Assembly: GCF_008245225.1 (NCBI RefSeq)
Contig: NZ_VTAW01000017.1
Coordinates: forward strand, 1 to 64,000
Source: Natrialba swarupiae
GTDB lineage: Archaea; Halobacteriota; Halobacteria; Halobacteriales; Natrialbaceae
Direction: 5' to 3'
DNA: 64,000 nucleotides
Shown here: positions 1-64,000 of the stretch, in pieces
How the letters are laid out: each line of letters opens with the position of its first letter
Numbering within the stretch: position 1 is the first letter of the stretch
Position numbers and translations under genes: made by a program
Notes under the pieces: generated by a model
Told to the model about the DNA's origin: nothing
Databases searched by the model: none
Seen by the model: the letters and a program-made list of their open reading frames with translations, nothing else

Positions 1-325
1 CTCACCTCAGATTTACTGTAGAAGTTAGTAGAGTTGCTTGTTAACACTGACCGTGTCAAGTTTTCTGTGGCACCCTCTTCGTATATTGAAATCCACCATG
101 CCGAAGAGTACCAAGGAACCGCCTCATAAAATACGTTATCGCCGACCGAACGGGCAGCCGATTCGAACTGCGTGGTCGAAGCTGGTTCGTCCCTTCCTGG
201 CTGGTGTCGCGAAGCCATCTGGAGGCGATTCCCCACTCGTCTACCCGACATCGATTCGGTCGACTCTCCGAAACTCCCGACACTCAAGGCAAAAGCATTT
301 GCAGTCGACTGTACTGGTGAGATAC
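1..325. other. Leading non-coding stretch
   Basis: No supportable gene is visible. A frame open on the plus strand runs into the regulator that follows, but its extension is rich in basic residues and unlike the acidic proteins of this genome, so I treat it as upstream DNA. The true gene in this frame most likely begins at 326. The left part is AT-richer and may hold the promoter. Confidence 0.5.
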
Positions 326-946
326 ATGGGGAGCGACCGAGAACGAAACGATCACGGGCAGTACGCCGATCGAATCCTGCCGGAAGCCGCCCTCGAGCCC
401 TTCGAGAAGCGAGGTGATCACGGCCGACCGCTCACCGCGAGCGACGTCATGGAGGCGCTCGGTTGTTCCAGACGCACCGCCCACAACAAACTCAACGACC
501 TGGTCGAAAGAGGTAAACTCGAGACACGAAAGGTCGGCGCCCGCGGCCGCGTCTGGTGGATTCCAATCGAGGCGACACCCGACGCTGTTCGTGCCGATTT
601 CGAAGCCGACCACGAACCGGACGGAACCGAGCGAGACGAGACGACGCCGTCCGTCGAAGAGGCGATTCGGACGGCCGATCTTCCCGGCTCCGGCGCGACG
701 CTCGAGGCGCGACGCGACGCGTTGCGGGCGGCCTACGAGTACATCGTCGACAACCCGAGTGCGACGAAATCTGACTTCCTCGAGCACGTCTACCCCGATT
801 ACCCCGCCGATTTCGAGACCGAGGAAGGCTGGTGGAACGCAATCCAACCGGCCTTAAAGGAGTTGCCCGCGGTCGACCCGCCCGAGGAACGGGGCCACAT
901 CTGGAACTTTCTCGGCGACGATCGGTTCACGCCGACGCTCGGCTGA
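326..946 (+). CDS. Winged-helix DNA-binding protein, haloarchaeal
   Basis: Predicted cytoplasmic regulator of 206 residues. Residues about 15-65 form a helix-turn-helix with a wing: a helical segment reading ASDVMEALGCSRRTAHNKL is followed by LVERGKLETRKVGARGRVWW, typical of haloarchaeal winged-helix proteins. A charged linker leads to a second region (about 115-205) rich in Trp and Tyr that I do not recognise as an enzyme. The start at 326 (MGSDRERND) is chosen because the longer frame adds a basic, non-haloarchaeal stretch. It stands alone, facing the lactate permease gene convergently. The regulated genes cannot be inferred. Confidence 0.75.
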   Translation: MGSDRERNDHGQYADRILPEAALEPFEKRGDHGRPLTASDVMEALGCSRRTAHNKLNDLVERGKLETRKVGARGRVWWIPIEATPDAVRADFEADHEPDGTERDETTPSVEEAIRTADLPGSGATLEARRDALRAAYEYIVDNPSATKSDFLEHVYPDYPADFETEEGWWNAIQPALKELPAVDPPEERGHIWNFLGDDRFTPTLG

Positions 947-1159
947 ACGTCGTCACACTGGACCGTCTCTCGATCGATCTCGGCTCGCTACTCGCACACT
1001 CGGATCCGTATTCGGCCGGCGTTCGACACCGTGACGTGATAGTCGTCGATCGCGACGCTCGCTGGCGTCCCAGGATCGTACTCTCGCTCGATTATCATCG
1101 TTTCTTGATTTTCTCGCAGTAGCTGTCTGGTCGACGCACGAAGCGATCGAAACCGGGTC

Positions 1160-2944
1160 CTAGAAGAGACCCGGGAAGACGAAGTAGCTGAACACCGTTG
1201 CGACGAGCCCCACTCCGATTGCGTAGTAGGCGAGTGGGATCAGGTTCAATCGCATCACACGACCCTCCTGTCCGACGAGGCCGACGGTCGCCAGCGCGGC
1301 GACGATGTTGTGGATCGCCACGAGGTTCCCGATTGCCCCGCCGACGGCCTGTGCGCCGACGATGAGCTGGGTTGGTAACTCGAGTTGTGAGGCGGCTTCG
1401 AACTGGAACCCGCCGAAGGTAATGTTCGACACCGTGTTCGAGCCGGCCATCGCAGCCCCGAGCGCGCCGATCAGCGCGGCGACGAACGGATAGGCAGGAC
1501 CGATGGCGTCTGCGGTCGCCTGTGCAAGGACGAAGATCATGCTCTCGACGCCCTCGGCGTGTGCGCCGGACTGGAGCATGACCTGCACCATCGCGATGAC
1601 GAACACCAGTGCGATAAACGGTGCGACGAGCTTCTCGCCCGCTTCAGCCCAGGCGGCTTTCACCTGCGTGCCGGACATTCCGTAGAGCGGAATCGCGATC
1701 AGCGCACAGAGGATCAACCAGAAGCCAGGGACGTAGACCCATTCGATACCGCCGGAGAGGCCGGTTCCGAAAATCCCCTCCCAGGTCGTCGTAAACAGCA
1801 TCTGGTGGGCCGTGATCGTGGTTCCGGCGATCTCGACCGGTTCTCCCTGCAGGAACGCTGGGAGCGGGTCGACGACTCGCGTGATCACGAGCAAGGCGAC
1901 CAGTAGAATGTACGGCGTCCAGGCCCGGAACAGCGACATCTGGGAGCCAATGCCGCCGTCGGTAGTCGCCGCGTTGTCACCGGTCGCCTGCTCGGCGCCC
2001 GGAGCGCTGGCCTGTCCGGGTTCGATCGTGCCGACCCAGTGGTCGGGCCACTCCTCCCGGTCCGGGAACTCCCACTCCTCCTCGGGGACGAGGTAGCCCG
2101 CTTTGAGCACACCGACGACGATCGCACCGCCGACCATCGCGCCAATCAAGGCGGGGAACTCGGCGCTGATCTGTGCGGACAGCCAGTAGGGAACCACGAA
2201 CGCGATCCCGGAGAACAACGCCAGCGGCGCGACGTCCCACGCCGGCTGGAGGCTGCGCTCGTCGCGGTCGCCAAAGAAGTAGACGACCATGCCGACGGCG
2301 AAAAGCGGCATGACGAATCCGACGAGGGCGTGGTAGGTCGCCGCCCAGACCGCGACTTCGACCGAGTACGCCTGGACGGTAAACCCGGCGTCCGTGATCG
2401 CCGTATTCGTCGATTCGGTCGTCGCAAGTGGATCCTCGATCCCGATGATGATCGGCGTCCCGACCGCACCGTAGGTGACGGCGATGATGTGCCCGATCAG
2501 CGCCGCGATCACCGCCGCCAGTGCCGGGAAGCCGAGTGCGAGCAACAGCGGGGCGACGACCGCCGCTGGCGTCCCGAACCCGGCTGCCCCCTCGATGAAC
2601 GTCGCGAGGAAGAACCCGACCAGGATCACCTGTACGCGGCGATCGTCGCTGATCTTCGCGAATCCTTCGTTGATCCGATCGAACGCGCCGGCCTGCATGA
2701 GCGTGTACAGGAGTAACAGCGCGCCGAAGACGATCCAGAGGATCTGGATCGCGGTCATCACCCCGACGATCGACGCTGCACCGACGTACTCGCCTGGCAT
2801 GCCCCAGAAACCCCACGCGATGAGCGCCGCCACAACCCACGCGATCGGCATCGCCCGTGTTGCGGGCCACAGCAACCCGACGAGCAAGATCCCCACGAGT
2901 ACGAGTGGCGTGGCTGCGAACAGTATCTCGAGCGCGCTAACCAT
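1160..2944 (-). CDS. lctP: L-lactate permease
   Basis: Secondary transporter of the lactate permease (LldP/LctP) family, 594 residues, expected to import L-lactate across the cytoplasmic membrane. About a dozen hydrophobic spans are visible. Conserved family features include an early GFWGMPGEYVGA-like loop and glycine-rich stretches such as FIEGAAGFGTPAAVV. Length is close to that of bacterial LldP. I chose the ATG at 2944 (MVSALEILF) because GAGGTGAGG lies just ahead of it; an in-frame GTG nine bases upstream is possible. It is transcribed divergently from lutC and lutBA, which encode lactate oxidation, so uptake and oxidation are probably co-regulated. Confidence 0.93.
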   Translation of the reverse strand: MVSALEILFAATPLVLVGILLVGLLWPATRAMPIAWVVAALIAWGFWGMPGEYVGAASIVGVMTAIQILWIVFGALLLLYTLMQAGAFDRINEGFAKISDDRRVQVILVGFFLATFIEGAAGFGTPAAVVAPLLLALGFPALAAVIAALIGHIIAVTYGAVGTPIIIGIEDPLATTESTNTAITDAGFTVQAYSVEVAVWAATYHALVGFVMPLFAVGMVVYFFGDRDERSLQPAWDVAPLALFSGIAFVVPYWLSAQISAEFPALIGAMVGGAIVVGVLKAGYLVPEEEWEFPDREEWPDHWVGTIEPGQASAPGAEQATGDNAATTDGGIGSQMSLFRAWTPYILLVALLVITRVVDPLPAFLQGEPVEIAGTTITAHQMLFTTTWEGIFGTGLSGGIEWVYVPGFWLILCALIAIPLYGMSGTQVKAAWAEAGEKLVAPFIALVFVIAMVQVMLQSGAHAEGVESMIFVLAQATADAIGPAYPFVAALIGALGAAMAGSNTVSNITFGGFQFEAASQLELPTQLIVGAQAVGGAIGNLVAIHNIVAALATVGLVGQEGRVMRLNLIPLAYYAIGVGLVATVFSYFVFPGLF

Positions 2945-2997
2945 CGACCTCACCTCGACAGTTCTCCCGGTCAGTCAGTGCCGGGTGGTCAGTACCG

Positions 2998-3057
2998 ATG
3001 CCATGTGGAATCACATCTGGCATGGACGCAGAACTGTCCAAACAATATTTATAATCT
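2998..3057 (-). promoter_or_regulatory. Probable lctP promoter with stem at the start site
   Basis: Read on the minus strand, AGATTATAAATATTG (3043-3057) is a good archaeal TATA box. About 25-30 bases downstream an imperfect inverted repeat spans 2998-3023: ATGCCATGTG, a GAAT loop, then CACA and TGGCAT with a two-base bulge. That location, at the expected transcription start, suits a repressor site or a leader hairpin. The leader to the ATG is about 75-80 bases. Confidence 0.5.
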
Positions 3058-3262
3058 TCGACCGTTCGAGTCGTACGTCTCTCTGAAACGGTGATGGAGA
3101 CGCCAATTCGGATATTTCCCACTAGTCACTGAGTGAATGATAATAGAATCGCCAGACTGCACCGGGTTCGAGAGCGACGGGTGCGATGAGAACCGCTGGT
3201 TCGACAGCTCGGTAAACCTATGCAGTTGTGTATCCCGGTTCAGTCTGCTGGTTATCGGAACA

Positions 3263-3376
3263 GTGTACACGTACACCCGCTCGGGGGTGCCACCGAGATC
3301 CACTGTTTCGCGGGGCGAGCGGAAGTCAACGATAGCCTATATTTTCGTGTGTATAGGCTATACACACGTGTGTATA
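3263..3376. promoter_or_regulatory. Nested GTGTA-type inverted repeats between lctP and lutC
   Basis: The 675-base divergent spacer (2945-3619) has no gene but carries a cluster of inverted repeats. GTGTAC-AC-GTACAC lies at 3263-3276. TAGCCTATA (3333-3341) pairs with TATAGGCTA (3353-3361). GTGTGTATA (3347-3355) pairs with TATACACAC (3359-3367), and that same arm forms a perfect 18-base palindrome with GTGTGTATA at 3368-3376. A shorter ACACGTGT palindrome follows near 3430. Shared half-sites that overlap suggest cooperative or mutually exclusive binding of a dimeric regulator of lactate genes. Confidence 0.6.
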
Positions 3377-3619
3377 GGCCAGTACAGTTGAATGCGACGG
3401 CCGAGGCGGCTGACACGCGCTTACAAGACACACGTGTCGTCGCCGAACTTATCGGAAAGAAAGGTATCTCGAGGCTGATCTCGCCATGATCGCTGTCGGC
3501 AATAGCAGGCTGTAGATCCTCGTTTCTGTCCGTGTCTACCGGCGCTCGTTCTACGACGTGTCGGCGGATCGGTGTGAACGAACAGAACAATCAAATAGGC
3601 ACAGTCGAAGGTCCGTGCC

Positions 3620-4147
3620 ATGAGCGTCGATACAGGGTCTACCACCCAGCGGTTCGAAGCCGCTCTCGCGGACCTCGAGGTCCCGGTCACGTCTACCGAC
3701 CCGTCGAAGTTCGAACGCACAGTAGAACGTATCGCGGGCGAACCCGCGATCGGCACGTCCCTCCCGTTCCCGTCGGTTTCACTTCCCGACTGGGTCGACG
3801 ACGAGCCGTCACCCCGGGACCTGGAGTCAGCGACCACCGGGATTACGGCCGCCTCGATCGGCATCGCCGACTACGGGAGCGTCGTCCTCCCAGCGACGCC
3901 CTCGGGAGCCGAACAGGTGAGTCTCTTTCCGGATCTGCACGTTCCGGTTCTCCGCGAGTCGGACCTCGTTGCGGACATGCCGACCGCGATCGAGCGACTC
4001 GGCCCCCAACTGCGCGAAGGCCACAGCGCGATCGTCGCCACCGGACCGAGCGCGACGGCGGACATGGGATCTCTCGTAAAGGGCGCACACGGGCCAAAGG
4101 ATGTCCACGTCCTCTTGCTCGAGGAAGCCGGTGAGGACGATGAGTAG
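3620..4147 (+). CDS. lutC: LUD-domain lactate utilization protein LutC
   Basis: A 175-residue LUD-domain (DUF162) protein of the LutC/LldG type, a subunit of the iron-sulfur L-lactate oxidation complex. Visible family features are the ADYGSVVLPATPSGAEQVSLFP stretch (shown here in part of residues 86-110), a predicted beta strand HSAIVATGPSATADMG near residues 137-152, and a closing GPKDVHVLLLE. It is the first gene of an operon: its end overlaps the start of lutBA by eight bases, which indicates translational coupling. The catalytic electron path lies in the partner, since this subunit has no cysteine clusters. Confidence 0.88.
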   Translation: MSVDTGSTTQRFEAALADLEVPVTSTDPSKFERTVERIAGEPAIGTSLPFPSVSLPDWVDDEPSPRDLESATTGITAASIGIADYGSVVLPATPSGAEQVSLFPDLHVPVLRESDLVADMPTAIERLGPQLREGHSAIVATGPSATADMGSLVKGAHGPKDVHVLLLEEAGEDDE

Positions 4148-6368
4148 CGACGCCGACCGCGAGGCGAAAGCCGACCACATCCGTCACCTCCTCGAGACCG
4201 AAGGCGAGGCCGTCGAGACGAACACCCTCGGATTCAACCAGGGACGGTACGACTCGGTCGCCGGCCTCGAGGACTACGATGCGCTGAAACGAACAGCCCG
4301 CGCGATCAAAGAGGACGCCATCGAGCGACTGCCCGAGTTGCTCGAGGAGCTTCGCGAGACGGTCGAAGCAAACGGTGGGACGGTCTACCTCGCCGACGAC
4401 GCTGCAGACGCAAACCGGTACATCCGCGATCTCGCGATCGAGGACGAGGCCGACCGCGTCGTCAAGTCCAAGTCGATGACCACCGAAGAACTCGAGGTCA
4501 ACGAGGCGCTCGAGGGCGACGGCGTCGACGTCGTCGAGACGGACCTCGGTGAGTGGGTGCTCCAGGTCGCCGACGAGGCACCATCACACATCGTCGCGCC
4601 GGCGATCCACAAGTCAGAAGACGAGATCGCCCGCCTGTTCAACGCCGAGTTCGATCCAGAGGAACCACTCGAGACCGCCGAGGAGCTGACGATGTTCGCC
4701 CGCGAACAACTGGGCGAGTTGATCCGCGAGGCCGACATCGGGATGACCGGCGCGAACTTCGTTACCGCTGACTCCGGCTCGATCATGCTGGTGACGAGCG
4801 AAGGGAACGCCCGGAAAGTAGCGGTCGTGCCGGACACCCACGTCGCTGTCGCCGGCGTCGAGAAGATCGTCCCGTCGGTCGAGGATCTGGCGCCGTTTAT
4901 CGAGCTGATCGGGCGCTCGGGGACGGGTCAGGATATCACCTCCTACATCTCGCTGTTGACGCCACCGGTCGACTCACCCGTCGTCGATTTCGACGAGCCC
5001 GACGTCGCGTTCGCCGACCGCGACGACGACCGGGAGTTTCACCTCGTGTTGATCGACAACGGCCGCCTCGAGATGCGCGAGGACGACCAGCTTCGGGAGA
5101 CGCTTTATTGCATCCGGTGTTCGGCGTGTGCGAACACGTGTGGAAACTTCCAGTCGGTCGGCGGCCACGCCTTCGGCGGTGAGACGTACTCCGGCGGCAT
5201 CGCCACCGGCTGGGAAGCCGGCGTCCACGGCTACGAAAGTGCCGCCGAGTTCAACGACCTCTGTACCGGCTGTAGTCGCTGCGTCGAGGCCTGTCCCGTA
5301 GAGATCGACATTCCGTGGATCAACACCGTCGTCCGCGACCGACTCAACCGGGCGGGTGACGACGGCCAGTTCGAGTTCCTCTACGACGAACTCGTTCCCG
5401 ACGCGGAACCCGGCGGTCTCGACCTCCAAAAGCGGCTGTTCGGCAACTACGAGACGCTCGCGAAACTCGGCTCTGCGACCGCGCCCGTCTCGAACTGGGT
5501 TGCGGGACTCGGCCCCGTCAGGACGCTCATGGAACGAACCGTCGGCGTCGACAGCCGACGCTCGCTGCCGGCGTTCCAGCGCGAGACACTCCAGGACTGG
5601 TACGACCGGCGCGGCCCACGCCGCCCCGCATCCGACGCAGACCGGGAGGTCGTGCTCTATCCCGACACCTACACGAACTACATCGACGTCGAGCGCGGAA
5701 AGGCGGCGGTCCGGGTCCTCGAGGCGCTGGACGTTCACGTTCGGCTGCCCGACGTTCCCGGCAGCGGCCGTGCCCCGCTCTCACAGGGGATGATCGAGAC
5801 GGCGGATCGAAAGGCGAGTCGCGTCTACGCGACCCTCGCCGAACACCTCGATGCCGGCCGTGACGTCGTCGTAATCGAGCCGAGTGACCTCGCGATGTTT
5901 CGCAACGAGTACGAGAAGCTCATGCCAGAACGATCGTTCGAACGCCTCCGTGACGGGAGCTACGAGATCCTCGAGTACGTCTACGGACTGCTCGAGAACG
6001 GGGCCGATGCCTCGGAACTCCGATCCGGCAACGGCGGACCCGACGTCGCCTATCACTCTCACTGCCAGCAACGCACCCTCGGTCTCGACGTCTACACGCG
6101 AGCGGTCTTCGAGGACCTCGAGTACGACGTCCTCGAGAGCGAGGTAGAGTGTTGCGGGATGGCCGGCAGCTTCGGCTACAAAGAACAGTACTTCGAACTG
6201 AGTATGGACGTCGGCGACCGACTCGCCGAGCAGTTCACGACGCCTGAGGCGTCCGACCGTCAGATCGTCGCGAGCGGAACATCGTGTGAGGACCAACTCG
6301 ACGACCTGCTCGGCCGCGACGCCGTCCACCCCGTCGAACTGCTCGACCCACGCTCTCGACAGCACTGA
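4140..6368 (+). CDS. lutB: LutB-LutA fusion: LUD, 4Fe-4S and CCG-domain lactate dehydrogenase subunit
   Basis: A 742-residue protein combining two subunits that are separate in Bacillus. Residues about 60-300 are a LUD domain with GMTGANFVTADSGSIML. Two ferredoxin-like clusters follow at about 320-395 (CIRCSACANTCG and CTGCSRCVEACP). The C-terminal third resembles LutA: HSHCQQRTLG near 640 and the CCG motif ECCGMAGSFGYKEQYF near 670. The family oxidises L-lactate to pyruvate and passes electrons to the respiratory chain. I start it at 4140 because ATGAGTAGC overlaps the end of lutC; a start at 4101 in the same frame would lie deep inside lutC. Similar fusions exist in other haloarchaea. Confidence 0.9.
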   Translation: MSSDADREAKADHIRHLLETEGEAVETNTLGFNQGRYDSVAGLEDYDALKRTARAIKEDAIERLPELLEELRETVEANGGTVYLADDAADANRYIRDLAIEDEADRVVKSKSMTTEELEVNEALEGDGVDVVETDLGEWVLQVADEAPSHIVAPAIHKSEDEIARLFNAEFDPEEPLETAEELTMFAREQLGELIREADIGMTGANFVTADSGSIMLVTSEGNARKVAVVPDTHVAVAGVEKIVPSVEDLAPFIELIGRSGTGQDITSYISLLTPPVDSPVVDFDEPDVAFADRDDDREFHLVLIDNGRLEMREDDQLRETLYCIRCSACANTCGNFQSVGGHAFGGETYSGGIATGWEAGVHGYESAAEFNDLCTGCSRCVEACPVEIDIPWINTVVRDRLNRAGDDGQFEFLYDELVPDAEPGGLDLQKRLFGNYETLAKLGSATAPVSNWVAGLGPVRTLMERTVGVDSRRSLPAFQRETLQDWYDRRGPRRPASDADREVVLYPDTYTNYIDVERGKAAVRVLEALDVHVRLPDVPGSGRAPLSQGMIETADRKASRVYATLAEHLDAGRDVVVIEPSDLAMFRNEYEKLMPERSFERLRDGSYEILEYVYGLLENGADASELRSGNGGPDVAYHSHCQQRTLGLDVYTRAVFEDLEYDVLESEVECCGMAGSFGYKEQYFELSMDVGDRLAEQFTTPEASDRQIVASGTSCEDQLDDLLGRDAVHPVELLDPRSRQH

Positions 6369-6451
6369 GCGCCGTCTTCAGATCCCTATCAGACCCGGAG
6401 TAACGGATTCGGCCGATATATCTCCCGTGCTGTCGACCGGTCGGCGGCGGG

Positions 6452-8476
6452 TTAGCGGGCGTCCTCGAGTGCCTCGAGTGCCGCCGGGTTCTCGATGCTG
6501 CTCATATCTCCGAGCTCCTCGCCGGTGTAGGTCGCCTCGATGGCCCGTCGGATGATCTTGCCCGACTGCGTCTTGGGGAACTCGTCGACGAACAGTACCT
6601 CGCGCGGCCGGAACGGTTTGCCCAACTCCGCGCCGACCTGCTCGCACAACGCCTCGCGGAGGTCGTCGGTCTCCTCGTAATCGGGCTCGAGGACCACGTA
6701 GGTGACGACCGCCGTCCCCGTGGTCTCGTCGGGTGCGCCGACCGCGGCGGCCTGGTTGACCGCCTCGTGGTCGATGAGCGCACCCTCGACTTCCGCCGGA
6801 CCGACCTTGCGCCCGGCGACGTTGAGCGCGTCGTCGGCGCGGCCGTGAAGGAACCAGAAGCCATCGGCGTCTTTCTGAGCCCAGTCGCCGTGGTCCCACA
6901 GCGGCGGATCCTCGAACGTCGACCAGTACTCCGTTACGTAGCGCTCGTCGCCCGACCAGAGCGATTTCGTCATCGACGGACAGGAGTCACGAGCGACGAG
7001 GAACCCGCGCTCGTTGTCCTCGCTGATCGAATTCCCGTCCCGATCGACGATGTCGATGTCCATCCCGAGCCCCGGCCCACCGAGGCTACAAGGTTTCAGC
7101 GGCTGGTTTGGCATCGGCATCAGGAAACAGCCACAGATCTCGGTGCCCCCCGAGATGTTGATTATCGGGCACTCGCCGTCGCCGACGTTCTCGTAGAACC
7201 ACCGCCATGATTCGGGATCCCACGGCTCGCCGGTCGATCCGAGTATTCGGAGCGAGGAGAGGTCGTGACCGGAAAGCGGTTCATTTCCGTGTTTTCGCAG
7301 GGCGCGGATCGCGGTCGGCGAGATGCCAAACTGGGTGAGTTCGTGACGGTCGATCATCTCCCAGAACCGATCGGGACCCGGATAGTCGGGCGCGCCCTCG
7401 TACATGAAGACGGTGCCGCCGAAGGTGTGGACGCCGATCAACGTCCACGGTCCCATCATCCAGCCGATGTCGGAGACCCAGAAGAACCGATCCGCGGGCT
7501 TCAGGTCGAAGCCGAAGTAGAGTTCCTTGGCACACTGAATCTGAACACCCGCGTGCGTGTGAACGATCCCCTTCGGTTTCCCCGTCGTCCCCGACGAGTA
7601 CAGCAGCATCGACTCCTGGCTCGAGTCGAGGGATTTCGTTCCGTAGGCGTCGTCCTGCGGTTCGACGACATCGGCCCACCACTCGTCGCGGCCGTCGGTC
7701 CAGGGAATCTCGCGTTCGCTGTGTGTGTTACTCGAGCCGAGTCGATCGAAGACGATCACGTCCTCGACGTAACCCGCCTGCTCGATCGCCTCGTCGGCCG
7801 ACGATTTGAGGAAGACCGGATCGCCACGGCGGTAGAAGCCGTCGCCGGTAAACAGCACCGAACACTCGGCGTCCTCGAGGCGGGTCGCGACGGCGTCGAC
7901 GCCGAACCCGGAGAAGATCGGAACGGCGATCGCGCCCACTTTGAAACAGCCGTACAGAATCGAGACGACCTCGGGGACCATCGGCATGTAGAGACCGACG
8001 GTGTCACCGGTGTCGATTCCGCGTTCCTCGAGGGCGTTCGCCACCTTGTTCACGTTACGATGCAGGTCGTGGTAGGTCATCTCCCGGACCTCGCCGTCTT
8101 CGCCCTCCCAGATCGTCGCGACGGTGTTGCGCCGGGGCTCGTCGGCCGCAGCGTGTCGATCGACGACGTTGTGGGCGACGTTAAGTCGCCCGCCAGGATA
8201 CCAGTCCGTAAACTGCGGCCCGTCCTCGTCGTTTCGAACCCGGTCGTACGCCTGGTCGAACTCGATTCCGAGATAGTCGACGACCTCGTCCCAGAACCAG
8301 TCGACGCCGCTTTCGGGTTCACTGTCGAGATCGGTCGTCGTCCGCTCGATCAGTTCGTCGTAGTCGTCGATTCCGTACTCGCGCATGAAGGCCGCGACGT
8401 TCGTCGACTCGGCGAACGCCTCGTCGGGATCGTGGACGACCTCGTCGACGTCCTCGAGAGTGCCATCTCCTGACAT
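6452..8476 (-). CDS. acs: AMP-forming acetyl/acyl-CoA synthetase
   Basis: Adenylate-forming enzyme of 674 residues that should activate acetate, propionate or a related short acid with ATP and CoA. The phosphate-binding loop LLYSSGTTGKPKG is near residue 290. Later motifs include SGGTEICGCF, a DHGDWAQKDADGFWFLHGRADD region with the essential Asp, and the C-terminal catalytic lysine segment KTQSGKIIRRAIE near 643. Length is that of Acs rather than medium-chain ligases, but the EICGCFLMP pocket differs from classical acetyl-CoA synthetase, so the acid used is uncertain. It starts two bases after the stop of the dehydrogenase gene upstream and is clearly co-transcribed with it. Confidence 0.87.
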   Translation of the reverse strand: MSGDGTLEDVDEVVHDPDEAFAESTNVAAFMREYGIDDYDELIERTTTDLDSEPESGVDWFWDEVVDYLGIEFDQAYDRVRNDEDGPQFTDWYPGGRLNVAHNVVDRHAAADEPRRNTVATIWEGEDGEVREMTYHDLHRNVNKVANALEERGIDTGDTVGLYMPMVPEVVSILYGCFKVGAIAVPIFSGFGVDAVATRLEDAECSVLFTGDGFYRRGDPVFLKSSADEAIEQAGYVEDVIVFDRLGSSNTHSEREIPWTDGRDEWWADVVEPQDDAYGTKSLDSSQESMLLYSSGTTGKPKGIVHTHAGVQIQCAKELYFGFDLKPADRFFWVSDIGWMMGPWTLIGVHTFGGTVFMYEGAPDYPGPDRFWEMIDRHELTQFGISPTAIRALRKHGNEPLSGHDLSSLRILGSTGEPWDPESWRWFYENVGDGECPIINISGGTEICGCFLMPMPNQPLKPCSLGGPGLGMDIDIVDRDGNSISEDNERGFLVARDSCPSMTKSLWSGDERYVTEYWSTFEDPPLWDHGDWAQKDADGFWFLHGRADDALNVAGRKVGPAEVEGALIDHEAVNQAAAVGAPDETTGTAVVTYVVLEPDYEETDDLREALCEQVGAELGKPFRPREVLFVDEFPKTQSGKIIRRAIEATYTGEELGDMSSIENPAALEALEDAR

Positions 8477-8478
8477 GG

Positions 8479-9336
8479 TTACTGATAGGTAAGCGTCATA
8501 CCACCATCAAACAACAGGTCGCCCCCGTCCAGGTGTCGTCCCAGGTGAGAGAAGCCGATCGCGAACAGGTTAGCGACGTCGACCGGCTCCATCATCTCCG
8601 TGACACGCGACTGGCCGAGCATCACGTCCTCGATCACCTCCTCGACCGAGATTCCGCGTTGCTGTGCGGTGTCCTCGAGTTGGTTCGTCACGAGCGGCGT
8701 CTTCACGTAGCCCGTGCTGACGGAGAACGACCGAATCTCTCCCTCGCCCTCGGCGGCGATCGACTGGGTGAGTCCTCGAAGGCCGAACTTCGAGACGTTG
8801 TACCCGACCTTGTCGCTCGTGACGTAGTGGCCGTGAACCGACGCCATGTTGCCTACGCAGCCGGTCCCATCGGCGGTCTCCCTGAAGTGTGGAATGCAGA
8901 GTTTCGAGAGGTAGATCGGTGCGCGCAACATGATTCGATGAATGCGGTCGTAGGCTTCCATCGGGAACTCGTCGATCGGGTCGATGTGCTGGATCCCGGC
9001 GACGTTCGCGAGGTATTTGACGTCGCCGAGTTCTGCGGCCCGGTCGACGATCCGCTCGAGGTCTTCGTCTTCGGCTAGGTCTCCGACGATGGGTTCGACC
9101 GTCCCCTCGAGGTCGAGTTCCTCGCTCCGGTCGACCGTTTCGTGTAGTCCGTCCTCGTCGACGTCCGTGGCCGCGACGGTGAGACCGTTTCCGGCCGCGA
9201 CGAGCGCCGTCGCCCGCCCGATTCCCGATCCGCCGCCGGTCACGAGGCAGACGTTCCTGGCGGTGAACGATCCGTCGTCGATCCTGTGAATCCGCTCGTC
9301 CGTCACCGGTGGCGGTGTAACCCGGTCCTGAGACAT
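8479..9336 (-). CDS. Short-chain dehydrogenase, 3-hydroxybutyrate dehydrogenase-like
   Basis: A 285-residue SDR oxidoreductase. The nucleotide-binding motif GGGSGIG is near residues 33-39, the NVAG segment follows, and the catalytic set is visible as NMASVHGH then YNVSK (Tyr near 178). The C-terminal VTGYVKTPLV-like segment (here STGYVKTPLVTNQ) and DGGMTLTYQ are typical of bacterial 3-hydroxybutyrate dehydrogenases, which interconvert 3-hydroxybutyrate and acetoacetate. Start at 9336 (MSQDRV) removes an 18-residue leader lacking family similarity. Coupling with an acyl-CoA synthetase suggests the pair handles hydroxybutyrate or acetoacetate. Confidence 0.82.
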   Translation of the reverse strand: MSQDRVTPPPVTDERIHRIDDGSFTARNVCLVTGGGSGIGRATALVAAGNGLTVAATDVDEDGLHETVDRSEELDLEGTVEPIVGDLAEDEDLERIVDRAAELGDVKYLANVAGIQHIDPIDEFPMEAYDRIHRIMLRAPIYLSKLCIPHFRETADGTGCVGNMASVHGHYVTSDKVGYNVSKFGLRGLTQSIAAEGEGEIRSFSVSTGYVKTPLVTNQLEDTAQQRGISVEEVIEDVMLGQSRVTEMMEPVDVANLFAIGFSHLGRHLDGGDLLFDGGMTLTYQ

Positions 9337-9702
9337 GATCCGTTCACGATATACGTTAGCTCGAAGCACGCTAAACGACCGCGTTAACATATCAACGTCG
9401 AATCGACCACGCTCTCTCGCCCATCGTCGTGGTTCGATGGCTCATACGGGCTGTGATGGGTCCCTCCCGGTCGATCGTAGATAGGCAAGCGATCGACCGG
9501 CAATCAGTCATCGCAAACCGTCTCACGCATCGCGACTCGCCGCTCGACCCGTCGGAATTCGTCGGCGTCGTTCGATCACTGTGTGGGCTGTACACGCCCG
9601 ACACGACCGATTCGGGTTCGAATCCCGTGCGCCAAAGATTACCGAGGCGTATTAGAGCGGATGGAAAATATTAAGCTTCGGTATAGCCTAGCCCGAGCCA
9701 CG
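9337..9702. other. Intergenic region before the methionine synthase genes
   Basis: A divergent spacer with no convincing gene. Its left end serves the minus-strand dehydrogenase. Its right end has an AT-rich GAAAATATTA box (9664-9673), about 35 bases before the ATG at 9703, a likely promoter for the methionine synthase genes. The middle carries a tRNA-like segment listed separately. Confidence 0.55.
9585..9634 (+). other. tRNA 3'-half-like sequence, degenerate
   Basis: A GGGC stem, seven-base loop and GCCC stem (9585-9599) are followed by a T-arm-like CGGG, TTCGAAT, CCCG (9613-9627) that contains the exact archaeal B-box core GGTTCGAATCC, then TGCGCCA. No matching 5' acceptor strand, TGGCGCA, lies upstream, and position 33 of the anticodon-like loop is not T in the best fold. 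It may be a relic attachment site left by an integrated element, or chance. I do not call it a functional tRNA. Confidence 0.25.
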
Positions 9703-10707
9703 ATGACTGAGTACGTATCCACCACGACGGGGCTCTATCCGCTCCCGGACTGGGCGAAAGACGAACTCTCGAGCCTCAAAGGTCACCAGAAACACGACCT
9801 CATCGGTGGCGACGAGGGCGAAGAGATCACGACGGCCTACGAGGAGGCACGCGAAGAAGTGGTCGACGTTCAGCGAGAGACCGGCCTCGACCGCGTCGTC
9901 GAGGGCCAACTTCGCTGGGACGACATGCTCGCACACCCGCTCGCGGTTCACGACGCCGTCGAGACCCGCGGCATCGTCCGCTACTACGACAACAACAACT
10001 TCTACCGCGAGCCGGTCGTCCAGGACGAACTGGACGTCTCGGGCGACGTCGCCGGCGAACTCGAGTCCGCCGCCGACCTCACCGACGACCTGCAGGCCGT
10101 CCTCCCCGGTCCGTACTCGCTGGCCGAACTCGCGACCGACGAGTACTACGGCGACGACGCCGACTTCCTCGCGGCGATCGCCGACTTCCTCGCGGGCGAA
10201 CTCGAGGCGTTCCCGGCTCACGAGACGCTGTATCTGCTCGAGCCGTCGCTCGTCGAAGACGCTCCCGGCGACGGCGAGGACGAGCGCGCCAGCGAGGCGA
10301 TCGATCGAGTCGCGAGCGCGACCGACGCCGACGTCGTCGTCCACCCCTACTGGGGCGCGCTCTCCGAGAAGGTCTACGCGCACCTGCTCGACGCCGATAT
10401 CGACGCGGTCGGCTTCGACTTCGTGGCGAACCAGGAGGACAACCTCTACAACGTCCAGGAGTACGGCACGACCGACGACATCTCGCTGGGTCTCGTCGAC
10501 GGCCAGAACACGCTCGTCGAGGAGCCCGAAGCGGTTCGGGACCGCGTCGACTGGGTCGAAGACCAGCTTCCCGTCTCCGAGTTCGAGACGGTGTATCTGA
10601 CGACCAACACCGAGACGTTCTACCTGCCGTACAACAAGTACGAAGCCAAACTCGAGGCGCTCGCGGAAGCCGCGGCGCTCGCGAACGCGGAGGTGACCAC
10701 GACATGA
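9703..10707 (+). CDS. MetE-like protein lacking zinc ligands (N-terminal half of split methionine synthase)
   Basis: A 334-residue TIM-barrel homologue of cobalamin-independent methionine synthase. It aligns in outline with the downstream catalytic gene, with opening YVSTTTGLYPLPDW and closing TNTETFYLPYNKYEAKL. The catalytic motif region reads VVHPYWGALS, so the cysteine of the His-x-Cys zinc pair is absent, and the second zinc cysteine is replaced in TTNTETFYLP. This resembles the degenerate N-terminal barrel of bacterial MetE. It probably pairs with the next gene, whose start it overlaps by four bases (ATGA). The ATG at 9703 is chosen because the frame upstream runs through the tRNA-like spacer. 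Confidence 0.85.
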   Translation: MTEYVSTTTGLYPLPDWAKDELSSLKGHQKHDLIGGDEGEEITTAYEEAREEVVDVQRETGLDRVVEGQLRWDDMLAHPLAVHDAVETRGIVRYYDNNNFYREPVVQDELDVSGDVAGELESAADLTDDLQAVLPGPYSLAELATDEYYGDDADFLAAIADFLAGELEAFPAHETLYLLEPSLVEDAPGDGEDERASEAIDRVASATDADVVVHPYWGALSEKVYAHLLDADIDAVGFDFVANQEDNLYNVQEYGTTDDISLGLVDGQNTLVEEPEAVRDRVDWVEDQLPVSEFETVYLTTNTETFYLPYNKYEAKLEALAEAAALANAEVTTT

Positions 10708-11780
10708 GCACGAACGAGAACAGAGACCAGTTCCGACCCGAGAATCACGAGAACGACCACTTCCTGCTGACGACGGTCGTCGGCAGTTACCCCAAGCCGA
10801 AGTGGCTGAACCGTGCGAAAGAACTCTACCAGGATCCCGATCACAGCTTCGACGACGACGACTGGCAGGAGGCCAAAGACGACGCGGCCCGCCTGATCAC
10901 GGCCGAACACGAACGAGCGGGTCTCGACGTCGTCGTCGACGGCGAGATGCGACGCAACGAGATGGTCGAGTTCTTCGCCCACCGCATCGAGGGCTACGAG
11001 TTCAACGGCCCGGTCAAGGTCTGGGGACACAACTACTTCGACAAGCCCTCCGTCGTCAGCGAGGTCGAGTACACCGACAGCTGGCTCGTCGACGAGTACG
11101 AGTTCACCGCCGCGGCGGCGAACCGCCCGGTCAAGGTGCCGATCACCGGCCCGTATACGCTCGCGAACTGGTCGTTCAACGAGGCCTACGAGGACGACGA
11201 CGAACTCACGCTCGCGGTCGCCGACCTCGTCAACGAGGAGATCGAAAAGCTCGTCGAGGCCGGCGCGCGCTACATCCAGATCGACGAGCCCGCGCTCGCG
11301 ACGACGCCCGACGACCACGCCATCGTCGGCGAAGCCTTAGAGCATATCGTCGCCGACATCCCCGAGGAGGTCCGCATCGGTCTCCACGTCTGTTACGGCG
11401 ACTACTCCCGTATCTATCCCGAAATCCTGGACTTCCCCGTCGACGAGTTCGACTTAGAGCTCGCAAACGGCGACTACGACCAGCTCGACGTCTTCAAAGA
11501 CCCCGAGTTCACCGCGGATCTCGCACTCGGCGTCACCGACGTCCACGTCGCCGAGGTCGAGTCCGTCGAACAGATCGAACGGAACATCCAGAAGGGACTC
11601 GAGGTCGTCCCGCCGGAACAGCTGGTCGTCTCGCCCGACTGCGGCGTCAAGCTCCTACCCCGCGAGGTTGCCTACGGCAAGATGGCGAAGATGGTCGAAG
11701 CCGCCCGCAACGTCGAGGCCAAACTCGACGCCGGCGAGATCGACGTCGAACGCGGTACACCGACCCCCGCCGACGACTGA
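10704..11780 (+). CDS. metE: Cobalamin-independent methionine synthase, catalytic subunit
   Basis: A 358-residue zinc enzyme that methylates homocysteine to methionine. Its ligands can be placed exactly: His228 and Cys230 in GLHVCYGDY, Glu252 in DLELANGDYD, and Cys313 in SPDCGVKLL. The spacings 2, 22 and 83 residues equal those of E. coli MetE (His641, Cys643, Glu665, Cys726). Only the C-terminal catalytic barrel is present, as in archaeal core MetE proteins, whose methyl donor is thought to be a corrinoid protein or a reduced folate or pterin. It is translationally coupled to the preceding zinc-less paralogue. Confidence 0.92.
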   Translation: MSTNENRDQFRPENHENDHFLLTTVVGSYPKPKWLNRAKELYQDPDHSFDDDDWQEAKDDAARLITAEHERAGLDVVVDGEMRRNEMVEFFAHRIEGYEFNGPVKVWGHNYFDKPSVVSEVEYTDSWLVDEYEFTAAAANRPVKVPITGPYTLANWSFNEAYEDDDELTLAVADLVNEEIEKLVEAGARYIQIDEPALATTPDDHAIVGEALEHIVADIPEEVRIGLHVCYGDYSRIYPEILDFPVDEFDLELANGDYDQLDVFKDPEFTADLALGVTDVHVAEVESVEQIERNIQKGLEVVPPEQLVVSPDCGVKLLPREVAYGKMAKMVEAARNVEAKLDAGEIDVERGTPTPADD

Positions 11781-12025
11781 GACGGGTTACTGTACGTCGC
11801 TTCCGATGTGATCGTGACGAGTCGGCGGTCGGCCGGAAGCAGCATACACCAGTCTGCGACGTTCTGCCCTCGGTTCCTCCGTCCTCGAGCGTCTCGTCTC
11901 TCGAGAACGAGACTGCCACGACACGCCGCCGTGTCACACGTGGACAGTCACCGACGACACGGACGTCACCTGGTGACTGGCATGTCCGGGAACGTACATA
12001 TGGGTCGGGTTCGAACGAGCAGACG

Positions 12026-12640
12026 ATGCAAGAAACCGCGAACCGACGTGTCGAACTGGACGACGAAGTCGCCGAACACCGCGATCCCGACCACGACGTC
12101 GACCCGCTGTTCGTCAACCGCTGGTCACCGCGGGCGATGACCGGCGAGAGCCTCGAGGAGGCGGAGTATCTCCCGCTGTTCGAAGCGGCGCGGTGGGCAC
12201 CGTCGGCGTTTAACAACCAGCACTGGCGCTTTCTGTACGCGACCCCCGAGGACGAGGAGTGGGAGACGTTCGTCGATCTGTTGAACGACGGCAACGCGTG
12301 GGCGACCGACGCGGGCCTACTCGCCGTGATCGTCTCGAAGACGACGTTCGACCACAACGGCGAACCGGCACCGGTCCACTCCTTCGACACCGGCGCTGCC
12401 TGGCAGAACATCGCGCTCGAGGGTTCGCGACGTGGACTCGTCGTCCACGGGATGTCCGGGTTCGACTACGAACGAGCCGCCGAGGAACTCGACGTGCCTG
12501 AGGAGTACGCCGTCGAGGCCATGTTCGCCGTCGGCGAACGGGCACCGCCGGAGACGCTCTCCGACGAGCTTCGCGAGCGCGAACAGCCGAGTGATCGCAA
12601 GCCCGTCGACGAAATCGTCCACCGGGGTAGCTTCGAGTAG
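12026..12640 (+). CDS. Nitroreductase-family flavoprotein
   Basis: A 204-residue nitroreductase-fold protein expected to bind FMN and reduce small electron-poor substrates with NAD(P)H. The family opening RWSPRAMTGESL near residue 36 is followed by LFEAARWAPSAFNNQHWRF, the FMN-phosphate region. HSFDTGAAWQNIALEGSRRGLVVHGM near 115-140 is the conserved helix at the dimer interface (quoted here in part). The closing GERAPPETL is also typical. The ATG at 12026 starts the conserved part. It appears monocistronic, with a possible ACATATGGG promoter element about 30 bases ahead. Substrate unknown. Confidence 0.85.
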   Translation: MQETANRRVELDDEVAEHRDPDHDVDPLFVNRWSPRAMTGESLEEAEYLPLFEAARWAPSAFNNQHWRFLYATPEDEEWETFVDLLNDGNAWATDAGLLAVIVSKTTFDHNGEPAPVHSFDTGAAWQNIALEGSRRGLVVHGMSGFDYERAAEELDVPEEYAVEAMFAVGERAPPETLSDELREREQPSDRKPVDEIVHRGSFE

Positions 12641-12669
12641 GCACCTCGACCACCGGCGGCTCTTCTTTT

Positions 12670-12743
12670 CGGTCTGCTGTCCCGATTTCCGGCGCGAGCA
12701 CGAGACGATCGCGAGTGGGCCGGTCCGTCGGGACAGCAATCCG
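12670..12743. repeat. Palindromic element, family A (copy 1)
   Basis: CGGTCTGCTGTCCCGA (12670-12685) and TCGGGACAGCAATCCG (12728-12743) are inverted repeats with two mismatches, 42 bases apart. They match the termini of the copies near 15.8 and 60.8 kb (TTGCTGTCC core). This copy lies 30 bases after the nitroreductase stop codon and upstream of the PfkB gene, and could fold into a terminator-like hairpin. Its interior is less symmetric than the other copies. Confidence 0.6.
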
Positions 12744-12843
12744 TCTGACACCAGCGCGTATTACGACTGCAGCCGCGGTGACTATGGAATCTCCTCGAGC
12801 GGGGTCCGCAACACATTATTCGCGGCCGGAAAAAGAGGATCGT

Positions 12844-13797
12844 ATGAGCCACGAGATACTCGTCGCCGGGGAGACGCTGATCGACTTCCTCCCCGAGCGG
12901 CCGGGCCCCATCTCGAGTGTCGACGGATTCGAACGTCGACCCGGCGGTGCGCCGGCGAACGTCGCCGTCGCGCTCGCCCGTCTCGAGTGCGTGCCGCTGT
13001 TCTGGAGTCGGGTCGGCGACGATCCGTTCGGCGACTACCTCCTGGAGACGCTGGCCGAGTACGGCGTTCCCGGCCGGTTTCTCGAGACCGATCCCAGCGC
13101 GAAGACCTCGCTCGCGTTCGTCACCCACGACGAGTCGGGTGACCGGAGCTTCTCGTTTTACCGCGACGACACCGCCGACACCCGCATGGAGACGGGACGG
13201 ATCGACGACTCGGTTCTCGCCGGTCTCGAGTGGGTCCACGCGGGCGGCGTCGCGCTCTCGAGTGGCCGTTCGCGCGAGGCGACGCTCGATCTGCTCGAGC
13301 GTGCCGCGGCTCGAGGGTGTACGGTCTCGTTCGACCCCAACGCCAGGCCGGAGCTGTGGCCGGACGAGGCGACGTTCCGCGAGGTCGTCCGGGACGCACT
13401 CGCGTCCGTCGACGTCCTGAAAGCGACTCGCGAGGAACTCGAGGCGCTGGGCTTCGGAGGCGAATCGACCGAGGCTGTCGCCCGCGACGCTCTCGCGGCG
13501 GGGCCACACACGGTGCTCGCGACGCGGGGTGGGGACGGCTCGATCGCGGTTGCGGACGACGACGCCCCCTGGTCGGAGGCGGTCGCCGAGCACCCGGGGT
13601 ACGAGGCGGACGTCGTCGACACCACCGGCGCCGGCGATGCGTTCGTCGCCGGCACGATCGCGGCGATGCGTGACGGGCAGGATCTCGAGGCGACGCTCGC
13701 GTTCGCCAACGCGGTCGGGGCCGCCGCGACGACGGCGCCGGGTGCGATGACGGCCCTCCCCAACCGGGAAGCAGTGCGGGAGATCAGTCGTAGGTGA
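12844..13797 (+). CDS. PfkB-family sugar kinase
   Basis: A 317-residue ribokinase-fold kinase. The N-terminal substrate signature RRPGGAPANVAVALARL (residues about 34-50) and the C-terminal DTTGAGDAFVAG (259-270, catalytic Asp265) are intact. RYSFDPNARPELW-like segment appears as SFDPNARPELWP. The family includes fructokinase and 2-keto-3-deoxygluconate kinase. With a mannonate dehydratase and uronate enzymes in the same window, phosphorylation of 2-keto-3-deoxygluconate is a reasonable guess, but fructokinase is equally possible from sequence alone. The last 14 bases overlap the convergent membrane-protein gene. Start at 12844 follows the palindromic element. Confidence 0.88.
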   Translation: MSHEILVAGETLIDFLPERPGPISSVDGFERRPGGAPANVAVALARLECVPLFWSRVGDDPFGDYLLETLAEYGVPGRFLETDPSAKTSLAFVTHDESGDRSFSFYRDDTADTRMETGRIDDSVLAGLEWVHAGGVALSSGRSREATLDLLERAAARGCTVSFDPNARPELWPDEATFREVVRDALASVDVLKATREELEALGFGGESTEAVARDALAAGPHTVLATRGGDGSIAVADDDAPWSEAVAEHPGYEADVVDTTGAGDAFVAGTIAAMRDGQDLEATLAFANAVGAAATTAPGAMTALPNREAVREISRR

Positions 13798-14614
13798 ACA
13801 GCCGGGCGTCACAGTCCGGACAGATCAGCTTCTCTGCCGGCGTCTCTCCCGCGGGGGTCACCTCGCCACAGCAACTCGAGTGGGTGATCGTCAGCTGGCT
13901 GTCGCAGACCGGACACCGCTCGAGGAGCGACCGCAGCGGACGGCCGGCGGCGAGTCGAACCGCGGTATCGGCGATCCGAGATTCGAGCGCCCGCGCGGCG
14001 GCGAGTTCGGCGACGGCTTTGTGTTCCGTGAGCGAGGCCGCGCCGTTTGGCCCCTCGAGTAGGACGGTCGTGGAACGGCCGCGCCAGTCGTGTCCGATCC
14101 GGGCGTCGATCGACGGTCCCGTCAGATCGTCGATTTCGTCGGCGAGAGTCGCGAAATCGAGATCACGGATCGTCGCCATCTCCTGGTGCCACTCCTGGCG
14201 AAACGGCTCGGCGAGCGCGAGATCGTCGCCGTTCGGGACGACGACGCCCGCCTCGAGCAACGCGGTGACGACGTCCTCGCCGGTCGGTGTCGAGGCGGAA
14301 TCGGCGTCCGTCTCGTCGGCCGAGGTGATCCCCGACAGCGATCCGCCCTCGCGATCTTCGTGGTCGAACGCCGAGATCGGAAGCCGATCGACGAGTTGCG
14401 GTGCGAACCGGGGCGTGTACGGAACGAGGTAGCCTCGAACTCCGATCGCGGCGACGCCGACGCCCGCCACGAGGGACGCGGCCAGCCGCCGACGGGCGAG
14501 CGCGAGTGCCACGACGACGGTCGCCACGAGCAGGCCGTTCGCGATCGTACACGGCCAACACCGGTTGGTTCCGGTGTGCGCCGGCTGCCGGAGTCGCTCG
14601 AGTGTGTCGATCAT
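13784..14614 (-). CDS. Membrane-anchored zinc-ribbon protein of unknown function
   Basis: A 276-residue protein I cannot assign. Residues about 25-65 form two hydrophobic spans separated by a short RRR loop, so the N-terminus is membrane-embedded. The middle is acidic and helical. The C-terminus has a probable zinc ribbon: CPVCDSQL, then SSCCGEV and CPDCDARLF. Such an anchor plus zinc module suggests a role at the membrane, possibly protein-protein contact or quality control. It is convergent with the PfkB gene (14-base overlap) and divergent from the TrmB gene, with about 116 bases between the two starts. Confidence 0.7.
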   Translation of the reverse strand: MIDTLERLRQPAHTGTNRCWPCTIANGLLVATVVVALALARRRLAASLVAGVGVAAIGVRGYLVPYTPRFAPQLVDRLPISAFDHEDREGGSLSGITSADETDADSASTPTGEDVVTALLEAGVVVPNGDDLALAEPFRQEWHQEMATIRDLDFATLADEIDDLTGPSIDARIGHDWRGRSTTVLLEGPNGAASLTEHKAVAELAAARALESRIADTAVRLAAGRPLRSLLERCPVCDSQLTITHSSCCGEVTPAGETPAEKLICPDCDARLFTYD

Positions 14615-14730
14615 GCGACGCCCGTTTCGATTCGATCGTCTTGAGTGTAGCGACGCAGACAGCCTTTTTTACAACGGGTGTGATACTCCACCCGGATGAA
14701 CGTAACTGCGACCGTTCCCGGTGAGACCGA

Positions 14731-15807
14731 ATGGACGCCGAGGAACTGATCGAAACGCTCGAGGACGCGGGACTGTCGCCGTACCAGGCGGACGCGTTCG
14801 TGACGCTGCTCGAGCTTGGATCGGCGTCCGCGACCGACGTCGCCAGCGCGAGCTCCGTCCCGGATCCACGGATCTACGACGTGTTACGCGGACTCGAGGA
14901 GCAGAGATACGTCGAGACGTACGAACAGGACAGCCTCCACGCGCGGGCCCACGACCCGGCGGAGGTGCTCGCGGATCTGCGCTCGCGGGCCAACCGGTTC
15001 GAGACCGCAGCCGAGGAGATCGAAGACCGGTGGAGTCAGCCGGACATCGAGGAACACAAGGTGAGCATCGTCAAGCGCCTCGATACGGTGCTCGCGCGGG
15101 CCGACGAGCTGATCCGGGCGGCCGAATACCAGGTCCAGATCGGACTGACGCCCGCACAGTTCGACGAGCTTTCCGACGCGCTCGAGACGGCCCGGAAGAA
15201 TGGGGTAGACGTCAGACTCTGTCTGTTTCCGGAGACCGCAGGCGACCTGGCGATTCCACCGATCGAGACGCTGGAACGGGCGTGCTCGGAGGCACGTCGC
15301 CGCGACCTTCCCTCGCCGTTCGTCGCCCTCATCGATCGATCGTGGACGTGCTTTTCGCCGTACGGTGGTTCGACAAACGAGTACGGCGTCATCGTCAACG
15401 ACTGGACTCTCGCGTACGTCTTCAACTGGTATTTCATCACCTGCCTCTGGGAGGTTCTGGAGACGGTGTATACGGACCGACCGGACGAGCCGCCGTTTAC
15501 GTACGCCGACCTTCGGCAGTGTATTCGTGACATCGAGCCGCTGCTCGAGGACGGACTGACCATCGAGGCGACGATCCGTGGCTTCGACACCGAGACCGGC
15601 AGAGAGGTGACCAAACGCGGAACGGTCGTCGACCTCACCTACGCCGGCGTCTCGATGGACGACGACCAGTCCGCGCCACTTTCCCAGCTGGCCGGTGAAA
15701 CGTCGCTTACGCTCGAGACCGATGACGGGACGTACACCGTCGGCGGCTGGGGCGCGTTCATCGAGGACTTCGAGGCGATGCGGGTTACGGTCGAGGCGAT
15801 CGATTGA
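14731..15807 (+). CDS. TrmB-family sugar-responsive transcriptional regulator (1)
   Basis: A 358-residue regulator. Residues 1-80 are the TrmB winged helix (GLSPYQADAFVTLLELGSAS, then DPRIYDVLRGLEEQRYVE). A short coiled segment near 90-110 (FETAAEEIEDRW) leads to a sugar-sensing TrmB C-terminal domain. TrmB proteins switch sugar transport and glycolytic genes in response to a bound sugar. It sits directly ahead of a sugar ABC transporter and is the likely local regulator. Its closest relative in the window is the protein at 55059-56138, similar along its whole length. The stop codon coincides with the left end of a palindromic element. Confidence 0.88.
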   Translation: MDAEELIETLEDAGLSPYQADAFVTLLELGSASATDVASASSVPDPRIYDVLRGLEEQRYVETYEQDSLHARAHDPAEVLADLRSRANRFETAAEEIEDRWSQPDIEEHKVSIVKRLDTVLARADELIRAAEYQVQIGLTPAQFDELSDALETARKNGVDVRLCLFPETAGDLAIPPIETLERACSEARRRDLPSPFVALIDRSWTCFSPYGGSTNEYGVIVNDWTLAYVFNWYFITCLWEVLETVYTDRPDEPPFTYADLRQCIRDIEPLLEDGLTIEATIRGFDTETGREVTKRGTVVDLTYAGVSMDDDQSAPLSQLAGETSLTLETDDGTYTVGGWGAFIEDFEAMRVTVEAID

Positions 15808-15999
15808 TACGGATTACTGTCGCGATGTACCGGTGCGACCGCCGTCCGGGTTGCGGTCTCACCGGAATTGATCGACAGTAATACTGTCGGACAGAACTAT
15901 TTGAAGATCGGTCGCGCTACTGCGGCCGTCCCCGAGGGTGACGGCCGCGAATCCGCGACCGGCTTCTCACTGACTTCTGTCCGACAGTATAAACCGTAT
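15807..15999. repeat. Composite palindromic element, family A (copy 2)
   Basis: Two stem-loops in tandem bounded by ATACGG (15807-15812) and CCGTAT (15994-15999). Hairpin one: ATTACTGTCG (15813-15822) pairs with CGACAGTAAT (15873-15882), enclosing CCGGTG/CACCGG and ACCGC/GCGGT stems. Hairpin two: a perfect 16-base arm at 15881-15896 pairs with 15975-15990, enclosing CGGTCGCG/CGCGACCG and GCGGCCGTC/GACGGCCGC around a nine-base loop. The shared junction is an 8-1-8 palindrome at 15873-15889. The layout suggests a non-autonomous mobile element or a strong structured terminator between TrmB and the transporter. Confidence 0.72.
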
Positions 16000-16333
16000 G
16001 AGGACCTTTCGCCCGGAACCTGGATCGGAGCCAGTATTCAACCGATCCCGTCGTCCGAGACCAGCCATCGTCGTTTTCGTCTCTCGCGATTCCTCGACCG
16101 ATTTCGAGTACAACGATTCATCCTCGAGTCTCGAGTCGATCGATCGTCGCCCCGCCTGTTCCCCGAGCGCCGACTATCGGCGGCCACGAGGACGATTCGC
16201 CCAGGAGAGCCATTCGGGCCAATCGGTCGATACATCGGGTACCAGCAGGCGATATTACTTGATCAACTGATTAACTACACCTGTTGTACCTAACCGGTAG
16301 TTATAAATATTAAAGACCATCATGTTTTTTCGC
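16000..16333. other. Promoter region of the first sugar transporter
   Basis: No convincing gene; a short plus frame from 15998 is basic and unlike this proteome. The right end has TTATAAATATTAAAG (16301-16315), a strong TATA box about 25-30 bases before the ATG at 16334. Just ahead are a TTGATCAA palindrome (16259-16266) and ACCGGT (16293-16298), possible binding sites for the neighbouring TrmB, though no TrmB consensus is certain. Confidence 0.55.
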
Positions 16334-17794
16334 ATGAGTGGGAGACACTCACGGAAGGGCGATCGAACCGACTCGAGCGTCTCGCGGCGGACGTTCGTCA
16401 AGGCGGCCGGCGCGAGCGGGGCAGCGGTAAGCCTGGCCGGTTGTATCTACGGCGACGAGACGGCCGACGAAGCGGTCGTCGTCGGCGCTGATCCGAACAT
16501 GATCGACGCGGTCGGCGACGAGGTCGTCGAACTGTTCGGCGATAGCGGCGCGGATGGGATCGAGATCAGGTTACAGGCCGGTGACGAGGACACGGGCGAC
16601 CGTCGAGACACCTATACGAACCTGCTCCAGGCCGAGGAGACGGATCCCGACCTGCTGCTCATGGACAACGGCTGGGTGAACGTCTTTATCCAGCGTGGTC
16701 AGATCGCGAACCTGAGCGACGCACTCGGCGACGACGACCTCGCACAGATCGAGGACGAGTACTTCGAGTCGTTCACCGCCACGGCGCGGGAACCCGAGAC
16801 GAACGACCTGTTCGGCGTCCCGATCTTCCCGGACTATCCGACGATGCAATACCGGAAGGATTACGCGCGGGAGGCCGGCTACGGCGAAGACGACTTCGAG
16901 GAGTGGGCGACCGAACCGATGACCTGGGCGGAGTGGGCCGAACTAACCGAGGAGATCGTCGAGGCCTCGGACGCGAGTTACGGCCTCGCGACCCAGTGGG
17001 ACATCTACGAGGGGACCGCCTGTTGTACGTGGAACGAGGTCATGTCATCGTTCGGCGGCGCGTACTTCGGCGGCTTCGACAACCTCTTCGGACCGGTCGG
17101 CGACCGACCCGTGACGATCGACGAACCGGAGTTCGTCGACGCGCTTCGGATGATGCGGACGTTCGTCGCCGACGAACACGACGAGTACACGGACGAGGAG
17201 TACCCAACAGGCATCGCGCCCAACTCGATCCTCGGCTGGCAGGAGGAAAACGCCCGGGAGGCGATCCTCAACGGCGAAGCCGTCATGCAACGCAACTGGC
17301 CGTACGCGATCAATCTGAACGTCCAGGAGGCAGACGACCCGCTCGACGTCGAGGACTACGGCGCGATGCCGATCCCCTACGCCGTCAGCGAGGCGGACGC
17401 GAACCAGCCCGGAACCGGCGGCTCGACGGCCGCACTCGGCGGCTGGCACCTGACGCTCAACCCCAACTCCGAACGAACTGACGACGCGGTCGAGGTCCTC
17501 CGTGCGGCGATGACCGACGAGTTCAACCTCGGCATGTTCGACCTCTGGGGGTGGATCCCGCCGAAGCCACACCTGTTCGACACCGAGGAAGCCGAACAGG
17601 TCGAGCCGATGGGCCACTACATGGACACGCTTCGGGTCGCCGGTGAGAACGCTATGCCCCGACCCGTCACGACGGTGTGGCCGGATCAGTCCGAACTCAT
17701 CGCCGAGGAAGTCAACGCGGCCGTCTCCGGTGACAAGAGCCCCGAGGACGCAGCCACCGACTTACAAGACGGACTCGAGGACACCGAAGCCTAG
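16334..17794 (+). CDS. Sugar ABC transporter substrate-binding lipoprotein
   Basis: A 486-residue family-1 solute-binding protein, probably exported by the Tat route and lipid-anchored. Arg18-Arg19 in SRRTFVKAAG starts the signal and LAGC places the lipidated cysteine at 37. The mature part has the two-lobe layout of maltose-type binding proteins, with many aromatic residues (DYPTMQYRKDYAREAGYGED, PMTWAEWAELTEEIVE) suited to stacking on sugars. It heads an operon with two permeases and an ATPase, one base or a few bases apart. Start at 16334 rather than the ATG at 16322, because the Tat region then has the usual length. Sugar unknown. Confidence 0.88.
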   Translation: MSGRHSRKGDRTDSSVSRRTFVKAAGASGAAVSLAGCIYGDETADEAVVVGADPNMIDAVGDEVVELFGDSGADGIEIRLQAGDEDTGDRRDTYTNLLQAEETDPDLLLMDNGWVNVFIQRGQIANLSDALGDDDLAQIEDEYFESFTATAREPETNDLFGVPIFPDYPTMQYRKDYAREAGYGEDDFEEWATEPMTWAEWAELTEEIVEASDASYGLATQWDIYEGTACCTWNEVMSSFGGAYFGGFDNLFGPVGDRPVTIDEPEFVDALRMMRTFVADEHDEYTDEEYPTGIAPNSILGWQEENAREAILNGEAVMQRNWPYAINLNVQEADDPLDVEDYGAMPIPYAVSEADANQPGTGGSTAALGGWHLTLNPNSERTDDAVEVLRAAMTDEFNLGMFDLWGWIPPKPHLFDTEEAEQVEPMGHYMDTLRVAGENAMPRPVTTVWPDQSELIAEEVNAAVSGDKSPEDAATDLQDGLEDTEA

Positions 17795-17795
17795 C

Positions 17796-18809
17796 ATGGC
17801 CACCGATGACCGGACGGCCGGCCCCGCCCGCCGATCGAATCGATCGGGGCCGGTCGTCGCGATCACGCGCTGGATGGAGAACCTCGGGGAGACGGGGTTC
17901 GCCTACCTGCTGTTGACCCCAGTGGTCGTCTTGCTGGGGGCGATCGCTCTCTACCCGCTGTTGCGGACGTTCGAGCTGTCGCTGTACCAGAACGTACTCT
18001 CGGATCCGGAGTTCGTCGGCCTCGAGAACTACGTCCAGCTGTTCACCGGAAACGCCGACGCGCGGATGCCGGGAACCACGACGTTCCTGCCGGAGGTCAC
18101 GACCAGCGGAAGCTTCCCGTACGTCCACGTCGAGGGCTTGTTGCGGAGCGCACTGGCGGTGACGATTATCTTCACCGTCGTGAGCGTCTTCTTCGAGACG
18201 ATCATCGGCTTCGGTCAGGCGCTCGTCCTCGACCGGGAGTTCCGCGGTCGGCGGTGGGTGCGGGCCGCGATCATCATCCCGTGGGCGATCCCGATCGTCA
18301 TCCAGGGGATGATCTTCTACCTGATGTTTCACCCGGACACCGGCTTCCTGACCGAGTACCTCGCCAGCTGGGGTCTCGTCGCGGAGACGAACACGCTCAA
18401 CGATCCGGCGAGTTCGTTGCTGATCGTCACCGTCGCCGACATCTGGAAGACGACGGCGTTCATGGCGCTTTTGATCCTCGCCGGACTCCAGAGCATCGAT
18501 CGGAGCCTCTACGACGTCGCCGAAGTCGCCGGGGCCAGCAAGTGGCAACAGTTCAAACTGATCACGTTCCCGCTGGTGCTTCCCGCACTCGGAATTGCGA
18601 TCCTGTTCCGGACCATCGACGCGATGCGGGTCTACGGCCTCATCGACTCGGTGTCGGGCTGTACGACGGTCCCGTCGCTGTCGTGTATGGTCGTCGAAAC
18701 GTTCAACACGAACCGGGGGCTCGCCTCCGCGATCGCGTTCGTCACCGCCGGAATCATCGCCATCGCCGTGATGGGCGTCATCTACCAGCAGTACAAGGAG
18801 GGTCTCTGA
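17796..18809 (+). CDS. Sugar ABC transporter permease, MalF-type
   Basis: Inner membrane component of 337 residues with six main hydrophobic spans. The cytoplasmic EAA loop that contacts the ATPase is visible as EVAGASKWQQFKLITFPLVL near residues 240-260. The long periplasm-side loop after the first span (NYVQLFTGNADARMPGTTTF) is typical of MalF-type CUT1 permeases. It begins one base after the stop of the binding protein and ends one base before the next permease, so translation is tightly coupled. The ATG at 17796 is the only start that avoids reading through the binding-protein gene. Confidence 0.9.
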   Translation: MATDDRTAGPARRSNRSGPVVAITRWMENLGETGFAYLLLTPVVVLLGAIALYPLLRTFELSLYQNVLSDPEFVGLENYVQLFTGNADARMPGTTTFLPEVTTSGSFPYVHVEGLLRSALAVTIIFTVVSVFFETIIGFGQALVLDREFRGRRWVRAAIIIPWAIPIVIQGMIFYLMFHPDTGFLTEYLASWGLVAETNTLNDPASSLLIVTVADIWKTTAFMALLILAGLQSIDRSLYDVAEVAGASKWQQFKLITFPLVLPALGIAILFRTIDAMRVYGLIDSVSGCTTVPSLSCMVVETFNTNRGLASAIAFVTAGIIAIAVMGVIYQQYKEGL

Positions 18810-18810
18810 G

Positions 18811-19824
18811 ATGGCGACTGCAAACGAACCCCCGACGCAATCGAGCGACGACGAGAACAAGGGACCGCTCGAGCGCTGGACCCACGGCGTCCTCACCGAT
18901 CCGGCGAAGCGAGACCGGCTCTATCGGGCGCTGTTCTACGTCGCGTGCGGATTCTTCCTCGTCACGACCCTGTTTCCGTTCTACTGGCTGCTGGTCCTCG
19001 CGCTGACGCCGAACACGCAGATCCTCGCCGGCGACTGGGAGGTCACTGTTCCGCTCGTCGGGGCGGAAGTGCCGTTCCCGACGCCACAGGGATTCAACGT
19101 TTACGCGTTCGTCGAGGTGTTCCAGCAGGTGCCGTTTCACCTCTACGTCTTCAACAGCTTCGTGCTCGCGAGCGTGACGACGGTTATCGTCATCGCCCTC
19201 GCGAGCCTCGCGGGCTACGTCTTCGGCCGACTCGAGTTCCCAGGACGCGGGCTGATGATGCTCGCCGTGTTGGCGGTCTCGTACTTTCCGCCGGCGGCGT
19301 TTCTCATCCCGCTGTTCGACGCGTTCCTCGGGAACGCGATCGTCGTTCCGTTCCTGGGGATCGAGCTGTTCGCGCCGCCGCGGCTCGTCAACACGCCGGG
19401 GTCGATGATCATGCCCTTTAGCGCACTGTTCCTGCCGCTGGCTATCTTCATCCTCACGACGTTCTACGGCCAGATTCCAGACGGACTCGAGGACGCGGCT
19501 CGCGTCGAGGGAACGACCCGGCTGGGGGCGCTGTTTCGCGTGATCATGCCGCTTTCGGCACCCGGCGTCGCGACGGCGGCCGTGTTGACGTTCATCGCCG
19601 TCTACAACGAGTACTTCTTCAGCTCGATCATGGCGCTACAGAACGAACCGAACCAGTGGTCGCCGCTGGTCGGCGGGATCCTGAGCTATCAGACCCAGTA
19701 TACGACCGACTTCAACCTGATGGCGGCGGCGAGCATCGTCGGCGTCTTGCCGATGTTGATCCTCGTCGTCGTCGCCCAGGAGAAGATCGTCAGCGGACTG
19801 ACCGACGGAGCACTCAAAGAGTAA
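18811..19824 (+). CDS. Sugar ABC transporter permease, MalG-type
   Basis: The second permease of 337 residues. It has six hydrophobic spans after a roughly 35-residue hydrophilic N-terminus. The EAA loop DAARVEGTTRLGALFRVIMP near residues 225-245 and the ending LTDGALKE, similar to the GLTAGAVKG ending of MalG proteins, identify the type. With the preceding MalF-type protein it forms the membrane channel. It ends two bases before the ATPase gene. Confidence 0.9.
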   Translation: MATANEPPTQSSDDENKGPLERWTHGVLTDPAKRDRLYRALFYVACGFFLVTTLFPFYWLLVLALTPNTQILAGDWEVTVPLVGAEVPFPTPQGFNVYAFVEVFQQVPFHLYVFNSFVLASVTTVIVIALASLAGYVFGRLEFPGRGLMMLAVLAVSYFPPAAFLIPLFDAFLGNAIVVPFLGIELFAPPRLVNTPGSMIMPFSALFLPLAIFILTTFYGQIPDGLEDAARVEGTTRLGALFRVIMPLSAPGVATAAVLTFIAVYNEYFFSSIMALQNEPNQWSPLVGGILSYQTQYTTDFNLMAAASIVGVLPMLILVVVAQEKIVSGLTDGALKE

Positions 19825-19826
19825 CC

Positions 19827-21044
19827 ATGGCACGAGTAACACTAGATAACGTCACGAAACGCTACGACGACGTCGTCGCGGTCGACGACATGAACGTCGA
19901 GATCGAAGATGGCGAGTTCATCTGTCTCGTCGGCCCCTCGGGCTGTGGGAAGTCGACGACGATGGAGACGATCGCCGGCCTGACCAAGCCGACCGAGGGG
20001 ACGATCACGGTCGGCGAAACCGACGTCACGAACCTACCGCCAAAGGACAGGGGCGTGTCGATGGTCTTCCAGAACATCGCGTTGTTCCCCCACATGGACG
20101 TCTACGAGAACGTCTCGTTCGGCCTTCGCCTGCGCAAGTACGACAAAGACGAGATCGATCGTCGCGTCGAGCAAGCGGCCGAAATCGTCCAACTCGAGGG
20201 GATGCTCGACCGCGAGCCCACCGAACTCTCGGGCGGGCAACAACAGCGCGTCGCGATCGCCCGCGCGATCGTCCGCGAACCCGCCGTCTTCCTGATGGAC
20301 GAACCGCTCGCGAACCTGGATGCGAAGCTTCGCGTCCACATGCGAACCGAACTCCAGCGCCTGCACAAACAGCTCGACACGACGATCATCTACGTCACTC
20401 ACGACCAGGCGGAGGCGATGACGATGTCGGACCGCATCGCCGTCATCAACGCCGGCGAACTCCAGCAGATCGCCCCGCCGCTTACCTGCTACAACGAGCC
20501 CGCAAACCGGTTCGTCGCCGGCTTCATCGGCTCGCCCTCGATGAACTTCGTGGAGGGCGAACTCACGGAGACCGGGCTCGTGACCGACCACTTCGACCTC
20601 GAGTTCGACGTCGACGGACTCGATCTCGAGACCGGGAGCGAGGTGACGATGGGCGTCCGACCGGAGGACATCTACCCCGCCGCTACGGCGGAGTCGCTCT
20701 CGAGTTCGTCGGCGGTGATCGACGCGACGACGGACGTTCTCGAACCGATGGGCGACGAGATTTTCGTCTACCTCTCCCTCGAGGACTCACAGACGGCCAC
20801 GATGACGACCGAGGAGGCCTCGAGCGCCTCGAACCAGTTGCTGATGAGCGTCGATCCCGACTCGACGATCGAGGAGGACGAGCGGGTGAGCGTCGTCCTC
20901 GACCGGTCGAAGATCCACCTCTTCGAGACCCGATCGGGCGACGCGCTCGTCCACGGCATCGAGGACGTCACGACGGCAGCTCGAGGGGAGGCGACGGACC
21001 GCCGCGCACACGCCGAGATCGACTCGGGTGGTCGCAGTGAGTGA
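19827..21044 (+). CDS. Sugar ABC transporter ATPase, UgpC/MsmK type
   Basis: A 405-residue ATPase energising the CUT1 transporter. Walker A GPSGCGKST is at about 36-44, signature LSGGQQQR near 133, Walker B VFLMDEP near 155, and the His switch in THDQAEAM near 192. The C-terminal third forms the regulatory OB-fold domain (FIGSPSMNFVEGEL, GVRPEDIYP), which in relatives binds regulators. The final 40 residues are a long acidic tail, longer than usual. Its last bases overlap the small membrane-protein gene that follows. Confidence 0.92.
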   Translation: MARVTLDNVTKRYDDVVAVDDMNVEIEDGEFICLVGPSGCGKSTTMETIAGLTKPTEGTITVGETDVTNLPPKDRGVSMVFQNIALFPHMDVYENVSFGLRLRKYDKDEIDRRVEQAAEIVQLEGMLDREPTELSGGQQQRVAIARAIVREPAVFLMDEPLANLDAKLRVHMRTELQRLHKQLDTTIIYVTHDQAEAMTMSDRIAVINAGELQQIAPPLTCYNEPANRFVAGFIGSPSMNFVEGELTETGLVTDHFDLEFDVDGLDLETGSEVTMGVRPEDIYPAATAESLSSSSAVIDATTDVLEPMGDEIFVYLSLEDSQTATMTTEEASSASNQLLMSVDPDSTIEEDERVSVVLDRSKIHLFETRSGDALVHGIEDVTTAARGEATDRRAHAEIDSGGRSE

Positions 21045-21240
21045 ACTCGTCGCGCTCGTCTACTACGGCGGACTCTCCGTGTTGTTTTTCTTCTGGATCT
21101 ACGGGATCGTCTCGTTCGGTCTCGACCTAAAGAACAAGATCGTACCGGCAATCAGACAGTATCGTCGCGGGCGAACGCGACGCGAGCAATCAACGGACAC
21201 TCAGAATGAACGATCGGAACGAGAAGAGCAGTTGTACTGA
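21037..21240 (+). CDS. Small single-span membrane protein of the sugar transporter operon
   Basis: A 67-residue protein starting at a GTG (21037) that overlaps the ATPase stop codon by eight bases; another GTG at 21028 would add three residues. One hydrophobic span, about residues 6-28 (LVYYGGLSVLFFFWIYGIVS), is followed by a charged tail (NKIVPAIRQYRRGRTRREQ). It matches no enzyme I know. The overlap with the ATPase gene suggests that it is made with the transporter and may stabilise or regulate it. Confidence 0.65.
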   Translation: MSELVALVYYGGLSVLFFFWIYGIVSFGLDLKNKIVPAIRQYRRGRTRREQSTDTQNERSEREEQLY

Positions 21241-21364
21241 ATCGACGAACGGCGACCGCCCCATCGGTCGTGTCGGAAGCAGGTCTCCGTCCGGACCGGA
21301 GAACGGACTCGAGTCCATGACGGAGAGCGAGACCGCCCCCGTCTCGACGGAGGGATCCCGATGA
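21206..21364 (+). CDS. Candidate 52-residue hydrophilic protein
   Basis: A short open frame from ATG 21206 to TGA 21362-21364. It overlaps the end of the small membrane-protein gene in another frame, and its stop overlaps the next ATG (ATGA at 21361). About three quarters of third codon positions are G or C, as in real genes here. The peptide (MNDRNEKSSCTESTNGDRPI and on) is hydrophilic and of low complexity, with no motif. It may be a genuine coupled small protein or simply a translated leader that keeps ribosomes moving to the oxidoreductase gene. Confidence 0.33.
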   Translation: MNDRNEKSSCTESTNGDRPIGRVGSRSPSGPENGLESMTESETAPVSTEGSR

Positions 21365-22536
21365 GTGCGGGCCAGGAACCCGTCCGAGTCGGACTCGTCG
21401 GACTCGGGAACATCGGCCACCACCACGCCGACCGGCTTCTCGAACAGGAACTCGAGGTCGAACTCGTGGGAGGGATGGACGTCGCATCGGAGGCCCGTGA
21501 GCGCTTCGCGGACCGGTACGGCGTCGAGGTCTACGACGACCACCACGACCTCTACGACGCGGCCGACGCCGTGATCGTCACGACGCCCAACCGCTTTCAC
21601 GAGGAGTACGCCGTCGCCGCCCTCGAGCGCGACCTTAACATCCTCCTCGAGAAGCCCCTCGGACACACCCTCGAGAGCGCCCGCCGGATCGCGGCCGCGG
21701 CGGCCGACTCGACCGGCCTCACGATGGTCGGGTTCAACAACCGGTTTCTGAACGCCGTGGCGGTGCTTCGCGATCGGATCGGTCGCGGCGAGTTCGGCGA
21801 GGTCACTCACGTCGAGGCCAACTACGTGCGCCGGCGGGGGATCCCCGGTCGTGGCTCCTGGTTCACCCGAAAGGAGGTCTCGGGCGGCGGCGCACTGATC
21901 GACCTCGGCGTCCACGCGATCGACCTCGGGATGTACCTGCTCGACTATCCCGACCCCGTCGAGGTCTCCGGAGTCACCCGATCGCAGTTCGGTCACCGCG
22001 AGGACTACGCCTATCTCGAGATGTGGGGTGACGACGCAGGCCCGGACGCGTTCGACGTCGACGACTCCGCGAGTGCGTTCGTCCGCTGTGACGACGACCG
22101 GACGATCAGCCTCGAGGTCGCCTGGGCGACGAACCGGCCACCGACCCACGAGTTCGTCGTCCGCGGCACCGAGGCGGCGGCCCGGTTCGACCTGCTCACC
22201 GACGAACTCACGATCTACTCGGCGAGCAAGAGCGGCGGTGATCATACGATCGACGAGACGATCGAGACCCGGGAGAACGACAGCCACGCCGACGAGCAGG
22301 CGGCGTTTCTCGAAGCGATCCTCGCGAACCGCTCGGGAACGCGACGCGACGCCGAAGGCCGAACGCGGGCCGGAACCGTCGAAAACGGCCTGACCGTCCA
22401 GCGGGTCGTCGACGGCATCTACCGCTCGAGCGACCGTGGAGGGACGATCTCCCTCGAGGCAAGCGGCGAATCCGTCCCGCTGAAAGGAGTCGAGGACGAA
22501 TCCGTCCCGCTCGAGGAAAGCTATAGTAACAACTGA
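21361..22536 (+). CDS. Gfo/Idh/MocA-family oxidoreductase (1)
   Basis: A 391-residue NAD(P)-dependent sugar oxidoreductase. The Rossmann motif GLVGLGNIGHHHAD starts at about residue 11. The family EKP motif (ILLEKPLGHT) is near residue 97. The C-terminal region includes GGGALIDLGVHAIDLGMYLL, carrying the conserved Asp and His that position the sugar hydroxyl. Members oxidise or reduce a ring hydroxyl of sugars, inositols or glycosides. It belongs to the transporter operon. The last residues (ESYSNN) and the stop codon are encoded inside a palindromic element, so the C-terminus may have been altered by insertion. Confidence 0.88.
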   Translation: MSAGQEPVRVGLVGLGNIGHHHADRLLEQELEVELVGGMDVASEARERFADRYGVEVYDDHHDLYDAADAVIVTTPNRFHEEYAVAALERDLNILLEKPLGHTLESARRIAAAAADSTGLTMVGFNNRFLNAVAVLRDRIGRGEFGEVTHVEANYVRRRGIPGRGSWFTRKEVSGGGALIDLGVHAIDLGMYLLDYPDPVEVSGVTRSQFGHREDYAYLEMWGDDAGPDAFDVDDSASAFVRCDDDRTISLEVAWATNRPPTHEFVVRGTEAAARFDLLTDELTIYSASKSGGDHTIDETIETRENDSHADEQAAFLEAILANRSGTRRDAEGRTRAGTVENGLTVQRVVDGIYRSSDRGGTISLEASGESVPLKGVEDESVPLEESYSNN

Positions 22537-22606
22537 AACGATTCACACACTGATCGCCCATCAGTCTGGCGATCAGGTGTGCAATGACTTTCAGTGGCTA
22601 CTATAG
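22521..22606. repeat. Palindromic element, family B, overlapping a gene end
   Basis: An 86-base nested palindrome. CTATAGTA (22521-22528) pairs with TACTATAG (22599-22606), ACTGAAA (22532-22538) with TTTCAGT (22589-22595), CACAC with GTGTG, and TGATCGCC (22551-22558) with GGCGATCA (22568-22575) around a nine-base loop. Three-base unpaired spacers fall at matching places on both arms. It supplies the stop codon of the Gfo/Idh gene. The form suits a miniature inverted-repeat element or a terminator. The remaining spacer to 22846 holds no gene. Confidence 0.7.
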
Positions 22607-22846
22607 GACTGATCGTCTCGCCCGCGGCGACAGTGCTCGTCGGACCGATTCTCCCCGTCCGCACTCAGCGAGAGTGCATCAGTGTTAGACGACGAGAGGT
22701 GCATCGACGTTCGACGGCCAGTATAGACCAGGCGACGACTACAAAGTCGAACTGGCCCGGCGTTCGAACCACCTCGGACGAACGCAGAACCGTTACTCGG
22801 ATCCGGAATAGGAATTACTTTGGCTGATGCCGTGGTATCACACCGT

Positions 22847-23815
22847 ATGGACATCGGTGTTCACACCCCACCGCTCGCAGACGAATCGCTCGAGGGAGCG
22901 CTCCAGTATCTCTCGGATCTCGGCGTCTCCGCGATCGAACCCGGCGTCGGCGGCTTCCCCGGCGACGATCACCTCGATCGCTCGGAGTACCTCGGCAACC
23001 AGGACGCTCAAGCCGAACTCGCCGAGTTGCTCGAGGAGTACGAGATGCACGTTAGCGCACTCGCAGTCCACAACAACCCGTTACACCCCGACGACGAACG
23101 GGCGGCGGAGGCAGACACCGAGTTGCGCGAAGCGATCGAACTCGCCGGCCAGCTAGACGTCGACACCGTCACCGGCTTCTCCGGCTTGCCGGCGGGGAGT
23201 CCCACCGACGAGACGCCCAACTGGATCACGGCCCCGTGGCCGACCGAACACGCCGAGGCCCACGAGTACCAGTGGGAGGTCGCCGTCGACTACTGGTCCG
23301 ATCTGGCGGCGTTCGCCGACGACCACGGCGTCGACGTCGGCATCGAGATGCACCCGAACATGCTGGTGTACGAACCGAAGGGGATGGCCCGCCTGCGCGA
23401 AGAGACGAACGACCGCATCGGCGCGAACTTCGACCCCTCCCATCTCTACTGGCAAGGGATCTCGATCACCGACGCGATCCGTTTTCTCGGCGAGCGCGAT
23501 GCGATCCACCACTTCCACGCCAAGGACACGCGCGTCTACGAAGAACAGGCGCGCCTGAAAGGTGTCCTCGACACCGCACCCTACGACGACGAACTCAACC
23601 GCTCGTGGCTGTTCCGCTCGGTCGGCTACGGCCACGACGAGTCCCACTGGAAGGAACTCGTCTCGACGCTCCGAATGGTCGGTTACGACGGCACCTTGAG
23701 CATCGAACACGAAGACTCGCTGACCAGTTCTCGCGAGGGACTCGAGAAGGCGATCGATCTCCTCCAGCGAGCCGTCTTCGAGACCGAACCCGGCGAAGCT
23801 TACTGGGCCGAGTAA
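22847..23815 (+). CDS. Sugar phosphate isomerase/epimerase-like TIM-barrel protein (1)
   Basis: A 322-residue protein of the xylose isomerase-like (AP endonuclease 2) superfamily. Candidate metal ligands are Glu in GIEMHPN, Asp in NFDPSHLYW, His in HFHAKD and Glu in SIEHEDS. Opening MDIGVHTPPLADESLEGAL with FPGDDHLDRSEYL is typical of the subgroup found beside Gfo/Idh proteins. Such pairs act on inositols, ketosugars and 3-keto-glycosides. It lies between two Gfo/Idh genes in one direction, which supports a shared pathway. The ATG at 22847 begins the conserved barrel; nine more residues are possible upstream. Confidence 0.84.
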   Translation: MDIGVHTPPLADESLEGALQYLSDLGVSAIEPGVGGFPGDDHLDRSEYLGNQDAQAELAELLEEYEMHVSALAVHNNPLHPDDERAAEADTELREAIELAGQLDVDTVTGFSGLPAGSPTDETPNWITAPWPTEHAEAHEYQWEVAVDYWSDLAAFADDHGVDVGIEMHPNMLVYEPKGMARLREETNDRIGANFDPSHLYWQGISITDAIRFLGERDAIHHFHAKDTRVYEEQARLKGVLDTAPYDDELNRSWLFRSVGYGHDESHWKELVSTLRMVGYDGTLSIEHEDSLTSSREGLEKAIDLLQRAVFETEPGEAYWAE

Positions 23816-23900
23816 CGGATCGATCACCTCGAGCGATCCGTTCACCCGACCGAACCGCCGGACGGAAACTTCTAACTACAGCTATTGTGAAGGTTTAGGT

Positions 23901-25025
23901 ATGACGCTGGAAGTTGGAGTCCTCGGCTACCGGTTCATGGGCAAGGCACACGCGAACGCGATGGCGCGGCTTCCGATGTTCTTCCCGGACGCGCCCGACA
24001 TCGAGCGAAGTGTCCTCGTCGGCCGCGACGAGGAGGCACTGTCGGATGCCGCCGACCGCCTCGGCTTCGAGTCGATCGCGACCGACTGGGAATCCGTCGT
24101 CGACGACGTCGACGTCTTCTACAACCTCGGACCGAATCACGTCCACGCCGAGCCGTCGATCGCGGCACTCGAGGCCGGCACGCCGACGTTCTGTGAGAAA
24201 CCGCTCGCGCCGACGCTCGAAGGCGCAGAGAAGATGGCCGAGGCGGCTCGAGAGGCCGGGAGCGACGTTCCGGCCGGCTGTGCGTTTAACTATCGGTTCG
24301 TCCCCGCGATCCAGTACGCGAAGAACCTGCTCGAGGGGGGCGAACTCGGCGAGATCCACCACGTGCGCGGGCGATATCTCCAGGACTGGCTGGTCGACCC
24401 CGACGCGCCGTGGTCCTGGCGAAACGACGAGGAACTCGCCGGCTCGGGCGCGCTCGGCGACCTCGGCGCACACACCGTCGACCTCGTGCGCTTTCTGGTT
24501 GGCGACGACGACCTCGCCGGCGGGATCGAGGAGGTCAGCGGCCACCTCCGGACGTTCGTCGATAAACGGCCCGTCGAGGGAAGCGACGAAACCCGTCCGG
24601 TCACCGTCGACGACGCCTACTCCGCGCAACTCGCGTTCGAAAACGGCGCGATGGGAACGCTCGAGGCCTCGCGGTTCGCGACCGGCCACAAGAACGACCA
24701 CACGATCGAGATCCAGGGCTCGAAGGGCAGTCTCCGGTTCTCCCTCGAGCGGCTGAACGAACTCGAGGTGCTCCGAGAGGGCGACCGGGGCTACCAGACC
24801 GTTCTCGTGACAGACGAGGACGACCCGTACGTCGACCACTGGTGGCCGCCGGGCCACGTCGTCGGCTGGGAGCACACCTTCGTCCACGAGAACTACGAGT
24901 TCCTGCGAGCGGTCAGTGAGGGGACCGGGTTCGAACCGAGCTTCGAGGACGGGCTGGCCGCCCAGCGCGTGCTGGCGGCGATCGAAGAGAGCGACGACCG
25001 CGGCGAGTGGGTGTCGCCGCCGTAG
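23901..25025 (+). CDS. Gfo/Idh/MocA-family oxidoreductase (2)
   Basis: A 374-residue oxidoreductase. The nucleotide-binding loop reads GVLGYRFMGKAHANA, in which GYRFMG replaces the usual GxGxxG. EKP appears in TFCEKPLAPTLEGAEKMAEA. A GCAFNYRFVPAIQYAKNLLE segment and GSGALGDLGAHTVDLVRFLV near residues 180-200 are family features. It differs clearly from the Gfo/Idh at 21361, so the two are not a recent duplication. A shared task such as oxidation then reduction of the same sugar is plausible. It starts 85 bases after the TIM-barrel gene. Confidence 0.88.
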   Translation: MTLEVGVLGYRFMGKAHANAMARLPMFFPDAPDIERSVLVGRDEEALSDAADRLGFESIATDWESVVDDVDVFYNLGPNHVHAEPSIAALEAGTPTFCEKPLAPTLEGAEKMAEAAREAGSDVPAGCAFNYRFVPAIQYAKNLLEGGELGEIHHVRGRYLQDWLVDPDAPWSWRNDEELAGSGALGDLGAHTVDLVRFLVGDDDLAGGIEEVSGHLRTFVDKRPVEGSDETRPVTVDDAYSAQLAFENGAMGTLEASRFATGHKNDHTIEIQGSKGSLRFSLERLNELEVLREGDRGYQTVLVTDEDDPYVDHWWPPGHVVGWEHTFVHENYEFLRAVSEGTGFEPSFEDGLAAQRVLAAIEESDDRGEWVSPP

Positions 25026-25186
25026 GATTTTGACACCGACTCGAATCGTCCATCCGATCGCCGAGCGGAGCCATAGCCGGACGAAGCCACCTTCGGACGG
25101 CTGTCGGTCGGGCCGCCGTCCGTTACGGTCGCCGGTCGGACGACTGACATCGACGGGTCTTTGGAATCGTCCCGCCATCGATCGAT

Positions 25187-25876
25187 ATGCAACTCGAGCG
25201 GAGTTCCTGGACGGTGATCGACGAGGCGGCCCCGACGACGGCGCTCGTGCCGGTCGGAAGCACGGAACAACACGGCCCACACGCGCCGGTCGGAACGGAT
25301 ACCACCGTCGCAAACGAGATCGCGGTCGCGGCGGATGGAGAAACCGACCGTGAGACGGTCGTCGTGCCCCCGATTCCGGTCGGTGTCGCTCCCTATCACG
25401 GCCGCTTTCCGGGGACGCTTTCGGTATCGCCGGAGACGCTTCGACGCTACGTTCGCGACGTCGTCACCTCGTTTTCGGGGACGAGCGTCGAGACGGTCGT
25501 TCTCGTCAACGGCCACGGCGGAAATGGAGGCACGCTCTCACACCTCTCGCGAGAGGTGACCGCCTCGGACTCGACCGATCTCGACGTCTACCCGTGGGAG
25601 TGGATGCGCGCGATCGAGGATCACGTCGGCCACGCCGGCGAAATCGAGACGTCCGTCCTCTTGTATCTCTGTCCGGAGGACGTCGGCGAGCCGGTCGACG
25701 GAGACGCCGCGGAGTGGGACACCGTCGTCGACGGCGGCGTCGTTCGCCACTTCACCGACGAGTTCAGCGAGAACGGCGCGGTCGGCGACGCGACCGGTGC
25801 GACGGCCGAGCAGGGCGAACAGGCGTTCGAGACCGCCGTCGACTCGCTGGTTTCGTACCTCGAGCGACTCGAGTAG
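25187..25876 (+). CDS. Creatininase-family metal-dependent amidohydrolase
   Basis: A 229-residue protein of the creatininase/MftE superfamily. Metal-binding features are in order: Glu in VGSTEQHGPHAPVGTDT with nearby His and Asp, then VLVNGHGGNGGTL near residues 106-118, and Glu in HAGEIETSVLLYL. The family includes creatinine amidohydrolase, riboflavin-pathway FAPy deformylase and MftE peptidase, so the reaction cannot be set from sequence. It is the last gene of the plus-strand cluster, 160 bases after a Gfo/Idh gene, and converges with the peptide transporter operon 66 bases away. Confidence 0.8.
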   Translation: MQLERSSWTVIDEAAPTTALVPVGSTEQHGPHAPVGTDTTVANEIAVAADGETDRETVVVPPIPVGVAPYHGRFPGTLSVSPETLRRYVRDVVTSFSGTSVETVVLVNGHGGNGGTLSHLSREVTASDSTDLDVYPWEWMRAIEDHVGHAGEIETSVLLYLCPEDVGEPVDGDAAEWDTVVDGGVVRHFTDEFSENGAVGDATGATAEQGEQAFETAVDSLVSYLERLE

Positions 25877-25942
25877 TCGATCGCGGGGTAGAATGCGCTC
25901 GGAGTCGAGAGAACGAGGTCGGACGAGAAAACGGGATTGGGG

Positions 25943-27520
25943 TTATTCGGCGTCGATTTCGACCTGCTCGAGCCCGTACCGTGACTCGGTCGGGTGCGGT
26001 CGGTAGTTGCTGACCTCCGCGGACGCGGCGACGACGTTGGTGTAGCTCGTGAGAACCGAGATCGGTACCTCGCGAACGACGATCGACTGGACCTCGTGGT
26101 ATCGCACTCTTCGTTCCTCCCGATCGTCGAGTTCCCGGGCCTCCTCGAGCAGTTCGTCGACCCGATCGTTCGCGTAGCCGTGGTGTAACGTGGCGCCACT
26201 CGAGTGGAACATATCCGAGAGTCGATCGGGATCGGGATACCAGAGCGTTCCCCAGGAGGTGAGGTAGGCGTCGAACGACTCCTGGCCGACCCGGTCGACC
26301 ATCGAACTGTACTCGGTCGTCGTCAGATCGACGTCGACGCCGACCGTGGCGAGTTGGTCCTGGAGCACTTCGGCGATCAGGGGCAGGCTTCGTGCGTCGA
26401 ACGTAACGATCTCGATGGTGAGCTCCTCGCCGTCACGCGTTCGAACGTCCCCCGACTCGAGCGCCCAGCCGGCCTCGGAAAGCAGTTCGCGCGCTTGGTC
26501 GGGATCGTACCGGTGGTCCTCGAGATCCGGGTTTGCCCACGCCGTGATCTCGGGGGAGAACGGCCCGACCGCGGGGTCGTCGATCCCGCCGAGGATGGAC
26601 TCCGTGATCGCCTCGCGATCGACGGCCTGAGAGACTGCCCGACGGACCCGTTCGTCGTCGAACGGCGGCGACTGGATGTCGAACGTGAGAAATCGGATCC
26701 GAGGAATTTCGGGGGTGTACACCTCGAGACCCGGTTCGGATTCGAGGGGCTCGACCATCTCGATCGGCAGGATGCGAGCCATCTCGAGTTCGCCGTTCTC
26801 GAGTTTGACGCGCCGGGTCTGGTCGTCCTCGACGACCTCGTAGCGGACGGACTCGATCGACGGCGACTGGCCGTAGTAGTCGTCGTTCCGGCTCGCGCGA
26901 AGCTCCGCTCCCGTCTCGAGGCCCTCGAAGACGAACGGCCCGGTCGAGACCGGTGTCTCGATCGCCCCGTCGGTCTCGAGCGTTTCGGGCGAGAGGATTA
27001 CGGCCTCGTTTCGCGAGAGGTGTGCCAGCAGTGGCGCGAACGGCGTCTCGGTTTCGACGATCACCGTCGACGCGTCGTCGGCCTCGAGACGGGCGATCGG
27101 GACGTCGGCGAACGCCGCGGAGTCGGCCGTTCGCCGGAGGGAGTCGACCGCCGCCGCCGCGTCGACGGGCTCGCCGTCGTGAAACGTGACGTCTTCGCGG
27201 AGGTCGAATTGCCACTGGCGGTCGTCGATCCGCTCCCAGTCGGTCGCCAGACCCGGTTCCGGATCGGCGTCGTAATCGACGCCGACCAGCGCTTCGGTGA
27301 TGCTGAGTCGTCGGAGCAAGCTCCCGCCGTCGAGCGGATCCCGGTTCGGTTTCCACGGGCCGCCGATCCGGAAGTCTGTGCCGTCGTCGGCACTCGAGAG
27401 ACAGCCGGCGAGTGCGAGGGCGCTCGTCCCCGCCAGCGTGTTCAGGACGGTTCGTCTGTTCGGCGTCGTGGGTCGGTCGGTCGCGATTCGAGCGTCGATG
27501 TCGTCGATTTCGTGTGTCAT
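25943..27520 (-). CDS. Dipeptide/nickel-type ABC substrate-binding lipoprotein
   Basis: A 525-residue family-5 solute-binding protein. A Tat signal, Arg22-Arg23 in NRRTVLNTLAGTSAL, ends in a LAGC lipobox with Cys40. The mature protein has the expected features: WQFDLREDVTFHDGEPVDAA near residues 110-130 and VRRAVSQAVDREAI near 295. Relatives bind peptides, nickel chelates or oligosaccharides. It is the last gene of its operon, 21 bases after the ATPase; in most such operons the binding protein comes first. Confidence 0.88.
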   Translation of the reverse strand: MTHEIDDIDARIATDRPTTPNRRTVLNTLAGTSALALAGCLSSADDGTDFRIGGPWKPNRDPLDGGSLLRRLSITEALVGVDYDADPEPGLATDWERIDDRQWQFDLREDVTFHDGEPVDAAAAVDSLRRTADSAAFADVPIARLEADDASTVIVETETPFAPLLAHLSRNEAVILSPETLETDGAIETPVSTGPFVFEGLETGAELRASRNDDYYGQSPSIESVRYEVVEDDQTRRVKLENGELEMARILPIEMVEPLESEPGLEVYTPEIPRIRFLTFDIQSPPFDDERVRRAVSQAVDREAITESILGGIDDPAVGPFSPEITAWANPDLEDHRYDPDQARELLSEAGWALESGDVRTRDGEELTIEIVTFDARSLPLIAEVLQDQLATVGVDVDLTTTEYSSMVDRVGQESFDAYLTSWGTLWYPDPDRLSDMFHSSGATLHHGYANDRVDELLEEARELDDREERRVRYHEVQSIVVREVPISVLTSYTNVVAASAEVSNYRPHPTESRYGLEQVEIDAE

Positions 27521-27541
27521 TCGTATATTGTGGAAGTCGTT

Positions 27542-29665
27542 TCACCGGCCGTCCCGCCCTGTACGAGCCACGCCGGGTTCGGTACGTTCGCTGTTCGTGA
27601 TGAGTTGGGTCTCGGTCGCGTCCGCGTCGCCGGCTGATCGCTGGCTGTCGTCGGATCGCCACTCGCCGGCGTAGAGACACCGCGTTCGGCCGCCGTCGAC
27701 CGCCTCGAGTGGCGGCTCCACTCGCGTGCAGTCCTCGGAGGCGACCGGACAGCGCGGGTGAAACGCACAGCCGTCGGGCGGCGAGGTCGGACTCGGCGGC
27801 TCGCCCGCGAGTGCCTCGCGGTCCCACTGGCGACACTCCTCGGCTTCGTTCCCGGGAATCGCATCCAGAAGCGTCTGTGTGTAGGGATGGGTTGGGGCCG
27901 ACAGCACCCGGTTTGTCGGTCCGACCTCGACGAACTGTCCGAGGTACATGACCGCAACCCGATCGGCAATGTGGCGGACCACCGCGAGGTCGTGGGAGAC
28001 GAACAGGTAGGCGAGATCGAGGTCGGCCTGGAGGTCGGCGAGGAGATTCAGGATCCTCGCTTGCGTCGAGACGTCGAGTGCGGCGGTCGGCTCGTCGAGA
28101 AGCACCACCGACGGCTCGAGCGCGAGCGCGCGAGCGATCGCGACCCGCTGACACTGACCGCCCGAAAGCTGGCGGGGATAGCGCCCTGCGTACGCCGCCG
28201 GAAGGTCGACCAGCGAGAGTACCTCTTCGATGCGATCCTCGCGGCGAGATTCGTCCCATCCGGCTTCGAACAACGGCTCGGCGATCGTCTGGCCGACGGT
28301 TCGTTTCGGATTCAGGCTCGTCGTTGGGTTCTGGAAGACGACGCCGACGTCGGCGAGCTGGTCGTCCGTCCGCGAGTCGGCGTCCCCGATCCGCTCACCG
28401 CGAAGTCTGATCTCTCCCGCGGTCGTTTCCTCGAGGCCCGCGGTCAGCCGGACGAGCGTCGATTTTCCACAGCCACTCTCGCCGACCAGCCCGACCGTTT
28501 CGCCGGCTCGAAGCGAGAGGGAGACGCCGTTGACGGCCGGGACCCGCTCGTCGCGCCCGAGCAACCGATCGACGAGGGCGTCGGATTGCCTGAAAGACGC
28601 CGCGACGTCCTCGAGTTCGACGATCGGGCCGTCGACCCTTCGATCGGATCCGGGAGCGGCGGTTTCGGCGTCCCTCCGCGGCGATCCTCGCTCCCCGGTG
28701 GCCGTCGTTCCGCCGTCGACTGCGGTCCGGTCCGTCTCGAGGACTGTACCCTGTAAAGGGGGCTCGTCGGACCGGGAGGGGCGATCGTCGGCCGGGGGCC
28801 AATCCGCCGTCGGGAGCCGTGATCGCGGTTCGGATCGGTGGGGGAGACAGTCGAGTAACGCCTTCGTGTACGGATGTTCGGGATCGGAGCGGACCGACTC
28901 GGCAGGGCCGTACTCGACGACGGTGCCGTCGTACATGACGACGACGCGATCGCACAGCTCCGAGACGACACCGAGATCGTGACTGATCAGGAGAATTCCC
29001 ATCCCCCGCTCGGCGTTGAGTCGAGCGAGCCGATCGAGGATCGCGGCCTGAGTCGTGGTATCTAGGGCGGTGGTCGGCTCGTCGGCGATCAGAAGCGAGG
29101 GACGGCGCGCGAGTGCCATCGCGAGCGCGACGCGTTGGCACATCCCGCCGCTGAACTGGTGGGGGTAGGCGTCGATACGTTCGTCGGCCTGCGGGATGCC
29201 GACCGTCTCCATCAGCTCGAGCACCTCGGATCGTCGCCGACGGGTTCGAAGCCGGGAGCTGACACCAGCGGCGAGCTCCGCGAGGAACGGCTGTCGGCCG
29301 GGGTTCTCGCGGATGCGGATCGCCTCGGCGATCTGCTCGCCGACGGTGTACACCGGATTGAGCGTCGTCGACGGGTCCTGGAAGACCATCGCGAGTTCCC
29401 GCCCGCGAAGGCGGCGAAGCGTCCGGTCGTCGGCACTCGTCAGCTCTCTACCGTCGAATTTGATCGAGCCGTCGACGATCTCGCCGGGCGACTCGAGGCG
29501 GACGATCGACCGGGCAGTGACGGACTTTCCGCTCCCGCTCTCGCCGACGAGGCCGACGATCGCGCCGGGCTCGACGGTGAACGACGCGCCGTCGACCGCG
29601 TCGACCGTCTCGGAGCGGGTTCGAAACCGAACGCGGAGGTCGTCGACGACCAGTTCCGGTCCCAT
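27542..29665 (-). CDS. Fused dipeptide-type ABC ATPase (DppD-DppF)
   Basis: A 707-residue protein with two complete oligopeptide-type ABC ATPase modules. Module one has Walker A GESGSGKSVT near 40, signature FSGGMCQRVALAMAL and Walker B LLIADEPTTALD. Module two has GESGCGKSTLVRL, LSGGQCQRVAIARAL and VVLLDEPTAALD. Both carry the C-terminal oligopeptide extension (HPYTKALLDCLP; HPYTQTLLDAIP then FHPRCPVASEDC, an iron-sulfur-like cysteine region). The linker between modules is Pro/Arg-rich. Start at 29665 (MGPELVV) lies two bases after the permease stop. Confidence 0.92.
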   Translation of the reverse strand: MGPELVVDDLRVRFRTRSETVDAVDGASFTVEPGAIVGLVGESGSGKSVTARSIVRLESPGEIVDGSIKFDGRELTSADDRTLRRLRGRELAMVFQDPSTTLNPVYTVGEQIAEAIRIRENPGRQPFLAELAAGVSSRLRTRRRRSEVLELMETVGIPQADERIDAYPHQFSGGMCQRVALAMALARRPSLLIADEPTTALDTTTQAAILDRLARLNAERGMGILLISHDLGVVSELCDRVVVMYDGTVVEYGPAESVRSDPEHPYTKALLDCLPHRSEPRSRLPTADWPPADDRPSRSDEPPLQGTVLETDRTAVDGGTTATGERGSPRRDAETAAPGSDRRVDGPIVELEDVAASFRQSDALVDRLLGRDERVPAVNGVSLSLRAGETVGLVGESGCGKSTLVRLTAGLEETTAGEIRLRGERIGDADSRTDDQLADVGVVFQNPTTSLNPKRTVGQTIAEPLFEAGWDESRREDRIEEVLSLVDLPAAYAGRYPRQLSGGQCQRVAIARALALEPSVVLLDEPTAALDVSTQARILNLLADLQADLDLAYLFVSHDLAVVRHIADRVAVMYLGQFVEVGPTNRVLSAPTHPYTQTLLDAIPGNEAEECRQWDREALAGEPPSPTSPPDGCAFHPRCPVASEDCTRVEPPLEAVDGGRTRCLYAGEWRSDDSQRSAGDADATETQLITNSERTEPGVARTGRDGR

Positions 29666-29667
29666 CG

Positions 29668-30597
29668 TCAGGTTCGCCTCCGTTGGGTATCCTCGAGATG
29701 GTCCGGATCCAAGACGTCCCGCAGACCGTCCCCGAGCAGGTTGAAGCCGATGACTGTAAGCGCGATGGCGATTCCGGGCGCGGTGATGAGCCACGGGGCC
29801 GACCGGAGGTAGTTTCGCCCGTCGTCGATCATCGCCCCCCACTCAGCCGTCGGTGGCTGTGCGCCGAGTCCCAGAAACGAGAGTCCAGCCGCCGCGAGCA
29901 CGACGGTTCCCAGGTTCAACGTCGCGAGGACGGCGACCGGACTTACCACCGTCGGGAGAAGGTGACGGCGGACGAGACGCCGCCAGGGGGTTCCGTACAG
30001 TTTCGCCGACTGGACGTAGGGCCGACGCTTCACCGAGAGGACGCTGCCGCGAACGATGCGGGCATAGGAGGCCCAGCCCACGAGCGAGAGCGCGAGGACG
30101 ACGTTCCGAAGACTCGGTCCGAGCACGCCGGCGATGACCAACGCGAGGACGAGCCCCGGAAACGCGAGTTGAACGTCGACGAGTCGCATCAGTACGGCGT
30201 CGACGAGCCGTCCACCGGTCGCCGCAACCAGCCCGATCGTCGTGCCGATGACGAGACGAAGTCCCGTCGCGACGACCGCGAGCGCGAGCGAGATTCGGGC
30301 CCCGTAGACGAGTCGAGTCGCCACGTCACGACCCAGCGCGTCCGTCCCGAGCGGATGGGCGAGCGACGGTGACTGGAGTCGGGCCTCGAGCGCCTGTGTC
30401 GTCGGATCGTACGGGGAGACGACTGGTCCGACGATCGCCGCGAACACGAGGACACCACAGATCCCACCACCGAGGCGAATCAGCCCGTTGGCTCTAACTC
30501 GCGGCGGGAGGGCTGTTCGGACGCGACGACGGCTCGTCTCGAGAAGATTCGTCCGACCCAATCCTGTGTACGATCGCCCGGGTTCGTCGCCGCTCAC
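29668..30597 (-). CDS. Dipeptide/nickel-type ABC permease, DppC type
   Basis: A 309-residue membrane protein. A hydrophilic N-terminus of about 40 residues precedes the first span, then come SPYDPTTQALEARLQSPSLA and HPLGTDALGRDVATRLVYGA, the sequence hallmark of DppC/OppC permeases. The EAA loop AKLYGTPWRRLVRRHLLP lies near residues 200-217. The gene overlaps dppB by four bases and ends two bases before the ATPase gene. Confidence 0.92.
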   Translation of the reverse strand: MSGDEPGRSYTGLGRTNLLETSRRRVRTALPPRVRANGLIRLGGGICGVLVFAAIVGPVVSPYDPTTQALEARLQSPSLAHPLGTDALGRDVATRLVYGARISLALAVVATGLRLVIGTTIGLVAATGGRLVDAVLMRLVDVQLAFPGLVLALVIAGVLGPSLRNVVLALSLVGWASYARIVRGSVLSVKRRPYVQSAKLYGTPWRRLVRRHLLPTVVSPVAVLATLNLGTVVLAAAGLSFLGLGAQPPTAEWGAMIDDGRNYLRSAPWLITAPGIAIALTVIGFNLLGDGLRDVLDPDHLEDTQRRRT

Positions 30598-31538
30598 GCA
30601 CGATCACCCCCACGGTCGACGCGCGGATCGAGCGCGACGTACGCGAGGTCGACGAGCTGGTTCGTCACGACGAAGACGAACGCGGTCACCAGGACGACGC
30701 CCTGTACGATCGGGTAGTCCCGCGCGAACACGGCGTCGACCAGAAGCGTTCCGAGCCCCGGCCGCTGAAAGACGACCTCGACGATGACCGCTCCGTTGAG
30801 GACGAACCCAAACTGAAGGCCGACGATCGTCACCACCGGAACGAGCGCGTTTCTGAGCGCGTGTTTGTAGACGACCAGACGCTCGCGAACGCCTTTCGAA
30901 CGTGCGGTCCGGACGTACTCCGCCTCGAGAACCTCGAGCATCGACGTTCGAACGAGTCGGGTGACGACCGCCGCAAGCCCCGTTCCGAGCGTGATCGCGG
31001 GCAAAATCAGGTGGCCGAGCGTTCCTGATCCGGCCGCCGGCGTCAGTCCGAGCCAGAGCGAACAGACCAGAATCAACAGATAGCCCAGCCAGAAGTTCGG
31101 CATCGAGACACCAAGGAGGGCGACGAGCTGGCTCGTCCGATCGATCCAGGTATCGCGGTGGACCGCACTCGCGACACCCGTCGGGACGGCCAACAGAAGC
31201 GAGACCGCCATCGCCGCGACCGCGAGTTCGAGCGTGTTCGGAAGCGACTCGAGCAACAGGGTCGTGACCGGCTCCGACGTGTAGTAGGAGGTGCCGAGGT
31301 CACCGCGGAGTGCCTCCGAGAGCCACGAGACGTACTGCACCACGAACGGCTCGTCGAGTCCGTGTTCGGCTCGGAACGCGGCGACTTCGGCGTCCGACGG
31401 GGGGCTCTGGCGCTGGGCGCGTAGAATGGTGTATGCCGGGTCACCTGGCGTGAGTGAGACGAACCCGTAGCTCACCAGCGACACTCCGAACAGGACAGCC
31501 GTGAGCGAGCCGAGTCGCTCTACGAGCGCCCGTATCAT
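30594..31538 (-). CDS. Dipeptide/nickel-type ABC permease, DppB type
   Basis: A 314-residue membrane protein with about six spans and the DppB hallmarks: VSLTPGDPAY near residue 28, VQYVSWLSEALRGDLGTSYY near 70-90, and the EAA-type loop ARSKGVRERLVVYKHALRNA near 228. It is first in the minus-strand operon dppB-dppC-dppDF-binding protein. Start ATG at 31538 has a TTAGATAAAG TATA-like box about 85 bases upstream. Confidence 0.92.
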   Translation of the reverse strand: MIRALVERLGSLTAVLFGVSLVSYGFVSLTPGDPAYTILRAQRQSPPSDAEVAAFRAEHGLDEPFVVQYVSWLSEALRGDLGTSYYTSEPVTTLLLESLPNTLELAVAAMAVSLLLAVPTGVASAVHRDTWIDRTSQLVALLGVSMPNFWLGYLLILVCSLWLGLTPAAGSGTLGHLILPAITLGTGLAAVVTRLVRTSMLEVLEAEYVRTARSKGVRERLVVYKHALRNALVPVVTIVGLQFGFVLNGAVIVEVVFQRPGLGTLLVDAVFARDYPIVQGVVLVTAFVFVVTNQLVDLAYVALDPRVDRGGDRA

Positions 31539-31895
31539 CCTACATCCACCTCGTACCGTCGGCTTCCCGGCCGGTGGTTCGACCAGGGACGACGTGGATC
31601 GAATCGAACATCAAGCAAGCTTTATCTAATGAAATATTAGTTGTAAAGGTTTTGAATCCGCGGCGATCATCACATCGGTTGCCGGGAGCAGATCTCGCTC
31701 GATTTCACTACCTGCACGATAGTATCTGAGGCAAACATATTATTAATTCTTACTATTATTTTTGGTTAGTTAATATAGTAGCGCTCACCGGGATCCGTCC
31801 ACAGCCACGGGTGACCGGGTCACCAGTGCTACCGGAGCCACGGAATTCGCGAAAACGAGGCCGTGGCAATCGTCGACTCACGACAGACCGGTGGC
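31539..31895. other. AT-rich spacer upstream of the peptide transporter
   Basis: No gene seen. Near 31621-31640, CTAAT and ATTAG flank GAAAT, forming a small inverted repeat that overlaps the probable minus-strand TATA box of dppB. A second AT-rich run (31736-31786) sits in the middle of the spacer. Neither run resembles the palindromic elements elsewhere in the window. Confidence 0.45.
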
Positions 31896-32144
31896 TTACG
31901 CTGAGTCGAGTCTGGCTATCGTGTGGATCTCGTCGTAGCGGACGCTTCCCTCTCCGAGGGATTTGCCGTCGAGCTCGAGGTAGCCGGCTTCGATGCCGGT
32001 CACCTCACCAGTCAGTTGGGGATCACCGCTCCCGGTTCGGTCGGCCTTGCGAACCTCGACGTCGTCGCCGACCGTTACGTGCTCCTGGACGAGTCTCGTC
32101 GCTTTCTGCTCGCCAGCATCGGGTGGAATCGTGAGCTCGGTCAT
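31896..32144 (-). CDS. Small conserved haloarchaeal protein, beta-rich
   Basis: An 82-residue acidic protein, predicted soluble and mostly beta strand. Sequence near VTVGDDVEVRKADRTGSGDP followed by LTGEVTGIEAGYLELDG resembles a small SH3-like or OB barrel, a fold often seen in RNA- or nucleic-acid-contact proteins, but I do not recognise the family. The ATG at 32144 (MTELTIPPDAG) is preferred to the one at 32153. It is followed by the peptide transporter promoter region and preceded by a tiny membrane protein on the same strand. Confidence 0.65.
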   Translation of the reverse strand: MTELTIPPDAGEQKATRLVQEHVTVGDDVEVRKADRTGSGDPQLTGEVTGIEAGYLELDGKSLGEGSVRYDEIHTIARLDSA

Positions 32145-32214
32145 CGCCCGCATCGACGGCGGCTACGGCGGTAAACGACGACGCGTCAGACGACGGGCGC
32201 TTAAATACCGGCCG

Positions 32215-32310
32215 CTACTCGTCCCACTGTGTCGAAATGTACAGCAGGGCGATCAGACAGAGGATCACGATCACGAACAGCGCGATCGTCATGAGTTGCG
32301 GAACGCTCAT
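32215..32310 (-). CDS. Tiny 31-residue single-span membrane protein
   Basis: From ATG 32310 to TAA 32215-32217: after MSVPQLM comes a strongly hydrophobic span, TIALFVIVILCLIALLYIS, and a short acidic end (TQWDE). The span is long enough to cross a membrane once. It lies head-to-head with the HD-domain gene, about 95 bases apart, and may share its promoter region. Size and lack of homologues in memory make it uncertain, but the clean span favours a real small protein. Confidence 0.5.
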   Translation of the reverse strand: MSVPQLMTIALFVIVILCLIALLYISTQWDE

Positions 32311-32404
32311 TGTCGGATCGTAGACGTGCGAGGTGCAAGTCGGTACCGATCTCGAGTCGGTAGACAGCCGACTGTTTTTGTACGAACCGGCCGAAACGAT
32401 GACA

Positions 32405-33631
32405 ATGAAAGTCATCAAAGATAGCGTCCACGACCACATTCAGGTCGACGGCGTGGCGCGCGATCTCATCGATACGCCCGAACTCCAGCGACTCCGGCGG
32501 ATCAGACAGCTCGGTACCGTCTCACTCGTCTACCCCTCTGCGAACCACACCCGATTCGAGCACAGCCTCGGAGTCTACCACCTGGCGTGTGAGGCACTCG
32601 AGCAACTCGGTGTCGACGGGCGGCGCGCGAAGCGGGTCCAGGCCGCCGCCTTGCTCCACGACGTCGGTCACGGTCCCTTCAGCCACAACCTCGAGGCGCT
32701 GACCCACCGTCGAACCGGACGCTATCACGACGACGTTCACGAGCTTCTCGTCGAGGGGGACGTCGGGAACGTGCTCCGAGAACACGACTTAGCGCCCGGG
32801 CCGATCGCCGACCTGATCGCCGGAGACGGTCGGTTCGGACAGCTGGTTTCGGGGGAACTCGACGTCGATCGGATGGACTACCTCGTCCGTGACGCCCACC
32901 ACACCGGCGTTCCGTACGGGACGATCGATCACGGCCGACTCGTCCGGGAACTGACGTTCGTCGACGGCGAACTCGTCCTCGCCGAGGGTAACGTTCAGTC
33001 CGCCGAAAGCCTACTGGTCGCCCGGGCGCTGATGAACCCGACCGTCTACAGCCACAGCGTCGCCCGAATCAGCAAGGCGATGCTTCGCCGAGCCGCCGAA
33101 ACCCTTCTCGAGTCGACCGACACCGGCGCCGAGACGCTCCAGCGGATGGACGACGCCGATCTGCTCGTCGCGTTGCGATCGACCGACGAGACGGCGGCGT
33201 TCTCCCGACGGCTGGACCACCGAAACCTGTTCAAACGAGCGGTCTGGGCCGAGATCGACGACGTCCCCGGCGGCGTTATCGAAGCCGACCACGATACGAT
33301 TCGTCGATTCGAACGCGAGATCGCCGCGGAGGCGAACGTCGATCCCGACGCCGTCATCCTCGACGTCCCGAGTCGGCCGACGATGACTGAATCGAGTTCT
33401 CGAGTCGTCGTCAACGGCGAGATCAGAGGCCTCGAACAACAGTCGCCGCTCGTCGAAGCGCTTCGGGCGGCCCAGTACTCACAGTGGCGTCTCGGCGTCT
33501 ACTCGCCGCCGACGGTGCTCGAACGGGTCGGTCGAGCGGCCGTCGACGTTCTCGAGTTGGATATCGAGGGTGCGCTGGTGACCGAAGTTCGAAACGGGTT
33601 GGACACGACGCTAGATCAATTTACTGAATAG
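32405..33631 (+). CDS. HD-domain phosphohydrolase
   Basis: A 408-residue HD-superfamily enzyme related to dGTPase-like and SAMHD1-like proteins. The metal site is visible: His53 in RFEHSLGVYHLA, His85-Asp86 in LLHDVGHGPFSH, and a later Asp in LDVDRMDYLVRDAHHTG near 150-165. PELQRLRRIRQLGTVSLVYP near 25-44 is the usual opening. Such proteins hydrolyse nucleotides or related phosphates; the precise substrate is unknown. I prefer the ATG at 32405 (MKVIKDSVHDHI) over the one two codons upstream. A run of T bases near 32375 may be part of its promoter. Confidence 0.85.
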   Translation: MKVIKDSVHDHIQVDGVARDLIDTPELQRLRRIRQLGTVSLVYPSANHTRFEHSLGVYHLACEALEQLGVDGRRAKRVQAAALLHDVGHGPFSHNLEALTHRRTGRYHDDVHELLVEGDVGNVLREHDLAPGPIADLIAGDGRFGQLVSGELDVDRMDYLVRDAHHTGVPYGTIDHGRLVRELTFVDGELVLAEGNVQSAESLLVARALMNPTVYSHSVARISKAMLRRAAETLLESTDTGAETLQRMDDADLLVALRSTDETAAFSRRLDHRNLFKRAVWAEIDDVPGGVIEADHDTIRRFEREIAAEANVDPDAVILDVPSRPTMTESSSRVVVNGEIRGLEQQSPLVEALRAAQYSQWRLGVYSPPTVLERVGRAAVDVLELDIEGALVTEVRNGLDTTLDQFTE

Positions 33632-34048
33632 TATTGGTTCCCTACTGAAACCCAGATGTAGTTGTAAGTCGATGAATAGAGTACAACGGGTGATAACATG
33701 ATCGATCAATTAGTACACGGCGGTTATTACCCGTTAATAGTCGTGAGAGCCCCCGCTTACACTTTACCCGATTGCCACCAGCTAAAATGAATCGGAGATC
33801 GGCAATGACTGTGGAAAAAGCAGTTTAACCGCCGATAGGGCCGTCAAGGGTCGATACATCCAGAGACACTCGAAATACGTCTGGAGATAATGTCACATCA
33901 AAATGTGCACATATATAGTTAAATTATGTATGATTGAATAAGTATGACCGACTACTCATGCTGCCCGTATCATGGATAGCCACCAGTTATCCGACTCGCT
34001 TACGCTGATGCGGACTGGAACTGACAACCGTCGTCGGTTCGGACCCGG
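33632..34048. other. AT-rich spacer with a hairpin and a micro-frame
   Basis: AACGGGTGATAAC (33685-33697) pairs with GTTATTACCCGTT (33723-33735), a 13-base stem with one G-T pair. It follows the HD-domain gene by about 55 bases and may act as a terminator. Around 33890-33950 the composition is very AT-rich. An 11-codon frame at 33944-33979 encodes MTDYSCCPYHG; too small to call a gene, though it might be debris of a zinc-finger gene. Confidence 0.45.
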
Positions 34049-34666
34049 TTAACAATCACAGCCTCCCTGCTCGAGGAGATCCCGGATCGTATACTGCTGT
34101 CGACAGTCCTTACAGGAGACGGTTACGTTGACCAACACGTCGAACTCGCCGACGTCGAGGACGTCGTTTCTGGCGAGTTGTGCGACCGTATCCTCGGTGA
34201 CGGCAGCAGTTCGGTTGCGAAGCGCACCGAGTTTGTCCCGGCTCCGTTCGAGACGCTCCTCGTCGCTCGGCGATTCGAGCGATGCCTCGAGACAGTCCGT
34301 CAGGTGGTTGTAGACGGTCTGGTGGGAGACGAAGTCGCTTTCGACCTCGTCGATCGGGATGGAATCACGCTCGAGTTCTTTCCGAGTCTGCACCTGTGTA
34401 CCGCTGCTGACGTCGTCGCCAGTAAGCAGCCGGTACGTGTTCTCGACTTCGCCGTCTTTGTACTGCAAGCCGGCTTCGTCGAGCGCCGATTCGAGAATGC
34501 GCTGGTTGACGTGTTCGGCGAGGTCACGGGTACTGTACCGTTGGTCCGTTCTATCGGTCCAGTAGCGGACGAGCTCGTCGTCGAGGCCAGTGAGATCGTA
34601 CCGTTGGGTGATCCGGCCGACTTTACAGCACGCCGTACTCGACTCAGTAGGGCTCGTTTTACTCAC
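34049..34666 (-). CDS. rdfA: RdfA-family rod-determining factor homologue
   Basis: A 205-residue protein matching the haloarchaeal RdfA family, named for a factor needed for rod-shaped cells in Haloferax. Family features are KVGRITQRYDLTGLDDELV near residue 15-33, RDLAEHVNQRILESAL, and VENTYRLLTGDDVSSGTQVQ. The C-terminus adds Cys185, Cys188, Cys203 and Cys205, a likely zinc-binding set. Several RdfA-like paralogues are common in haloarchaeal genomes, so a shape function for this copy is an inference. A TTTAAA box about 25 bases ahead of the ATG suggests a near-leaderless transcript. Confidence 0.8.
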   Translation of the reverse strand: MSKTSPTESSTACCKVGRITQRYDLTGLDDELVRYWTDRTDQRYSTRDLAEHVNQRILESALDEAGLQYKDGEVENTYRLLTGDDVSSGTQVQTRKELERDSIPIDEVESDFVSHQTVYNHLTDCLEASLESPSDEERLERSRDKLGALRNRTAAVTEDTVAQLARNDVLDVGEFDVLVNVTVSCKDCRQQYTIRDLLEQGGCDC

Positions 34667-35009
34667 TGTTTTCTCTAGTCGGTTTACATTTAAAAACGTT
34701 CCGAACAGCGACCCTCGTCGGGGCCCGCTGGCTCGAGAGCCCTGAAAGCGTCCACCAGCGGGCGTCGTTGTTTACATCCATATGAACGTAATTACGTTCG
34801 GGACACTGCTTTTCCGCCGTCGGACTGGTGTCGTCTGGCGGTGTCACAGGAATACGAGGAACCCCTCATATCCCGACAACAACTGCGGCGCATCCGATCC
34901 CCATCGGCACCGAAATCTGCCCCATGCGGGACGATCTCACGACCTGTCGGTACGGTAGTGGTCGGTCGCGTCGCCCTAGAATTGACGGATAAGAGTTCGT
35001 CTCAGTCTG
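34667..35009. promoter_or_regulatory. Regulatory spacer upstream of rdfA
   Basis: CGTTTTTAAATG read on the minus strand (34688-34699) is the rdfA TATA box. GCCCGCTGG (34723-34731) and CCAGCGGGC (34755-34763) form a perfect nine-base stem. A perfect 16-base palindrome GAACGTAATTACGTTC lies at 34784-34799, about 120 bases upstream of the gene. The remainder, up to the end of the malic enzyme gene, holds no frame I can support. Confidence 0.5.
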
Positions 35010-37268
35010 TCACAGCTCCGTACCCTGGGCTTCGACGACCGCAATCGCAGCGAGGTTGACGATGTCTTTGACCTCGTCGTCCCGCTGAAGGACGTGCACC
35101 GGCTCCGCCATCCCGGCGAGCATCGGACCCACGGCCTCGGCCCCACCCAGCCGCTGGAGGAGCTTGTACGCGATGTTCCCCGCCTCGAGATTGGGCAAGA
35201 CGAGAACGTTCGCCGGCGACTCGAGCTCTGCGAACTCGTAGGTCCCCTCGAGCATCTCCTCTAGGACCGCCGTATCGGCTTGCATCTCGCCGTCGACGGG
35301 AAAATCGACGGCCGGATCCGTCCGGAGCCGGCGTGCCGCCCGTCGTGGTTTGCGGGTCCCCTCGTTGTTGACGCTGCCGAAGTCGGAGTACGACAGCAGG
35401 GCGGCCCTCGGTTCCACGTCGAATCGGCGTGCGATTTCGGCGGCGTGGCAGGTCACCTCGGCGAGTGTCTCCTCGTCGGGATCCTGGTTGACCGTCGTAT
35501 CCGCGAGGAAGACGACTCGATTTTTGAACGTCAACATGTAGACGCCCGCTGCGTAGTCGACGTCCTCGGCCGTGCCGATCACCTGCAAGATCGGGCGCAA
35601 CGCTGACGGATAGTTGTGAGTTAGTCCCGTCAACATCGCGTCGGCGTCCCCACGGTCGACCATCACGGAAGCGAAGTAGCTGCTGTCCCGAATCAGATCC
35701 GCCGCCTCCGTTCGCGTGATGCCCTTGCGCTGGCGACGTTGGTAGAGGTCCTCGACGTAGGCCTCGTACTCGCCCGCACCGGGATCGACCACCTCGGGAT
35801 CGAACTCGAGCCCGAGGTCGTCGGCGAGGCGTTCGATCCGCGACTGGTTACCGATCAACACCGGTTCGGCGATCCCACGGTCGGCGAGTTGGGAAGCTGC
35901 TCTGACGATTTTCTCGTCGCCGCCCTCCGCGAGGGCGATCCGCTTCGGGTCGCTTTTCGCCTTATTGAGCACGATCCGCATCATCTCACGGGACTTGCCG
36001 AGGCGAGCCTCGAGTTCCTCCTCGTAGCTCTCGGGGTCGATCCCGGTTCGTGCGGCACCGCTGTCGATCGCCGCCTGTGCGACCGCGGGTGCGAGTTCGA
36101 ACAGCACCCGTGGATCCATCGGCTTCGGGATGATGTACTCGGGGCCGAACTGGAGCGGTTGGTCGCCGTAGGCCTTCCGGACCGCGTCGGGAACGTCCTC
36201 TTTCGCGAGGTCCGCGAGTGCCTTCGCCGCAGCAACTTTCATCGCCTCGTTGATCTCCGTCGCGCGGACGTCGAGTGCGCCACGGAAGATGAAGGGGAAG
36301 CCGAGGACGTTGTTGACCTGGTTCGGATAGTCCGACCGCCCCGTCGCCATGATCACGGTGTCCTCGCGTGCCGCCTTCGCCGCCTCGTAGCCGATCTCCG
36401 GATCGGGGTTGGCCATCGCGAAGACGATCGGATTCTCGTTCATCGATCGGACCATCTCCTGGGAGACGATCCCGCCGGCAGAGAGGCCGACGAAGACGTC
36501 GGCACCCGCGATCGCGTCGGCGAGATCCCCCTCGGGAACGTCCCTGGCGAACTCCCGGCTGTACGGATCGAGATCGCCCGCCTCCGCCCGCTCCGTGGTA
36601 AGAATACCGTCGATATCCACCATCGTCACGTTCTCCCGGCGTACGCCGAGTGAAACGTAGAATCGAGCCGTCGCCAGCGCCGCGGCACCCGCACCGGCGA
36701 ACGTTACCTCGAGATCGCCGAGATCCGTTCCAACGAGTTCGGCGGCGTTCAACAGCGCCGCGCCGCTGATGATCGCGGTCCCGTGTTGGTCGTCGTGGAA
36801 GACGGGGATATCCATCCGTTCGCGCAAGCGCTCTTCGATGACGAAACAGTCCGGTGCGGAGATATCCTCTAAGTTGATACCGCCGAACGTCGGTTCCATG
36901 CCGGCGACCGACTCCACGAACGTATCGAGATCGTCGTGGTCGAGCTCGACGTCGAAGACGTCTATGTCAGCGAACCGTTTAAACAGAACTCCTTTCCCTT
37001 CCATGACTGGTTTCGACGCCTGCGGGCCGATGTCGCCGAGGCCGAGCACCGCGCTCCCGTCGGAGACGACGCCGACGAGATTTCCCTTGCCCGTGTACCG
37101 GTAGGCAGCGTCGGGATCGTCGGCAATCTCGCGGCAGGGGCCGGCGACGCCCGGCGAGTACGCGAGACTCAACTCTCGCTGGGAGTTCGTCGGTTTCGTC
37201 GTCGTGATCTCGACCTTCCCAGGGGGATCAGTAGCGTGATACTCGAGTGAGTCGTCTTCCAGTGACAT
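35010..37268 (-). CDS. maeB: NADP-type malic enzyme with phosphotransacetylase-like domain
   Basis: A 752-residue two-domain enzyme. The N-terminal part (about 1-420) is malic enzyme: SLAYSPGVAGPCREI, KGVLFKRFADIDVFD, and the Rossmann segment TFAGAGAAALATARFYVSLG. It decarboxylates malate to pyruvate. The C-terminal part (about 430-752) resembles phosphate acetyltransferase (KRIALAEGGDEKIVRAA, then DADAMLTGLTHNYPSALRPI), which in MaeB enzymes is usually regulatory and responds to acetyl-CoA. The ATG at 37268 gives MSLEDDSLEYHATDPPGKV, typical of the family. It would link the malate pool to pyruvate during growth on acids. Confidence 0.93.
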   Translation of the reverse strand: MSLEDDSLEYHATDPPGKVEITTTKPTNSQRELSLAYSPGVAGPCREIADDPDAAYRYTGKGNLVGVVSDGSAVLGLGDIGPQASKPVMEGKGVLFKRFADIDVFDVELDHDDLDTFVESVAGMEPTFGGINLEDISAPDCFVIEERLRERMDIPVFHDDQHGTAIISGAALLNAAELVGTDLGDLEVTFAGAGAAALATARFYVSLGVRRENVTMVDIDGILTTERAEAGDLDPYSREFARDVPEGDLADAIAGADVFVGLSAGGIVSQEMVRSMNENPIVFAMANPDPEIGYEAAKAAREDTVIMATGRSDYPNQVNNVLGFPFIFRGALDVRATEINEAMKVAAAKALADLAKEDVPDAVRKAYGDQPLQFGPEYIIPKPMDPRVLFELAPAVAQAAIDSGAARTGIDPESYEEELEARLGKSREMMRIVLNKAKSDPKRIALAEGGDEKIVRAASQLADRGIAEPVLIGNQSRIERLADDLGLEFDPEVVDPGAGEYEAYVEDLYQRRQRKGITRTEAADLIRDSSYFASVMVDRGDADAMLTGLTHNYPSALRPILQVIGTAEDVDYAAGVYMLTFKNRVVFLADTTVNQDPDEETLAEVTCHAAEIARRFDVEPRAALLSYSDFGSVNNEGTRKPRRAARRLRTDPAVDFPVDGEMQADTAVLEEMLEGTYEFAELESPANVLVLPNLEAGNIAYKLLQRLGGAEAVGPMLAGMAEPVHVLQRDDEVKDIVNLAAIAVVEAQGTEL

Positions 37269-37762
37269 ACCCCACGTTTTCAGCATACGGGCAAAAATCT
37301 GTGGGAATCGCGTACGACCGGCAAATTGTCTCCCGGATCGACCTTACGTCCGACGGTCGAGGACAGTATTAACATACAGTAAACAATTATCCCTATCTGA
37401 AAGATTCTCGAAACGAATAGGAGATGAGACACTGTCTATAGGCGGAACAGGCCGCGTCCATCGAGGTCGTACGAAGCTCTCTTTCGTGACTGAGCGGAGC
37501 GAATTCTGCGACGTCCGCGAGACCGGTGTTCGCACACCTGGCGCTCGAGGAGTACGTCGACCGACGCCGTGATCCTCGGATGGCCTCCTCACGTGGTACA
37601 CCATCGCACGAGCCCGAGTGGCCGTCTCCGGTCGGCAGTTTCAGGATACCAGTCGCGTTGTATCCGTACACGAGTGTGTCGTACGGGGACGTCCCAACGG
37701 TCCCGTGGAAGATCCGCCCGATGACCGATACCTACTCCCGAATGGGTCCTGTTGGAATCCGT
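37269..37762. other. Spacer between malic enzyme and M24 peptidase genes
   Basis: No supportable gene. The left part (about 37360-37420) is AT-rich and may hold the malic enzyme promoter. A minus frame at 37393-37671 is cysteine- and serine-rich and unlike neighbouring proteins. The plus-strand frame of the next gene is open through the right half, so a longer form beginning at 37721 or 37742 cannot be excluded. Confidence 0.45.
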
Positions 37763-38887
37763 ATGGACCGATCCATCGTCGACGATCGACTCGAGCGGGT
37801 ACGGTCGGCTCTCGAGCGTGCAGACGCCGAAGCGCTCGTCTGTTTTCCGAGTGCGAACATGCGCTATCTCTCGGGGTTCGACGACGAGCCGATGGAACGG
37901 CACCTCTTTCTGTTCGTCACCGACGGCCAGGCGGCGTTTCTCGCACCCGAACTGTCCGGCGAACAGATCCGGGCCGAGTCCCCGATCGACGACGTTCGGA
38001 CGTGGAGCGACGGCGAGGAGCCGACCGCCACACTCGAGTCGATCGGCACCGACCTCGGCCTCTCGACCGGGAGACTCCTGGTGGACGATCGGATGTGGGC
38101 GCTGTTCACGCAGGACCTCCGCGCGACGTTTCCCGACGCGGCGTTCGGGTTGGCGAGCGAGGTGCTCGCCGACCTTCGAATGCGGAAAGACGAGACCGAA
38201 CTCGAGGCGCTTCGCGAGGCGGCCGCGATCTCGGATGCGGTAAGCGAGGCGGTCCGTCGGCTCGGGCCCGACGCGGTCGGGATGACGGAGGCCGAACTCG
38301 CAGCGGAGATCGAGAACCGCCTCGTCGCGGAGGGGGGAGCGGGCGTCTCGTTCGATCCCATCGTGGGCTCCGGACCGAACGGCGCTCGACCACACCATCG
38401 TCACGGCGATCGGACCATCCAGCCCGGAGATCCGGTCGTCCTCGACTTCGGGACCGTGGTCGACGGCTACGCCGGCGACCAGACCCGAACCGTCGTCTTC
38501 GACGGGGACCCACCCGACGGCTACGAGGCGGTACACGAAGCGGTACTCGCGGCACAGTCGGCCGCCGTCGACGCGGTCGAGCCGGGCGTGGCTGCCCGCG
38601 AGGTCGACCGGGCCGCACGTTCCGTTCTCGAGCAGCGAGGATACGGCGACCGCTTCGTCCACCGAACCGGCCACGGCGTCGGGCTCGACCTCCACGAGTC
38701 ACCGTACATCGCGGCCGACAACGATCAGCAACTCGAGCCGGGAATGGTCTTCAGCGTCGAACCGGGCGTCTACCTCGAGGACGAGTTCGGCGTGCGTATC
38801 GAGGACCTGGTGGTCGTCACCGAGGACGGCTGTGAACGGCTGAACCACTCGCCACGGACGTGGCGGCCGTTGCCAGAAGAGTGTTAA
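37763..38887 (+). CDS. M24-family metallopeptidase (Xaa-Pro peptidase-like)
   Basis: A 374-residue protein with the creatinase N-terminal domain followed by the pita-bread M24 fold. All five metal ligands can be seen: Asp in VVLDFGTVVDG, Asp in AGDQTRTVVF, His in HRTGHGVGLDLHE, Glu in FSVEPGVYLED and Glu in GVRIEDLVVV. Xaa-Pro aminopeptidase or dipeptidase activity is the usual result, cleaving ahead of proline. Start at 37763 (MDRSIVDDRLERV) begins the conserved domain; ATGs at 37742 and 37721 are in frame. It stands alone on its strand with the PRC-barrel gene following. Confidence 0.87.
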   Translation: MDRSIVDDRLERVRSALERADAEALVCFPSANMRYLSGFDDEPMERHLFLFVTDGQAAFLAPELSGEQIRAESPIDDVRTWSDGEEPTATLESIGTDLGLSTGRLLVDDRMWALFTQDLRATFPDAAFGLASEVLADLRMRKDETELEALREAAAISDAVSEAVRRLGPDAVGMTEAELAAEIENRLVAEGGAGVSFDPIVGSGPNGARPHHRHGDRTIQPGDPVVLDFGTVVDGYAGDQTRTVVFDGDPPDGYEAVHEAVLAAQSAAVDAVEPGVAAREVDRAARSVLEQRGYGDRFVHRTGHGVGLDLHESPYIAADNDQQLEPGMVFSVEPGVYLEDEFGVRIEDLVVVTEDGCERLNHSPRTWRPLPEEC

Positions 38888-38969
38888 TCGAACCGACCGA
38901 GCGCCGATTCTCCGTGACCCGGCCGTTGCAGGCGGCAGTTCCTTTTCCCGACTGCCGGAACGAGACCGT

Positions 38970-39491
38970 ATGTGCGCCACCTTCTCGGAAGACGATCAGG
39001 GAAAGACGGTCGAGAACGCACGCGGTGACTCCGTCGGGACGATCGCAGCCGTCGAGGGAACGGTCGCGTACGTCCGACCGAAACAGGGGATGCTCGATAC
39101 GATCAAGTCGACGATCGGCTGGGACAGCAGGACCGAGAAGTCGATCCCGCTCACGGCGGACTCCGTCACCGCGATATCCGACGAGGCGGTCCGACTCGAA
39201 GGAGCGCTCGAGGATACGAAACCTGACGGCACGAACGCTGGAACCGACGACGAGACGGGCGTCGATCGGACGAACCCCGCAGGCGAGCCAGGCGGACAAG
39301 ACGAGACCGAACACTCGGACGGGCGAAGCGGCGAATCGGACTCGAACGATAGTAGCACGGAGTCAGAGGAGGCACACGACCGCGGCCTCGAGGCAGACCC
39401 GACGGAACTGACCGACGACGACTCGGGCCTCGAGGTTCATCCCGACGACCGGAACGACGCAGCCGTCGATTCAACCGACGAAAAAGAGTGA
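38970..39491 (+). CDS. PRC-barrel protein with long acidic tail
   Basis: A 173-residue protein. Residues about 1-75 look like a PRC-barrel: a short start MCATFSEDDQGKTVENARGD, then SVGTIAAVEGTVAYVRPKQG and IPLTADSVTAISDEAVRL. PRC-barrels occur in RNA-processing and photosynthetic proteins and are common as stand-alone proteins in haloarchaea. The remaining roughly 95 residues are a disordered tail of Asp, Glu, Ser and Thr, which keeps the protein soluble at high salt. Function unknown. Confidence 0.75.
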   Translation: MCATFSEDDQGKTVENARGDSVGTIAAVEGTVAYVRPKQGMLDTIKSTIGWDSRTEKSIPLTADSVTAISDEAVRLEGALEDTKPDGTNAGTDDETGVDRTNPAGEPGGQDETEHSDGRSGESDSNDSSTESEEAHDRGLEADPTELTDDDSGLEVHPDDRNDAAVDSTDEKE

Positions 39492-39759
39492 TTCGGACTA
39501 CCGTTCCAACGTTTCGGGGCGATTGCAGCCCGAGTCACAACCGCGCGGAACCGACGAACAGCGGTCCGTACGACAGCATCGTCGTGACGCTGTATCGGTG
39601 GCTCTATCGTCGCTACTGCACGTCGATGCACACCTGATCGCCAGACAGATCGTCGATCAGTGTGTACATCGGTACAGTTGTTACCGTCGCGAAGACTCGG
39701 ACGCGGGCCGTAGACGGGTCGTCAGTACATTTACCACGACGGTTCCTGTACTCCCGGGT

Positions 39760-40884
39760 ATGGGTTCCGAAGGAGAGCGAGAGTTGATCCGTGAGACGGT
39801 CGCGGCGTTCGTCGATCGCGAGGTCGAACCCGCGGTGGCGGAGGCCGACACCACCCAGACGTTCCCGGAAGACGTCTGGGATGGCCTCGCGGAGATCGGT
39901 CTCACCGGGCTCACAATCCCCGAGGAGTACGGTGGGTTCGACGCCGACCGCGTGACCGAAAGTATCGTCAACGAGGAACTCGGTGCGGGTCACCTCTCGC
40001 TCGCGACGGCGCTCTCGGTCCACTGTCTGGCGGCTTCCTGCATCCGGGAGTTCGGCTCCGAAACTCACCGGGAAGAGTGGCTCCCGGCGATGTCCGAGGG
40101 GAGACCCGTCGGTGCGTTCGCACTGTCGGAGGCCGAGGCTGGCTCGAACCCCGCGGAGATGACCACCGAGGCCCGACTCGAGGGCGACGAGTACGTCATC
40201 GACGGCCGAAAACAGTGGATCACGAACGGCGAGCGCTCGGGCGTGGTGATCCTCTTCGCGAAAGTCGACCGCGACGACTCCGACACGATCACGCAGTTTC
40301 TCGTCCCGAAAGACGCCGACGGGCTCACAGTCGGCAAGAAAGAGGACAAACTCGGTCTGCGAGCGAGCGATACGACGGCGCTGATCCTCGAGGACGTCCG
40401 AATCCCCGAGGAGAACCGGCTGACGCCGGTCGGCGAGGGGTTGAAGGCGGCCTTTTCGACGCTGACCGGCGGCCGGATCGCGATCGCAAGTCAGGCCGTC
40501 GGCGTCGCACGGTCGGCGCTCGAGGACGCCCTCGACTACGCGGAGGAACGCGAGCAGTTCGGTCGACCGATCGCGGACCACCAGGCGATCGGGCACAAAC
40601 TCGCGGAGATGGGGACGAACGTCCGGGCGGCCAGATTGCTCACCCGCGACGCCGCACGCAAGAACGAGAACGGCGTCGATCCGATGGCCGCGAGCATGGC
40701 GAAGTTCTTCGCGAGTGAAACGGCAGTCGAGGTGGCCAACGAGGCGGTCCAGATCCACGGCGGCTACGGCTACACGACCGACTTCGACGTCGAACGCTAC
40801 TACCGCGACGCCAAGATCACGACGATCTACGAGGGAACGAGCGAGATTCAAAAAGATATTATCGCCGGTCACCTCCGAGAGTGA
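39760..40884 (+). CDS. Acyl-CoA dehydrogenase
   Basis: A 374-residue FAD enzyme that introduces a double bond next to the thioester of acyl-CoA. GAFALSEAEAGSNPAEMTT near residue 120 and WITNGERSGVVILF near 155 are flavin-site motifs. The C-terminal AVQIHGGYGYTTDFDVERYYRDAKI and IYEGTSEIQKDI, shown in part, carry the expected catalytic Glu near 357. The ATG at 39760 fits the family start. It lies 125 bases ahead of the mutase gene, a combination that suits branched-chain or propionyl-type acid breakdown. Confidence 0.9.
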   Translation: MGSEGERELIRETVAAFVDREVEPAVAEADTTQTFPEDVWDGLAEIGLTGLTIPEEYGGFDADRVTESIVNEELGAGHLSLATALSVHCLAASCIREFGSETHREEWLPAMSEGRPVGAFALSEAEAGSNPAEMTTEARLEGDEYVIDGRKQWITNGERSGVVILFAKVDRDDSDTITQFLVPKDADGLTVGKKEDKLGLRASDTTALILEDVRIPEENRLTPVGEGLKAAFSTLTGGRIAIASQAVGVARSALEDALDYAEEREQFGRPIADHQAIGHKLAEMGTNVRAARLLTRDAARKNENGVDPMAASMAKFFASETAVEVANEAVQIHGGYGYTTDFDVERYYRDAKITTIYEGTSEIQKDIIAGHLRE

Positions 40885-41008
40885 CTTCGGTCGTCACCCA
40901 GGGAAGATATCGTCTGCATCGGACGGCACACTCCGATCACAGACACGTGCTATCACGTCGTGCGGTGTGGTACCAACACTTTAGGCTCGTCCCGTCCACT
41001 GATACGGT

Positions 41009-42709
41009 ATGTTCGACCAGGACGACCTCGAGGGAATCCGCGGAGCGCGCAAGCGGTGGAAAGAAGAGACGCTCGAGCCGTTTCTCGAGGCCCACGGCGA
41101 ACGCCGCGACCGGTTCGCGACGGTGTCGAATCACGAGGTCGACCGGCTCTACACGCCGGAAGACGTCGCGGACATGGAGTACGAGGAAGACCTCGGATTC
41201 CCCGGCGAACCGCCGTACACGCGAGGGCCGTACCCGACGATGTACCGCGGTCGGACGTGGACGATGCGTCAGTTCGCCGGCTTTGGCACCGCCGAGGAGA
41301 CGAACGAGCGGTTTCACTACCTCATCGAGCAGGGCCAGACGGGGCTCTCGACGGCGTTCGACATGCCGTCGCTGATGGGGATCGACTCCGACCACGCGAT
41401 GAGCGAGGGCGAAGTCGGCACGGAGGGCGTCGCCGTCGACACCCTCCGGGATATGGAGATCCTCTTCGACGGCATCGACCTCGGCGAAGTGTCGACGTCG
41501 TTTACGATCAACCCCTCCGCACCGGTGATCTACGCGATGTACGTCGCACTCGCCGACCGGCAGGGCGTTCCCCGCGAGGAGATCCGCGGCACCCTCCAGA
41601 ACGACATGTTAAAGGAGTTCATCGCCCAGAAGGAGTGGGTGATCCCCCCAGAACCGTCCCTCGAGGTCGTCACCGACACGATCGAGTTCGCCGTCGACGA
41701 GACACCGACGTTTCACCCGATCTCGATCTCGGGCTATCACATCCGGGAAGCCGGCTCGACCGCCGCCCAGGAGGCCGCGTTCACGCTCGCCGACGGCTTC
41801 GCGTACGTCGAGGACTGCCTCGAGCGCGGGCTGGACGTCGACGACTTTGCACCGCTTCTCTCCTTTTTCTTCAACGCCCACAACTCCATCTTCGAGGAGA
41901 TCGCGAAGTTTCGTGCGACTCGACGGGTCTACGCCCGCGTGATGGCCGACCGATACGGCGCATCGAAGCCGCAATCGCGACGACTGAAATTCCACACACA
42001 AACCGCCGGCCAGTCGCTGACCGCCCAGCAACCCTTGAACAACATCGTCCGAACCACCGTTCAGGCGCTGGCCGGTGTCTTCGGTGGCACCCAGTCACTG
42101 CATACGAACAGTTTCGACGAGGCGCTGGCGCTCCCGACGGAGAAGGCGGTCCGCGTCGCGCTACGGACTCAGCAGATCATCGCCGAGGAGTCCGGTGCGG
42201 CCGATATCGTCGACCCGATGGGCGGAAGCTACGCGATCGAGGCGCTCACCGAGGAGATGGATACGAAGATTATGGCCTATCTCGAGGAGATCGAGGAGGT
42301 GGGCGACGGTTCGATTCGCGACGGCGTCCTGGTGGGTATCGAACAGGGCTACTTCCACCGCGAGATCCAGGACGCGAGCTACGAGTACCAGCGGCGGGTC
42401 GAACGCGGCGAGGAGGTCGTCGTCGGCGTCAACGAGTACACGATCGACGAGGATACTGCCCCGGAGATCCACCAAGTCGACGAGACGACTCGCGACCGCC
42501 AGCTCGAGCGTCTCGAACGCGTCAAAGCCGAACGCGACGATGCGGCGGTCGAGGATACCCTCGAAGCGTTATCAGACACGATCGAGGCGGGAGAGAACGT
42601 CATGCCGCCGATCGTCGACGCGGTGAAGGCGTATGCGACGATGGGCGAGATCATGCAGGTACTCGAGGACCACCACGGATCGTACCAGGAGACGGCCAGC
42701 CCGGTCTAA
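41009..42709 (+). CDS. mcmA: Methylmalonyl-CoA mutase large (catalytic) subunit
   Basis: A 566-residue acyl-CoA mutase barrel that should interconvert methylmalonyl-CoA and succinyl-CoA. The substrate segment EPPYTRGPYPTMYRGRTWTM near residues 70-90 and QFAGFGTAEETNERF are family hallmarks, as is DIVDPMGGSYAIEALTEEMD. It lacks the C-terminal cobalamin-binding domain; archaeal enzymes usually carry that on a separate small subunit, which is not found in this window. With the acyl-CoA dehydrogenase it points to a propionate-type route. Confidence 0.92.
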   Translation: MFDQDDLEGIRGARKRWKEETLEPFLEAHGERRDRFATVSNHEVDRLYTPEDVADMEYEEDLGFPGEPPYTRGPYPTMYRGRTWTMRQFAGFGTAEETNERFHYLIEQGQTGLSTAFDMPSLMGIDSDHAMSEGEVGTEGVAVDTLRDMEILFDGIDLGEVSTSFTINPSAPVIYAMYVALADRQGVPREEIRGTLQNDMLKEFIAQKEWVIPPEPSLEVVTDTIEFAVDETPTFHPISISGYHIREAGSTAAQEAAFTLADGFAYVEDCLERGLDVDDFAPLLSFFFNAHNSIFEEIAKFRATRRVYARVMADRYGASKPQSRRLKFHTQTAGQSLTAQQPLNNIVRTTVQALAGVFGGTQSLHTNSFDEALALPTEKAVRVALRTQQIIAEESGAADIVDPMGGSYAIEALTEEMDTKIMAYLEEIEEVGDGSIRDGVLVGIEQGYFHREIQDASYEYQRRVERGEEVVVGVNEYTIDEDTAPEIHQVDETTRDRQLERLERVKAERDDAAVEDTLEALSDTIEAGENVMPPIVDAVKAYATMGEIMQVLEDHHGSYQETASPV

Positions 42710-42772
42710 CGTTTTGCTGTTGGGCCAAACGTATGCCCAAATGTATATCACGTCTCTCTGTGGAGACATATC

Positions 42773-43390
42773 ATGGATAGACGATCACTTCTCGTAGAAA
42801 CGGCCGTGGTGCTCCCGGTCGTCGGTGCGTTGGCCGGCTGTCTCGACGACGAGGGCACGGGGAACGACGCTCGTGACGACGAACCCGGTGTTGACGAACC
42901 AGAAAACGCCGAAACAGTACCGGAGACGGCATCCGACGACGAACCGGTCGACACCGTGGATACCGAGAGCGAAGAGACCAGCGACGGTTCGACGAGCGCC
43001 GACGATTCGGCGAACGAGTACGACCTCGAGCCGCCGGATCCGGAGACAGCGACCATCGATCTCTTGCCGGATACCGACGAGTGGCCACTCCAGGAAACGA
43101 ACGACGTCTCGGTCGCCTATCTCGAGGCAAACGAAGGAACCGAAGGCCGGTATCTGGCCGGCGACGACGACTACTCCTTTCACGTCCTCCGCCACGACGA
43201 CCCATCGACAGCGGAGTATACCGCGAACTCGACGTACGGAAACTATCAGATGTCGTTTGGCTTCGGCGTCTTCACCTTCGCGATGTTGGGTTCGGACGGA
43301 GAGACCGCACACGACCTCCTGATCGCCTCCCCCGGCCTGGACCGGGAGGTCGTCGAAGGCGAAGTGCCACTCGCCTCCGCGCCGCCTTGA
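42773..43390 (+). CDS. Haloarchaeal lipoprotein of unknown function
   Basis: A 205-residue secreted protein. Opening MDRRSLLVETAVVLPVVGALAGC has a lipobox with Cys23 and a weak Tat-like DRRSLL start. Residues 24-90 are an acidic linker rich in Asp, Glu, Thr and Ser. The C-terminal domain (about 95-205) has aromatic residues and hydrophobic strands (YSFHVLRHDDPSTAEYTANS, GFGVFTFAML) suggesting a small folded domain on the cell surface. I do not recognise it. Not coupled to neighbours: about 63 bases upstream and 110 downstream. Confidence 0.72.
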   Translation: MDRRSLLVETAVVLPVVGALAGCLDDEGTGNDARDDEPGVDEPENAETVPETASDDEPVDTVDTESEETSDGSTSADDSANEYDLEPPDPETATIDLLPDTDEWPLQETNDVSVAYLEANEGTEGRYLAGDDDYSFHVLRHDDPSTAEYTANSTYGNYQMSFGFGVFTFAMLGSDGETAHDLLIASPGLDREVVEGEVPLASAPP

Positions 43391-43502
43391 AAATCTCCGG
43401 TATTTTGTCGAAGACCGGCACACTGGAGAGACGGGCGATGGCTATCCGCTTACTTACCGCAACGGCAACTTTTTCAGTTGTGCTGGATAGATCGAAGACG
43501 AA

Positions 43503-44291
43503 ATGGACCTTCAGATCGACGGAAACGCGGCACTGGTAACGGCATCCTCGAGCGGACTCGGAAAGGCATCGGCGACGGCGCTCGCCCGCGAAGGGGTAGA
43601 CGTCGTGATCAACGGACGGGACGAGGATCGGCTCGCAGCGGCGAGAGACGAGATCGCGGACGTCGCGACGGGCGAAGTGATCGCACAGCAGGGAGACCTC
43701 ACCGACGAAGACGAGATCGCGGCGCTCGTCGAGACGACCGTCGGCGAGTTCGGCGGACTCGACCACCTCGTGACGAGCGCCGGCGGACCGCCGTCGGGAC
43801 CGTTTCTCGAGACCGACGACGAGGATTGGTATGCAGCATACGATCTGCTCGTGATGAGCGTCGTTCGTCTCGCACGCGAAGCCGAACCCCACCTGCAGGA
43901 GGGAGAGGGCGGTACGATCGTCAACATCACCTCCCGGAGTGTAAAAGAGGCGATCGACAGCCTCGTGTTGTCGAACTCGGTTCGGATGAGCGTCATCGGC
44001 CTCGAGAAGACGCTCTCTCAGGAGTTCGCACCCGACGTGCGCGCAAACGCCGTCCTCCCTGGGCCGCACGAAACCGCACGGATCGAGGAACTCGTCGAGC
44101 AGGGTGTCGAGCGCGGCGAGCACGACTCCTACGAACAGGGGATCGAAGACGTCGCGGACAATCCGCTGGAACGGGTCGGCGATCCGATGGAACTGGGCGA
44201 TACCGTCGCTTTCCTCTCCTCGCCCCGATCGGGATTCATCAACGGACAGAGCATCGTAATCGACGGCGGAACGACGGGGGCGAACCTATGA
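43503..44291 (+). CDS. SDR-family oxidoreductase with atypical active site
   Basis: A 262-residue SDR. The cofactor loop reads TASSSGLGKASATAL near residue 14. After NITSRSVKEAIDS, the position of the Tyr-x-x-x-Lys pair holds S-N-S-V-R (LVLSNSVRMSVIG), so both catalytic residues are replaced. A subgroup of BKR-like SDRs in bacteria shares a similar motif, so the substitution is probably functional in some way. It lies 28 bases upstream of an FAH-family gene and likely shares its transcript; both would act on a keto- or hydroxy-acid. Confidence 0.83.
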   Translation: MDLQIDGNAALVTASSSGLGKASATALAREGVDVVINGRDEDRLAAARDEIADVATGEVIAQQGDLTDEDEIAALVETTVGEFGGLDHLVTSAGGPPSGPFLETDDEDWYAAYDLLVMSVVRLAREAEPHLQEGEGGTIVNITSRSVKEAIDSLVLSNSVRMSVIGLEKTLSQEFAPDVRANAVLPGPHETARIEELVEQGVERGEHDSYEQGIEDVADNPLERVGDPMELGDTVAFLSSPRSGFINGQSIVIDGGTTGANL

Positions 44292-44319
44292 GTGGGTTCG
44301 TATCGCCCGGTAGAGACCG

Positions 44320-45141
44320 ATGAAGTACCTCGCTCGCACCCTCGAGGGGCGTCCACTACTCGGGAGCGAGGACGGCTTCGTCCCGCTTTCTGCTGCGGAT
44401 CCGGATCTCACCACGGCCATAGAGGCACTTTCGCGCGCGGCCGACGGTGGACTCCCCGATGTCGCCGACGCCCCGGCGGAGCCGGTCGACCGGGAGTCCA
44501 TCCAGTTCGGCCCGCCGCTGGCCGAGTTCGGCAAACTCTGGGGGATCGGCCTCAACTACGCCGAACACGCCGGGGATCTCGACGAGGCACGGCCGGATGC
44601 ACCCGCGAGTTTCTTCAAGCCGACGAGCGCCATCACCGGTCCGGGTGGCCCGATACGGCTCCCGCCAGTCGAACGGACCGACCGTGTCACGGCGGAGGCC
44701 GAACTCGCCGTCGTAATCGGTCGAACGTGTCGGGATCTCGATGATGGTGCGGTCGACGACGTAATCGCCGGCTACCTTCCCGTCCTCGATATGACCGCCG
44801 AGGACGTCCTCCAGCGAAACCCGCGCTTTCTGACGCGCGCGAAGAGCTTCGATTCGTTTCTCGTCGTCGGGTCGGCCATCGCCGTCCCCGAAACACCGCT
44901 CGCGCTCGAGGAGTTGTCGGTCAAGACGGTCGTCAACGAACGGGTCGTGGCGGAAAACCGGATCGAGAACATGCTGTTCCCGCCGCGTGAACTGGTCGCG
45001 TTTCACTCCGGCGTCGCCACGCTCGAACCCGGTGACGTGTTCAGTACGGGGACGCCTGGTGCCGAACCGATCGAACCCGGCGACCACGCACGAGCGGCGG
45101 TCGAAACGATCGGTTCGGTCGAGGCACCGGTCGTTCGGTGA
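44320..45141 (+). CDS. Fumarylacetoacetate hydrolase-family protein
   Basis: A 273-residue FAH-fold hydrolase or decarboxylase. KLWGIGLNYAEHAGDLDEA near residue 68-87, PASFFKPTSAITGPGGPI, and EAELAVVIGR carry the usual metal and substrate residues. FLTRAKSFDSFLVVGSAI and GDVFSTGTPGAEPIEPGD complete the signature. Family members act on 2-keto-3-deoxy sugar acids, catechol meta-pathway acids or acylpyruvates. The neighbouring SDR suggests conversion of a small oxo-acid, perhaps a deoxy-ketoaldonate from sugars. It ends six bases from the convergent gene at 45148. Confidence 0.87.
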   Translation: MKYLARTLEGRPLLGSEDGFVPLSAADPDLTTAIEALSRAADGGLPDVADAPAEPVDRESIQFGPPLAEFGKLWGIGLNYAEHAGDLDEARPDAPASFFKPTSAITGPGGPIRLPPVERTDRVTAEAELAVVIGRTCRDLDDGAVDDVIAGYLPVLDMTAEDVLQRNPRFLTRAKSFDSFLVVGSAIAVPETPLALEELSVKTVVNERVVAENRIENMLFPPRELVAFHSGVATLEPGDVFSTGTPGAEPIEPGDHARAAVETIGSVEAPVVR

Positions 45142-45147
45142 CGAAGG

Positions 45148-45711
45148 TCACGCCGCCGCTTGAATTTCGAATATCTCCTCGTACAGACTCGCGGCGAGGT
45201 GATCGAGATCTGCCTCGGCCTCGCTTGCGTCCATGGAGTCGCCGACCCCCTGCCACTCGACGGAGAGGCGAGCGATCGGAACGAGCGCGACCCCGCCGAC
45301 CGTGACGGTGCCGTTCGGTGTCCGAACCGTCCACTCGGTTCGCATCCCCTCGGAGGACCGCGTTACGTCCTCGATCTCCGCACCAGAACTGGCCCACCGT
45401 TCGACGAGGCCATCGGTGATCCGGCGGAGCTTTCGTTCGCCGAGAACGTGGACGACGACGCCGATCGCCGCGAGGACGCCGAACGCCGCGACGGCGAACG
45501 CGACTCCACCGTACGGGACGTTCAACGACGCCGCGAGCGCGGCGGTGACCCCGACGAAGCCGAGAATTCGACTGTCGAAGGCGTTCGGGACCGTCCCGTT
45601 CCAGCCCGTCTCCCTGGCGGGTTGCTCCAATTGCATTCTCACTCGGGCCTCGGGACGGGACGCCGGTAGTTGTTCACCTGTCCAGGTGTGGACTTTATCC
45701 CGTACCGTCAC
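45148..45711 (-). CDS. Two-span membrane protein coupled to pdhA
   Basis: A 187-residue protein of unknown function. Two hydrophobic spans lie near residues 48-65 and 68-88 (ILGFVGVTAALAASLNV and AFAVAAFGVLAAIGVVVHVL). The C-terminal part is soluble and has beta strands (TEWTVRTPNGTVTVGGVALV). It starts with GTG at 45711 and overlaps the stop codon of the E1-alpha gene (GTGA), so it is translated with it. A role in anchoring or regulating the enzyme is conceivable but unproven. Confidence 0.66.
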   Translation of the reverse strand: MTVRDKVHTWTGEQLPASRPEARVRMQLEQPARETGWNGTVPNAFDSRILGFVGVTAALAASLNVPYGGVAFAVAAFGVLAAIGVVVHVLGERKLRRITDGLVERWASSGAEIEDVTRSSEGMRTEWTVRTPNGTVTVGGVALVPIARLSVEWQGVGDSMDASEAEADLDHLAASLYEEIFEIQAAA

Positions 45712-46862
45712 TCGTACTCGAGCAGTTCATCGTCGCCGTGTCTCGATCGCAGTTCTTCGAGATACGCTCGTTGTTCCTCGAGTCTGGCGGTCGGTTCCTC
45801 GTACGTGTACTCGAACATCTCCCGTGGATCGGCTTCGGCGGTCTCTGCTCGGTCGATCACGGACGCCAGCGTCTCTTCGATTTCGGCTTCGATCTCCTCG
45901 ATCAGTTCGTCATCGAGGATCCAGCGGTCCCGCAGATACGATTCGAATCTGGTGATCGGATCGCGCTCGCGCCACTCTTCGACTTCGGCTTCGTCACGGT
46001 AGACGGACGGATCGTCCGCCGTCGTGTGTGCGCCAAATCGGTACTGAACTGCCTCGATTAGCGTCGGCCGGAGCCGATCGGTGTCCGGATCGATCGCTTT
46101 CGTCCGGGCCACGTTCGTGACGACGTACGTCGCGAGCGGGTCCATCCCGTCGACCTGAACGCCGTCGAACCCGTACGCGTCGGCCTTCTGGGCGAACGTC
46201 GCGCTCGCGGTCTGGCGCTCCTGTGGAACGGAGATCGCCCACTGGTTGTTGTTACAGAAGAAGATCGTCGGCGTATCGACGACGCCGGCAAAGTTCATCG
46301 CCTCGTGGAAATCACCCTCCGACGTCGCGCCGTCGCCGAAGTGGACGACGGTGACGTTCTCCTGATCGTCGAGTTTTTCGGCCCACGACCAGCCGACGGC
46401 ATGGGGAAGATGGCTCCCGATCGAAATGTTGAGTGGGAAGACACTTACGTCGGCGAGTGCGGCGTTTCCGTCCTCGTGACCCATCCAGTAGAGCAGATAC
46501 TCCCACGGAAGGTCGCGAGCGACGACGGCTCCGTGTTCCCGGTACTGGTAGGAGATCGTATCGTCGGCCCCGAGGGCGTACGTCGATCCGATCTGGGACC
46601 CTTCCTGACCCGCAAGCGAGGCGTACGTCCCTATCCGGCCCTGTCGCTGGAGGCTGATAGCCCGCTCGTCGAAACGGCGGGCAAAGCGCATGTCACGATA
46701 CATCGAACGCAACGTCTCCGGCTCGAGTTCGGGCTCGAGTTCCGGCGCGACGACGTTTCCGTCGGCGTCGAGCACCCGAACCCTGTCGTCGGGTGCTCGA
46801 TCGAAGAGATCGTCCTCGAGTACGTCCGGTGTCATATCTTCACTCTCGAACTCGTTCCACAT
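45708..46862 (-). CDS. pdhA: Pyruvate dehydrogenase-type E1 component, alpha subunit
   Basis: A 384-residue thiamine-diphosphate enzyme subunit. The TPP motif GDGATSEGDFHEAMNFAGV with NNNQWAISVP is intact near residues 170-200. ARRFDERAISLQRQGRIGTY near the N-terminus and AVQYRFGAHTTADDPSVY later are typical of 2-oxoacid dehydrogenase E1 alpha. No E1 beta, E2 or E3 gene is in this window, so this is an orphan copy. Start choices are 46862 (MWNEFESED) or 46835 (MTPDVLED). It is coupled to a membrane-protein gene downstream. Confidence 0.85.
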   Translation of the reverse strand: MWNEFESEDMTPDVLEDDLFDRAPDDRVRVLDADGNVVAPELEPELEPETLRSMYRDMRFARRFDERAISLQRQGRIGTYASLAGQEGSQIGSTYALGADDTISYQYREHGAVVARDLPWEYLLYWMGHEDGNAALADVSVFPLNISIGSHLPHAVGWSWAEKLDDQENVTVVHFGDGATSEGDFHEAMNFAGVVDTPTIFFCNNNQWAISVPQERQTASATFAQKADAYGFDGVQVDGMDPLATYVVTNVARTKAIDPDTDRLRPTLIEAVQYRFGAHTTADDPSVYRDEAEVEEWRERDPITRFESYLRDRWILDDELIEEIEAEIEETLASVIDRAETAEADPREMFEYTYEEPTARLEEQRAYLEELRSRHGDDELLEYE

Positions 46863-47252
46863 AACAGTAGCTGTGCATGTACTACGGACGTTCAAATAGA
46901 TAGATTATCAAACATTACTACGGTAGTATTAAAATCATGCCATTTCTGACGCACGGTGGAGGAGCGAGAAGAAAACAGCCATTATAAACCTCAAAACACC
47001 ATATTTACGGATTCTTGGCGGTAATAACAGACTTGTTACCAGCGACCCAGTATTTAAATACACCGCCGCATAGATGCCTATACGGCCAATTTTATCCTCT
47101 CGCGGAATAATTGCGTCTTATAACCAAAATACTACAGACATGTATGTGAATCTGATTACTAGTGGTCAACGAGACGACCGTCTCACGGTCGAACGGTTTG
47201 CCAGAAGGATCGTGATCCAAAGATTTAGTATATATTACGAATTCGTACCTGT
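46863..47252. promoter_or_regulatory. Divergent promoter region of pdhA and the ThuA-like gene
   Basis: An AT-rich spacer without a gene. Near 46916-46928, TACTAC-G-GTAGTA is an inverted repeat lying about 55-65 bases upstream of pdhA, next to a TTTTAATAC box read on the minus strand. TTTAGTATATATTA (47224-47237) is a TATA box about 22 bases before the ATG at 47253, so the ThuA-like gene is probably leaderless. GAGAC-GACC-GTCTC occurs near 47172. Confidence 0.55.
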
Positions 47253-47909
47253 ATGGCCACGAACGCGCTGTTGATCGGGGAACGCACCTTTCCATTTCAC
47301 GCCATCGACGAGAAGGGTGACGAACTGGTCGATGCAGTCGGCGACGCCGCGGACGTAGAGATCACGACGGACCGAGATGCACTCGAGTCACTCGACGACT
47401 ACGACGTCCTGATCGATTACATGACCGACAGCGAGTTGACCACCGAACAGATCGATGGACTGGTTTCGTTCGTCCGGAACGGTGGCGCATACGTCGGCGT
47501 CCACTGTGCGGCCGATCTAACGAGTACGGTCCCCTCAGACCCCGAGGACGTCGTGGACACGCGACCGGAACCCGATCCACGCCATCGCTCGTTACTCGGC
47601 GGGGAGTTTCTCGACCATCCGGCCCAGAGCGAGTTTCACGTGGAGGCTGTCTCCGATCATCCGGTTACAGCCGGCGTCGATTCCTTCGACGTCTACGACG
47701 AACCGTACCAGGTCGACGTCGACGCCACCGTCGACGTGCTCGCGCGTATGGAACACTCTGAGTTAAAGAACTACCCCGTCGCCTGGGTTCGGACCGACGG
47801 AGACGGCCGCGTCTGCTACATCTCACTCGGACATACGGACGAATCGCTTCGCAGTTCCGGCTTTCGACAGCTTCTGCGCAACGCGATTACGTGGGCGACC
47901 GACGGCTAA
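47253..47909 (+). CDS. ThuA-like domain protein
   Basis: A 218-residue protein of the ThuA (trehalose utilisation) family, a flavodoxin-like fold. MATNALLIGERTFPFHAIDE, DYDVLIDYMTDSELTTEQID, and FVRNGGAYVGVHCAADL with GGEFLDHPAQSEFHVE form the conserved core. In bacteria ThuA proteins work with Gfo/Idh oxidoreductases on disaccharides through 3-keto intermediates. Here it is beside a sugar ABC transporter and a GH3 glycosidase, a matching context. It stands as a single gene on its strand, pointed at the transporter operon. Confidence 0.84.
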   Translation: MATNALLIGERTFPFHAIDEKGDELVDAVGDAADVEITTDRDALESLDDYDVLIDYMTDSELTTEQIDGLVSFVRNGGAYVGVHCAADLTSTVPSDPEDVVDTRPEPDPRHRSLLGGEFLDHPAQSEFHVEAVSDHPVTAGVDSFDVYDEPYQVDVDATVDVLARMEHSELKNYPVAWVRTDGDGRVCYISLGHTDESLRSSGFRQLLRNAITWATDG

Positions 47910-47946
47910 CAGCGGCTCTCCGACACTCCACACCGCATGAAACCGG

Positions 47947-49098
47947 TCACCGTTCGGGACTCGTTATTCGTTTTTCGGTCTCCTCGGCCGAATCCAGGTC
48001 TTTCGTTCGAAGCGAATCACCCGTCTCCGCGTCGAAGAGATACACGTTGTCGTCGTCGAATCCAAGCAGAATATCGTCCCCGGCCGAGAGTCGGTGCTGA
48101 CTGTCGACACGTGCTCTGATCTCTGCGTCGCCGACCTGGGCGTAGACCACGTTTTCGTCACCCATCGCCTCGACCACAGTTACCGTCACGTTGAACCCGC
48201 TTTCAGCGCCGACCACCAGATCCTCCGGTCGAATCCCGACGGTACACCGGTTCCGGTCGCCGAGGGCCTCCGCGATCGACGACGCCTCCGAATGATAGAC
48301 GAAATCCGCGTCGCCGTTGAACGTCACTGTATCGCCGTCGCTCGAGACCGTCGCCTCGAGGAAGTTCATGCTCGGACTGCCGAGGAATCCAGCGACGAAC
48401 TGGTTGGTCGGATTGCGGTAGACGTCCTCCGGCGGACCACACTGCTGGAGTTCGCCGTCGTTGAGGACGGCGACCCGATCGCTCATCGCCATCGCCTCGG
48501 TCTGGTCGTGGGTGACGTAGACCGAGGTGATCCCGAGTTGTTGCTGGAGTTCCATGATCTCCTTTCGCATGCTGTCTCGGAGTTTGGCGTCGAGATTCGA
48601 GAGCGGTTCGTCGAGTAAGAACACCGATGGCTCCCGAATGATCGCACGGCCGAGCGCCACACGTTGTTGTTGGCCTCCGGAGAGGTCACTCGGCTTCTTT
48701 GGAAGGAGATCCTCGATACCGAGCATTTCGGCCGTCTCTTCGACCATCGATGCGATCTCGCTTTCGGGAATGTCCGTCGAGAGACGGAGTCCAAAGCCGA
48801 TGTTGTCCCGAACGCTCATGTGGGGATACAGCGCGTAGTCCTGGAACACCATCGCGATATCTCGGTCGCGAGCGCGCAGGTCAGTTACGTCTTCGTCTCC
48901 GAACTCGATCGTACCGGTGGTGACGTCCTCGAGACCGGCGATCATTCGCAACGTCGTCGTCTTCCCACAACCACTCGGTCCGACGAACACGAGAAACTCA
49001 CCCTCCTGGATCTCGAGGTCCATGTCGTTGACGGCACAGATCTCGCCCCCCTCCGAATCGTAAATCTTGTTCACACTGTCAAGTTCGATCGACGTCAT
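47947..49098 (-). CDS. Sugar ABC transporter ATPase, UgpC/MsmK type (second transporter)
   Basis: A 383-residue ATPase with Walker A GPSGCGKTTT near residue 42, LSGGQQQRVALGRAI near 140, VFLLDEPLSNLDAKLRDSM and THDQTEAMAMSD. The OB-fold regulatory domain follows (FLGSPSMNFLEA, GIRPEDLVVG). Its relation to the ATPase at 19827 is clear but distant, so the two transporters are not a recent duplication. It is last in the second transporter cluster, 206 bases after a permease gene; that gap may carry its own promoter. Confidence 0.92.
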   Translation of the reverse strand: MTSIELDSVNKIYDSEGGEICAVNDMDLEIQEGEFLVFVGPSGCGKTTTLRMIAGLEDVTTGTIEFGDEDVTDLRARDRDIAMVFQDYALYPHMSVRDNIGFGLRLSTDIPESEIASMVEETAEMLGIEDLLPKKPSDLSGGQQQRVALGRAIIREPSVFLLDEPLSNLDAKLRDSMRKEIMELQQQLGITSVYVTHDQTEAMAMSDRVAVLNDGELQQCGPPEDVYRNPTNQFVAGFLGSPSMNFLEATVSSDGDTVTFNGDADFVYHSEASSIAEALGDRNRCTVGIRPEDLVVGAESGFNVTVTVVEAMGDENVVYAQVGDAEIRARVDSQHRLSAGDDILLGFDDDNVYLFDAETGDSLRTKDLDSAEETEKRITSPER

Positions 49099-49304
49099 CT
49101 ATACACACATCCAGTCTCCTGGATAATGAATATACCGGAGATCGACCGAACGAATGCGGTGATCGGACCCTCATACGGATTGCCGTCCCGATTTCCCGGC
49201 ACACGGGTCGCCGGTTGAAGCATTAGTGAACAAGAACCCGTATCACTCCCCGCCCTGGGCGAGTCAGTTCGACGTCCAAAAAATCGTCCGGAGTCGCGTG
49301 TCCG

Positions 49305-50144
49305 TTACGGCTGGTACGCGGTTCCGGCGAATCCCCTCACGAAGTACTTCTGCAGGAGCAAGAACAGTATCGTGATGGGGATGATCGCGAGCGCCGTAGC
49401 GACCATGATCTGATCGAAGTAGAGTCGGTGTTGACCGACGAGGCGCTCGATCGCCAGCGGAATGGTGAACAGTTCCTCGCTGGTGAGGACCACCAGCGGG
49501 TAGAGGAACGCGTTCCACTGGAACAGAAAGAGGATGACCGCGAGCGCGGCCAGTGCGGGTTTTACCGACGGCAACGCGATCCGGTAGTAGAGCTGGAACT
49601 CGGAGGCGCCATCGATCCGCGCAGAGTCGAGCCACGAGTCGGGGATCGACTTCATGCTCTGGCGCATGAGGAAGATACCGACCGGGTTCGCCGCGAACGG
49701 CAGGATAAGCGCGATGTGCGTATCGAGCAGACCGAAGTTCGCCATCAGGAGGAACAGCGGAATAATCATGATCTGGACCGGCAACACGACCGTCGCCAGG
49801 ATGAAGTAGAAGAGGTACTCCTTGTAAGCGAACTCGTATTTCGCGAACGCAAAGCCCGCGAGCGAGCAGAGGAACAGCGAGAGGACGGTGTACACCGTCG
49901 CGACGAAGATGCTGTTCCAGATCGACAGCAGATACGGGAACCGATCGCGGAGATCCGCGAGGTTCTCGAAGAAGTGGGTTCCAGGGAGGAACCGCGGCGG
50001 GTACGTGAAGAACTGATCCTGTGGCAACGTCGCGCCGACGATCATCCAGTAAAACGGGACGAGCGTCAACACGATGACGATCAGAAGCGAGATGTAGACG
50101 CCGAACTGAACCGGCAGATCCGGTTTCTTGGAAGCGACCGACAT
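49305..50144 (-). CDS. Sugar ABC transporter permease, MalG-type (second transporter)
   Basis: A 279-residue permease with six spans and the EAA loop DSARIDGASEFQLYYRIALP near residues 185-205. N-terminal hydrophilic stretch is short (about 15 residues). FVRGFAGTAYQP closes the protein, similar to the FxxGxxxGAVKG end of this family. Its start overlaps the last base of the upstream permease stop codon, so they are translated together. Confidence 0.9.
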   Translation of the reverse strand: MSVASKKPDLPVQFGVYISLLIVIVLTLVPFYWMIVGATLPQDQFFTYPPRFLPGTHFFENLADLRDRFPYLLSIWNSIFVATVYTVLSLFLCSLAGFAFAKYEFAYKEYLFYFILATVVLPVQIMIIPLFLLMANFGLLDTHIALILPFAANPVGIFLMRQSMKSIPDSWLDSARIDGASEFQLYYRIALPSVKPALAALAVILFLFQWNAFLYPLVVLTSEELFTIPLAIERLVGQHRLYFDQIMVATALAIIPITILFLLLQKYFVRGFAGTAYQP

Positions 50145-51139
50145 TAGTCTTCACCCCCAATTTTCATCTCGATGATCGACAGTGCCGTGACGACGCCGAC
50201 GAGTACGTACGTGAGCGCGCTGGCGTAACCGAGGTTGAAGTAGACGAACGCCTGATCATAGATGTAGTAGAGGATCGTGATCGTCGAGTTGCTCGGACCA
50301 CCCTCGGTAATGATGAACGGCTCAGAGAACAGCTGCATTGAGCCGACCGTCGAGAGGACGATCACGAACAGCAACATCGGTTTGAGCTGTGGCACGGTCA
50401 CGTACCGGAACTTCTGCCAAGCGCTCGCGCCGTCGATTTCGGCCGCCTCGTAGAGCCGACCGGGGATGTTCTGTAAGCCTGCAAAGAGGATCAACATGTT
50501 GTACCCCATCCAGCGCCAGTCGAGCGTGATCGCCAGCATGACGCGTGCCCACCAGCGATCTGACTGCCAGGCGATCGGTTCGAACCCGACGAGTTGGATA
50601 ACGTAGTTTGCGAGCCCGAACTGCTCGGAGAAGATCATCAGGAAGATCGTCGAGTACGCGACGAAGTTCGCGGAGACGGGAAGCGCGATCAGCGTGCGCT
50701 GCAGTCCCGAGAGCTTGATGAACGACGCGTTAAGCGCGAGCGCGACGCCAAGCGAAACCAGGACCATCAGCGGCATCTGGAACACGGTGATGATGACGGT
50801 GTTCCACATCGACAGCCAGAACAGTCCGTCACCGACCATCCGGGTATAGTTCTCGAGACCGACGAACTCGACGTTCGAGATGCGCGGAACTTCGACCGCG
50901 AACACACCCAGGTCGATCGCAAACAGGAACCCCTCTCCGACTCCGTGATACTCGAAGAACGAGAGGTAGAGCGTGTAGACGACAGGGAACGCTAAAAACA
51001 CTGCAAAAAATATGAAGAATGGGAGGATGTACAGATACGGCACTCCCGGGAAGGAGGGGAGTGAATCTCGAACGCGATTTCGAGCGATTCGCCCCTCCGT
51101 TCGAACCGCCTGTATACTACTGTGTTCTCGTATTGACAT
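50144..51139 (-). CDS. Sugar ABC transporter permease, MalF-type (second transporter)
   Basis: A 331-residue permease. The first span (PYLYILPFFIFFAVFLAFPV) is followed by a long extracytoplasmic loop and five more spans. The EAA loop EAAEIDGASAWQKFRYVTVP is near residues 235-255. It starts 11 bases after the binding-protein stop codon and overlaps the next permease by one base. CUT1-type sugar uptake is the most likely role. Confidence 0.9.
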   Translation of the reverse strand: MSIREHSSIQAVRTEGRIARNRVRDSLPSFPGVPYLYILPFFIFFAVFLAFPVVYTLYLSFFEYHGVGEGFLFAIDLGVFAVEVPRISNVEFVGLENYTRMVGDGLFWLSMWNTVIITVFQMPLMVLVSLGVALALNASFIKLSGLQRTLIALPVSANFVAYSTIFLMIFSEQFGLANYVIQLVGFEPIAWQSDRWWARVMLAITLDWRWMGYNMLILFAGLQNIPGRLYEAAEIDGASAWQKFRYVTVPQLKPMLLFVIVLSTVGSMQLFSEPFIITEGGPSNSTITILYYIYDQAFVYFNLGYASALTYVLVGVVTALSIIEMKIGGED

Positions 51140-51150
51140 TGAATACCTGT

Positions 51151-52524
51151 TCAGGCGGTGTCGAGGCCGGTACGATCGGCGACGGCCTCCTGGGCCTGTG
51201 CACCGATCTCGTTGGGCGCGACGTTACCCTGGAGGACCTCTTCGAGCTGCGTTTCCATCTCGTCTAAGACCTCGGCGTGTTCTTCGTGGTATCGGAGCTC
51301 CGGAACTTCTTCGGCGACCTCGAGGATCAGTTCGTAGCTCTGGCCGTCGAAGTACTCCTGGGGCTCCTCCCAGAAGGAGTCGCTGTACGTTTCCTCGTTC
51401 GCGGGGAAGACGCCAGCTTCGGTTCCCAGCATCATACAGCGCTCGGTGTCGGTGAGGAAGAACTCCGCGAAGTCGTACGCTCGTGCGATCTCGGCGTCGT
51501 CGAGCTGACTCGCGAAGACGACGCTCGAGCCACCGTGGTTCGACGCTCGGGCGTCGCCGTCGTGGAGTGCCGGACAGCGGTGCATTCCCCAGTTGCCGTC
51601 CTGCCCTTCGAGGGAATCTTCCAGCGCACCGGCCATCCAGGCGCCGGAGGTGACGGTCGCGTACCGATCGTCGTTGAGCGCCGCGAACCAGCTTTCGGTG
51701 AACTCGTCGGTTCTATCCATCACGTCGGCCTCGTAGAGATCGAGCATGACCTCCGCGATCTCGGCCGTCGCGTCCGTGTCGATGTTGAGCGCACCGTCCT
51801 CGGTGTAGATCTGCTCGCCCTTCTGGCGGTAGAAGATCTCCCAGCGGATGCCGAGCATCTCCGGTGCCCACGAGAGAACGAACTGGTCGTCGTCGAGTTC
51901 CTCACCTAGATCGATGAGGTCGTAGTAGGTCTCGATGTCCTCAGGTGCGAAACCGGCCTGGTCGTACATGCTCCGATTGTAGAAGGTGACGACCGGCGCG
52001 GTGTCCATCGGGAGGCCGTAGATACCGTCGCCGTCGAAGCCTTCGATCGGCGCCCACTTCCAGTCGACGAAGACGTCCTCCGCGCCGTCGCTCATCATTC
52101 CGGAGATATCCGCGAGGCCACCGCGGGCGATCATCCCTGGCGTGTCACGGCCCTCCTGGATACCGATCGAGGGCGCGCCCTGGCCGGACGCCACGGCGGT
52201 GTTGTACTGGGAGATGTTCTCGTCGAAGCCCAGTTCCTCGATGTTGATCGTGACGCCGTCGTTCTCCGCGGTATATTCGTCGGCAGCGGCCTCCCACGCG
52301 GGAGGAAGCGTGCCGTGGGTCCAGACGTTGATTTCGTCGGCCATCTCGCCGTTACCGCCGTTGCCGCCGTTACCGCCGTTGCCACCGTTACCACCGTTGC
52401 CGCCGTTACCACCGTTACCGCCGTTGTCGTCGGTACTGATACAACCGGCAATCAGTACTGTTCCTGCTCCCATCGATCCCAGCAGCTGTCGTCGCGACAC
52501 TGGTGCCATACCATTACGTGACAT
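51151..52524 (-). CDS. Sugar ABC transporter substrate-binding lipoprotein with Asn-Gly-Gly linker
   Basis: A 457-residue family-1 binding protein. Arg11-Arg12 in SRRQLLGSMGAG with IAGC (Cys28) mark a Tat lipoprotein signal. After it comes a repetitive linker of about eight Asn-Gly-Gly triplets (residues about 34-57), encoded by a nine-base imperfect DNA repeat; that tether should hold the domain off the membrane. The binding domain follows (INVWTHGTLPPAWEAAADEY). Start at 52524 (MSRNGMAPVSRRQ); ATG 52509 is the alternative. Heads the operon of binding protein, two permeases and ATPase. Confidence 0.87.
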   Translation of the reverse strand: MSRNGMAPVSRRQLLGSMGAGTVLIAGCISTDDNGGNGGNGGNGGNGGNGGNGGNGGNGEMADEINVWTHGTLPPAWEAAADEYTAENDGVTINIEELGFDENISQYNTAVASGQGAPSIGIQEGRDTPGMIARGGLADISGMMSDGAEDVFVDWKWAPIEGFDGDGIYGLPMDTAPVVTFYNRSMYDQAGFAPEDIETYYDLIDLGEELDDDQFVLSWAPEMLGIRWEIFYRQKGEQIYTEDGALNIDTDATAEIAEVMLDLYEADVMDRTDEFTESWFAALNDDRYATVTSGAWMAGALEDSLEGQDGNWGMHRCPALHDGDARASNHGGSSVVFASQLDDAEIARAYDFAEFFLTDTERCMMLGTEAGVFPANEETYSDSFWEEPQEYFDGQSYELILEVAEEVPELRYHEEHAEVLDEMETQLEEVLQGNVAPNEIGAQAQEAVADRTGLDTA

Positions 52525-52538
52525 ACGAAAAAGATTGT

Positions 52539-52552
52539 GTGGGTTAACCCAC
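52539..52552. promoter_or_regulatory. Perfect 14-base palindrome at the binding-protein promoter
   Basis: GTGGGTTAACCCAC, perfect on both strands, lies 15-28 bases before the ATG at 52524. Read on the minus strand, a TTTAAG box at 52551-52560 is the probable TATA element, so the palindrome sits between TATA and transcription start. That is the classical position for a repressor in archaea. The local TrmB at 55059 or an unknown regulator could be the ligand. Confidence 0.55.
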
Positions 52553-52753
52553 TTAAACATTTCTAAAACGATCAATATCCTAACCAGGCGAGTATAAATT
52601 TCTCGGTCGAACTTGTGGTTTTAATCTAGCTTCGGCACCACCTGTTCGAATGGTCGAATGCGCGTTCGGGCGCGTGTGTACAACTGGGGGTCAAGTTCCA
52701 GGCGGACGTGTCGAGTACGAAAATATAAGTATTGTGCCTCGAAATGGACGACA

Positions 52754-54976
52754 ATGCGTTCAGAATCGGATACGCCCGCGTTTAGAGATGGTGATATCGA
52801 CCTCGAGACTCGCGTCGACGACCTCGTAGAGCGGATGACGCTCGCCGAGAAGGCCGGTCAGGTGACCGGGACGTGGGGTGGGAATTTTCGACACGAGAAC
52901 GACGTCGACGATCTGAAGACGGCGATCTCCGAGGCACACGTCGGGGCGGCTGCTCCGTTCGGCTGGGGGTCCGGGATCACGAGGGATCCCGCCGAAGCAG
53001 CCGCGATCGTCAACGAACTCCAGCGTCACGCGATGGAGGAGACGCGACTGGGTATTCCGCTGTTGTTCAACGTCGATGCCGTCCACGGTCACGCCTACAT
53101 TACCGGGGCGACGGTCTTTCCAAACGGACTCGGTGCCGCCGCGACCTGGGATCCCGAGGGCGTCGAGAAGGCCGCCTCGGTAACGGCGAGTGAAGTTCGG
53201 GCGACGGGCGCACACCAGAACTACAGCCCGACGACGGACGTCGCCCGCGACCCGCGGTGGGGACGGGCGTTCGAAACCTTCGGCGAGAGCCCACACCTCG
53301 TCGGCGAACTGGTCGCCGCGAAAGTTCGTGGCTATCAGGGATCGGGAGTCGGCGACCCCGAGGGCGTCGTCGCGACTGCGAAACACTTCCCGGCGTACAG
53401 TGAACCCGAACGCGGCGAAGACGCCGCACCCGTCGACGTCTCCGAGTACAAACTCCGGAACACGTTCGTCGCGCCTTTCGAGCGTGCACTCTCGGAGGAC
53501 GTCCGCTCTGTCATGCCATCGTACAACTCGATCAACGGCGAGCCATCCCACGGCTCGGTCTCGCTCCTTCGGTCGTTGCTCCGCGACGAACTCGGATTCG
53601 ACGGGCACGTCGTCTCCGACTGGGACGGCATTCGGCACCTCTTCGAGGATCACGGGACGGCCCACAATCACGCGAGCGCCGTCAAACAGGCCCGACAGGC
53701 AGGTCTCGACATCGCCTCCGTCGGCCACATCGAGCACGCCGATCGTGTGATCGAACTGGTCGAGGACGGTGACCTGACCGAGGATGCACTCGATACGAGC
53801 GTTCGACGCGTGCTCCGCCTGAAGTTCGAACTCGGGCTGTTCGAGGAGCCGTTCGTCGACGAGGAGGCGGTCACGGAGACGCTCGGCAACGACGATCACC
53901 GCGAGGTCGCACGCCAGTCGGCGCGTGACAGCATGACGCTTCTGAAAAACGACGACCTCCTCCCGCTGTCCGGCGACGAGGACGTCTTCGTCGGCGGCCC
54001 AAACGCCGACGACATGGTCCACCAACTCGGCGGCTGGAGCGTCGACGACGACGACGGTATTCCCGGGGAGACGATCCTCGAGGCGATCTCGGCGTCGACG
54101 TCCGGAACCGTCACGCACGCCCAGGGGACGACGCTCAACGAGACGATGGACGTCGACGATGCCGTCGAGAAGGCAGCCGCGGCCGACGTGGCGGTTCTCG
54201 CACTCGGCGAAGGGTGGTACCTCCACGAGTTCGGCCCCGCCGAGCAGGCTGGCGTCGAAACCGGCGAGTGGCCGACCCGAACCGGACTTCGGCTCTCAGC
54301 GCCACAGCGTGAACTCGTTCAGCGAGTACACGAAACCGACACCCCGGTCGTCGGCGTGCTCGTGACCGGCCGCCCACTCGTCGTCGACTGGATGGCCGAA
54401 CACGTCCCCGCGATCCTCATGGCGTACTTCCCGGGGACCGAAGGCGGCGTCGCGATTGCGGAGACGCTGTTCGGCGAGAACGATCCGAGCGGTCGGCTTC
54501 CGATCACGATCCCGAGTTCGACCGATGCGCTCCCCCAGACGTTCGACCATCTGGTCCACCCGACTCCGATCGGCGACCACGAACACCCCGACTCGTACGA
54601 TCCGCTGTATCCGTTCGGCCACGGCCTTAGCTACACGACGTTCGAGACCGACGACCTCGCCGTCGCGTACGATACCGACGCCGACGCGGTTACCGTCGAG
54701 GTCGACGTCTCCAACGTCGGGGATCGAACTGGAACGGAGACCGTCCAGATCTACGCGCGCCAGCTCCAGGCGTCCCGCGTTCGACCGAACCGCTCGCTCG
54801 TCGGCTTCGACCGCGTGACTGTAGAGCCGGATGAGACCGTGAGGGCGACCGTCGAGCTACCGATGGCCGCCTTCGAGTACCACGTCCCGAACGTCGGCAC
54901 TATCCTCGAGCCGGGTCCGTACCGAATCGACATCGACGACCACTCCGAGACCGTCGAGTTGCCCGAGGACGCATAA
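52754..54976 (+). CDS. Glycoside hydrolase family 3 (beta-glucosidase/xylosidase-like)
   Basis: A 740-residue GH3 enzyme, apparently without a signal peptide, so it would act inside the cell on imported oligosaccharides or glycosides. The catalytic nucleophile is Asp289 in HVVSDWDGIRH. KHFPAYSEPERGEDAAPVDV near 215-235 and DVARDPRWGRAFETFGESP near 155 line the substrate site. The alpha/beta sandwich and the fibronectin-like C-terminal domain (YPFGHGLSYTTFE, then VQIYARQLQASRVRPNRSLV) complete the usual three-domain layout. A TATA box AAATATAAG at 52721-52729 suggests a leaderless transcript. It lies divergent to the second transporter. Confidence 0.92.
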   Translation: MRSESDTPAFRDGDIDLETRVDDLVERMTLAEKAGQVTGTWGGNFRHENDVDDLKTAISEAHVGAAAPFGWGSGITRDPAEAAAIVNELQRHAMEETRLGIPLLFNVDAVHGHAYITGATVFPNGLGAAATWDPEGVEKAASVTASEVRATGAHQNYSPTTDVARDPRWGRAFETFGESPHLVGELVAAKVRGYQGSGVGDPEGVVATAKHFPAYSEPERGEDAAPVDVSEYKLRNTFVAPFERALSEDVRSVMPSYNSINGEPSHGSVSLLRSLLRDELGFDGHVVSDWDGIRHLFEDHGTAHNHASAVKQARQAGLDIASVGHIEHADRVIELVEDGDLTEDALDTSVRRVLRLKFELGLFEEPFVDEEAVTETLGNDDHREVARQSARDSMTLLKNDDLLPLSGDEDVFVGGPNADDMVHQLGGWSVDDDDGIPGETILEAISASTSGTVTHAQGTTLNETMDVDDAVEKAAAADVAVLALGEGWYLHEFGPAEQAGVETGEWPTRTGLRLSAPQRELVQRVHETDTPVVGVLVTGRPLVVDWMAEHVPAILMAYFPGTEGGVAIAETLFGENDPSGRLPITIPSSTDALPQTFDHLVHPTPIGDHEHPDSYDPLYPFGHGLSYTTFETDDLAVAYDTDADAVTVEVDVSNVGDRTGTETVQIYARQLQASRVRPNRSLVGFDRVTVEPDETVRATVELPMAAFEYHVPNVGTILEPGPYRIDIDDHSETVELPEDA

Positions 54977-55016
54977 GCCTCCGCCGACACCCCGAGGACG
55001 TATAACACTCCGCCGG
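54962..55016 (+). repeat. 29-base tandem duplication across the GH3 stop codon
   Basis: CCCGAGGACGCATAAGCCTC with its following CCGCCG (54962-54987) is repeated as CCCGAGGACGTATAACACTC plus CCGCCG (54991-55016). The first unit holds the GH3 stop codon; the second turns GCATAA into GTATAA, a potential TATA box about 55 bases before the TrmB start. A small duplication may thus have contributed promoter sequence for the next gene. Confidence 0.55.
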
Positions 55017-55058
55017 CGAAGCGAACCATTATCTAACTGCCACCACAGATGGTAGCCC

Positions 55059-56138
55059 ATGGATCGAAGCAGGCTTCGCACGGCGCTCGAGGAAGGGGGG
55101 TTGACCTCCTATCAGACCGACGCCTATCTGACCCTGTTGGATCGTGGTATGGCCTCCGTGACGGAAGTCGCGAACAACTCCTCGATCCCGTCCTCACAGA
55201 TCTACGACGTGCTTCGTGCCCTCGAGGACAAGGGGTACATCGAGACGCTCGAGCAGGATACGCTCCACGCACGCCCGGTCGATCCCGAACACGTCCTGGA
55301 GGATCTGCGCGAGCGCGGATCGCTGCTGGTCGAGGCGGCCGACGAGATCGAAGAGCGCTGGCAACGGCCGGAGATGAGCGACCACTACATGACCGTGTTC
55401 AAAAGCGAGGATACGGTCGTGAGACGTGCCAAAGAACAGATCGACGAGGCCGAGATCGGCATCGAAGTCGCGTGCCAGATCGAACAGTTCGAGCGGTTGA
55501 AACCCAACCTGAAGGCGGCTAAAGAACGGGGAGTTGTTATCAAGATCGTCGTCTACTGCCCGAACGATCCCAGCGAGCTGCTCGAAGAGAATCTGGAGCC
55601 GTACGCCTCGGAGGTGCGGGCGTGTTACATCCCCGGGCCGTTCGTCGCCGTTATCGATCACACGAAGACGTGTTATACGCCAAATATGCGGCCCAGCGAA
55701 CCGTTCGGGCTCGTCTTCGACGATCCGCTCCTCTCGTTTATCTTTCACTGGTTCTTCCAGATCTGCCAGTGGGCGATCTGGGAGCCGATCCTCCCGCGTC
55801 ACGATCCACCGACGTCGTACGTGAGCATTCAGGGGTTCATCCGCGACATCGGACCGCTCTTTCTGGAGGGAGCGAGCCTCGAGATCAGCGTCGAGGGAAT
55901 CGTCCCCGAGACGGGCGAGGACCGAACGATTTCCGGGACGATCACCGAGGTCGTCTATCCGGGCCGGTACCGCAACGAGTTGCCGACGTACGAACGCCTC
56001 GGCGGCAAGGCAGCCATGGCCATCACGACTACGGACGGGACGTACACCATTGGCGGGTGGGGTGCGGTGTTCGAGGACCTCGCTGCAAAGGTGATCACCC
56101 TCGAGAACATCACCCTCCCCCATCGCTTGACTGAATAA
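55059..56138 (+). CDS. TrmB-family sugar-responsive transcriptional regulator (2)
   Basis: A 359-residue TrmB protein aligned end-to-end with the one at 14731: LTSYQTDAYLTLLDRGMASV opens the winged helix, SSQIYDVLRALEDKGYIETL follows, then VEAADEIEERWQRPEMSDH and a sugar-sensing domain ending GTYTIGGWGAVFEDL. The two differ enough to sense different sugars. It lies downstream of the GH3 gene and probably controls the second transporter and GH3. A possible TATA box occurs in the duplicated segment before it. Confidence 0.88.
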   Translation: MDRSRLRTALEEGGLTSYQTDAYLTLLDRGMASVTEVANNSSIPSSQIYDVLRALEDKGYIETLEQDTLHARPVDPEHVLEDLRERGSLLVEAADEIEERWQRPEMSDHYMTVFKSEDTVVRRAKEQIDEAEIGIEVACQIEQFERLKPNLKAAKERGVVIKIVVYCPNDPSELLEENLEPYASEVRACYIPGPFVAVIDHTKTCYTPNMRPSEPFGLVFDDPLLSFIFHWFFQICQWAIWEPILPRHDPPTSYVSIQGFIRDIGPLFLEGASLEISVEGIVPETGEDRTISGTITEVVYPGRYRNELPTYERLGGKAAMAITTTDGTYTIGGWGAVFEDLAAKVITLENITLPHRLTE

Positions 56139-56749
56139 CCCGATCTCGTTCGATCGATTTCGTTCTGCGGGCCGCGGTCAACCCGTTGCCAGGATTTCGT
56201 GTTCGGTGTAGCCGTCCGTCTTGACCACGCCGAAGGGAGAGATCGGCTCGTCAATCCCGGTATTCGACGGAACCCGGATGAATGGATATTATATAGTGAA
56301 GCTGATAGGAGATAATATACGGACGAAATATGTGAAAAAACCCGACTCGAGGCACCCATAAATATTGTCTATCCATCATGTAGTCCCCAAAATAACCTAA
56401 AAAAGATATGTTTGTACCAGTACCATAAAAGGGTAGTATTGATACAAAGTGCAGATACGAGACGTCATAAGCCAGTATAACCACGACAAGCGACACCAGC
56501 AATCATACTTCTAAAATACTATTTTCTATTGATCAAATCAACCATCGAATGTTTCCTCGAGCACAAATTTACAAAAGTATGTCCGTAATCTACCGGTCGA
56601 CATCTCATCCACCCAGGACGTTTGACGAGACTCGCGTGATTTAAATCTGTACTGTTGTAAATCAACCGGTGTATCGTCGACCACAGCCAATCCTCCCGCT
56701 CAGGGCGGTCGGGGGTGGGTGTTTATTCCGTTGTGCAAACATAAGTAGT
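56139..56749. other. AT-rich spacer before the broken Gfo/Idh locus
   Basis: No gene is supported. From about 56270 to 56640 the DNA is far AT-richer than its surroundings. A minus-strand frame at 56251-56502 encodes a very hydrophobic peptide with many aromatic residues, most easily explained by AT bias. The abrupt composition change and the adjacent pseudogene make this a likely scar of past rearrangement or insertion. TTTAAATC near 56640 could be a promoter. Confidence 0.45.
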
Positions 56750-56953
56750 ATGAATGCAAATCGTCATCAGCTGACGATCGGGATCGTCGGGTTAGGGACC
56801 CACGGGACGAATCACACGCAGGCGCTCAGGCAACTGGGACACGACCTGGTCGGTACCGACGCGGACCCAACTATCCGCACAGAGTTCGAAGCTCAGTTCG
56901 GCGCGGAAACCGTCGAACACCCATCGACTCTCTTCGAAGAAGCGATCGACGCC
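56750..56953 (+). pseudogene. Gfo/Idh oxidoreductase, N-terminal fragment
   Basis: The first 68 codons of a Gfo/Idh gene: TIGIVGLGTHGTNHTQALRQ gives the nucleotide-binding loop and the helix after it, then LVGTDADPTIRTEFEAQFGA continues normally. After residue 68 (LFEEAIDA) the sequence stops resembling the family, where a strand leading to ITTPN should follow, and continues as the tail of a glycosidase. All remaining catalytic parts are missing, so this copy cannot work. Confidence 0.78.
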
Positions 56954-57392
56954 TACACGTTCGATGGTGAACGGGTGTTCTCCCGCAAAGAATTAATCTC
57001 GATCGATACCCAGGCGAGTCGCCGCCGTGACGGCGGTTCCGGACGACGCGTTCGGCGACGTCCCCCCCGAGTGGGTGTTCGTCAGAACCGAGTTCCACCC
57101 GGTCGACGACGCCGAGAGCTACCCCGACTTCGCCTTCGTCGAGTCGTTCAAACACCTCGAACTGCCAGAACCCGATATCACCGTCGACGTCGAGGGTACC
57201 GACGTCGTCCTCGAGACCACCGACGCGGCGCTGTTCGTCGCCGTCGACGCCTCGCCGCTCTCGGGGCACTTCTCTGATAACTACGTCCACCTCACCCCCG
57301 GAGAGCCCGTTCGACTCTCCTCCCAGGGAGCGGCCAGCGAGAGCGAACTCGAGGAGGCGGTGTCGGTTCGAAGCCTCGAATCGACGTACTGA
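56954..57392 (+). pseudogene. GH2 beta-mannosidase-like C-terminal fragment with frameshift
   Basis: From about 56954 the protein reads YTFDGERVFSRKELISIDTQ, then a one-base shift near 57020-57026 moves the frame: VTAVPDDAFGDVPPEWVFVR continues in the frame that runs to 57392. The end has PEPDITVDVEGTDVVLETTD and GHFSDNYVHLTPGEPVRL, typical of the immunoglobulin-like C-terminal domain of GH2 beta-mannosidases. No catalytic part exists. Both the missing 5' part and the frameshift mark this as a pseudogene, joined to the Gfo/Idh fragment by a deletion. Confidence 0.72.
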
Positions 57393-57895
57393 GCGCGAGC
57401 ACGGATCGCGTGGGTTATCTCCACGCCGTGTCCGACCGTTTCCTGTAACTATCGACGACGCCTCCCACGGAGAAACGGCGATTCCGTTCGGACGTGGGCA
57501 ACGACGGATTACGGAACGCACCGACCTCGACCTGAGTACGATTGAACCGAACGGTGGCGACGAGGCCACCGATCTGGGGTAACGAGAAACTCGGACGACA
57601 TCCTCGAGAGGCTATCGCGGTCGCTGCCGAAACGAGTGACATGACTGATCGGTCGAGAAGCGTGCGACGGTGGATCGAAATACCTACGTAAAGTGTCTTT
57701 TGTACTGGTACATAATAGCGATTCTACATTTTTGTGGGACCTCTGTCCGGCCTTTCACACCACTCAGTCAGATATCAACCAATGGCAGAACAGTTATATG
57801 AGCTGCTAAATTTATAGATCGATCGGGCAAAACGAGGTGGTCGCTGGCTCGGATCCACTGTGGAGAACGTTTCTGTTGGCGGTCCCGGCCGGTCG
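57393..57895. other. Spacer between pseudogene and mannonate dehydratase gene
   Basis: No confident gene. One plus frame in the left half (about 57440-57583) reads IDDASHGETAIPFGRGQRRI and ends at a stop without any start, so it may be more debris. From 57660 the composition becomes AT-rich. An 11-codon frame MAEQLYELLNL lies at 57782-57817. It is the downstream flank of the uxuA gene on the other strand, so a terminator may also lie here. Confidence 0.45.
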
Positions 57896-58843
57896 TTACT
57901 CGAGCAGGCCCTTCATGTATCCGACGACGAAGATCTTGCCGGTGATGTGGTAGCCGGGGATCGAGTTATCCTCGCCTTCCATCGTGGGGACGTGGTCGGG
58001 TCGGATGGGGCCGTCGAAGCCGATCTCGCGGTAGGCGTCGATGGCGGCCTGCATGTCGGTCGGCCCCTCGTCGTGCCACGTCTCGACGAAGGCGTCGCCG
58101 TCGCCGTCGACGTCGCGGAAGTGAACGAAGGTGATCCGATCGCCGAAGTGACGGATCGTCTCCGGCACGTCGACGCCCATCGCCGCGAAGTTCCCCTGAC
58201 AGAACGTCAGGCCGTTGTACGGCGAGTCGACGATGTCGAGCACACGGTCGTACGCCTCCACGCTGTTGATGATCCTGGGCATGCCTCGAACCTCCTCGCG
58301 CGGCGGGTCGTCCGGGTGGAGACCGAGTTTGACGCCCGCCTCCTCGGCGACGGGAACGACGCGTTCGAGGAAGTACTCGAGGTTCTCCCAGAGATCCTCG
58401 GCGGTCGTCGTCTCGGCCGCAGCCGGCGTCGGACCCCGCCGCATCAGATCGTCGTCGTAGGACGTCGTCAGTGAGCCGCCGCGGGCGGGCGTCGTCGTCG
58501 ACGTCCGGGCCCACCGGAGTCCGGCCATCCAGTCGTAACAGACGACCTCGACGCCGAGTTCGCCGAGATTTCGAAGCAAGGTACAGAACTCCTCGATCTC
58601 CTCGTCTCGGCCCTCGAGTGCGAGTCGCGTCTTGTCCGTCACCGGGACGCTCCCTTCGAACGCGGCGGGTTCGATCCCGTGGTCGCGATACCGGGAAATC
58701 AACGGCATGAGTTCGTCGTAACTCGAGGGACGGCTTCCGTCACCGATCTCGAGGGAGTGAAAGACGGCGTGGTCGACGCCGGCCTGTTTCGCGAGTTTCC
58801 ACCGTTCGTCGGGTTCGGGGGGGAGTACGAGTGCGATGTCCAT
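57896..58843 (-). CDS. uxuA: Mannonate dehydratase
   Basis: A 315-residue UxuA-family enzyme converting D-mannonate to 2-keto-3-deoxygluconate. KLGLHPDDPPREEVRGMPRI near residue 175-195, LTFCQGNFAAMGVDVPETIR near 225-245 and FVHFRDVDGDGDAFVETWHD near 250-270 contain the metal-binding His, Cys, His and Asp positions of the family. It is shorter than E. coli UxuA (394 residues), as expected for the compact form. It begins 117 bases from the divergent epimerase gene, sharing a promoter region. The product could be phosphorylated by the PfkB kinase at 12844. Confidence 0.88.
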   Translation of the reverse strand: MDIALVLPPEPDERWKLAKQAGVDHAVFHSLEIGDGSRPSSYDELMPLISRYRDHGIEPAAFEGSVPVTDKTRLALEGRDEEIEEFCTLLRNLGELGVEVVCYDWMAGLRWARTSTTTPARGGSLTTSYDDDLMRRGPTPAAAETTTAEDLWENLEYFLERVVPVAEEAGVKLGLHPDDPPREEVRGMPRIINSVEAYDRVLDIVDSPYNGLTFCQGNFAAMGVDVPETIRHFGDRITFVHFRDVDGDGDAFVETWHDEGPTDMQAAIDAYREIGFDGPIRPDHVPTMEGEDNSIPGYHITGKIFVVGYMKGLLE

Positions 58844-58960
58844 CGTTGTGACTCGAGAATCACCCCGTCGTCTCTTATGCTTTTCTTCGTTGCGTCGCGA
58901 AGCTGAACACACGTCTGCAGGATCGATAGCTATTCCTTTCGAACGGCCGAACCTCGAGCC

Positions 58961-59842
58961 ATGCCACTCGAACGCATCGCGGTCACCGGCGGAAACGGGA
59001 AGATCGGCGAAGCGATCCTCGCGGAGTTCGCCGAGCACGGGTACGAGACGGTAAACATCGCACGAGGGAAACGCCGGGAGGAGGTCTCCGACGAGTTCCG
59101 CTCGACGGACCTGCTCGATGCGGGCGAGACGTACGGTTCGATCGCCCGCAGCGATGCCGACGCAGTCGTTCACATGGGAACGATTCCGGGACCGACGAAC
59201 CACCCCGGATTCCGAACGTACGAGAGCAACGTGATGTCGGCCTACCACGTCCTCGAGGCTGGCCACGAACTCGGTCTCGAGTCGGTCGTTCTCCCCTCGA
59301 GTATCAACGCGATGGGCGCAGCCTACCAGAGGGCTCCGACCGACGTCCGGTATCTCCCCGTCGACGAGGATCACCCGCTGACCCCGCGAGATCCCTACGC
59401 GACGAGCAAGCACACGATGGAGGTCACCGCCGACGGCTTCGGCCGCCTTCCCGACGCCCCGACCATCTCGTCGCTTCGGTATCCGTGGGTCGCCACCGAC
59501 GACGAACTCCGCGAGGAGTTCGCCGAAGCGGACCGCTCGCTCGCGGGACTCGAGGACGCCTGGCACCACACGACCCGCGACGTCGTCTTCTCGTATCTCC
59601 ACATCGACGACGCGGCGTCGATCGCTCGACTCGCCGCCGAGGCCGAGTTCGACGGTCACGAGACCTTCTGGGCGGTCGCCACAGACACCTCGGCCGACGT
59701 TTCCTCCGAGCGACTGGCCGAGGAGTACTTCCCCGACGCGTCGATCGAATCACCCCTCGAGGGCCACGAAACCCTCATCAGCGTCGACAAAGCCGAGGAA
59801 CGACTGGGCTGGACGCCCGAGCGAAGTTGGCGGGAGCTGTAA
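58961..59842 (+). CDS. NAD-dependent epimerase/dehydratase, uronate dehydrogenase-like
   Basis: A 293-residue extended SDR. GGNGKIGEAILAEF near residue 10 is the cofactor loop. LPSSINAMG contains the catalytic Ser, and DPYATSKHTMEVTADGF the Tyr and Lys pair. This overall shape, about 290 residues with a short C-terminal domain, matches bacterial uronate dehydrogenases (hexuronate to aldarolactone), and the divergent neighbour uxuA supports a role in uronate or hexonate catabolism. A sugar epimerase cannot be excluded. It heads a plus-strand pair with the TIM-barrel gene downstream. Confidence 0.83.
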   Translation: MPLERIAVTGGNGKIGEAILAEFAEHGYETVNIARGKRREEVSDEFRSTDLLDAGETYGSIARSDADAVVHMGTIPGPTNHPGFRTYESNVMSAYHVLEAGHELGLESVVLPSSINAMGAAYQRAPTDVRYLPVDEDHPLTPRDPYATSKHTMEVTADGFGRLPDAPTISSLRYPWVATDDELREEFAEADRSLAGLEDAWHHTTRDVVFSYLHIDDAASIARLAAEAEFDGHETFWAVATDTSADVSSERLAEEYFPDASIESPLEGHETLISVDKAEERLGWTPERSWREL

Positions 59843-59934
59843 CGAGACGGAGAGTCGACGGCGTCCTCCGGGTGTTTGCCGAGCGGCCGACGACACTCAC
59901 CAGGTTTATCACCACCGGTACCCGTTTTCGAGGT

Positions 59935-60675
59935 ATGGTTCAGACCGCGATTCAGTTGTACTCGCTTCGTGACATCGACGCCTCGCTCCCCGAGGTTCTC
60001 GACCTCGTCGGTGACACCAGCTTCGACGGTGTGGAGTTCGCCCACCGCGTCGGATCCGACGACGTCGACGTCGATGCCGTCCTCGAGGCGCTCGAGCGCA
60101 ACGGGCTCGAGTCGGCGGCGGCCCACGTCGGACTCGAGGCCCTAGAGGAGGAGTACGAGGCGATGACGGAACTGTACGAGACGCTGGGCTGTGAGACGCT
60201 CGTCGTGCCGTGGCTCGATCCCAAACAGTTCGCCTCCGAAGATGCGGTCGCGGACACGGCCGATCGTCTCGAGCGGGTCGCCACCGATCTCGCCGAGGAC
60301 GGGTTCGACCTCCACTATCACAACCACGACCAGGAGTTCGTCAGCCTCGGCGAGGGAACTGCGATGGACGAACTACTCGCGCGAGCGCCGACTGTCGGCT
60401 TCGAAATCGACCTCGGCTGGGCGCGTGCGGCCGGGGCCGACCCCGTCGAGGTCGTCGACGAACACGCCGATCGGATCTCCTACGCTCACTTCGCTGACGC
60501 CGACGCCGAGACGATGGCCTGTGTCGAACTCGGAGACGGCGACCTCGACGTCGAGGCCGCACTCGAGGCGGTCCGCCGTGCCGACGTCGAGTGGTACGTC
60601 TACGAGCACGACGAGCCCGACACACCCCGGGAGTCACTCGCCCACGGCGCCGAGACGCTCGACTCTTTCAGGTGA
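59935..60675 (+). CDS. Sugar phosphate isomerase/epimerase-like TIM-barrel protein (2)
   Basis: A 246-residue xylose isomerase-like barrel. MVQTAIQLYSLRDIDASLPE with DTSFDGVEFAH is a typical opening. Candidate metal ligands are Glu in VEFAH, His in HYHNHDQEF, Glu/Asp in GFEIDLGW, and Glu in YVYEHDEPDTP. The family includes hydroxypyruvate isomerases, inosose enzymes and 3-keto-glycoside-processing proteins. It is much shorter than the TIM-barrel protein at 22847 and only distantly related. It precedes a convergent Gfo/Idh gene, separated by a palindromic element. Confidence 0.84.
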   Translation: MVQTAIQLYSLRDIDASLPEVLDLVGDTSFDGVEFAHRVGSDDVDVDAVLEALERNGLESAAAHVGLEALEEEYEAMTELYETLGCETLVVPWLDPKQFASEDAVADTADRLERVATDLAEDGFDLHYHNHDQEFVSLGEGTAMDELLARAPTVGFEIDLGWARAAGADPVEVVDEHADRISYAHFADADAETMACVELGDGDLDVEAALEAVRRADVEWYVYEHDEPDTPRESLAHGAETLDSFR

Positions 60676-60765
60676 GTCGAGCCGCGAGCGAAGAGTAGAG
60701 ACGTTCGAAGCGGACCGAGGGTCGCGGTCGCCGGTCGGTTCGCCGGTAGGGAGGCGACGGCTGTC

Positions 60766-60846
60766 ATACGGTTTGCTGTCCATCAGTACCGCCGTGTCCG
60801 GGCCCGCTTTGCGGGAGCGGCGGGACACAGGGACAGCAATCCGTAT
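60766..60846. repeat. Palindromic element, family A (copy 3)
   Basis: ATACGGTTTGCTGTCC (60766-60781) and GGACAGCAATCCGTAT (60831-60846) are inverted repeats with one mismatch. Inside, GTGTCC pairs with GGACAC and CCCGC with GCGGG around TTT. The right end meets the stop codon of the minus-strand Gfo/Idh gene, reading TGATACGGATTGCTGTCC from the gene side, just as copy 2 reads TGATACGGATTACTGTCG after the TrmB stop. Confidence 0.75.
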
Positions 60847-61946
60847 CAGTCGTCTGCGGGCTCGGGTGAGAGCACACCCGATTCGATCATCTCCTCGAAG
60901 GGGTTGTCGTCGATCTCGAGTGGGAGGTCGACCCGGCCGCGCCGGCGGACCGACTCGTATCCCGCAAAGAGGATTTCGGCCGTGTTCAATCCGATCCGAC
61001 CGCTGAGGGCCGGCTCGTCGCCGGAATCGAGCGAGTCTACCAGATGTTCGACGAGTCGGTCGTGGAAGAACGATCCGAGTCGATCGGCCGGTTCCGAGCC
61101 CGCGTTGTGGATGTTCTCGCCGTCGACGTCGATCACTTCGCGCTGGCCGCCGCGCTCCAGTTCGAGCATCGGTCCGCCGTCGACGTCGATCCGAACGGTG
61201 CCTTCGGTACCGCGCAGGACGAACGCGCTGTCGATCAGTTCGGTCCGCCTGCCGGTACTCGAGACGGCGTGGACGCCGTTGTCGTACGCCCACTGTGCCC
61301 ACATCTGGTTTTCCTGATGCGCGCCGAATCGCACGTCCTCTTCCCGATAGTCGAGTTGTGCGATAACCCACTCGGCGGGGCGGTCGCCAGCGAACATGCC
61401 CGCGAGGTCGACCGAGTGGGCGCCCGTATCGTAAAAGTCACCCCAGCCGATCTCGATCCGGGAGAGGTCGCCAATCTCGCCTTCCTCCAGGAGACGGTTG
61501 GCTTCGGTGAACGGCTTCGCGAACCGCCGCTGTCGGTTGAACGTTAGTTGGGTGTCGTACCGCCAGCAGGCCTGGACCATCCGCTGGGCGCTCGCCCAGG
61601 TGTGGGACATCGGTTTCTCGCAGTTGATCGCCCGGACTGCGTCGTGTTTTGCACAGCCGACGACGATCGCCTCGTGGATCGCGGGCGGAACGGCGATGCT
61701 GACGATATCCGGACCGACCGCCTCGAGCATCCGCTCGTAGTCCTCGAAGACGTTCTCCGCGGGCACGTCGAACGCGTCGGCGAACGCGTCGCCGTTCTCG
61801 GGAACGACGTCGGCACACGCGACGACTCTGCACCGATCGTGATTTCGATACGCTTCCGCGTGGCGATACCCCATCGCGAAGCCGTCGACCGTCGGACTCG
61901 ACGGATCCGGCCCCGTACCGATGATAGCTACTGTATGCTCGCTCAT
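60846..61946 (-). CDS. Gfo/Idh/MocA-family oxidoreductase (3)
   Basis: A 366-residue oxidoreductase. HTVAIIGTGPDPSSPTVDGF near the N-terminus holds the Rossmann loop with an unusual insertion, then AMGYRHAEAYRNHDRCRVVA. The EKP motif is in INCEKPMSHTWASAQRMVQA near residue 100-120. The C-terminal domain includes GWGDFYDTGAHSVDLAGMFA, holding conserved Asp and His. The short PSSP insert near residue 12 is seen in several haloarchaeal relatives. The stop codon is supplied at the edge of a palindromic element. ATG at 61946 is preferred over the 69-residue longer frame, which is basic. Confidence 0.87.
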   Translation of the reverse strand: MSEHTVAIIGTGPDPSSPTVDGFAMGYRHAEAYRNHDRCRVVACADVVPENGDAFADAFDVPAENVFEDYERMLEAVGPDIVSIAVPPAIHEAIVVGCAKHDAVRAINCEKPMSHTWASAQRMVQACWRYDTQLTFNRQRRFAKPFTEANRLLEEGEIGDLSRIEIGWGDFYDTGAHSVDLAGMFAGDRPAEWVIAQLDYREEDVRFGAHQENQMWAQWAYDNGVHAVSSTGRRTELIDSAFVLRGTEGTVRIDVDGGPMLELERGGQREVIDVDGENIHNAGSEPADRLGSFFHDRLVEHLVDSLDSGDEPALSGRIGLNTAEILFAGYESVRRRGRVDLPLEIDDNPFEEMIESGVLSPEPADD

Positions 61947-62090
61947 TCGTCTTCGATATCCTTTCCTAACGCCGGAAATAGTGCTTTCGGTTGGACATCG
62001 ATCTCCCTGGTCACAAACCTTTATCCGAGTATAGCGACCCAGAACGAACATGCTCGAGACGACGTGGACGGGACGGAGGTCGGCGATTCG

Positions 62091-62333
62091 ATGAGTATGT
62101 CGCCGAAAGAACGGTTCTGGGACGTCCTCTGTGAGTACCGGCCGTTTCTCCACTTGCTTTTGTTGTTTACGACGGTGCTTTTGGTGTTGACGGTGACCGC
62201 GATGGCGATGGGCGATCAGCAGACGGACGCCTACGTCATCTCGATCGTGACGATCGCAGTTCTCGTCGCGACGATCGTCCCGATCAGCTACTGCGTCTGG
62301 CGATGTGGAGCGATGACGAACGGCCGGTCCTGA
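62091..62333 (+). CDS. Small two-span membrane protein
   Basis: An 80-residue protein. After MSMSPKERFWDVLCEYRPFL come two hydrophobic spans (HLLLLFTTVLLVLTVTAMAM and AYVISIVTIAVLVATIVPIS) joined by a short GDQQTD loop. It ends with cysteines and a short polar tail. Nothing in it points to an enzyme. The ATG at 62091 is chosen as the start; the frame is open further upstream but overlaps the divergent Gfo/Idh gene. A CTTTATCCG box near 62021 may be its promoter. Confidence 0.62.
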   Translation: MSMSPKERFWDVLCEYRPFLHLLLLFTTVLLVLTVTAMAMGDQQTDAYVISIVTIAVLVATIVPISYCVWRCGAMTNGRS

Positions 62334-62524
62334 GACGGTCGCCGTTCCGAGACGGTGCCGGTCGGACGCGAGTCCGATCGAACGCGGGAGGCCGCACGTG
62401 GCCGGGCGAACACCTTATACTATCGGACAACGGTCAGTGACGATTGTCGACCTCCCGTTCGGTCGACGACCTGTGACCCGGTTTGTCCGGCAGTATTATC
62501 AGTTCGACGCAGAAACGACGAACT

Positions 62525-63457
62525 ATGGCCGAACAGAACGCAAGGACGAAAGAACTCCTGGACGCGGTACAGGACGATCCGACGGCAATCGACCTCGAAC
62601 TCGCCGAGGAACTACTCGACGCCGAGGGCGCAAGCGGGCGAGCGACTGCACTACAGGCGATCTCGGTGATCGCGACCGAAGAACCCGATCGCGTGCTCGA
62701 GTACACCGACCGCGTCGTCGAACTCCTCGACGACGACGTCCTCTCCGTTCGGAGCACGGCGGCACTGGCACTGACGTCGCTCGCTCGAAATCGGCCGGAC
62801 ACGGTCGTCCCCGCCGTTCCGTCGCTCGTCGATATTCTCGGGGAGGAACCGCCGCTATTTCGGTTTCGCGCCGCGGGTGCGCTCGCGCCGCTGACGGCCG
62901 ACCACCCCGACGCGTTCGTCGAACACACCGACCACCTATTCGAGTTGCTGCTCGATGGCCCGACGTTCGACGACGATCCACGAGCGATCGCGATGTCGGA
63001 CGAACTCTCGGCCGAGGAAAAACAGCGTACGCTCTCGACTCTGGCGGGTCGCTCGGACGAGTGGAAACGGGCGCGGACCCGTTCGAACGCGGCGCGAGAG
63101 GTCGTCGCGAACGTCCTCGTCGAAGTCGCCCGGGTCGGCCCCGAGGAAATCGAATCGCGTCTCGATCGCATCCTCGAGATGCTCTCGGACGACGATGCGG
63201 CCGTCCGCGGCGCGGGAATCGAGATGATTCGACACGTCGCCGAAGACGATCCGGACGCAGTCGAGGACGCGATCGATCCGCTGCTGGCGTTGCTCGACGA
63301 CGTCGAGTTCGTTCGTGCGCGGACGATCCGTGCACTCGGGTACGCCGAGGCGGGGCCGGCGATCGAACCGCTCCGGGAGATCGCGTCGACGGATTCGAAC
63401 GACGACATCGCGGACCTGGCAGCGGATACAGCCGACTGGCTCGGCGAAAACAGCTAA
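62525..63457 (+). CDS. HEAT-repeat protein
   Basis: A 310-residue all-helical protein built of HEAT-like repeats. Repeating units include DDDVLSVRSTAALALTSLAR, FRFRAAGALAPLTADHPDAF and DDDAAVRGAGIEMIRHVAED, and the C-terminal VRARTIRALGYAEAGPAIEP. Charge is strongly acidic. HEAT proteins act as scaffolds for other proteins, and some haloarchaeal members join transcription, chromatin or phycobilin-lyase-like functions. The middle segment (about 150-195) departs from the repeat pattern. ATG at 62525 is chosen because the upstream frame is short and basic. Confidence 0.82.
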   Translation: MAEQNARTKELLDAVQDDPTAIDLELAEELLDAEGASGRATALQAISVIATEEPDRVLEYTDRVVELLDDDVLSVRSTAALALTSLARNRPDTVVPAVPSLVDILGEEPPLFRFRAAGALAPLTADHPDAFVEHTDHLFELLLDGPTFDDDPRAIAMSDELSAEEKQRTLSTLAGRSDEWKRARTRSNAAREVVANVLVEVARVGPEEIESRLDRILEMLSDDDAAVRGAGIEMIRHVAEDDPDAVEDAIDPLLALLDDVEFVRARTIRALGYAEAGPAIEPLREIASTDSNDDIADLAADTADWLGENS

Positions 63458-63494
63458 TTAGGTGCAAGACGACCCACCGGCAGAGAGCGATGCG

Positions 63495-63552
63495 AACCTT
63501 CCTGATAAATATGGTGTGATAACAGGAAGGTTTATATGATTCGAATAATCAT
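63495..63552. promoter_or_regulatory. Hairpin and operator-like repeat at the last promoter
   Basis: AACCTTCCTG (63495-63504) and CAGGAAGGTT (63523-63532) form a perfect ten-base stem with an 18-base AT-rich loop. The right arm runs directly into the TATA box GTTTATATG (63530-63538). A second repeat, ATGATT-CGAAT-AATCAT (63536-63552), lies between TATA and the ATG at 63563. The first may also end the HEAT gene transcript. Confidence 0.55.
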
Positions 63553-63562
63553 AGTGAACTGT

Positions 63563-64000
63563 ATGGCAGATTATGACACGATAGTGTCTCGACGAGAGAT
63601 TCTTGCCGTCACGGGGGCAGCAGGTGCAGCAGCGCTCGCAGGTTGTTCGGACGACGCTTCCGGAAGCGGAGGGAACGGTGGAAATGGCGGAGACGGTACG
63701 ACGGACCCAGGAGAGGACGTTCCGGATCACGCCGACGTCTACTTCCAGACGGCCGACGGCGAACACCAGGTCAGCGACTTCCAGTTCAACCCGCATCAGT
63801 GGGGCGGATACTCCCACATTTCGTTTGCCCTCTACGCGGAGTGGGCAAACTACATCATCGACCAGGGAGAGTACTACCCACACGCGGTAGCGGACTGGGA
63901 GGTCACCGACACCACGATGACACTTCACATCAGCGACGAGTTCACGTGGGGCAACGGTGACGACATCACCGCCGACGACTTCATGATGCAACTCGAGCTC
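63563..64000 (+). CDS. Peptide-type ABC substrate-binding lipoprotein (partial)
   Basis: The first 146 codons of a family-5 binding protein, cut off by the window end. The Tat motif SRREILAVTGAAGAAALAGC (residues about 9-28) gives Cys28 as the lipidated residue. A Gly/Asn-rich linker follows, then VYFQTADGEHQVSDFQFNPH and WEVTDTTMTLHISDEFTWGN with GDDITADDFMMQLEL, typical of the binding fold. A TATA box and inverted repeats precede it. Permease and ATPase genes would be expected to the right. Confidence 0.85.
   Translation, partial: MADYDTIVSRREILAVTGAAGAAALAGCSDDASGSGGNGGNGGDGTTDPGEDVPDHADVYFQTADGEHQVSDFQFNPHQWGGYSHISFALYAEWANYIIDQGEYYPHAVADWEVTDTTMTLHISDEFTWGNGDDITADDFMMQLEL

Follow-up and report, generated by a model that had tools for sequence, protein, structure and literature searches.

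Gene content of the locus

The window, i.e. the 64,000-nucleotide stretch of Natrialba swarupiae contig NZ_VTAW01000017.1 analysed here, contains a block of four genes on the forward strand, which the first-pass annotation had placed at 21361–25876 behind a sugar transporter. All four open reading frames are present, and their Pfam families agree with the names given to them: a DgpA-like Gfo/Idh oxidoreductase (GfoA, 21361–22536; GFO_IDH_MocA), an AtHYD-like metal-dependent TIM barrel (TIM, 22847–23815; AP_endonuc_2; ATG start at 22847, with a longer reading frame from a TTG at 22820), a second Gfo/Idh oxidoreductase of an LgdA-like clade (GfoC, 23901–25025; GFO_IDH_MocA) and, still inside the reported span, a creatininase-family amidohydrolase (25187–25876; Creatininase, 210 bits). 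The transporter was likewise recovered with Pfam. Upstream of the block and on the same strand lie genes for a TrmB-type regulator (14731–15807; Regulator_TrmB 189.5 bits, TrmB 51.5 bits) and for a CUT1 ABC system, that is a Tat-type solute-binding protein (16322–17794; SBP_bac_1 69 bits plus a TAT signal match), permease 1 (17796–18809; BPD_transp_1; start inferred at 17796, with a longer frame from 17643), a MalG-like permease 2 (18811–19824; BPD_transp_1; 91.5 bits on the MalG model, below its cut-off) and a MalK/UgpC-type ATPase (19827–21044; ABC_tran and OB_MalK; 426 bits on the UgpC model as compared to a cut-off of 432). A PfkB-family sugar kinase is encoded further upstream on this strand (12715–13797; PfkB 210 bits) and scores below the cut-offs of both the fructokinase and the IolC-N models.

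A second island (47253–61946) harbours ThuA (47253–47909, forward strand; PF06283, 116.6 bits), a Gfo/Idh oxidoreductase (60846–61946, reverse strand; GFO_IDH_MocA 65 bits; start inferred) and a TrmB regulator, as previously noted. The annotated barrel of this island is of the UxuA type. An additional small TIM barrel at 59938–60675 on the forward strand, which the first-pass annotation did not name, carries a YHNH motif and matches a bacterial small-barrel family (hhalign 99.9%), whose Listeria member in turn matches AtOGE (8bvk) and 8tcd. From these similarities we propose that it is a 3-keto-glycoside β-eliminase. In the window, this OGE-like barrel is 36 kb away from the HYD-like barrel, whereas in one other genome (G034) the two are linked; a Gfo/Idh gene of the 60846–61946 type adjoins an OGE-like gene in G086 as well (L237). 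Within the TIM/Gfo operon itself, neither a separate eliminase (OGE-like or LgdB1) nor ThuA was found.

Recurrence and relatives of GfoA, TIM and GfoC

Lack of co-occurrence in other genomes had been named as an argument against a 3-keto-glycoside pathway. Across 146 Halobacteriales genomes, co-occurrence was found: TIM is present in 100 and GfoC in 110 genomes, with 99 encoding both (Fisher p 7e-23), and none of the 91 genomes with GfoA lacks TIM. In 74 genomes, TIM and GfoC are same-strand neighbours no more than 3.5 kb apart; the corresponding count for TIM and GfoA is 45, and ABC permease 1 is a recurrent neighbour of GfoA. Thus, the claim that the arrangement goes beyond chance holds for GfoA, TIM and GfoC, which recur as neighbours and co-occur, but not for the creatininase, which is a local neighbour only. 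At five places, no more than 5 kb separate ThuA from TIM (expected 0.27, P 9e-6), and one locus (L228) displays the order ThuA-Gfo-Gfo-OGE-TIM-Gfo-ThuA. In close relatives, PfkB immediately precedes TIM (order PfkB-TIM-GfoC at L039 and L040), and the kinase is a possible downstream enzyme. Since the TIM-GfoC pair adjoins a BMP-type transporter at some loci, its substrate need not be the cargo of the CUT1 system. Some loci have small genes between TIM and GfoC; the scanned one belongs to AIM24/TIGR00266 and is not a sugar gene.

TIM (322 aa) gave its best profile matches with SCO6571 (97 bits) and AtHYD (61 bits), as compared to 40 bits for the next. The structure predicted by AlphaFold (pLDDT 91) led to the same order: among the families listed in the structure library, which covers part of the barrel families, SCO6571 ranked first (VIA Z 34.6), followed by AtHYD (Z 32.5; 294 residues superimposed at 2.3 A) and the next match at 27.8. 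As SCO6571 is uncharacterised, AtHYD, a 2-hydroxy-3-keto-glucal hydratase, is the nearest characterised relative. The two share just 21% identity; E167, D196, H224 and E287 of TIM are invariant and align with the metal-site residues of AtHYD. By fold and by aligned metal-site residues, TIM classifies as a HYD-like metal-dependent barrel, and we propose that it acts as a keto-glycal hydratase and possibly as an eliminase too. Its identity to the barrel in the LgdB2 position of locus L122 is 26% (49.7 bits).

Its fold is also common to D-psicose/tagatose 3-epimerases and TM0416 (Z 26–27), as would suit an ordinary free-sugar pathway: a rare aldose or ketose would be oxidised at C1 or C2 by the Gfo enzymes, and TIM would epimerise or isomerise a keto sugar. 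In haloarchaea, Gfo6 serves in the use of xylose; GfoC reaches 85 bits on the Gfo6 model (cut-off 350), and an L-glucose dehydrogenase falls into the GfoC clade. However, all epimerases rank 5 to 7 Z units below AtHYD and SCO6571 in the structure comparison, and in bacteria TIM has DgpA-, OGE- and ThuA-type neighbours, not aldonate enzymes. We regard a free-sugar pathway as quite unlikely.

The best PDB match of GfoA is DgpA (141 bits; best other molecule, 80 bits), a C-glycoside 3-dehydrogenase and the nearest characterised relative of GfoA. In a tree, the haloarchaeal proteins are placed beside, not within, the DgpA clade, and GfoA is proposed to be a glycoside 3-dehydrogenase. ThDP enzymes adjoining GfoA in one genus (L101–L104) were considered as IolD-like partners and rejected; as they are of the acetolactate-synthase type and have XPB helicase and DUF418 neighbours, we draw no pathway meaning from them. 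For GfoC, the best solved relative is levoglucosan 3-dehydrogenase (6a3f, 269 bits), followed by scyllo-inositol/L-glucose dehydrogenase (170 bits), which is also located inside the GfoC clade of the tree. The L-glucose dehydrogenase of this clade is described as oxidising C1 (PMC5969746). With an LgdA that scores above the NCBIfam cut-off, GfoC shares 42% identity; GfoC itself scored 323.7 bits on the levoglucosan dehydrogenase model NF052479, about half of the cut-off of 650 and far from the 749 bits of Klebsiella LgdA. By this strict family test, a levoglucosan operon is rejected, and we propose GfoC to be a 3-keto-sugar reductase or a second 3-dehydrogenase.

The scyllo-inositol dehydrogenase in the GfoC clade also brings up a cyclitol (inositol-like) route, in which Gfo/Idh enzymes would generate an inosose, TIM would dehydrate or isomerise it, further enzymes would open the ring and PfkB would act like IolC. 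Consistent with such a route, the window PfkB scored 197 bits on the IolC-N model (cut-off 300), and on an Agrobacterium plasmid a 38% identical TIM resides beside IolG, IolC, IolD and IolB in a cluster that has no other IolE. However, this rhizobial TIM sits on a long divergent branch, and no inositol gene was detected near TIM at any of 54 bacterial loci that carry closer homologues. GfoA and GfoC also remained far below the cut-off of the inositol 2-dehydrogenase (IolG) model (100 and 109 bits, respectively, cut-off 355), as did TIM with IolE (31 bits, cut-off 290). IolD scored above its cut-off in none of 59 genomes, and the canonical inositol pathway is rejected on this basis; a cyclitol route of any kind appears unlikely to us.

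At those 54 loci, which carry the closest bacterial TIM homologues, the neighbours were most commonly a Gfo/Idh group designated Gfo1 (29 loci), an AtOGE-like small barrel (25) and ThuA (13). Gfo1 includes DgpA itself (458.9 and 440.5 bits to DgpA proteins), in agreement with the tree, and the small barrels match 8tcd, 8tcs and 8bvk, i.e. AtOGE. An Aerophobetes locus (L179) combines TIM, Gfo1 and an LgdA-like Gfo, the same trio as in the window. When 78 ORFs from the bacterial neighbourhoods were surveyed with Pfam, a scatter of regulators and individual glycosidases (GH78, GH20, GH1, GH3) turned up, and no one substrate dominated.

The creatininase belongs to a neighbouring unit

The first-pass annotation had listed the creatininase with the block, called its role unexplained and suggested that it could open a lactam or amide formed on amino sugars. 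It is encoded on the same strand as GfoC after a gap of 161 bases and shows a weak match (62.3 bits) to IolN, which in Thermotoga opens a diketo ring. All four genes might constitute one pathway, with the creatininase acting as the opener of a lactam, an amide or a diketo ring. However, it misses the NCBIfam cut-offs for IolN (245), creatininase (88.4 bits versus 235) and MftE (139.8 versus 172), and no creatininase occurs near TIM at 40 TIM loci. Of the homologues found, the nearest two (72% and 54%) are located away from TIM, beside SBP5/Opp transporter genes (G117 and G126), and in G117 the whole neighbourhood from MetE to HD is conserved, with the Gfo/TIM block elsewhere. On cut-offs and synteny, an IolN-like ring opener is rejected, and a pathway of all four genes is highly improbable. 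The creatininase is not part of the TIM/Gfo module and is assigned to the neighbouring downstream SBP5/Opp transporter unit.

A proposed 3-keto route and its bacterial counterparts

Taken together, the likeliest reading, to which we give somewhat better than even chances, is a haloarchaeal 3-keto sugar route of oxidation, elimination, hydration and reduction that was acquired once from bacteria. The earlier 3-keto-glycoside proposal survives in this form for the guild, through its nearest characterised relatives and its bacterial neighbours, and is abandoned for the creatininase. The analysis shows the families, their conservation and linkage, the predicted fold and the kinship with enzymes of this chemistry; the reactions, the direction in which either Gfo enzyme works, the substrate and any cooperation between the two islands are inferred.

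Transporter, GfoA, TIM and GfoC would form a catabolic module that degrades a glycoside or related sugar via 3-keto intermediates. The CUT1 transporter would import the substrate and GfoA would oxidise C3 of the sugar with NAD, whereupon the leaving group would be lost by metal-assisted β-elimination, generating a 2-hydroxy-3-keto-glycal. The eliminase could be the block's own TIM or an AtOGE-like barrel such as that at 59938–60675. The AtHYD-like TIM would add water to yield a 3-keto sugar, which GfoC may reduce, if it is not a second 3-dehydrogenase, and the product would enter central metabolism, perhaps through the upstream PfkB kinase. A more far-reaching version appears doubtful to us. 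Here, haloarchaea would cleave glycosides without hydrolysis by a complete 3-keto route, obtained from bacteria in a single event and now present in most of the order; under TrmB control, a single HYD-type barrel would perform elimination and hydration between DgpA-like and LgdA-like dehydrogenases.

A literature search in one open-access library found no archaeal example of 3-keto glycoside cleavage. If the route exists, haloarchaea possess a way of breaking glycosides that has so far been described for bacteria, which would explain their use of anhydrosugars or of glycosides with poor leaving groups. Moreover, as the TIM-GfoC pair is present in about two thirds of the sampled Halobacteriales, a role open to testing could be assigned to a sizeable fraction of the haloarchaeal genes annotated as 'sugar phosphate isomerase' and 'Gfo/Idh', and these enzymes could be a source of salt-tolerant catalysts for 3-keto-sugar chemistry.

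In bacteria, such chemistry is established for the levoglucosan pathway, including a partly bifunctional LgdB2 that catalyses elimination and hydration (PMC7676230), and for AtOGE/AtHYD (PMC10628242). Like the LgdA/LgdB1/LgdB2/LgdC system of Bacillus smithii (PMC7676230), the window operon combines two Gfo/Idh enzymes and a barrel of ~36 kDa behind an ABC transporter; it differs in that LgdB1 is missing, GfoA is DgpA-like rather than LgdC-like and TrmB replaces LacI. The AtOGE/AtHYD glucoside pathway of Agrobacterium (PMC10628242) provides the second-best structural match of TIM with aligned metal-site residues, and its AtOGE has a counterpart with a His-x-His motif in the second island; here, however, the two putative enzymes are encoded 36 kb from each other and show low identity. 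Inositol catabolism (IolG/IolE; IolG/M/N/O in Thermotoga) has the Gfo/Idh, TIM barrel and creatininase superfamilies in common with the block, but the window proteins miss all tested family cut-offs and IolD is absent. The DgpA puerarin (C-glycoside) 3-dehydrogenase system of gut bacteria includes the best solved match of GfoA, and bacterial TIM homologues most often have DgpA-type Gfo1 proteins as neighbours, whereas GfoA represents a sister lineage and the block showed no CGE subunits. Finally, the uncharacterised Gfo-TIM-ThuA-TIM-Gfo clusters of Listeria and Clostridia unite the closest bacterial TIM homologues with DgpA-like, OGE-like and ThuA genes. In the archaea, by contrast, these genes are regrouped into a TIM-GfoC core, with GfoA joining the transporter and ThuA and OGE usually residing elsewhere.

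Composition and conservation of the Gfo/TIM module

The positions and family names that the first-pass annotation had given the four genes hold in an ORF check of the window and in domain assignment, respectively: on the forward strand, the Gfo/Idh oxidoreductases GfoA (21361-22536) and GfoC (23901-25025) flank a metal-dependent barrel, TIM (22847-23815), and a creatininase gene follows (25187-25876). The host is a haloarchaeon (assembly of 4.2 Mb in 99 contigs) whose near relatives are Halobacteriales. Genes for TrmB, a Tat-type solute-binding protein, two permeases and a MalK-type ATPase lie 5' of the block on the same strand, and the intergenic gaps measure 316 bases 5' of GfoA, 310 5' of TIM, 85 5' of GfoC and 161 5' of the creatininase gene. 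Upstream of the block there is also a pair of methionine synthase-like genes (MetE pair, 9583-11777); in several Natrialbaceae (loci L117, L125), GfoC is located immediately 3' of such a pair, apart from TIM.

Of 146 Halobacteriales genomes, 100 carry a TIM orthologue (for most matches, 63-86% identity across almost the full length), 110 carry GfoC and 91 carry GfoA. In this sample, GfoA was never detected without TIM (the co-occurrence list comprises 84 of the 91 GfoA genomes, and the remaining seven are likewise TIM-positive), and a single genome, 78% complete, has TIM without GfoC. The three genes are commonly same-strand neighbours. The main partner of GfoA is the TrmB-transporter cassette, and that of TIM is GfoC; PfkB is directly 5' of TIM in close relatives. 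Thus, GfoA, TIM and GfoC constitute a genuine guild. At one locus (L040, 11583-16444), a BMP/nucleoside-type ABC transporter adjoins TIM-GfoC-PfkB, hinting that some relatives import a different substrate.

As to relatives, GfoA matched DgpA best (141 bits; next-best molecule 80 bits). GfoC matched the uncharacterised Kribbella protein 4h3v (341 bits), then levoglucosan dehydrogenase (269 bits) and, after two more uncharacterised proteins, scyllo-inositol/L-glucose dehydrogenase (170 bits); the NCBIfam levoglucosan dehydrogenase model scored 323.7 bits, under its cut-off of 650. A TIM profile built from 29 homologues first retrieved SCO6571 (97 bits) and AtHYD (61 bits), and the AlphaFold model (pLDDT 91) superimposed on SCO6571 with Z 34.6 and on AtHYD with Z 32.5 (294 residues, 2.3 A), other structures, TM0416 and the 3-keto-glucoside 4-epimerase YcjR among them, reaching Z <=27.8. 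The invariant TIM residues E167, H169, D196, H224 and E287 align with AtHYD in the profile alignment.

The creatininase gene and the SBP5/Opp transporter

The first-pass annotation had left the creatininase unexplained, considering that it could open a lactam or amide. A role in the pathway is not supported, and the creatininase is excluded from the module: the gene is absent from all 40 retrieved loci surrounding TIM orthologues, and its best homologues in the 146 genomes (72% identity in G117, 54% in G126), both distant from TIM, adjoin SBP5/Opp genes. G117 keeps the chromosomal neighbourhood of the window (MetE pair 83-92%, creatininase 72%, SBP5 68%, permeases 75-80%, HD protein 82%), with its TIM-GfoC block on a different contig. 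In the window, the corresponding SBP5/Opp transporter (25943-31538) comes next after the creatininase gene, on the opposite strand. Because of this synteny and the absence from TIM loci, we assign the creatininase to the SBP5/Opp transporter unit, outside the Gfo/TIM module. Such pairs are present in three genomes (window 25187-31538; L099; L100) and form a putative amide or peptide uptake unit.

ThuA and OGE-like clusters

The second island (47253-61946) contains ThuA, a transporter, GH3, TrmB, UxuA, Gfo/Idh and a small TIM barrel (59938-60675, 245 aa), whose whole length aligns to the OGE-like family of bacteria (hhalign 99.9%) and which retains a YHNH motif matching His132/His134 of the eliminase AtOGE. 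It is flanked by an NAD-dependent epimerase-family gene (58961-59842) and, on the other side, by Gfo/Idh. This barrel has relatives in 70 of the 146 genomes, and G086 (L237) keeps the Gfo-OGE-GH3-TrmB neighbourhood at 55-75% identity. The segment 56750-57390 appears to be gene debris: a Gfo/Idh-like N-terminus (MNANRHQLTIGIVGLGTHG...) continues into another frame, followed by what resembles, by eye, a glycosidase C-terminal fragment; a short piece of it gave no Pfam match.

At five places, no more than 5 kb separates ThuA from TIM (0.27 expected), and in 16 genomes, the host's among them, ThuA adjoins a GfoA paralogue. In the host, the paralogue (~47-51% identity) is divergent from the ThuA gene (L106, contig C20, 9739-11810), and the pair is a candidate second 3-keto locus. 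Two haloarchaeal loci (L228, G034:C8; L229, G062:C4) bring together ThuA, several Gfo/Idh, OGE-like barrels and either TIM or a GfoC paralogue in <12 kb. Unified clusters thus arranged exist in some haloarchaea, L228 being one example (ThuA-Gfo-Gfo-OGE-TIM-Gfo-ThuA).

Bacterial relatives and the 3-keto reading

Scanning named genomes for TIM yielded 26 haloarchaeal and 54 bacterial loci, the latter at 45-51% identity and predominantly from Clostridia. In the tree, haloarchaeal TIM is a single clade (support 100/100) nested in bacterial diversity and adjoined by an Armatimonadetes protein, whose gene neighbours an LgdA-like Gfo. All TIM matches in a phylum-wide sample fall within the window's own order. 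The simplest reading is that TIM was acquired by one transfer from bacteria. A Halosimplex ThuA (L159, ~15051), ~67% identical to that of Priestia and <7 kb from TIM-GfoC, suggests a separate recent transfer from bacteria.

Divergent TIM homologues also exist: on the Agrobacterium Ach5 plasmid pAt (L080, 7000-13692), one is flanked by IolG and IolC/IolD/IolB in an inositol cluster with no annotated IolE, and is possibly a non-orthologous inosose dehydratase.

For the block itself, a 3-keto sugar route is the best-supported prediction; its substrate, its regiochemistry and cooperation of the two islands are points that we infer. However, sequence distances are wide, a C1-oxidising enzyme falls in the GfoC clade of the tree, the divergent rhizobial TIM lies in an inositol cluster and a BMP-type transporter can adjoin TIM-GfoC, and we therefore make no firm 3-keto claim. 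No archaeal 3-keto glycoside pathway was found in the literature covered by one open-access library. Creatininase aside, the 3-keto-glycoside proposal of the first-pass annotation is partly supported, and strengthened in its main point.

Within 5 kb of bacterial TIM, we found Listeria-type Gfo1 at 29, a small OGE-like barrel at 25, Gfo2 at 20 and ThuA at 13 of the 54 loci, and inositol genes at none. Listeria Gfo1 scores 458.9 and 440.5 bits against DgpA proteins, and the Listeria small barrel matches 8tcd, 8tcs and 8tct as well as AtOGE (8bvk; 8BVK is named in PMC10628242). An enzyme set for oxidation, elimination, hydration and reduction serves levoglucosan (PMC7676230) and glucosides (PMC10628242), and the bacterial TIM loci carry this same kit. 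The haloarchaeal block would be a putative archaeal counterpart of a known bacterial 3-keto kind.

Follow-up and report, generated by a model that had tools for sequence, protein, structure and literature searches.

In the window (the whole 64,000-nucleotide stretch of DNA that was analyzed), the interval 56750-57392 carries the start of a Gfo/Idh/MocA oxidoreductase gene joined to the end of a GH2 beta-mannosidase gene, and intact genes follow downstream (Table 1). An earlier note on this DNA had described the interval as a chimeric pseudogene with a Gfo/Idh head and a beta-mannosidase tail, and both homologies were found in place.

Table 1. Features of the scar and of the genes behind it (window coordinates).
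Feature	Position	Strand	Evidence or remark
TTTATT box, TATA-like	56722..56727	+	28 nt upstream of the Gfo/Idh ATG
Gfo/Idh/MocA (GH109-like) oxidoreductase head, codons 1-68	56750..56953	+	59-68% identity to intact genes of the nearest relatives
Junction ATCGACGCC (Ile-Asp-Ala)	56945..56953	+	matches both parent genes (base-by-base comparison, four relatives)
GH2 beta-mannosidase tail, first part, in the frame of the head	56954..57019	+	residues 66-90 correspond to L049 712-736
Frame change within the tail	57010..57030	+	homology leaves frame 1 and continues in the next one
GH2 beta-mannosidase tail, second part (C-terminal Ig-fold domain)	57027..57392	+	Pfam PF17753
Mannonate dehydratase (UxuA), intact	57896..58900	-	Pfam PF03786, 261.3 bits; convergent with the scar
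NAD-dependent epimerase, intact	58961..59842	+	Pfam PF01370; 78% identity in L091, 81% in L049
Xylose-isomerase-like TIM-barrel protein, intact	59932..60675	+	Pfam PF01261; 72-73% identity in L049 and L050

The Gfo/Idh homology of frame 1, which opens with the ATG at 56750, ends at residue 68, where the head had been said to stop. Over residues 1-68 the identity was 67.7% to L049, 66.2% to L050, 64.7% to both L052 and L053, and 58.8% to L054. The intact gene of the relatives encodes ∼360 aa, and ∼81% of it is absent from the scar, including the C-terminal alpha/beta domain (PF02894 and PF22725 in one intact relative). The model of the N-terminal NAD-binding Rossmann fold (PF01408, GFO_IDH_MocA) gave 16.7 bits on the first 90 residues, below its cut-off of 24, because the head is short and runs into mannosidase sequence.

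The mannosidase part is entered in the frame of the head, from about residue 685 of 842. Frame-1 residues 66-90 matched residues 712-736 of the L049 beta-mannosidase at 60% identity (E 3e-7), and 56942-57007 aligned with residues 682-703 of the L052 enzyme. The homology then changes frame near 57020-57026 in the single assembly examined, which bears out the one-base shift described earlier. Behind it, 57027-57389 matched the L049 mannosidase from residue 739 to its end (53%, E 5e-34) and residues 726-842 of L052 (61%), and the tail ends at the native mannosidase stop (57390-57392). The earlier note had placed the tail in the Ig-like region of the mannosidase, and the Ig_mannosidase model PF17753 scored 57.2 bits on it vs. 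a cut-off of 22.6. Frame 1 itself continues past the frame change as out-of-frame sequence as far as 57277. With the full-length L052 mannosidase as query, the match in the window started only at residue 682; the catalytic TIM barrel and the N-terminal domains of the GH2 enzyme are absent from the window. Compared with intact orthologs, the locus is truncated and its frame is disrupted, as in a pseudogene. A perfect GC-rich palindrome (CCGCCGT-G-ACGGCGG, 57020-57036) lies at the frame change and is a plausible site for an indel or a sequencing error.

We searched 125 genomes of the family Natrialbaceae, the organism's own included. Tail matches occurred in 13 of them, and head matches, counted regardless of strength, in 119. 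Close head matches (E up to about 1e-12, a cut set in this analysis) were present in 14 other genomes: 12 that also have the tail, plus genomes G022 and G120. In 11 of the 12 other tail-bearing genomes the head and tail matches share a contig and a strand, with 4.5-5.2 kb between their starts. All 11 stretches have the order Gfo/Idh, IclR, beta-mannosidase, some with a universal stress protein gene before the mannosidase. Comparison with strains carrying the two genes as intact neighbors, as proposed earlier, was possible in 11 relatives, except that an IclR regulator gene stands between them. IclR was assigned by tblastn or annotation in L049-L053, L055, L088, and L096, and from the likeness of the ORF start alone in L056, L058, and L059. 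In L088, L052, L051, and L055 a convergent mannonate dehydratase gene directly follows the mannosidase, just as one follows the scar. Identity to the two pieces in the window is only 48-66% even in the nearest intact relatives. No mannosidase match was found in three other genomes of the genus; the Gfo/Idh gene of G120 shares only 38% identity with the operon gene, and the 18-kb stretch read there contains neither an IclR nor a mannosidase match.

The same order of Gfo/Idh/MocA, IclR, GH2, and convergent mannonate dehydratase genes occurs in Haloterrigena turkmenica pHTUR02 (NC_013745.1, HTUR_RS22665-RS22685), which is 46% identical to the window in the head and 44% in the tail. There the genes are annotated as full length, with a universal stress protein between IclR and GH2, whereas the window lacks the middle. 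The published mannan-utilization cluster of Natronoglomus mannanivorans comprises a GH2 beta-mannosidase, GH109, mannonate dehydratases, an epimerase, and IclR, the gene set of the ancestral-type operon, together with the endo-mannanases GH26, GH5_7, and GH5_8 (PMC10963439). In contrast, the genome analyzed here gave no match to GH26 or to the PF00150 model of GH5, both of which were positive in control genomes; the GH5 result applies to PF00150, and more divergent GH5 enzymes are outside the reach of that model.

The length of the missing sequence was measured in nine of ten relatives (L051 was left out, the mannosidase site pattern not being found there) and came to 4167, 4181, 4508, and 4298 bp in the four nearest, followed by 4866, 4271, 4791, 4751, and 4736 bp. 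The deletion is accordingly estimated at ∼4.2-4.5 kb by the four nearest relatives and at 4.2-4.9 kb by all nine, and it contains the whole IclR gene. The earlier proposal of a single deletion in a larger glycan-use cluster is supported, but the 2-3 kb suggested for its size falls short of the measured 4167-4866 bp.

The switch from Gfo/Idh-like to mannosidase-like sequence was sharp and fell on ATCGACGCC. This sequence agreed with the Gfo/Idh site at 9 of 9 bases in L049, L052, and L053 and at 7 of 9 in L050; with the mannosidase site it agreed at 8 of 9 bases in L052, 7 in L049, and 6 in L050 and L053. Within one relative the two sites shared 7/9 (L049), 5/9 (L050), 8/9 (L052), and 6/9 (L053) bases, and the chance of such identity among random frame-aligned pairs was 0.004, 0.08, 0.001, and 0.05, respectively. 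This likeness fits a deletion between short repeats without proving it, with the relatives' ends standing in for the strain's own. In deletion pseudogenes formed between short direct repeats, two truncated genes meet in a short sequence common to both, and nothing unusual was seen in the scar relative to this class. A repeat search over 55900-58100 gave only short chance-like pairs, with no mobile element or repeat at the junction, and Rfam found no family over 56100-57900.

The missing parts are absent from the rest of the assembly (4,201,486 bases, 99 contigs, completeness 100). With the full-length mannosidase as query, the tail (residues 726-842) was the sole match in the whole genome. No close IclR copy was present, the best match being 40% identical vs. 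58-93% among operon copies. No further match to the head exceeded 40%, and a separate Gfo/Idh gene at 21325-22437 is 43% identical to the operon gene. A hidden intact copy elsewhere in the genome was not found by the mannosidase, IclR, or head searches. Outside the genome, tail matches occurred in 4 of 72,556 plasmid records at 44-52% identity, none near-identical. Of 67 records with nucleotide matches to window positions 40000-64000, the 20 listed reached a coverage of no more than 11%, and a wider contig search added Halorhabdus salina and an uncultured bacterium, both distantly related.

The TATA-like TTTATT box has counterparts at -30/-31 in the six nearest relatives (L049-L054), so that 7 of 12 loci have it, the window included. 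TTTAT occurs in 11 of the 12, with L055, which was measured from a wrong start, counted as lacking the box. The background frequency of TTTATT was 312 in 107191 positions (0.3%). The putative operon promoter appears to be kept, and therefore the scar may still be transcribed. AT-rich sequence on both sides had also been taken as debris of a recombination scar. We rejected this for the 5' flank: within the 600 bp preceding Gfo/Idh, the lowest GC over 200 bp was 0.345 for the window, compared with 0.29-0.405 across L049-L053, so that 5 of 11 relatives are comparably AT-rich (0.465-0.595 in the six others, the start of L055 being approximate), and TTTATT is kept. On the 3' side, the gap between scar and UxuA (57393-57895) is 503 bp long vs. 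120-134 bp in four relatives, ∼380 bp longer, so more than one change happened nearby. The gap is single copy and partly GC-rich, and no gene was recognized by eye in its ORF list. The motif GTACYRGTAC occurs exactly only at 56414-56423 and 57702-57711 in the window, flanking the scar; as a conserved operon operator it was rejected, being present upstream of Gfo/Idh (with at most one mismatch) in only 2 of 11 relatives.

Where all the other sequences agree, the tail differs at 4 of 29 columns and the head at 1 of 21, compared with 0-4 of 29-33 and 0-2 of 21-23 in the corresponding regions of intact genes. The GC content by codon position in the tail (0.70/0.41/0.85) is like that of neighboring genes, the tail has no stop, and the frame change is its only disruption. 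With neither a stop nor a clear excess of conserved-site changes, the tail would have been intact until recently, and the inactivation looks recent.

Taken together, we regard it as very probable that the chimera is a deletion pseudogene from a mannan operon, made by one deletion that was followed or preceded by a one-base frame change. The ancestor would have carried a manno-oligosaccharide operon of Gfo/Idh (GH109-like), IclR, and GH2 beta-mannosidase genes with a convergent mannonate dehydratase behind. One deletion, whose ends probably lay in two short sequences resembling that at the junction, would have removed Gfo/Idh from codon 69 to its end, all of IclR, and the mannosidase up to about codon 684, and would have joined the remaining parts in frame; the frame change in the remaining tail may have come after or before it. 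A stepwise erosion, in which the mannosidase front was lost or its frame broken and a later second deletion took IclR and the rest of Gfo/Idh, is a less attractive and on balance unlikely account. Partial loss does occur, since G022 keeps Gfo/Idh and IclR beside a decayed mannosidase C-terminus, and the frame change implies at least two mutations in the window. However, the junction in the window is sharp, in frame, and placed in sequence common to both parents, and the tail has neither a stop nor more conserved-site changes (4/29) than the upper end of the range in intact genes.

That two separate pieces were wrongly joined in assembly is very improbable, even though the draft genome comprises 99 contigs: the missing 4 kb do not occur elsewhere in the assembly, whose completeness is 100, the two pieces keep the order and strand of the ancestral operon and are followed by UxuA, and the stretches on both sides of the scar are single copy, so there is no repeat to mislead the assembler. 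Least credible of all is a working fusion protein with the frame change as a sequencing error. The in-frame deletion, the coding-like GC by codon position, and the palindrome beside the frame change would agree with it, but what remains is only about one-fifth of each protein, a Rossmann fold broken off mid-way plus an accessory Ig domain, and both the GH2 catalytic barrel and the oxidoreductase C-terminal domain are gone. The earlier note had named an intact homologous fusion in other species, together with a sequencing error behind the shift, as what would refute its reading; no similar fusion was seen in the 125 family genomes, where all other tail matches fall within open frames of 825-931 aa. 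As a deletion pseudogene, the scar is an ordinary one in a mannan cluster of the published kind (PMC10963439).

Partial losses of the same operon were detected in two other genomes. G022 (locus L054) has intact Gfo/Idh and IclR genes and, between IclR and UxuA, a mannosidase C-terminal remnant in two frames at 3681-3960. Its better piece scored 17.0 bits, which none of 1000 dinucleotide shuffles reached (maximum 6.1); the second piece gave only 3.8 bits. The same mannosidase end is kept in the same place before UxuA as in the window, but the G022 remnant is more decayed than the window tail, and its Gfo/Idh and IclR genes are intact, unlike those of the window. The loss of most of the mannosidase in G022, which belongs to another genus, is an event separate from that in the window. 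The mannosidase and the Gfo/Idh head of G020 (completeness 83%) are on different contigs. The Gfo/Idh gene there (L061, 3492-3722, minus strand) is cut near residue 63 and joined in antisense to the end of an IclR-like gene; the break is within about six codons of that in the window, in a draft genome where an assembly error is possible. Breaks near Gfo/Idh codons 62-68 are thus seen in two lineages (the window and G020) and a mannosidase loss in a third (G022). These observations suggest that the operon core has been lost repeatedly, but the window and two further cases do not suffice to claim a hot spot. Mannonate dehydratase, epimerase, the isomerase-like gene, and a second oxidoreductase are kept in both the window and G022. 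A general pattern in haloarchaea, in which the Gfo/Idh-IclR-GH2 core is repeatedly lost and its neighbors are kept, owing to a fragile site or to a half-cluster used differently, seems to us rather doubtful.

Of the cluster, the dehydratase, an epimerase, and an isomerase-like gene are retained in the window; its glycosidase, oxidoreductase, and regulator are lost. The organism would descend from a carrier of a manno-oligosaccharide operon that kept the mannonate dehydratase and lost the glycosidase and regulator, and mannan use has presumably been lost with them; the locus should not be taken as an indication of mannan use. For annotation, the 121-aa ORF at 57027-57392 is to be read as a mannosidase remnant and not as a small Ig-fold protein. 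Elsewhere in the window we noted two TrmB-type regulator genes (14731-15801 and 55059-56135) that are 41% identical to each other; in three further genomes of the genus, their best-scoring matches reach only 28% identity.
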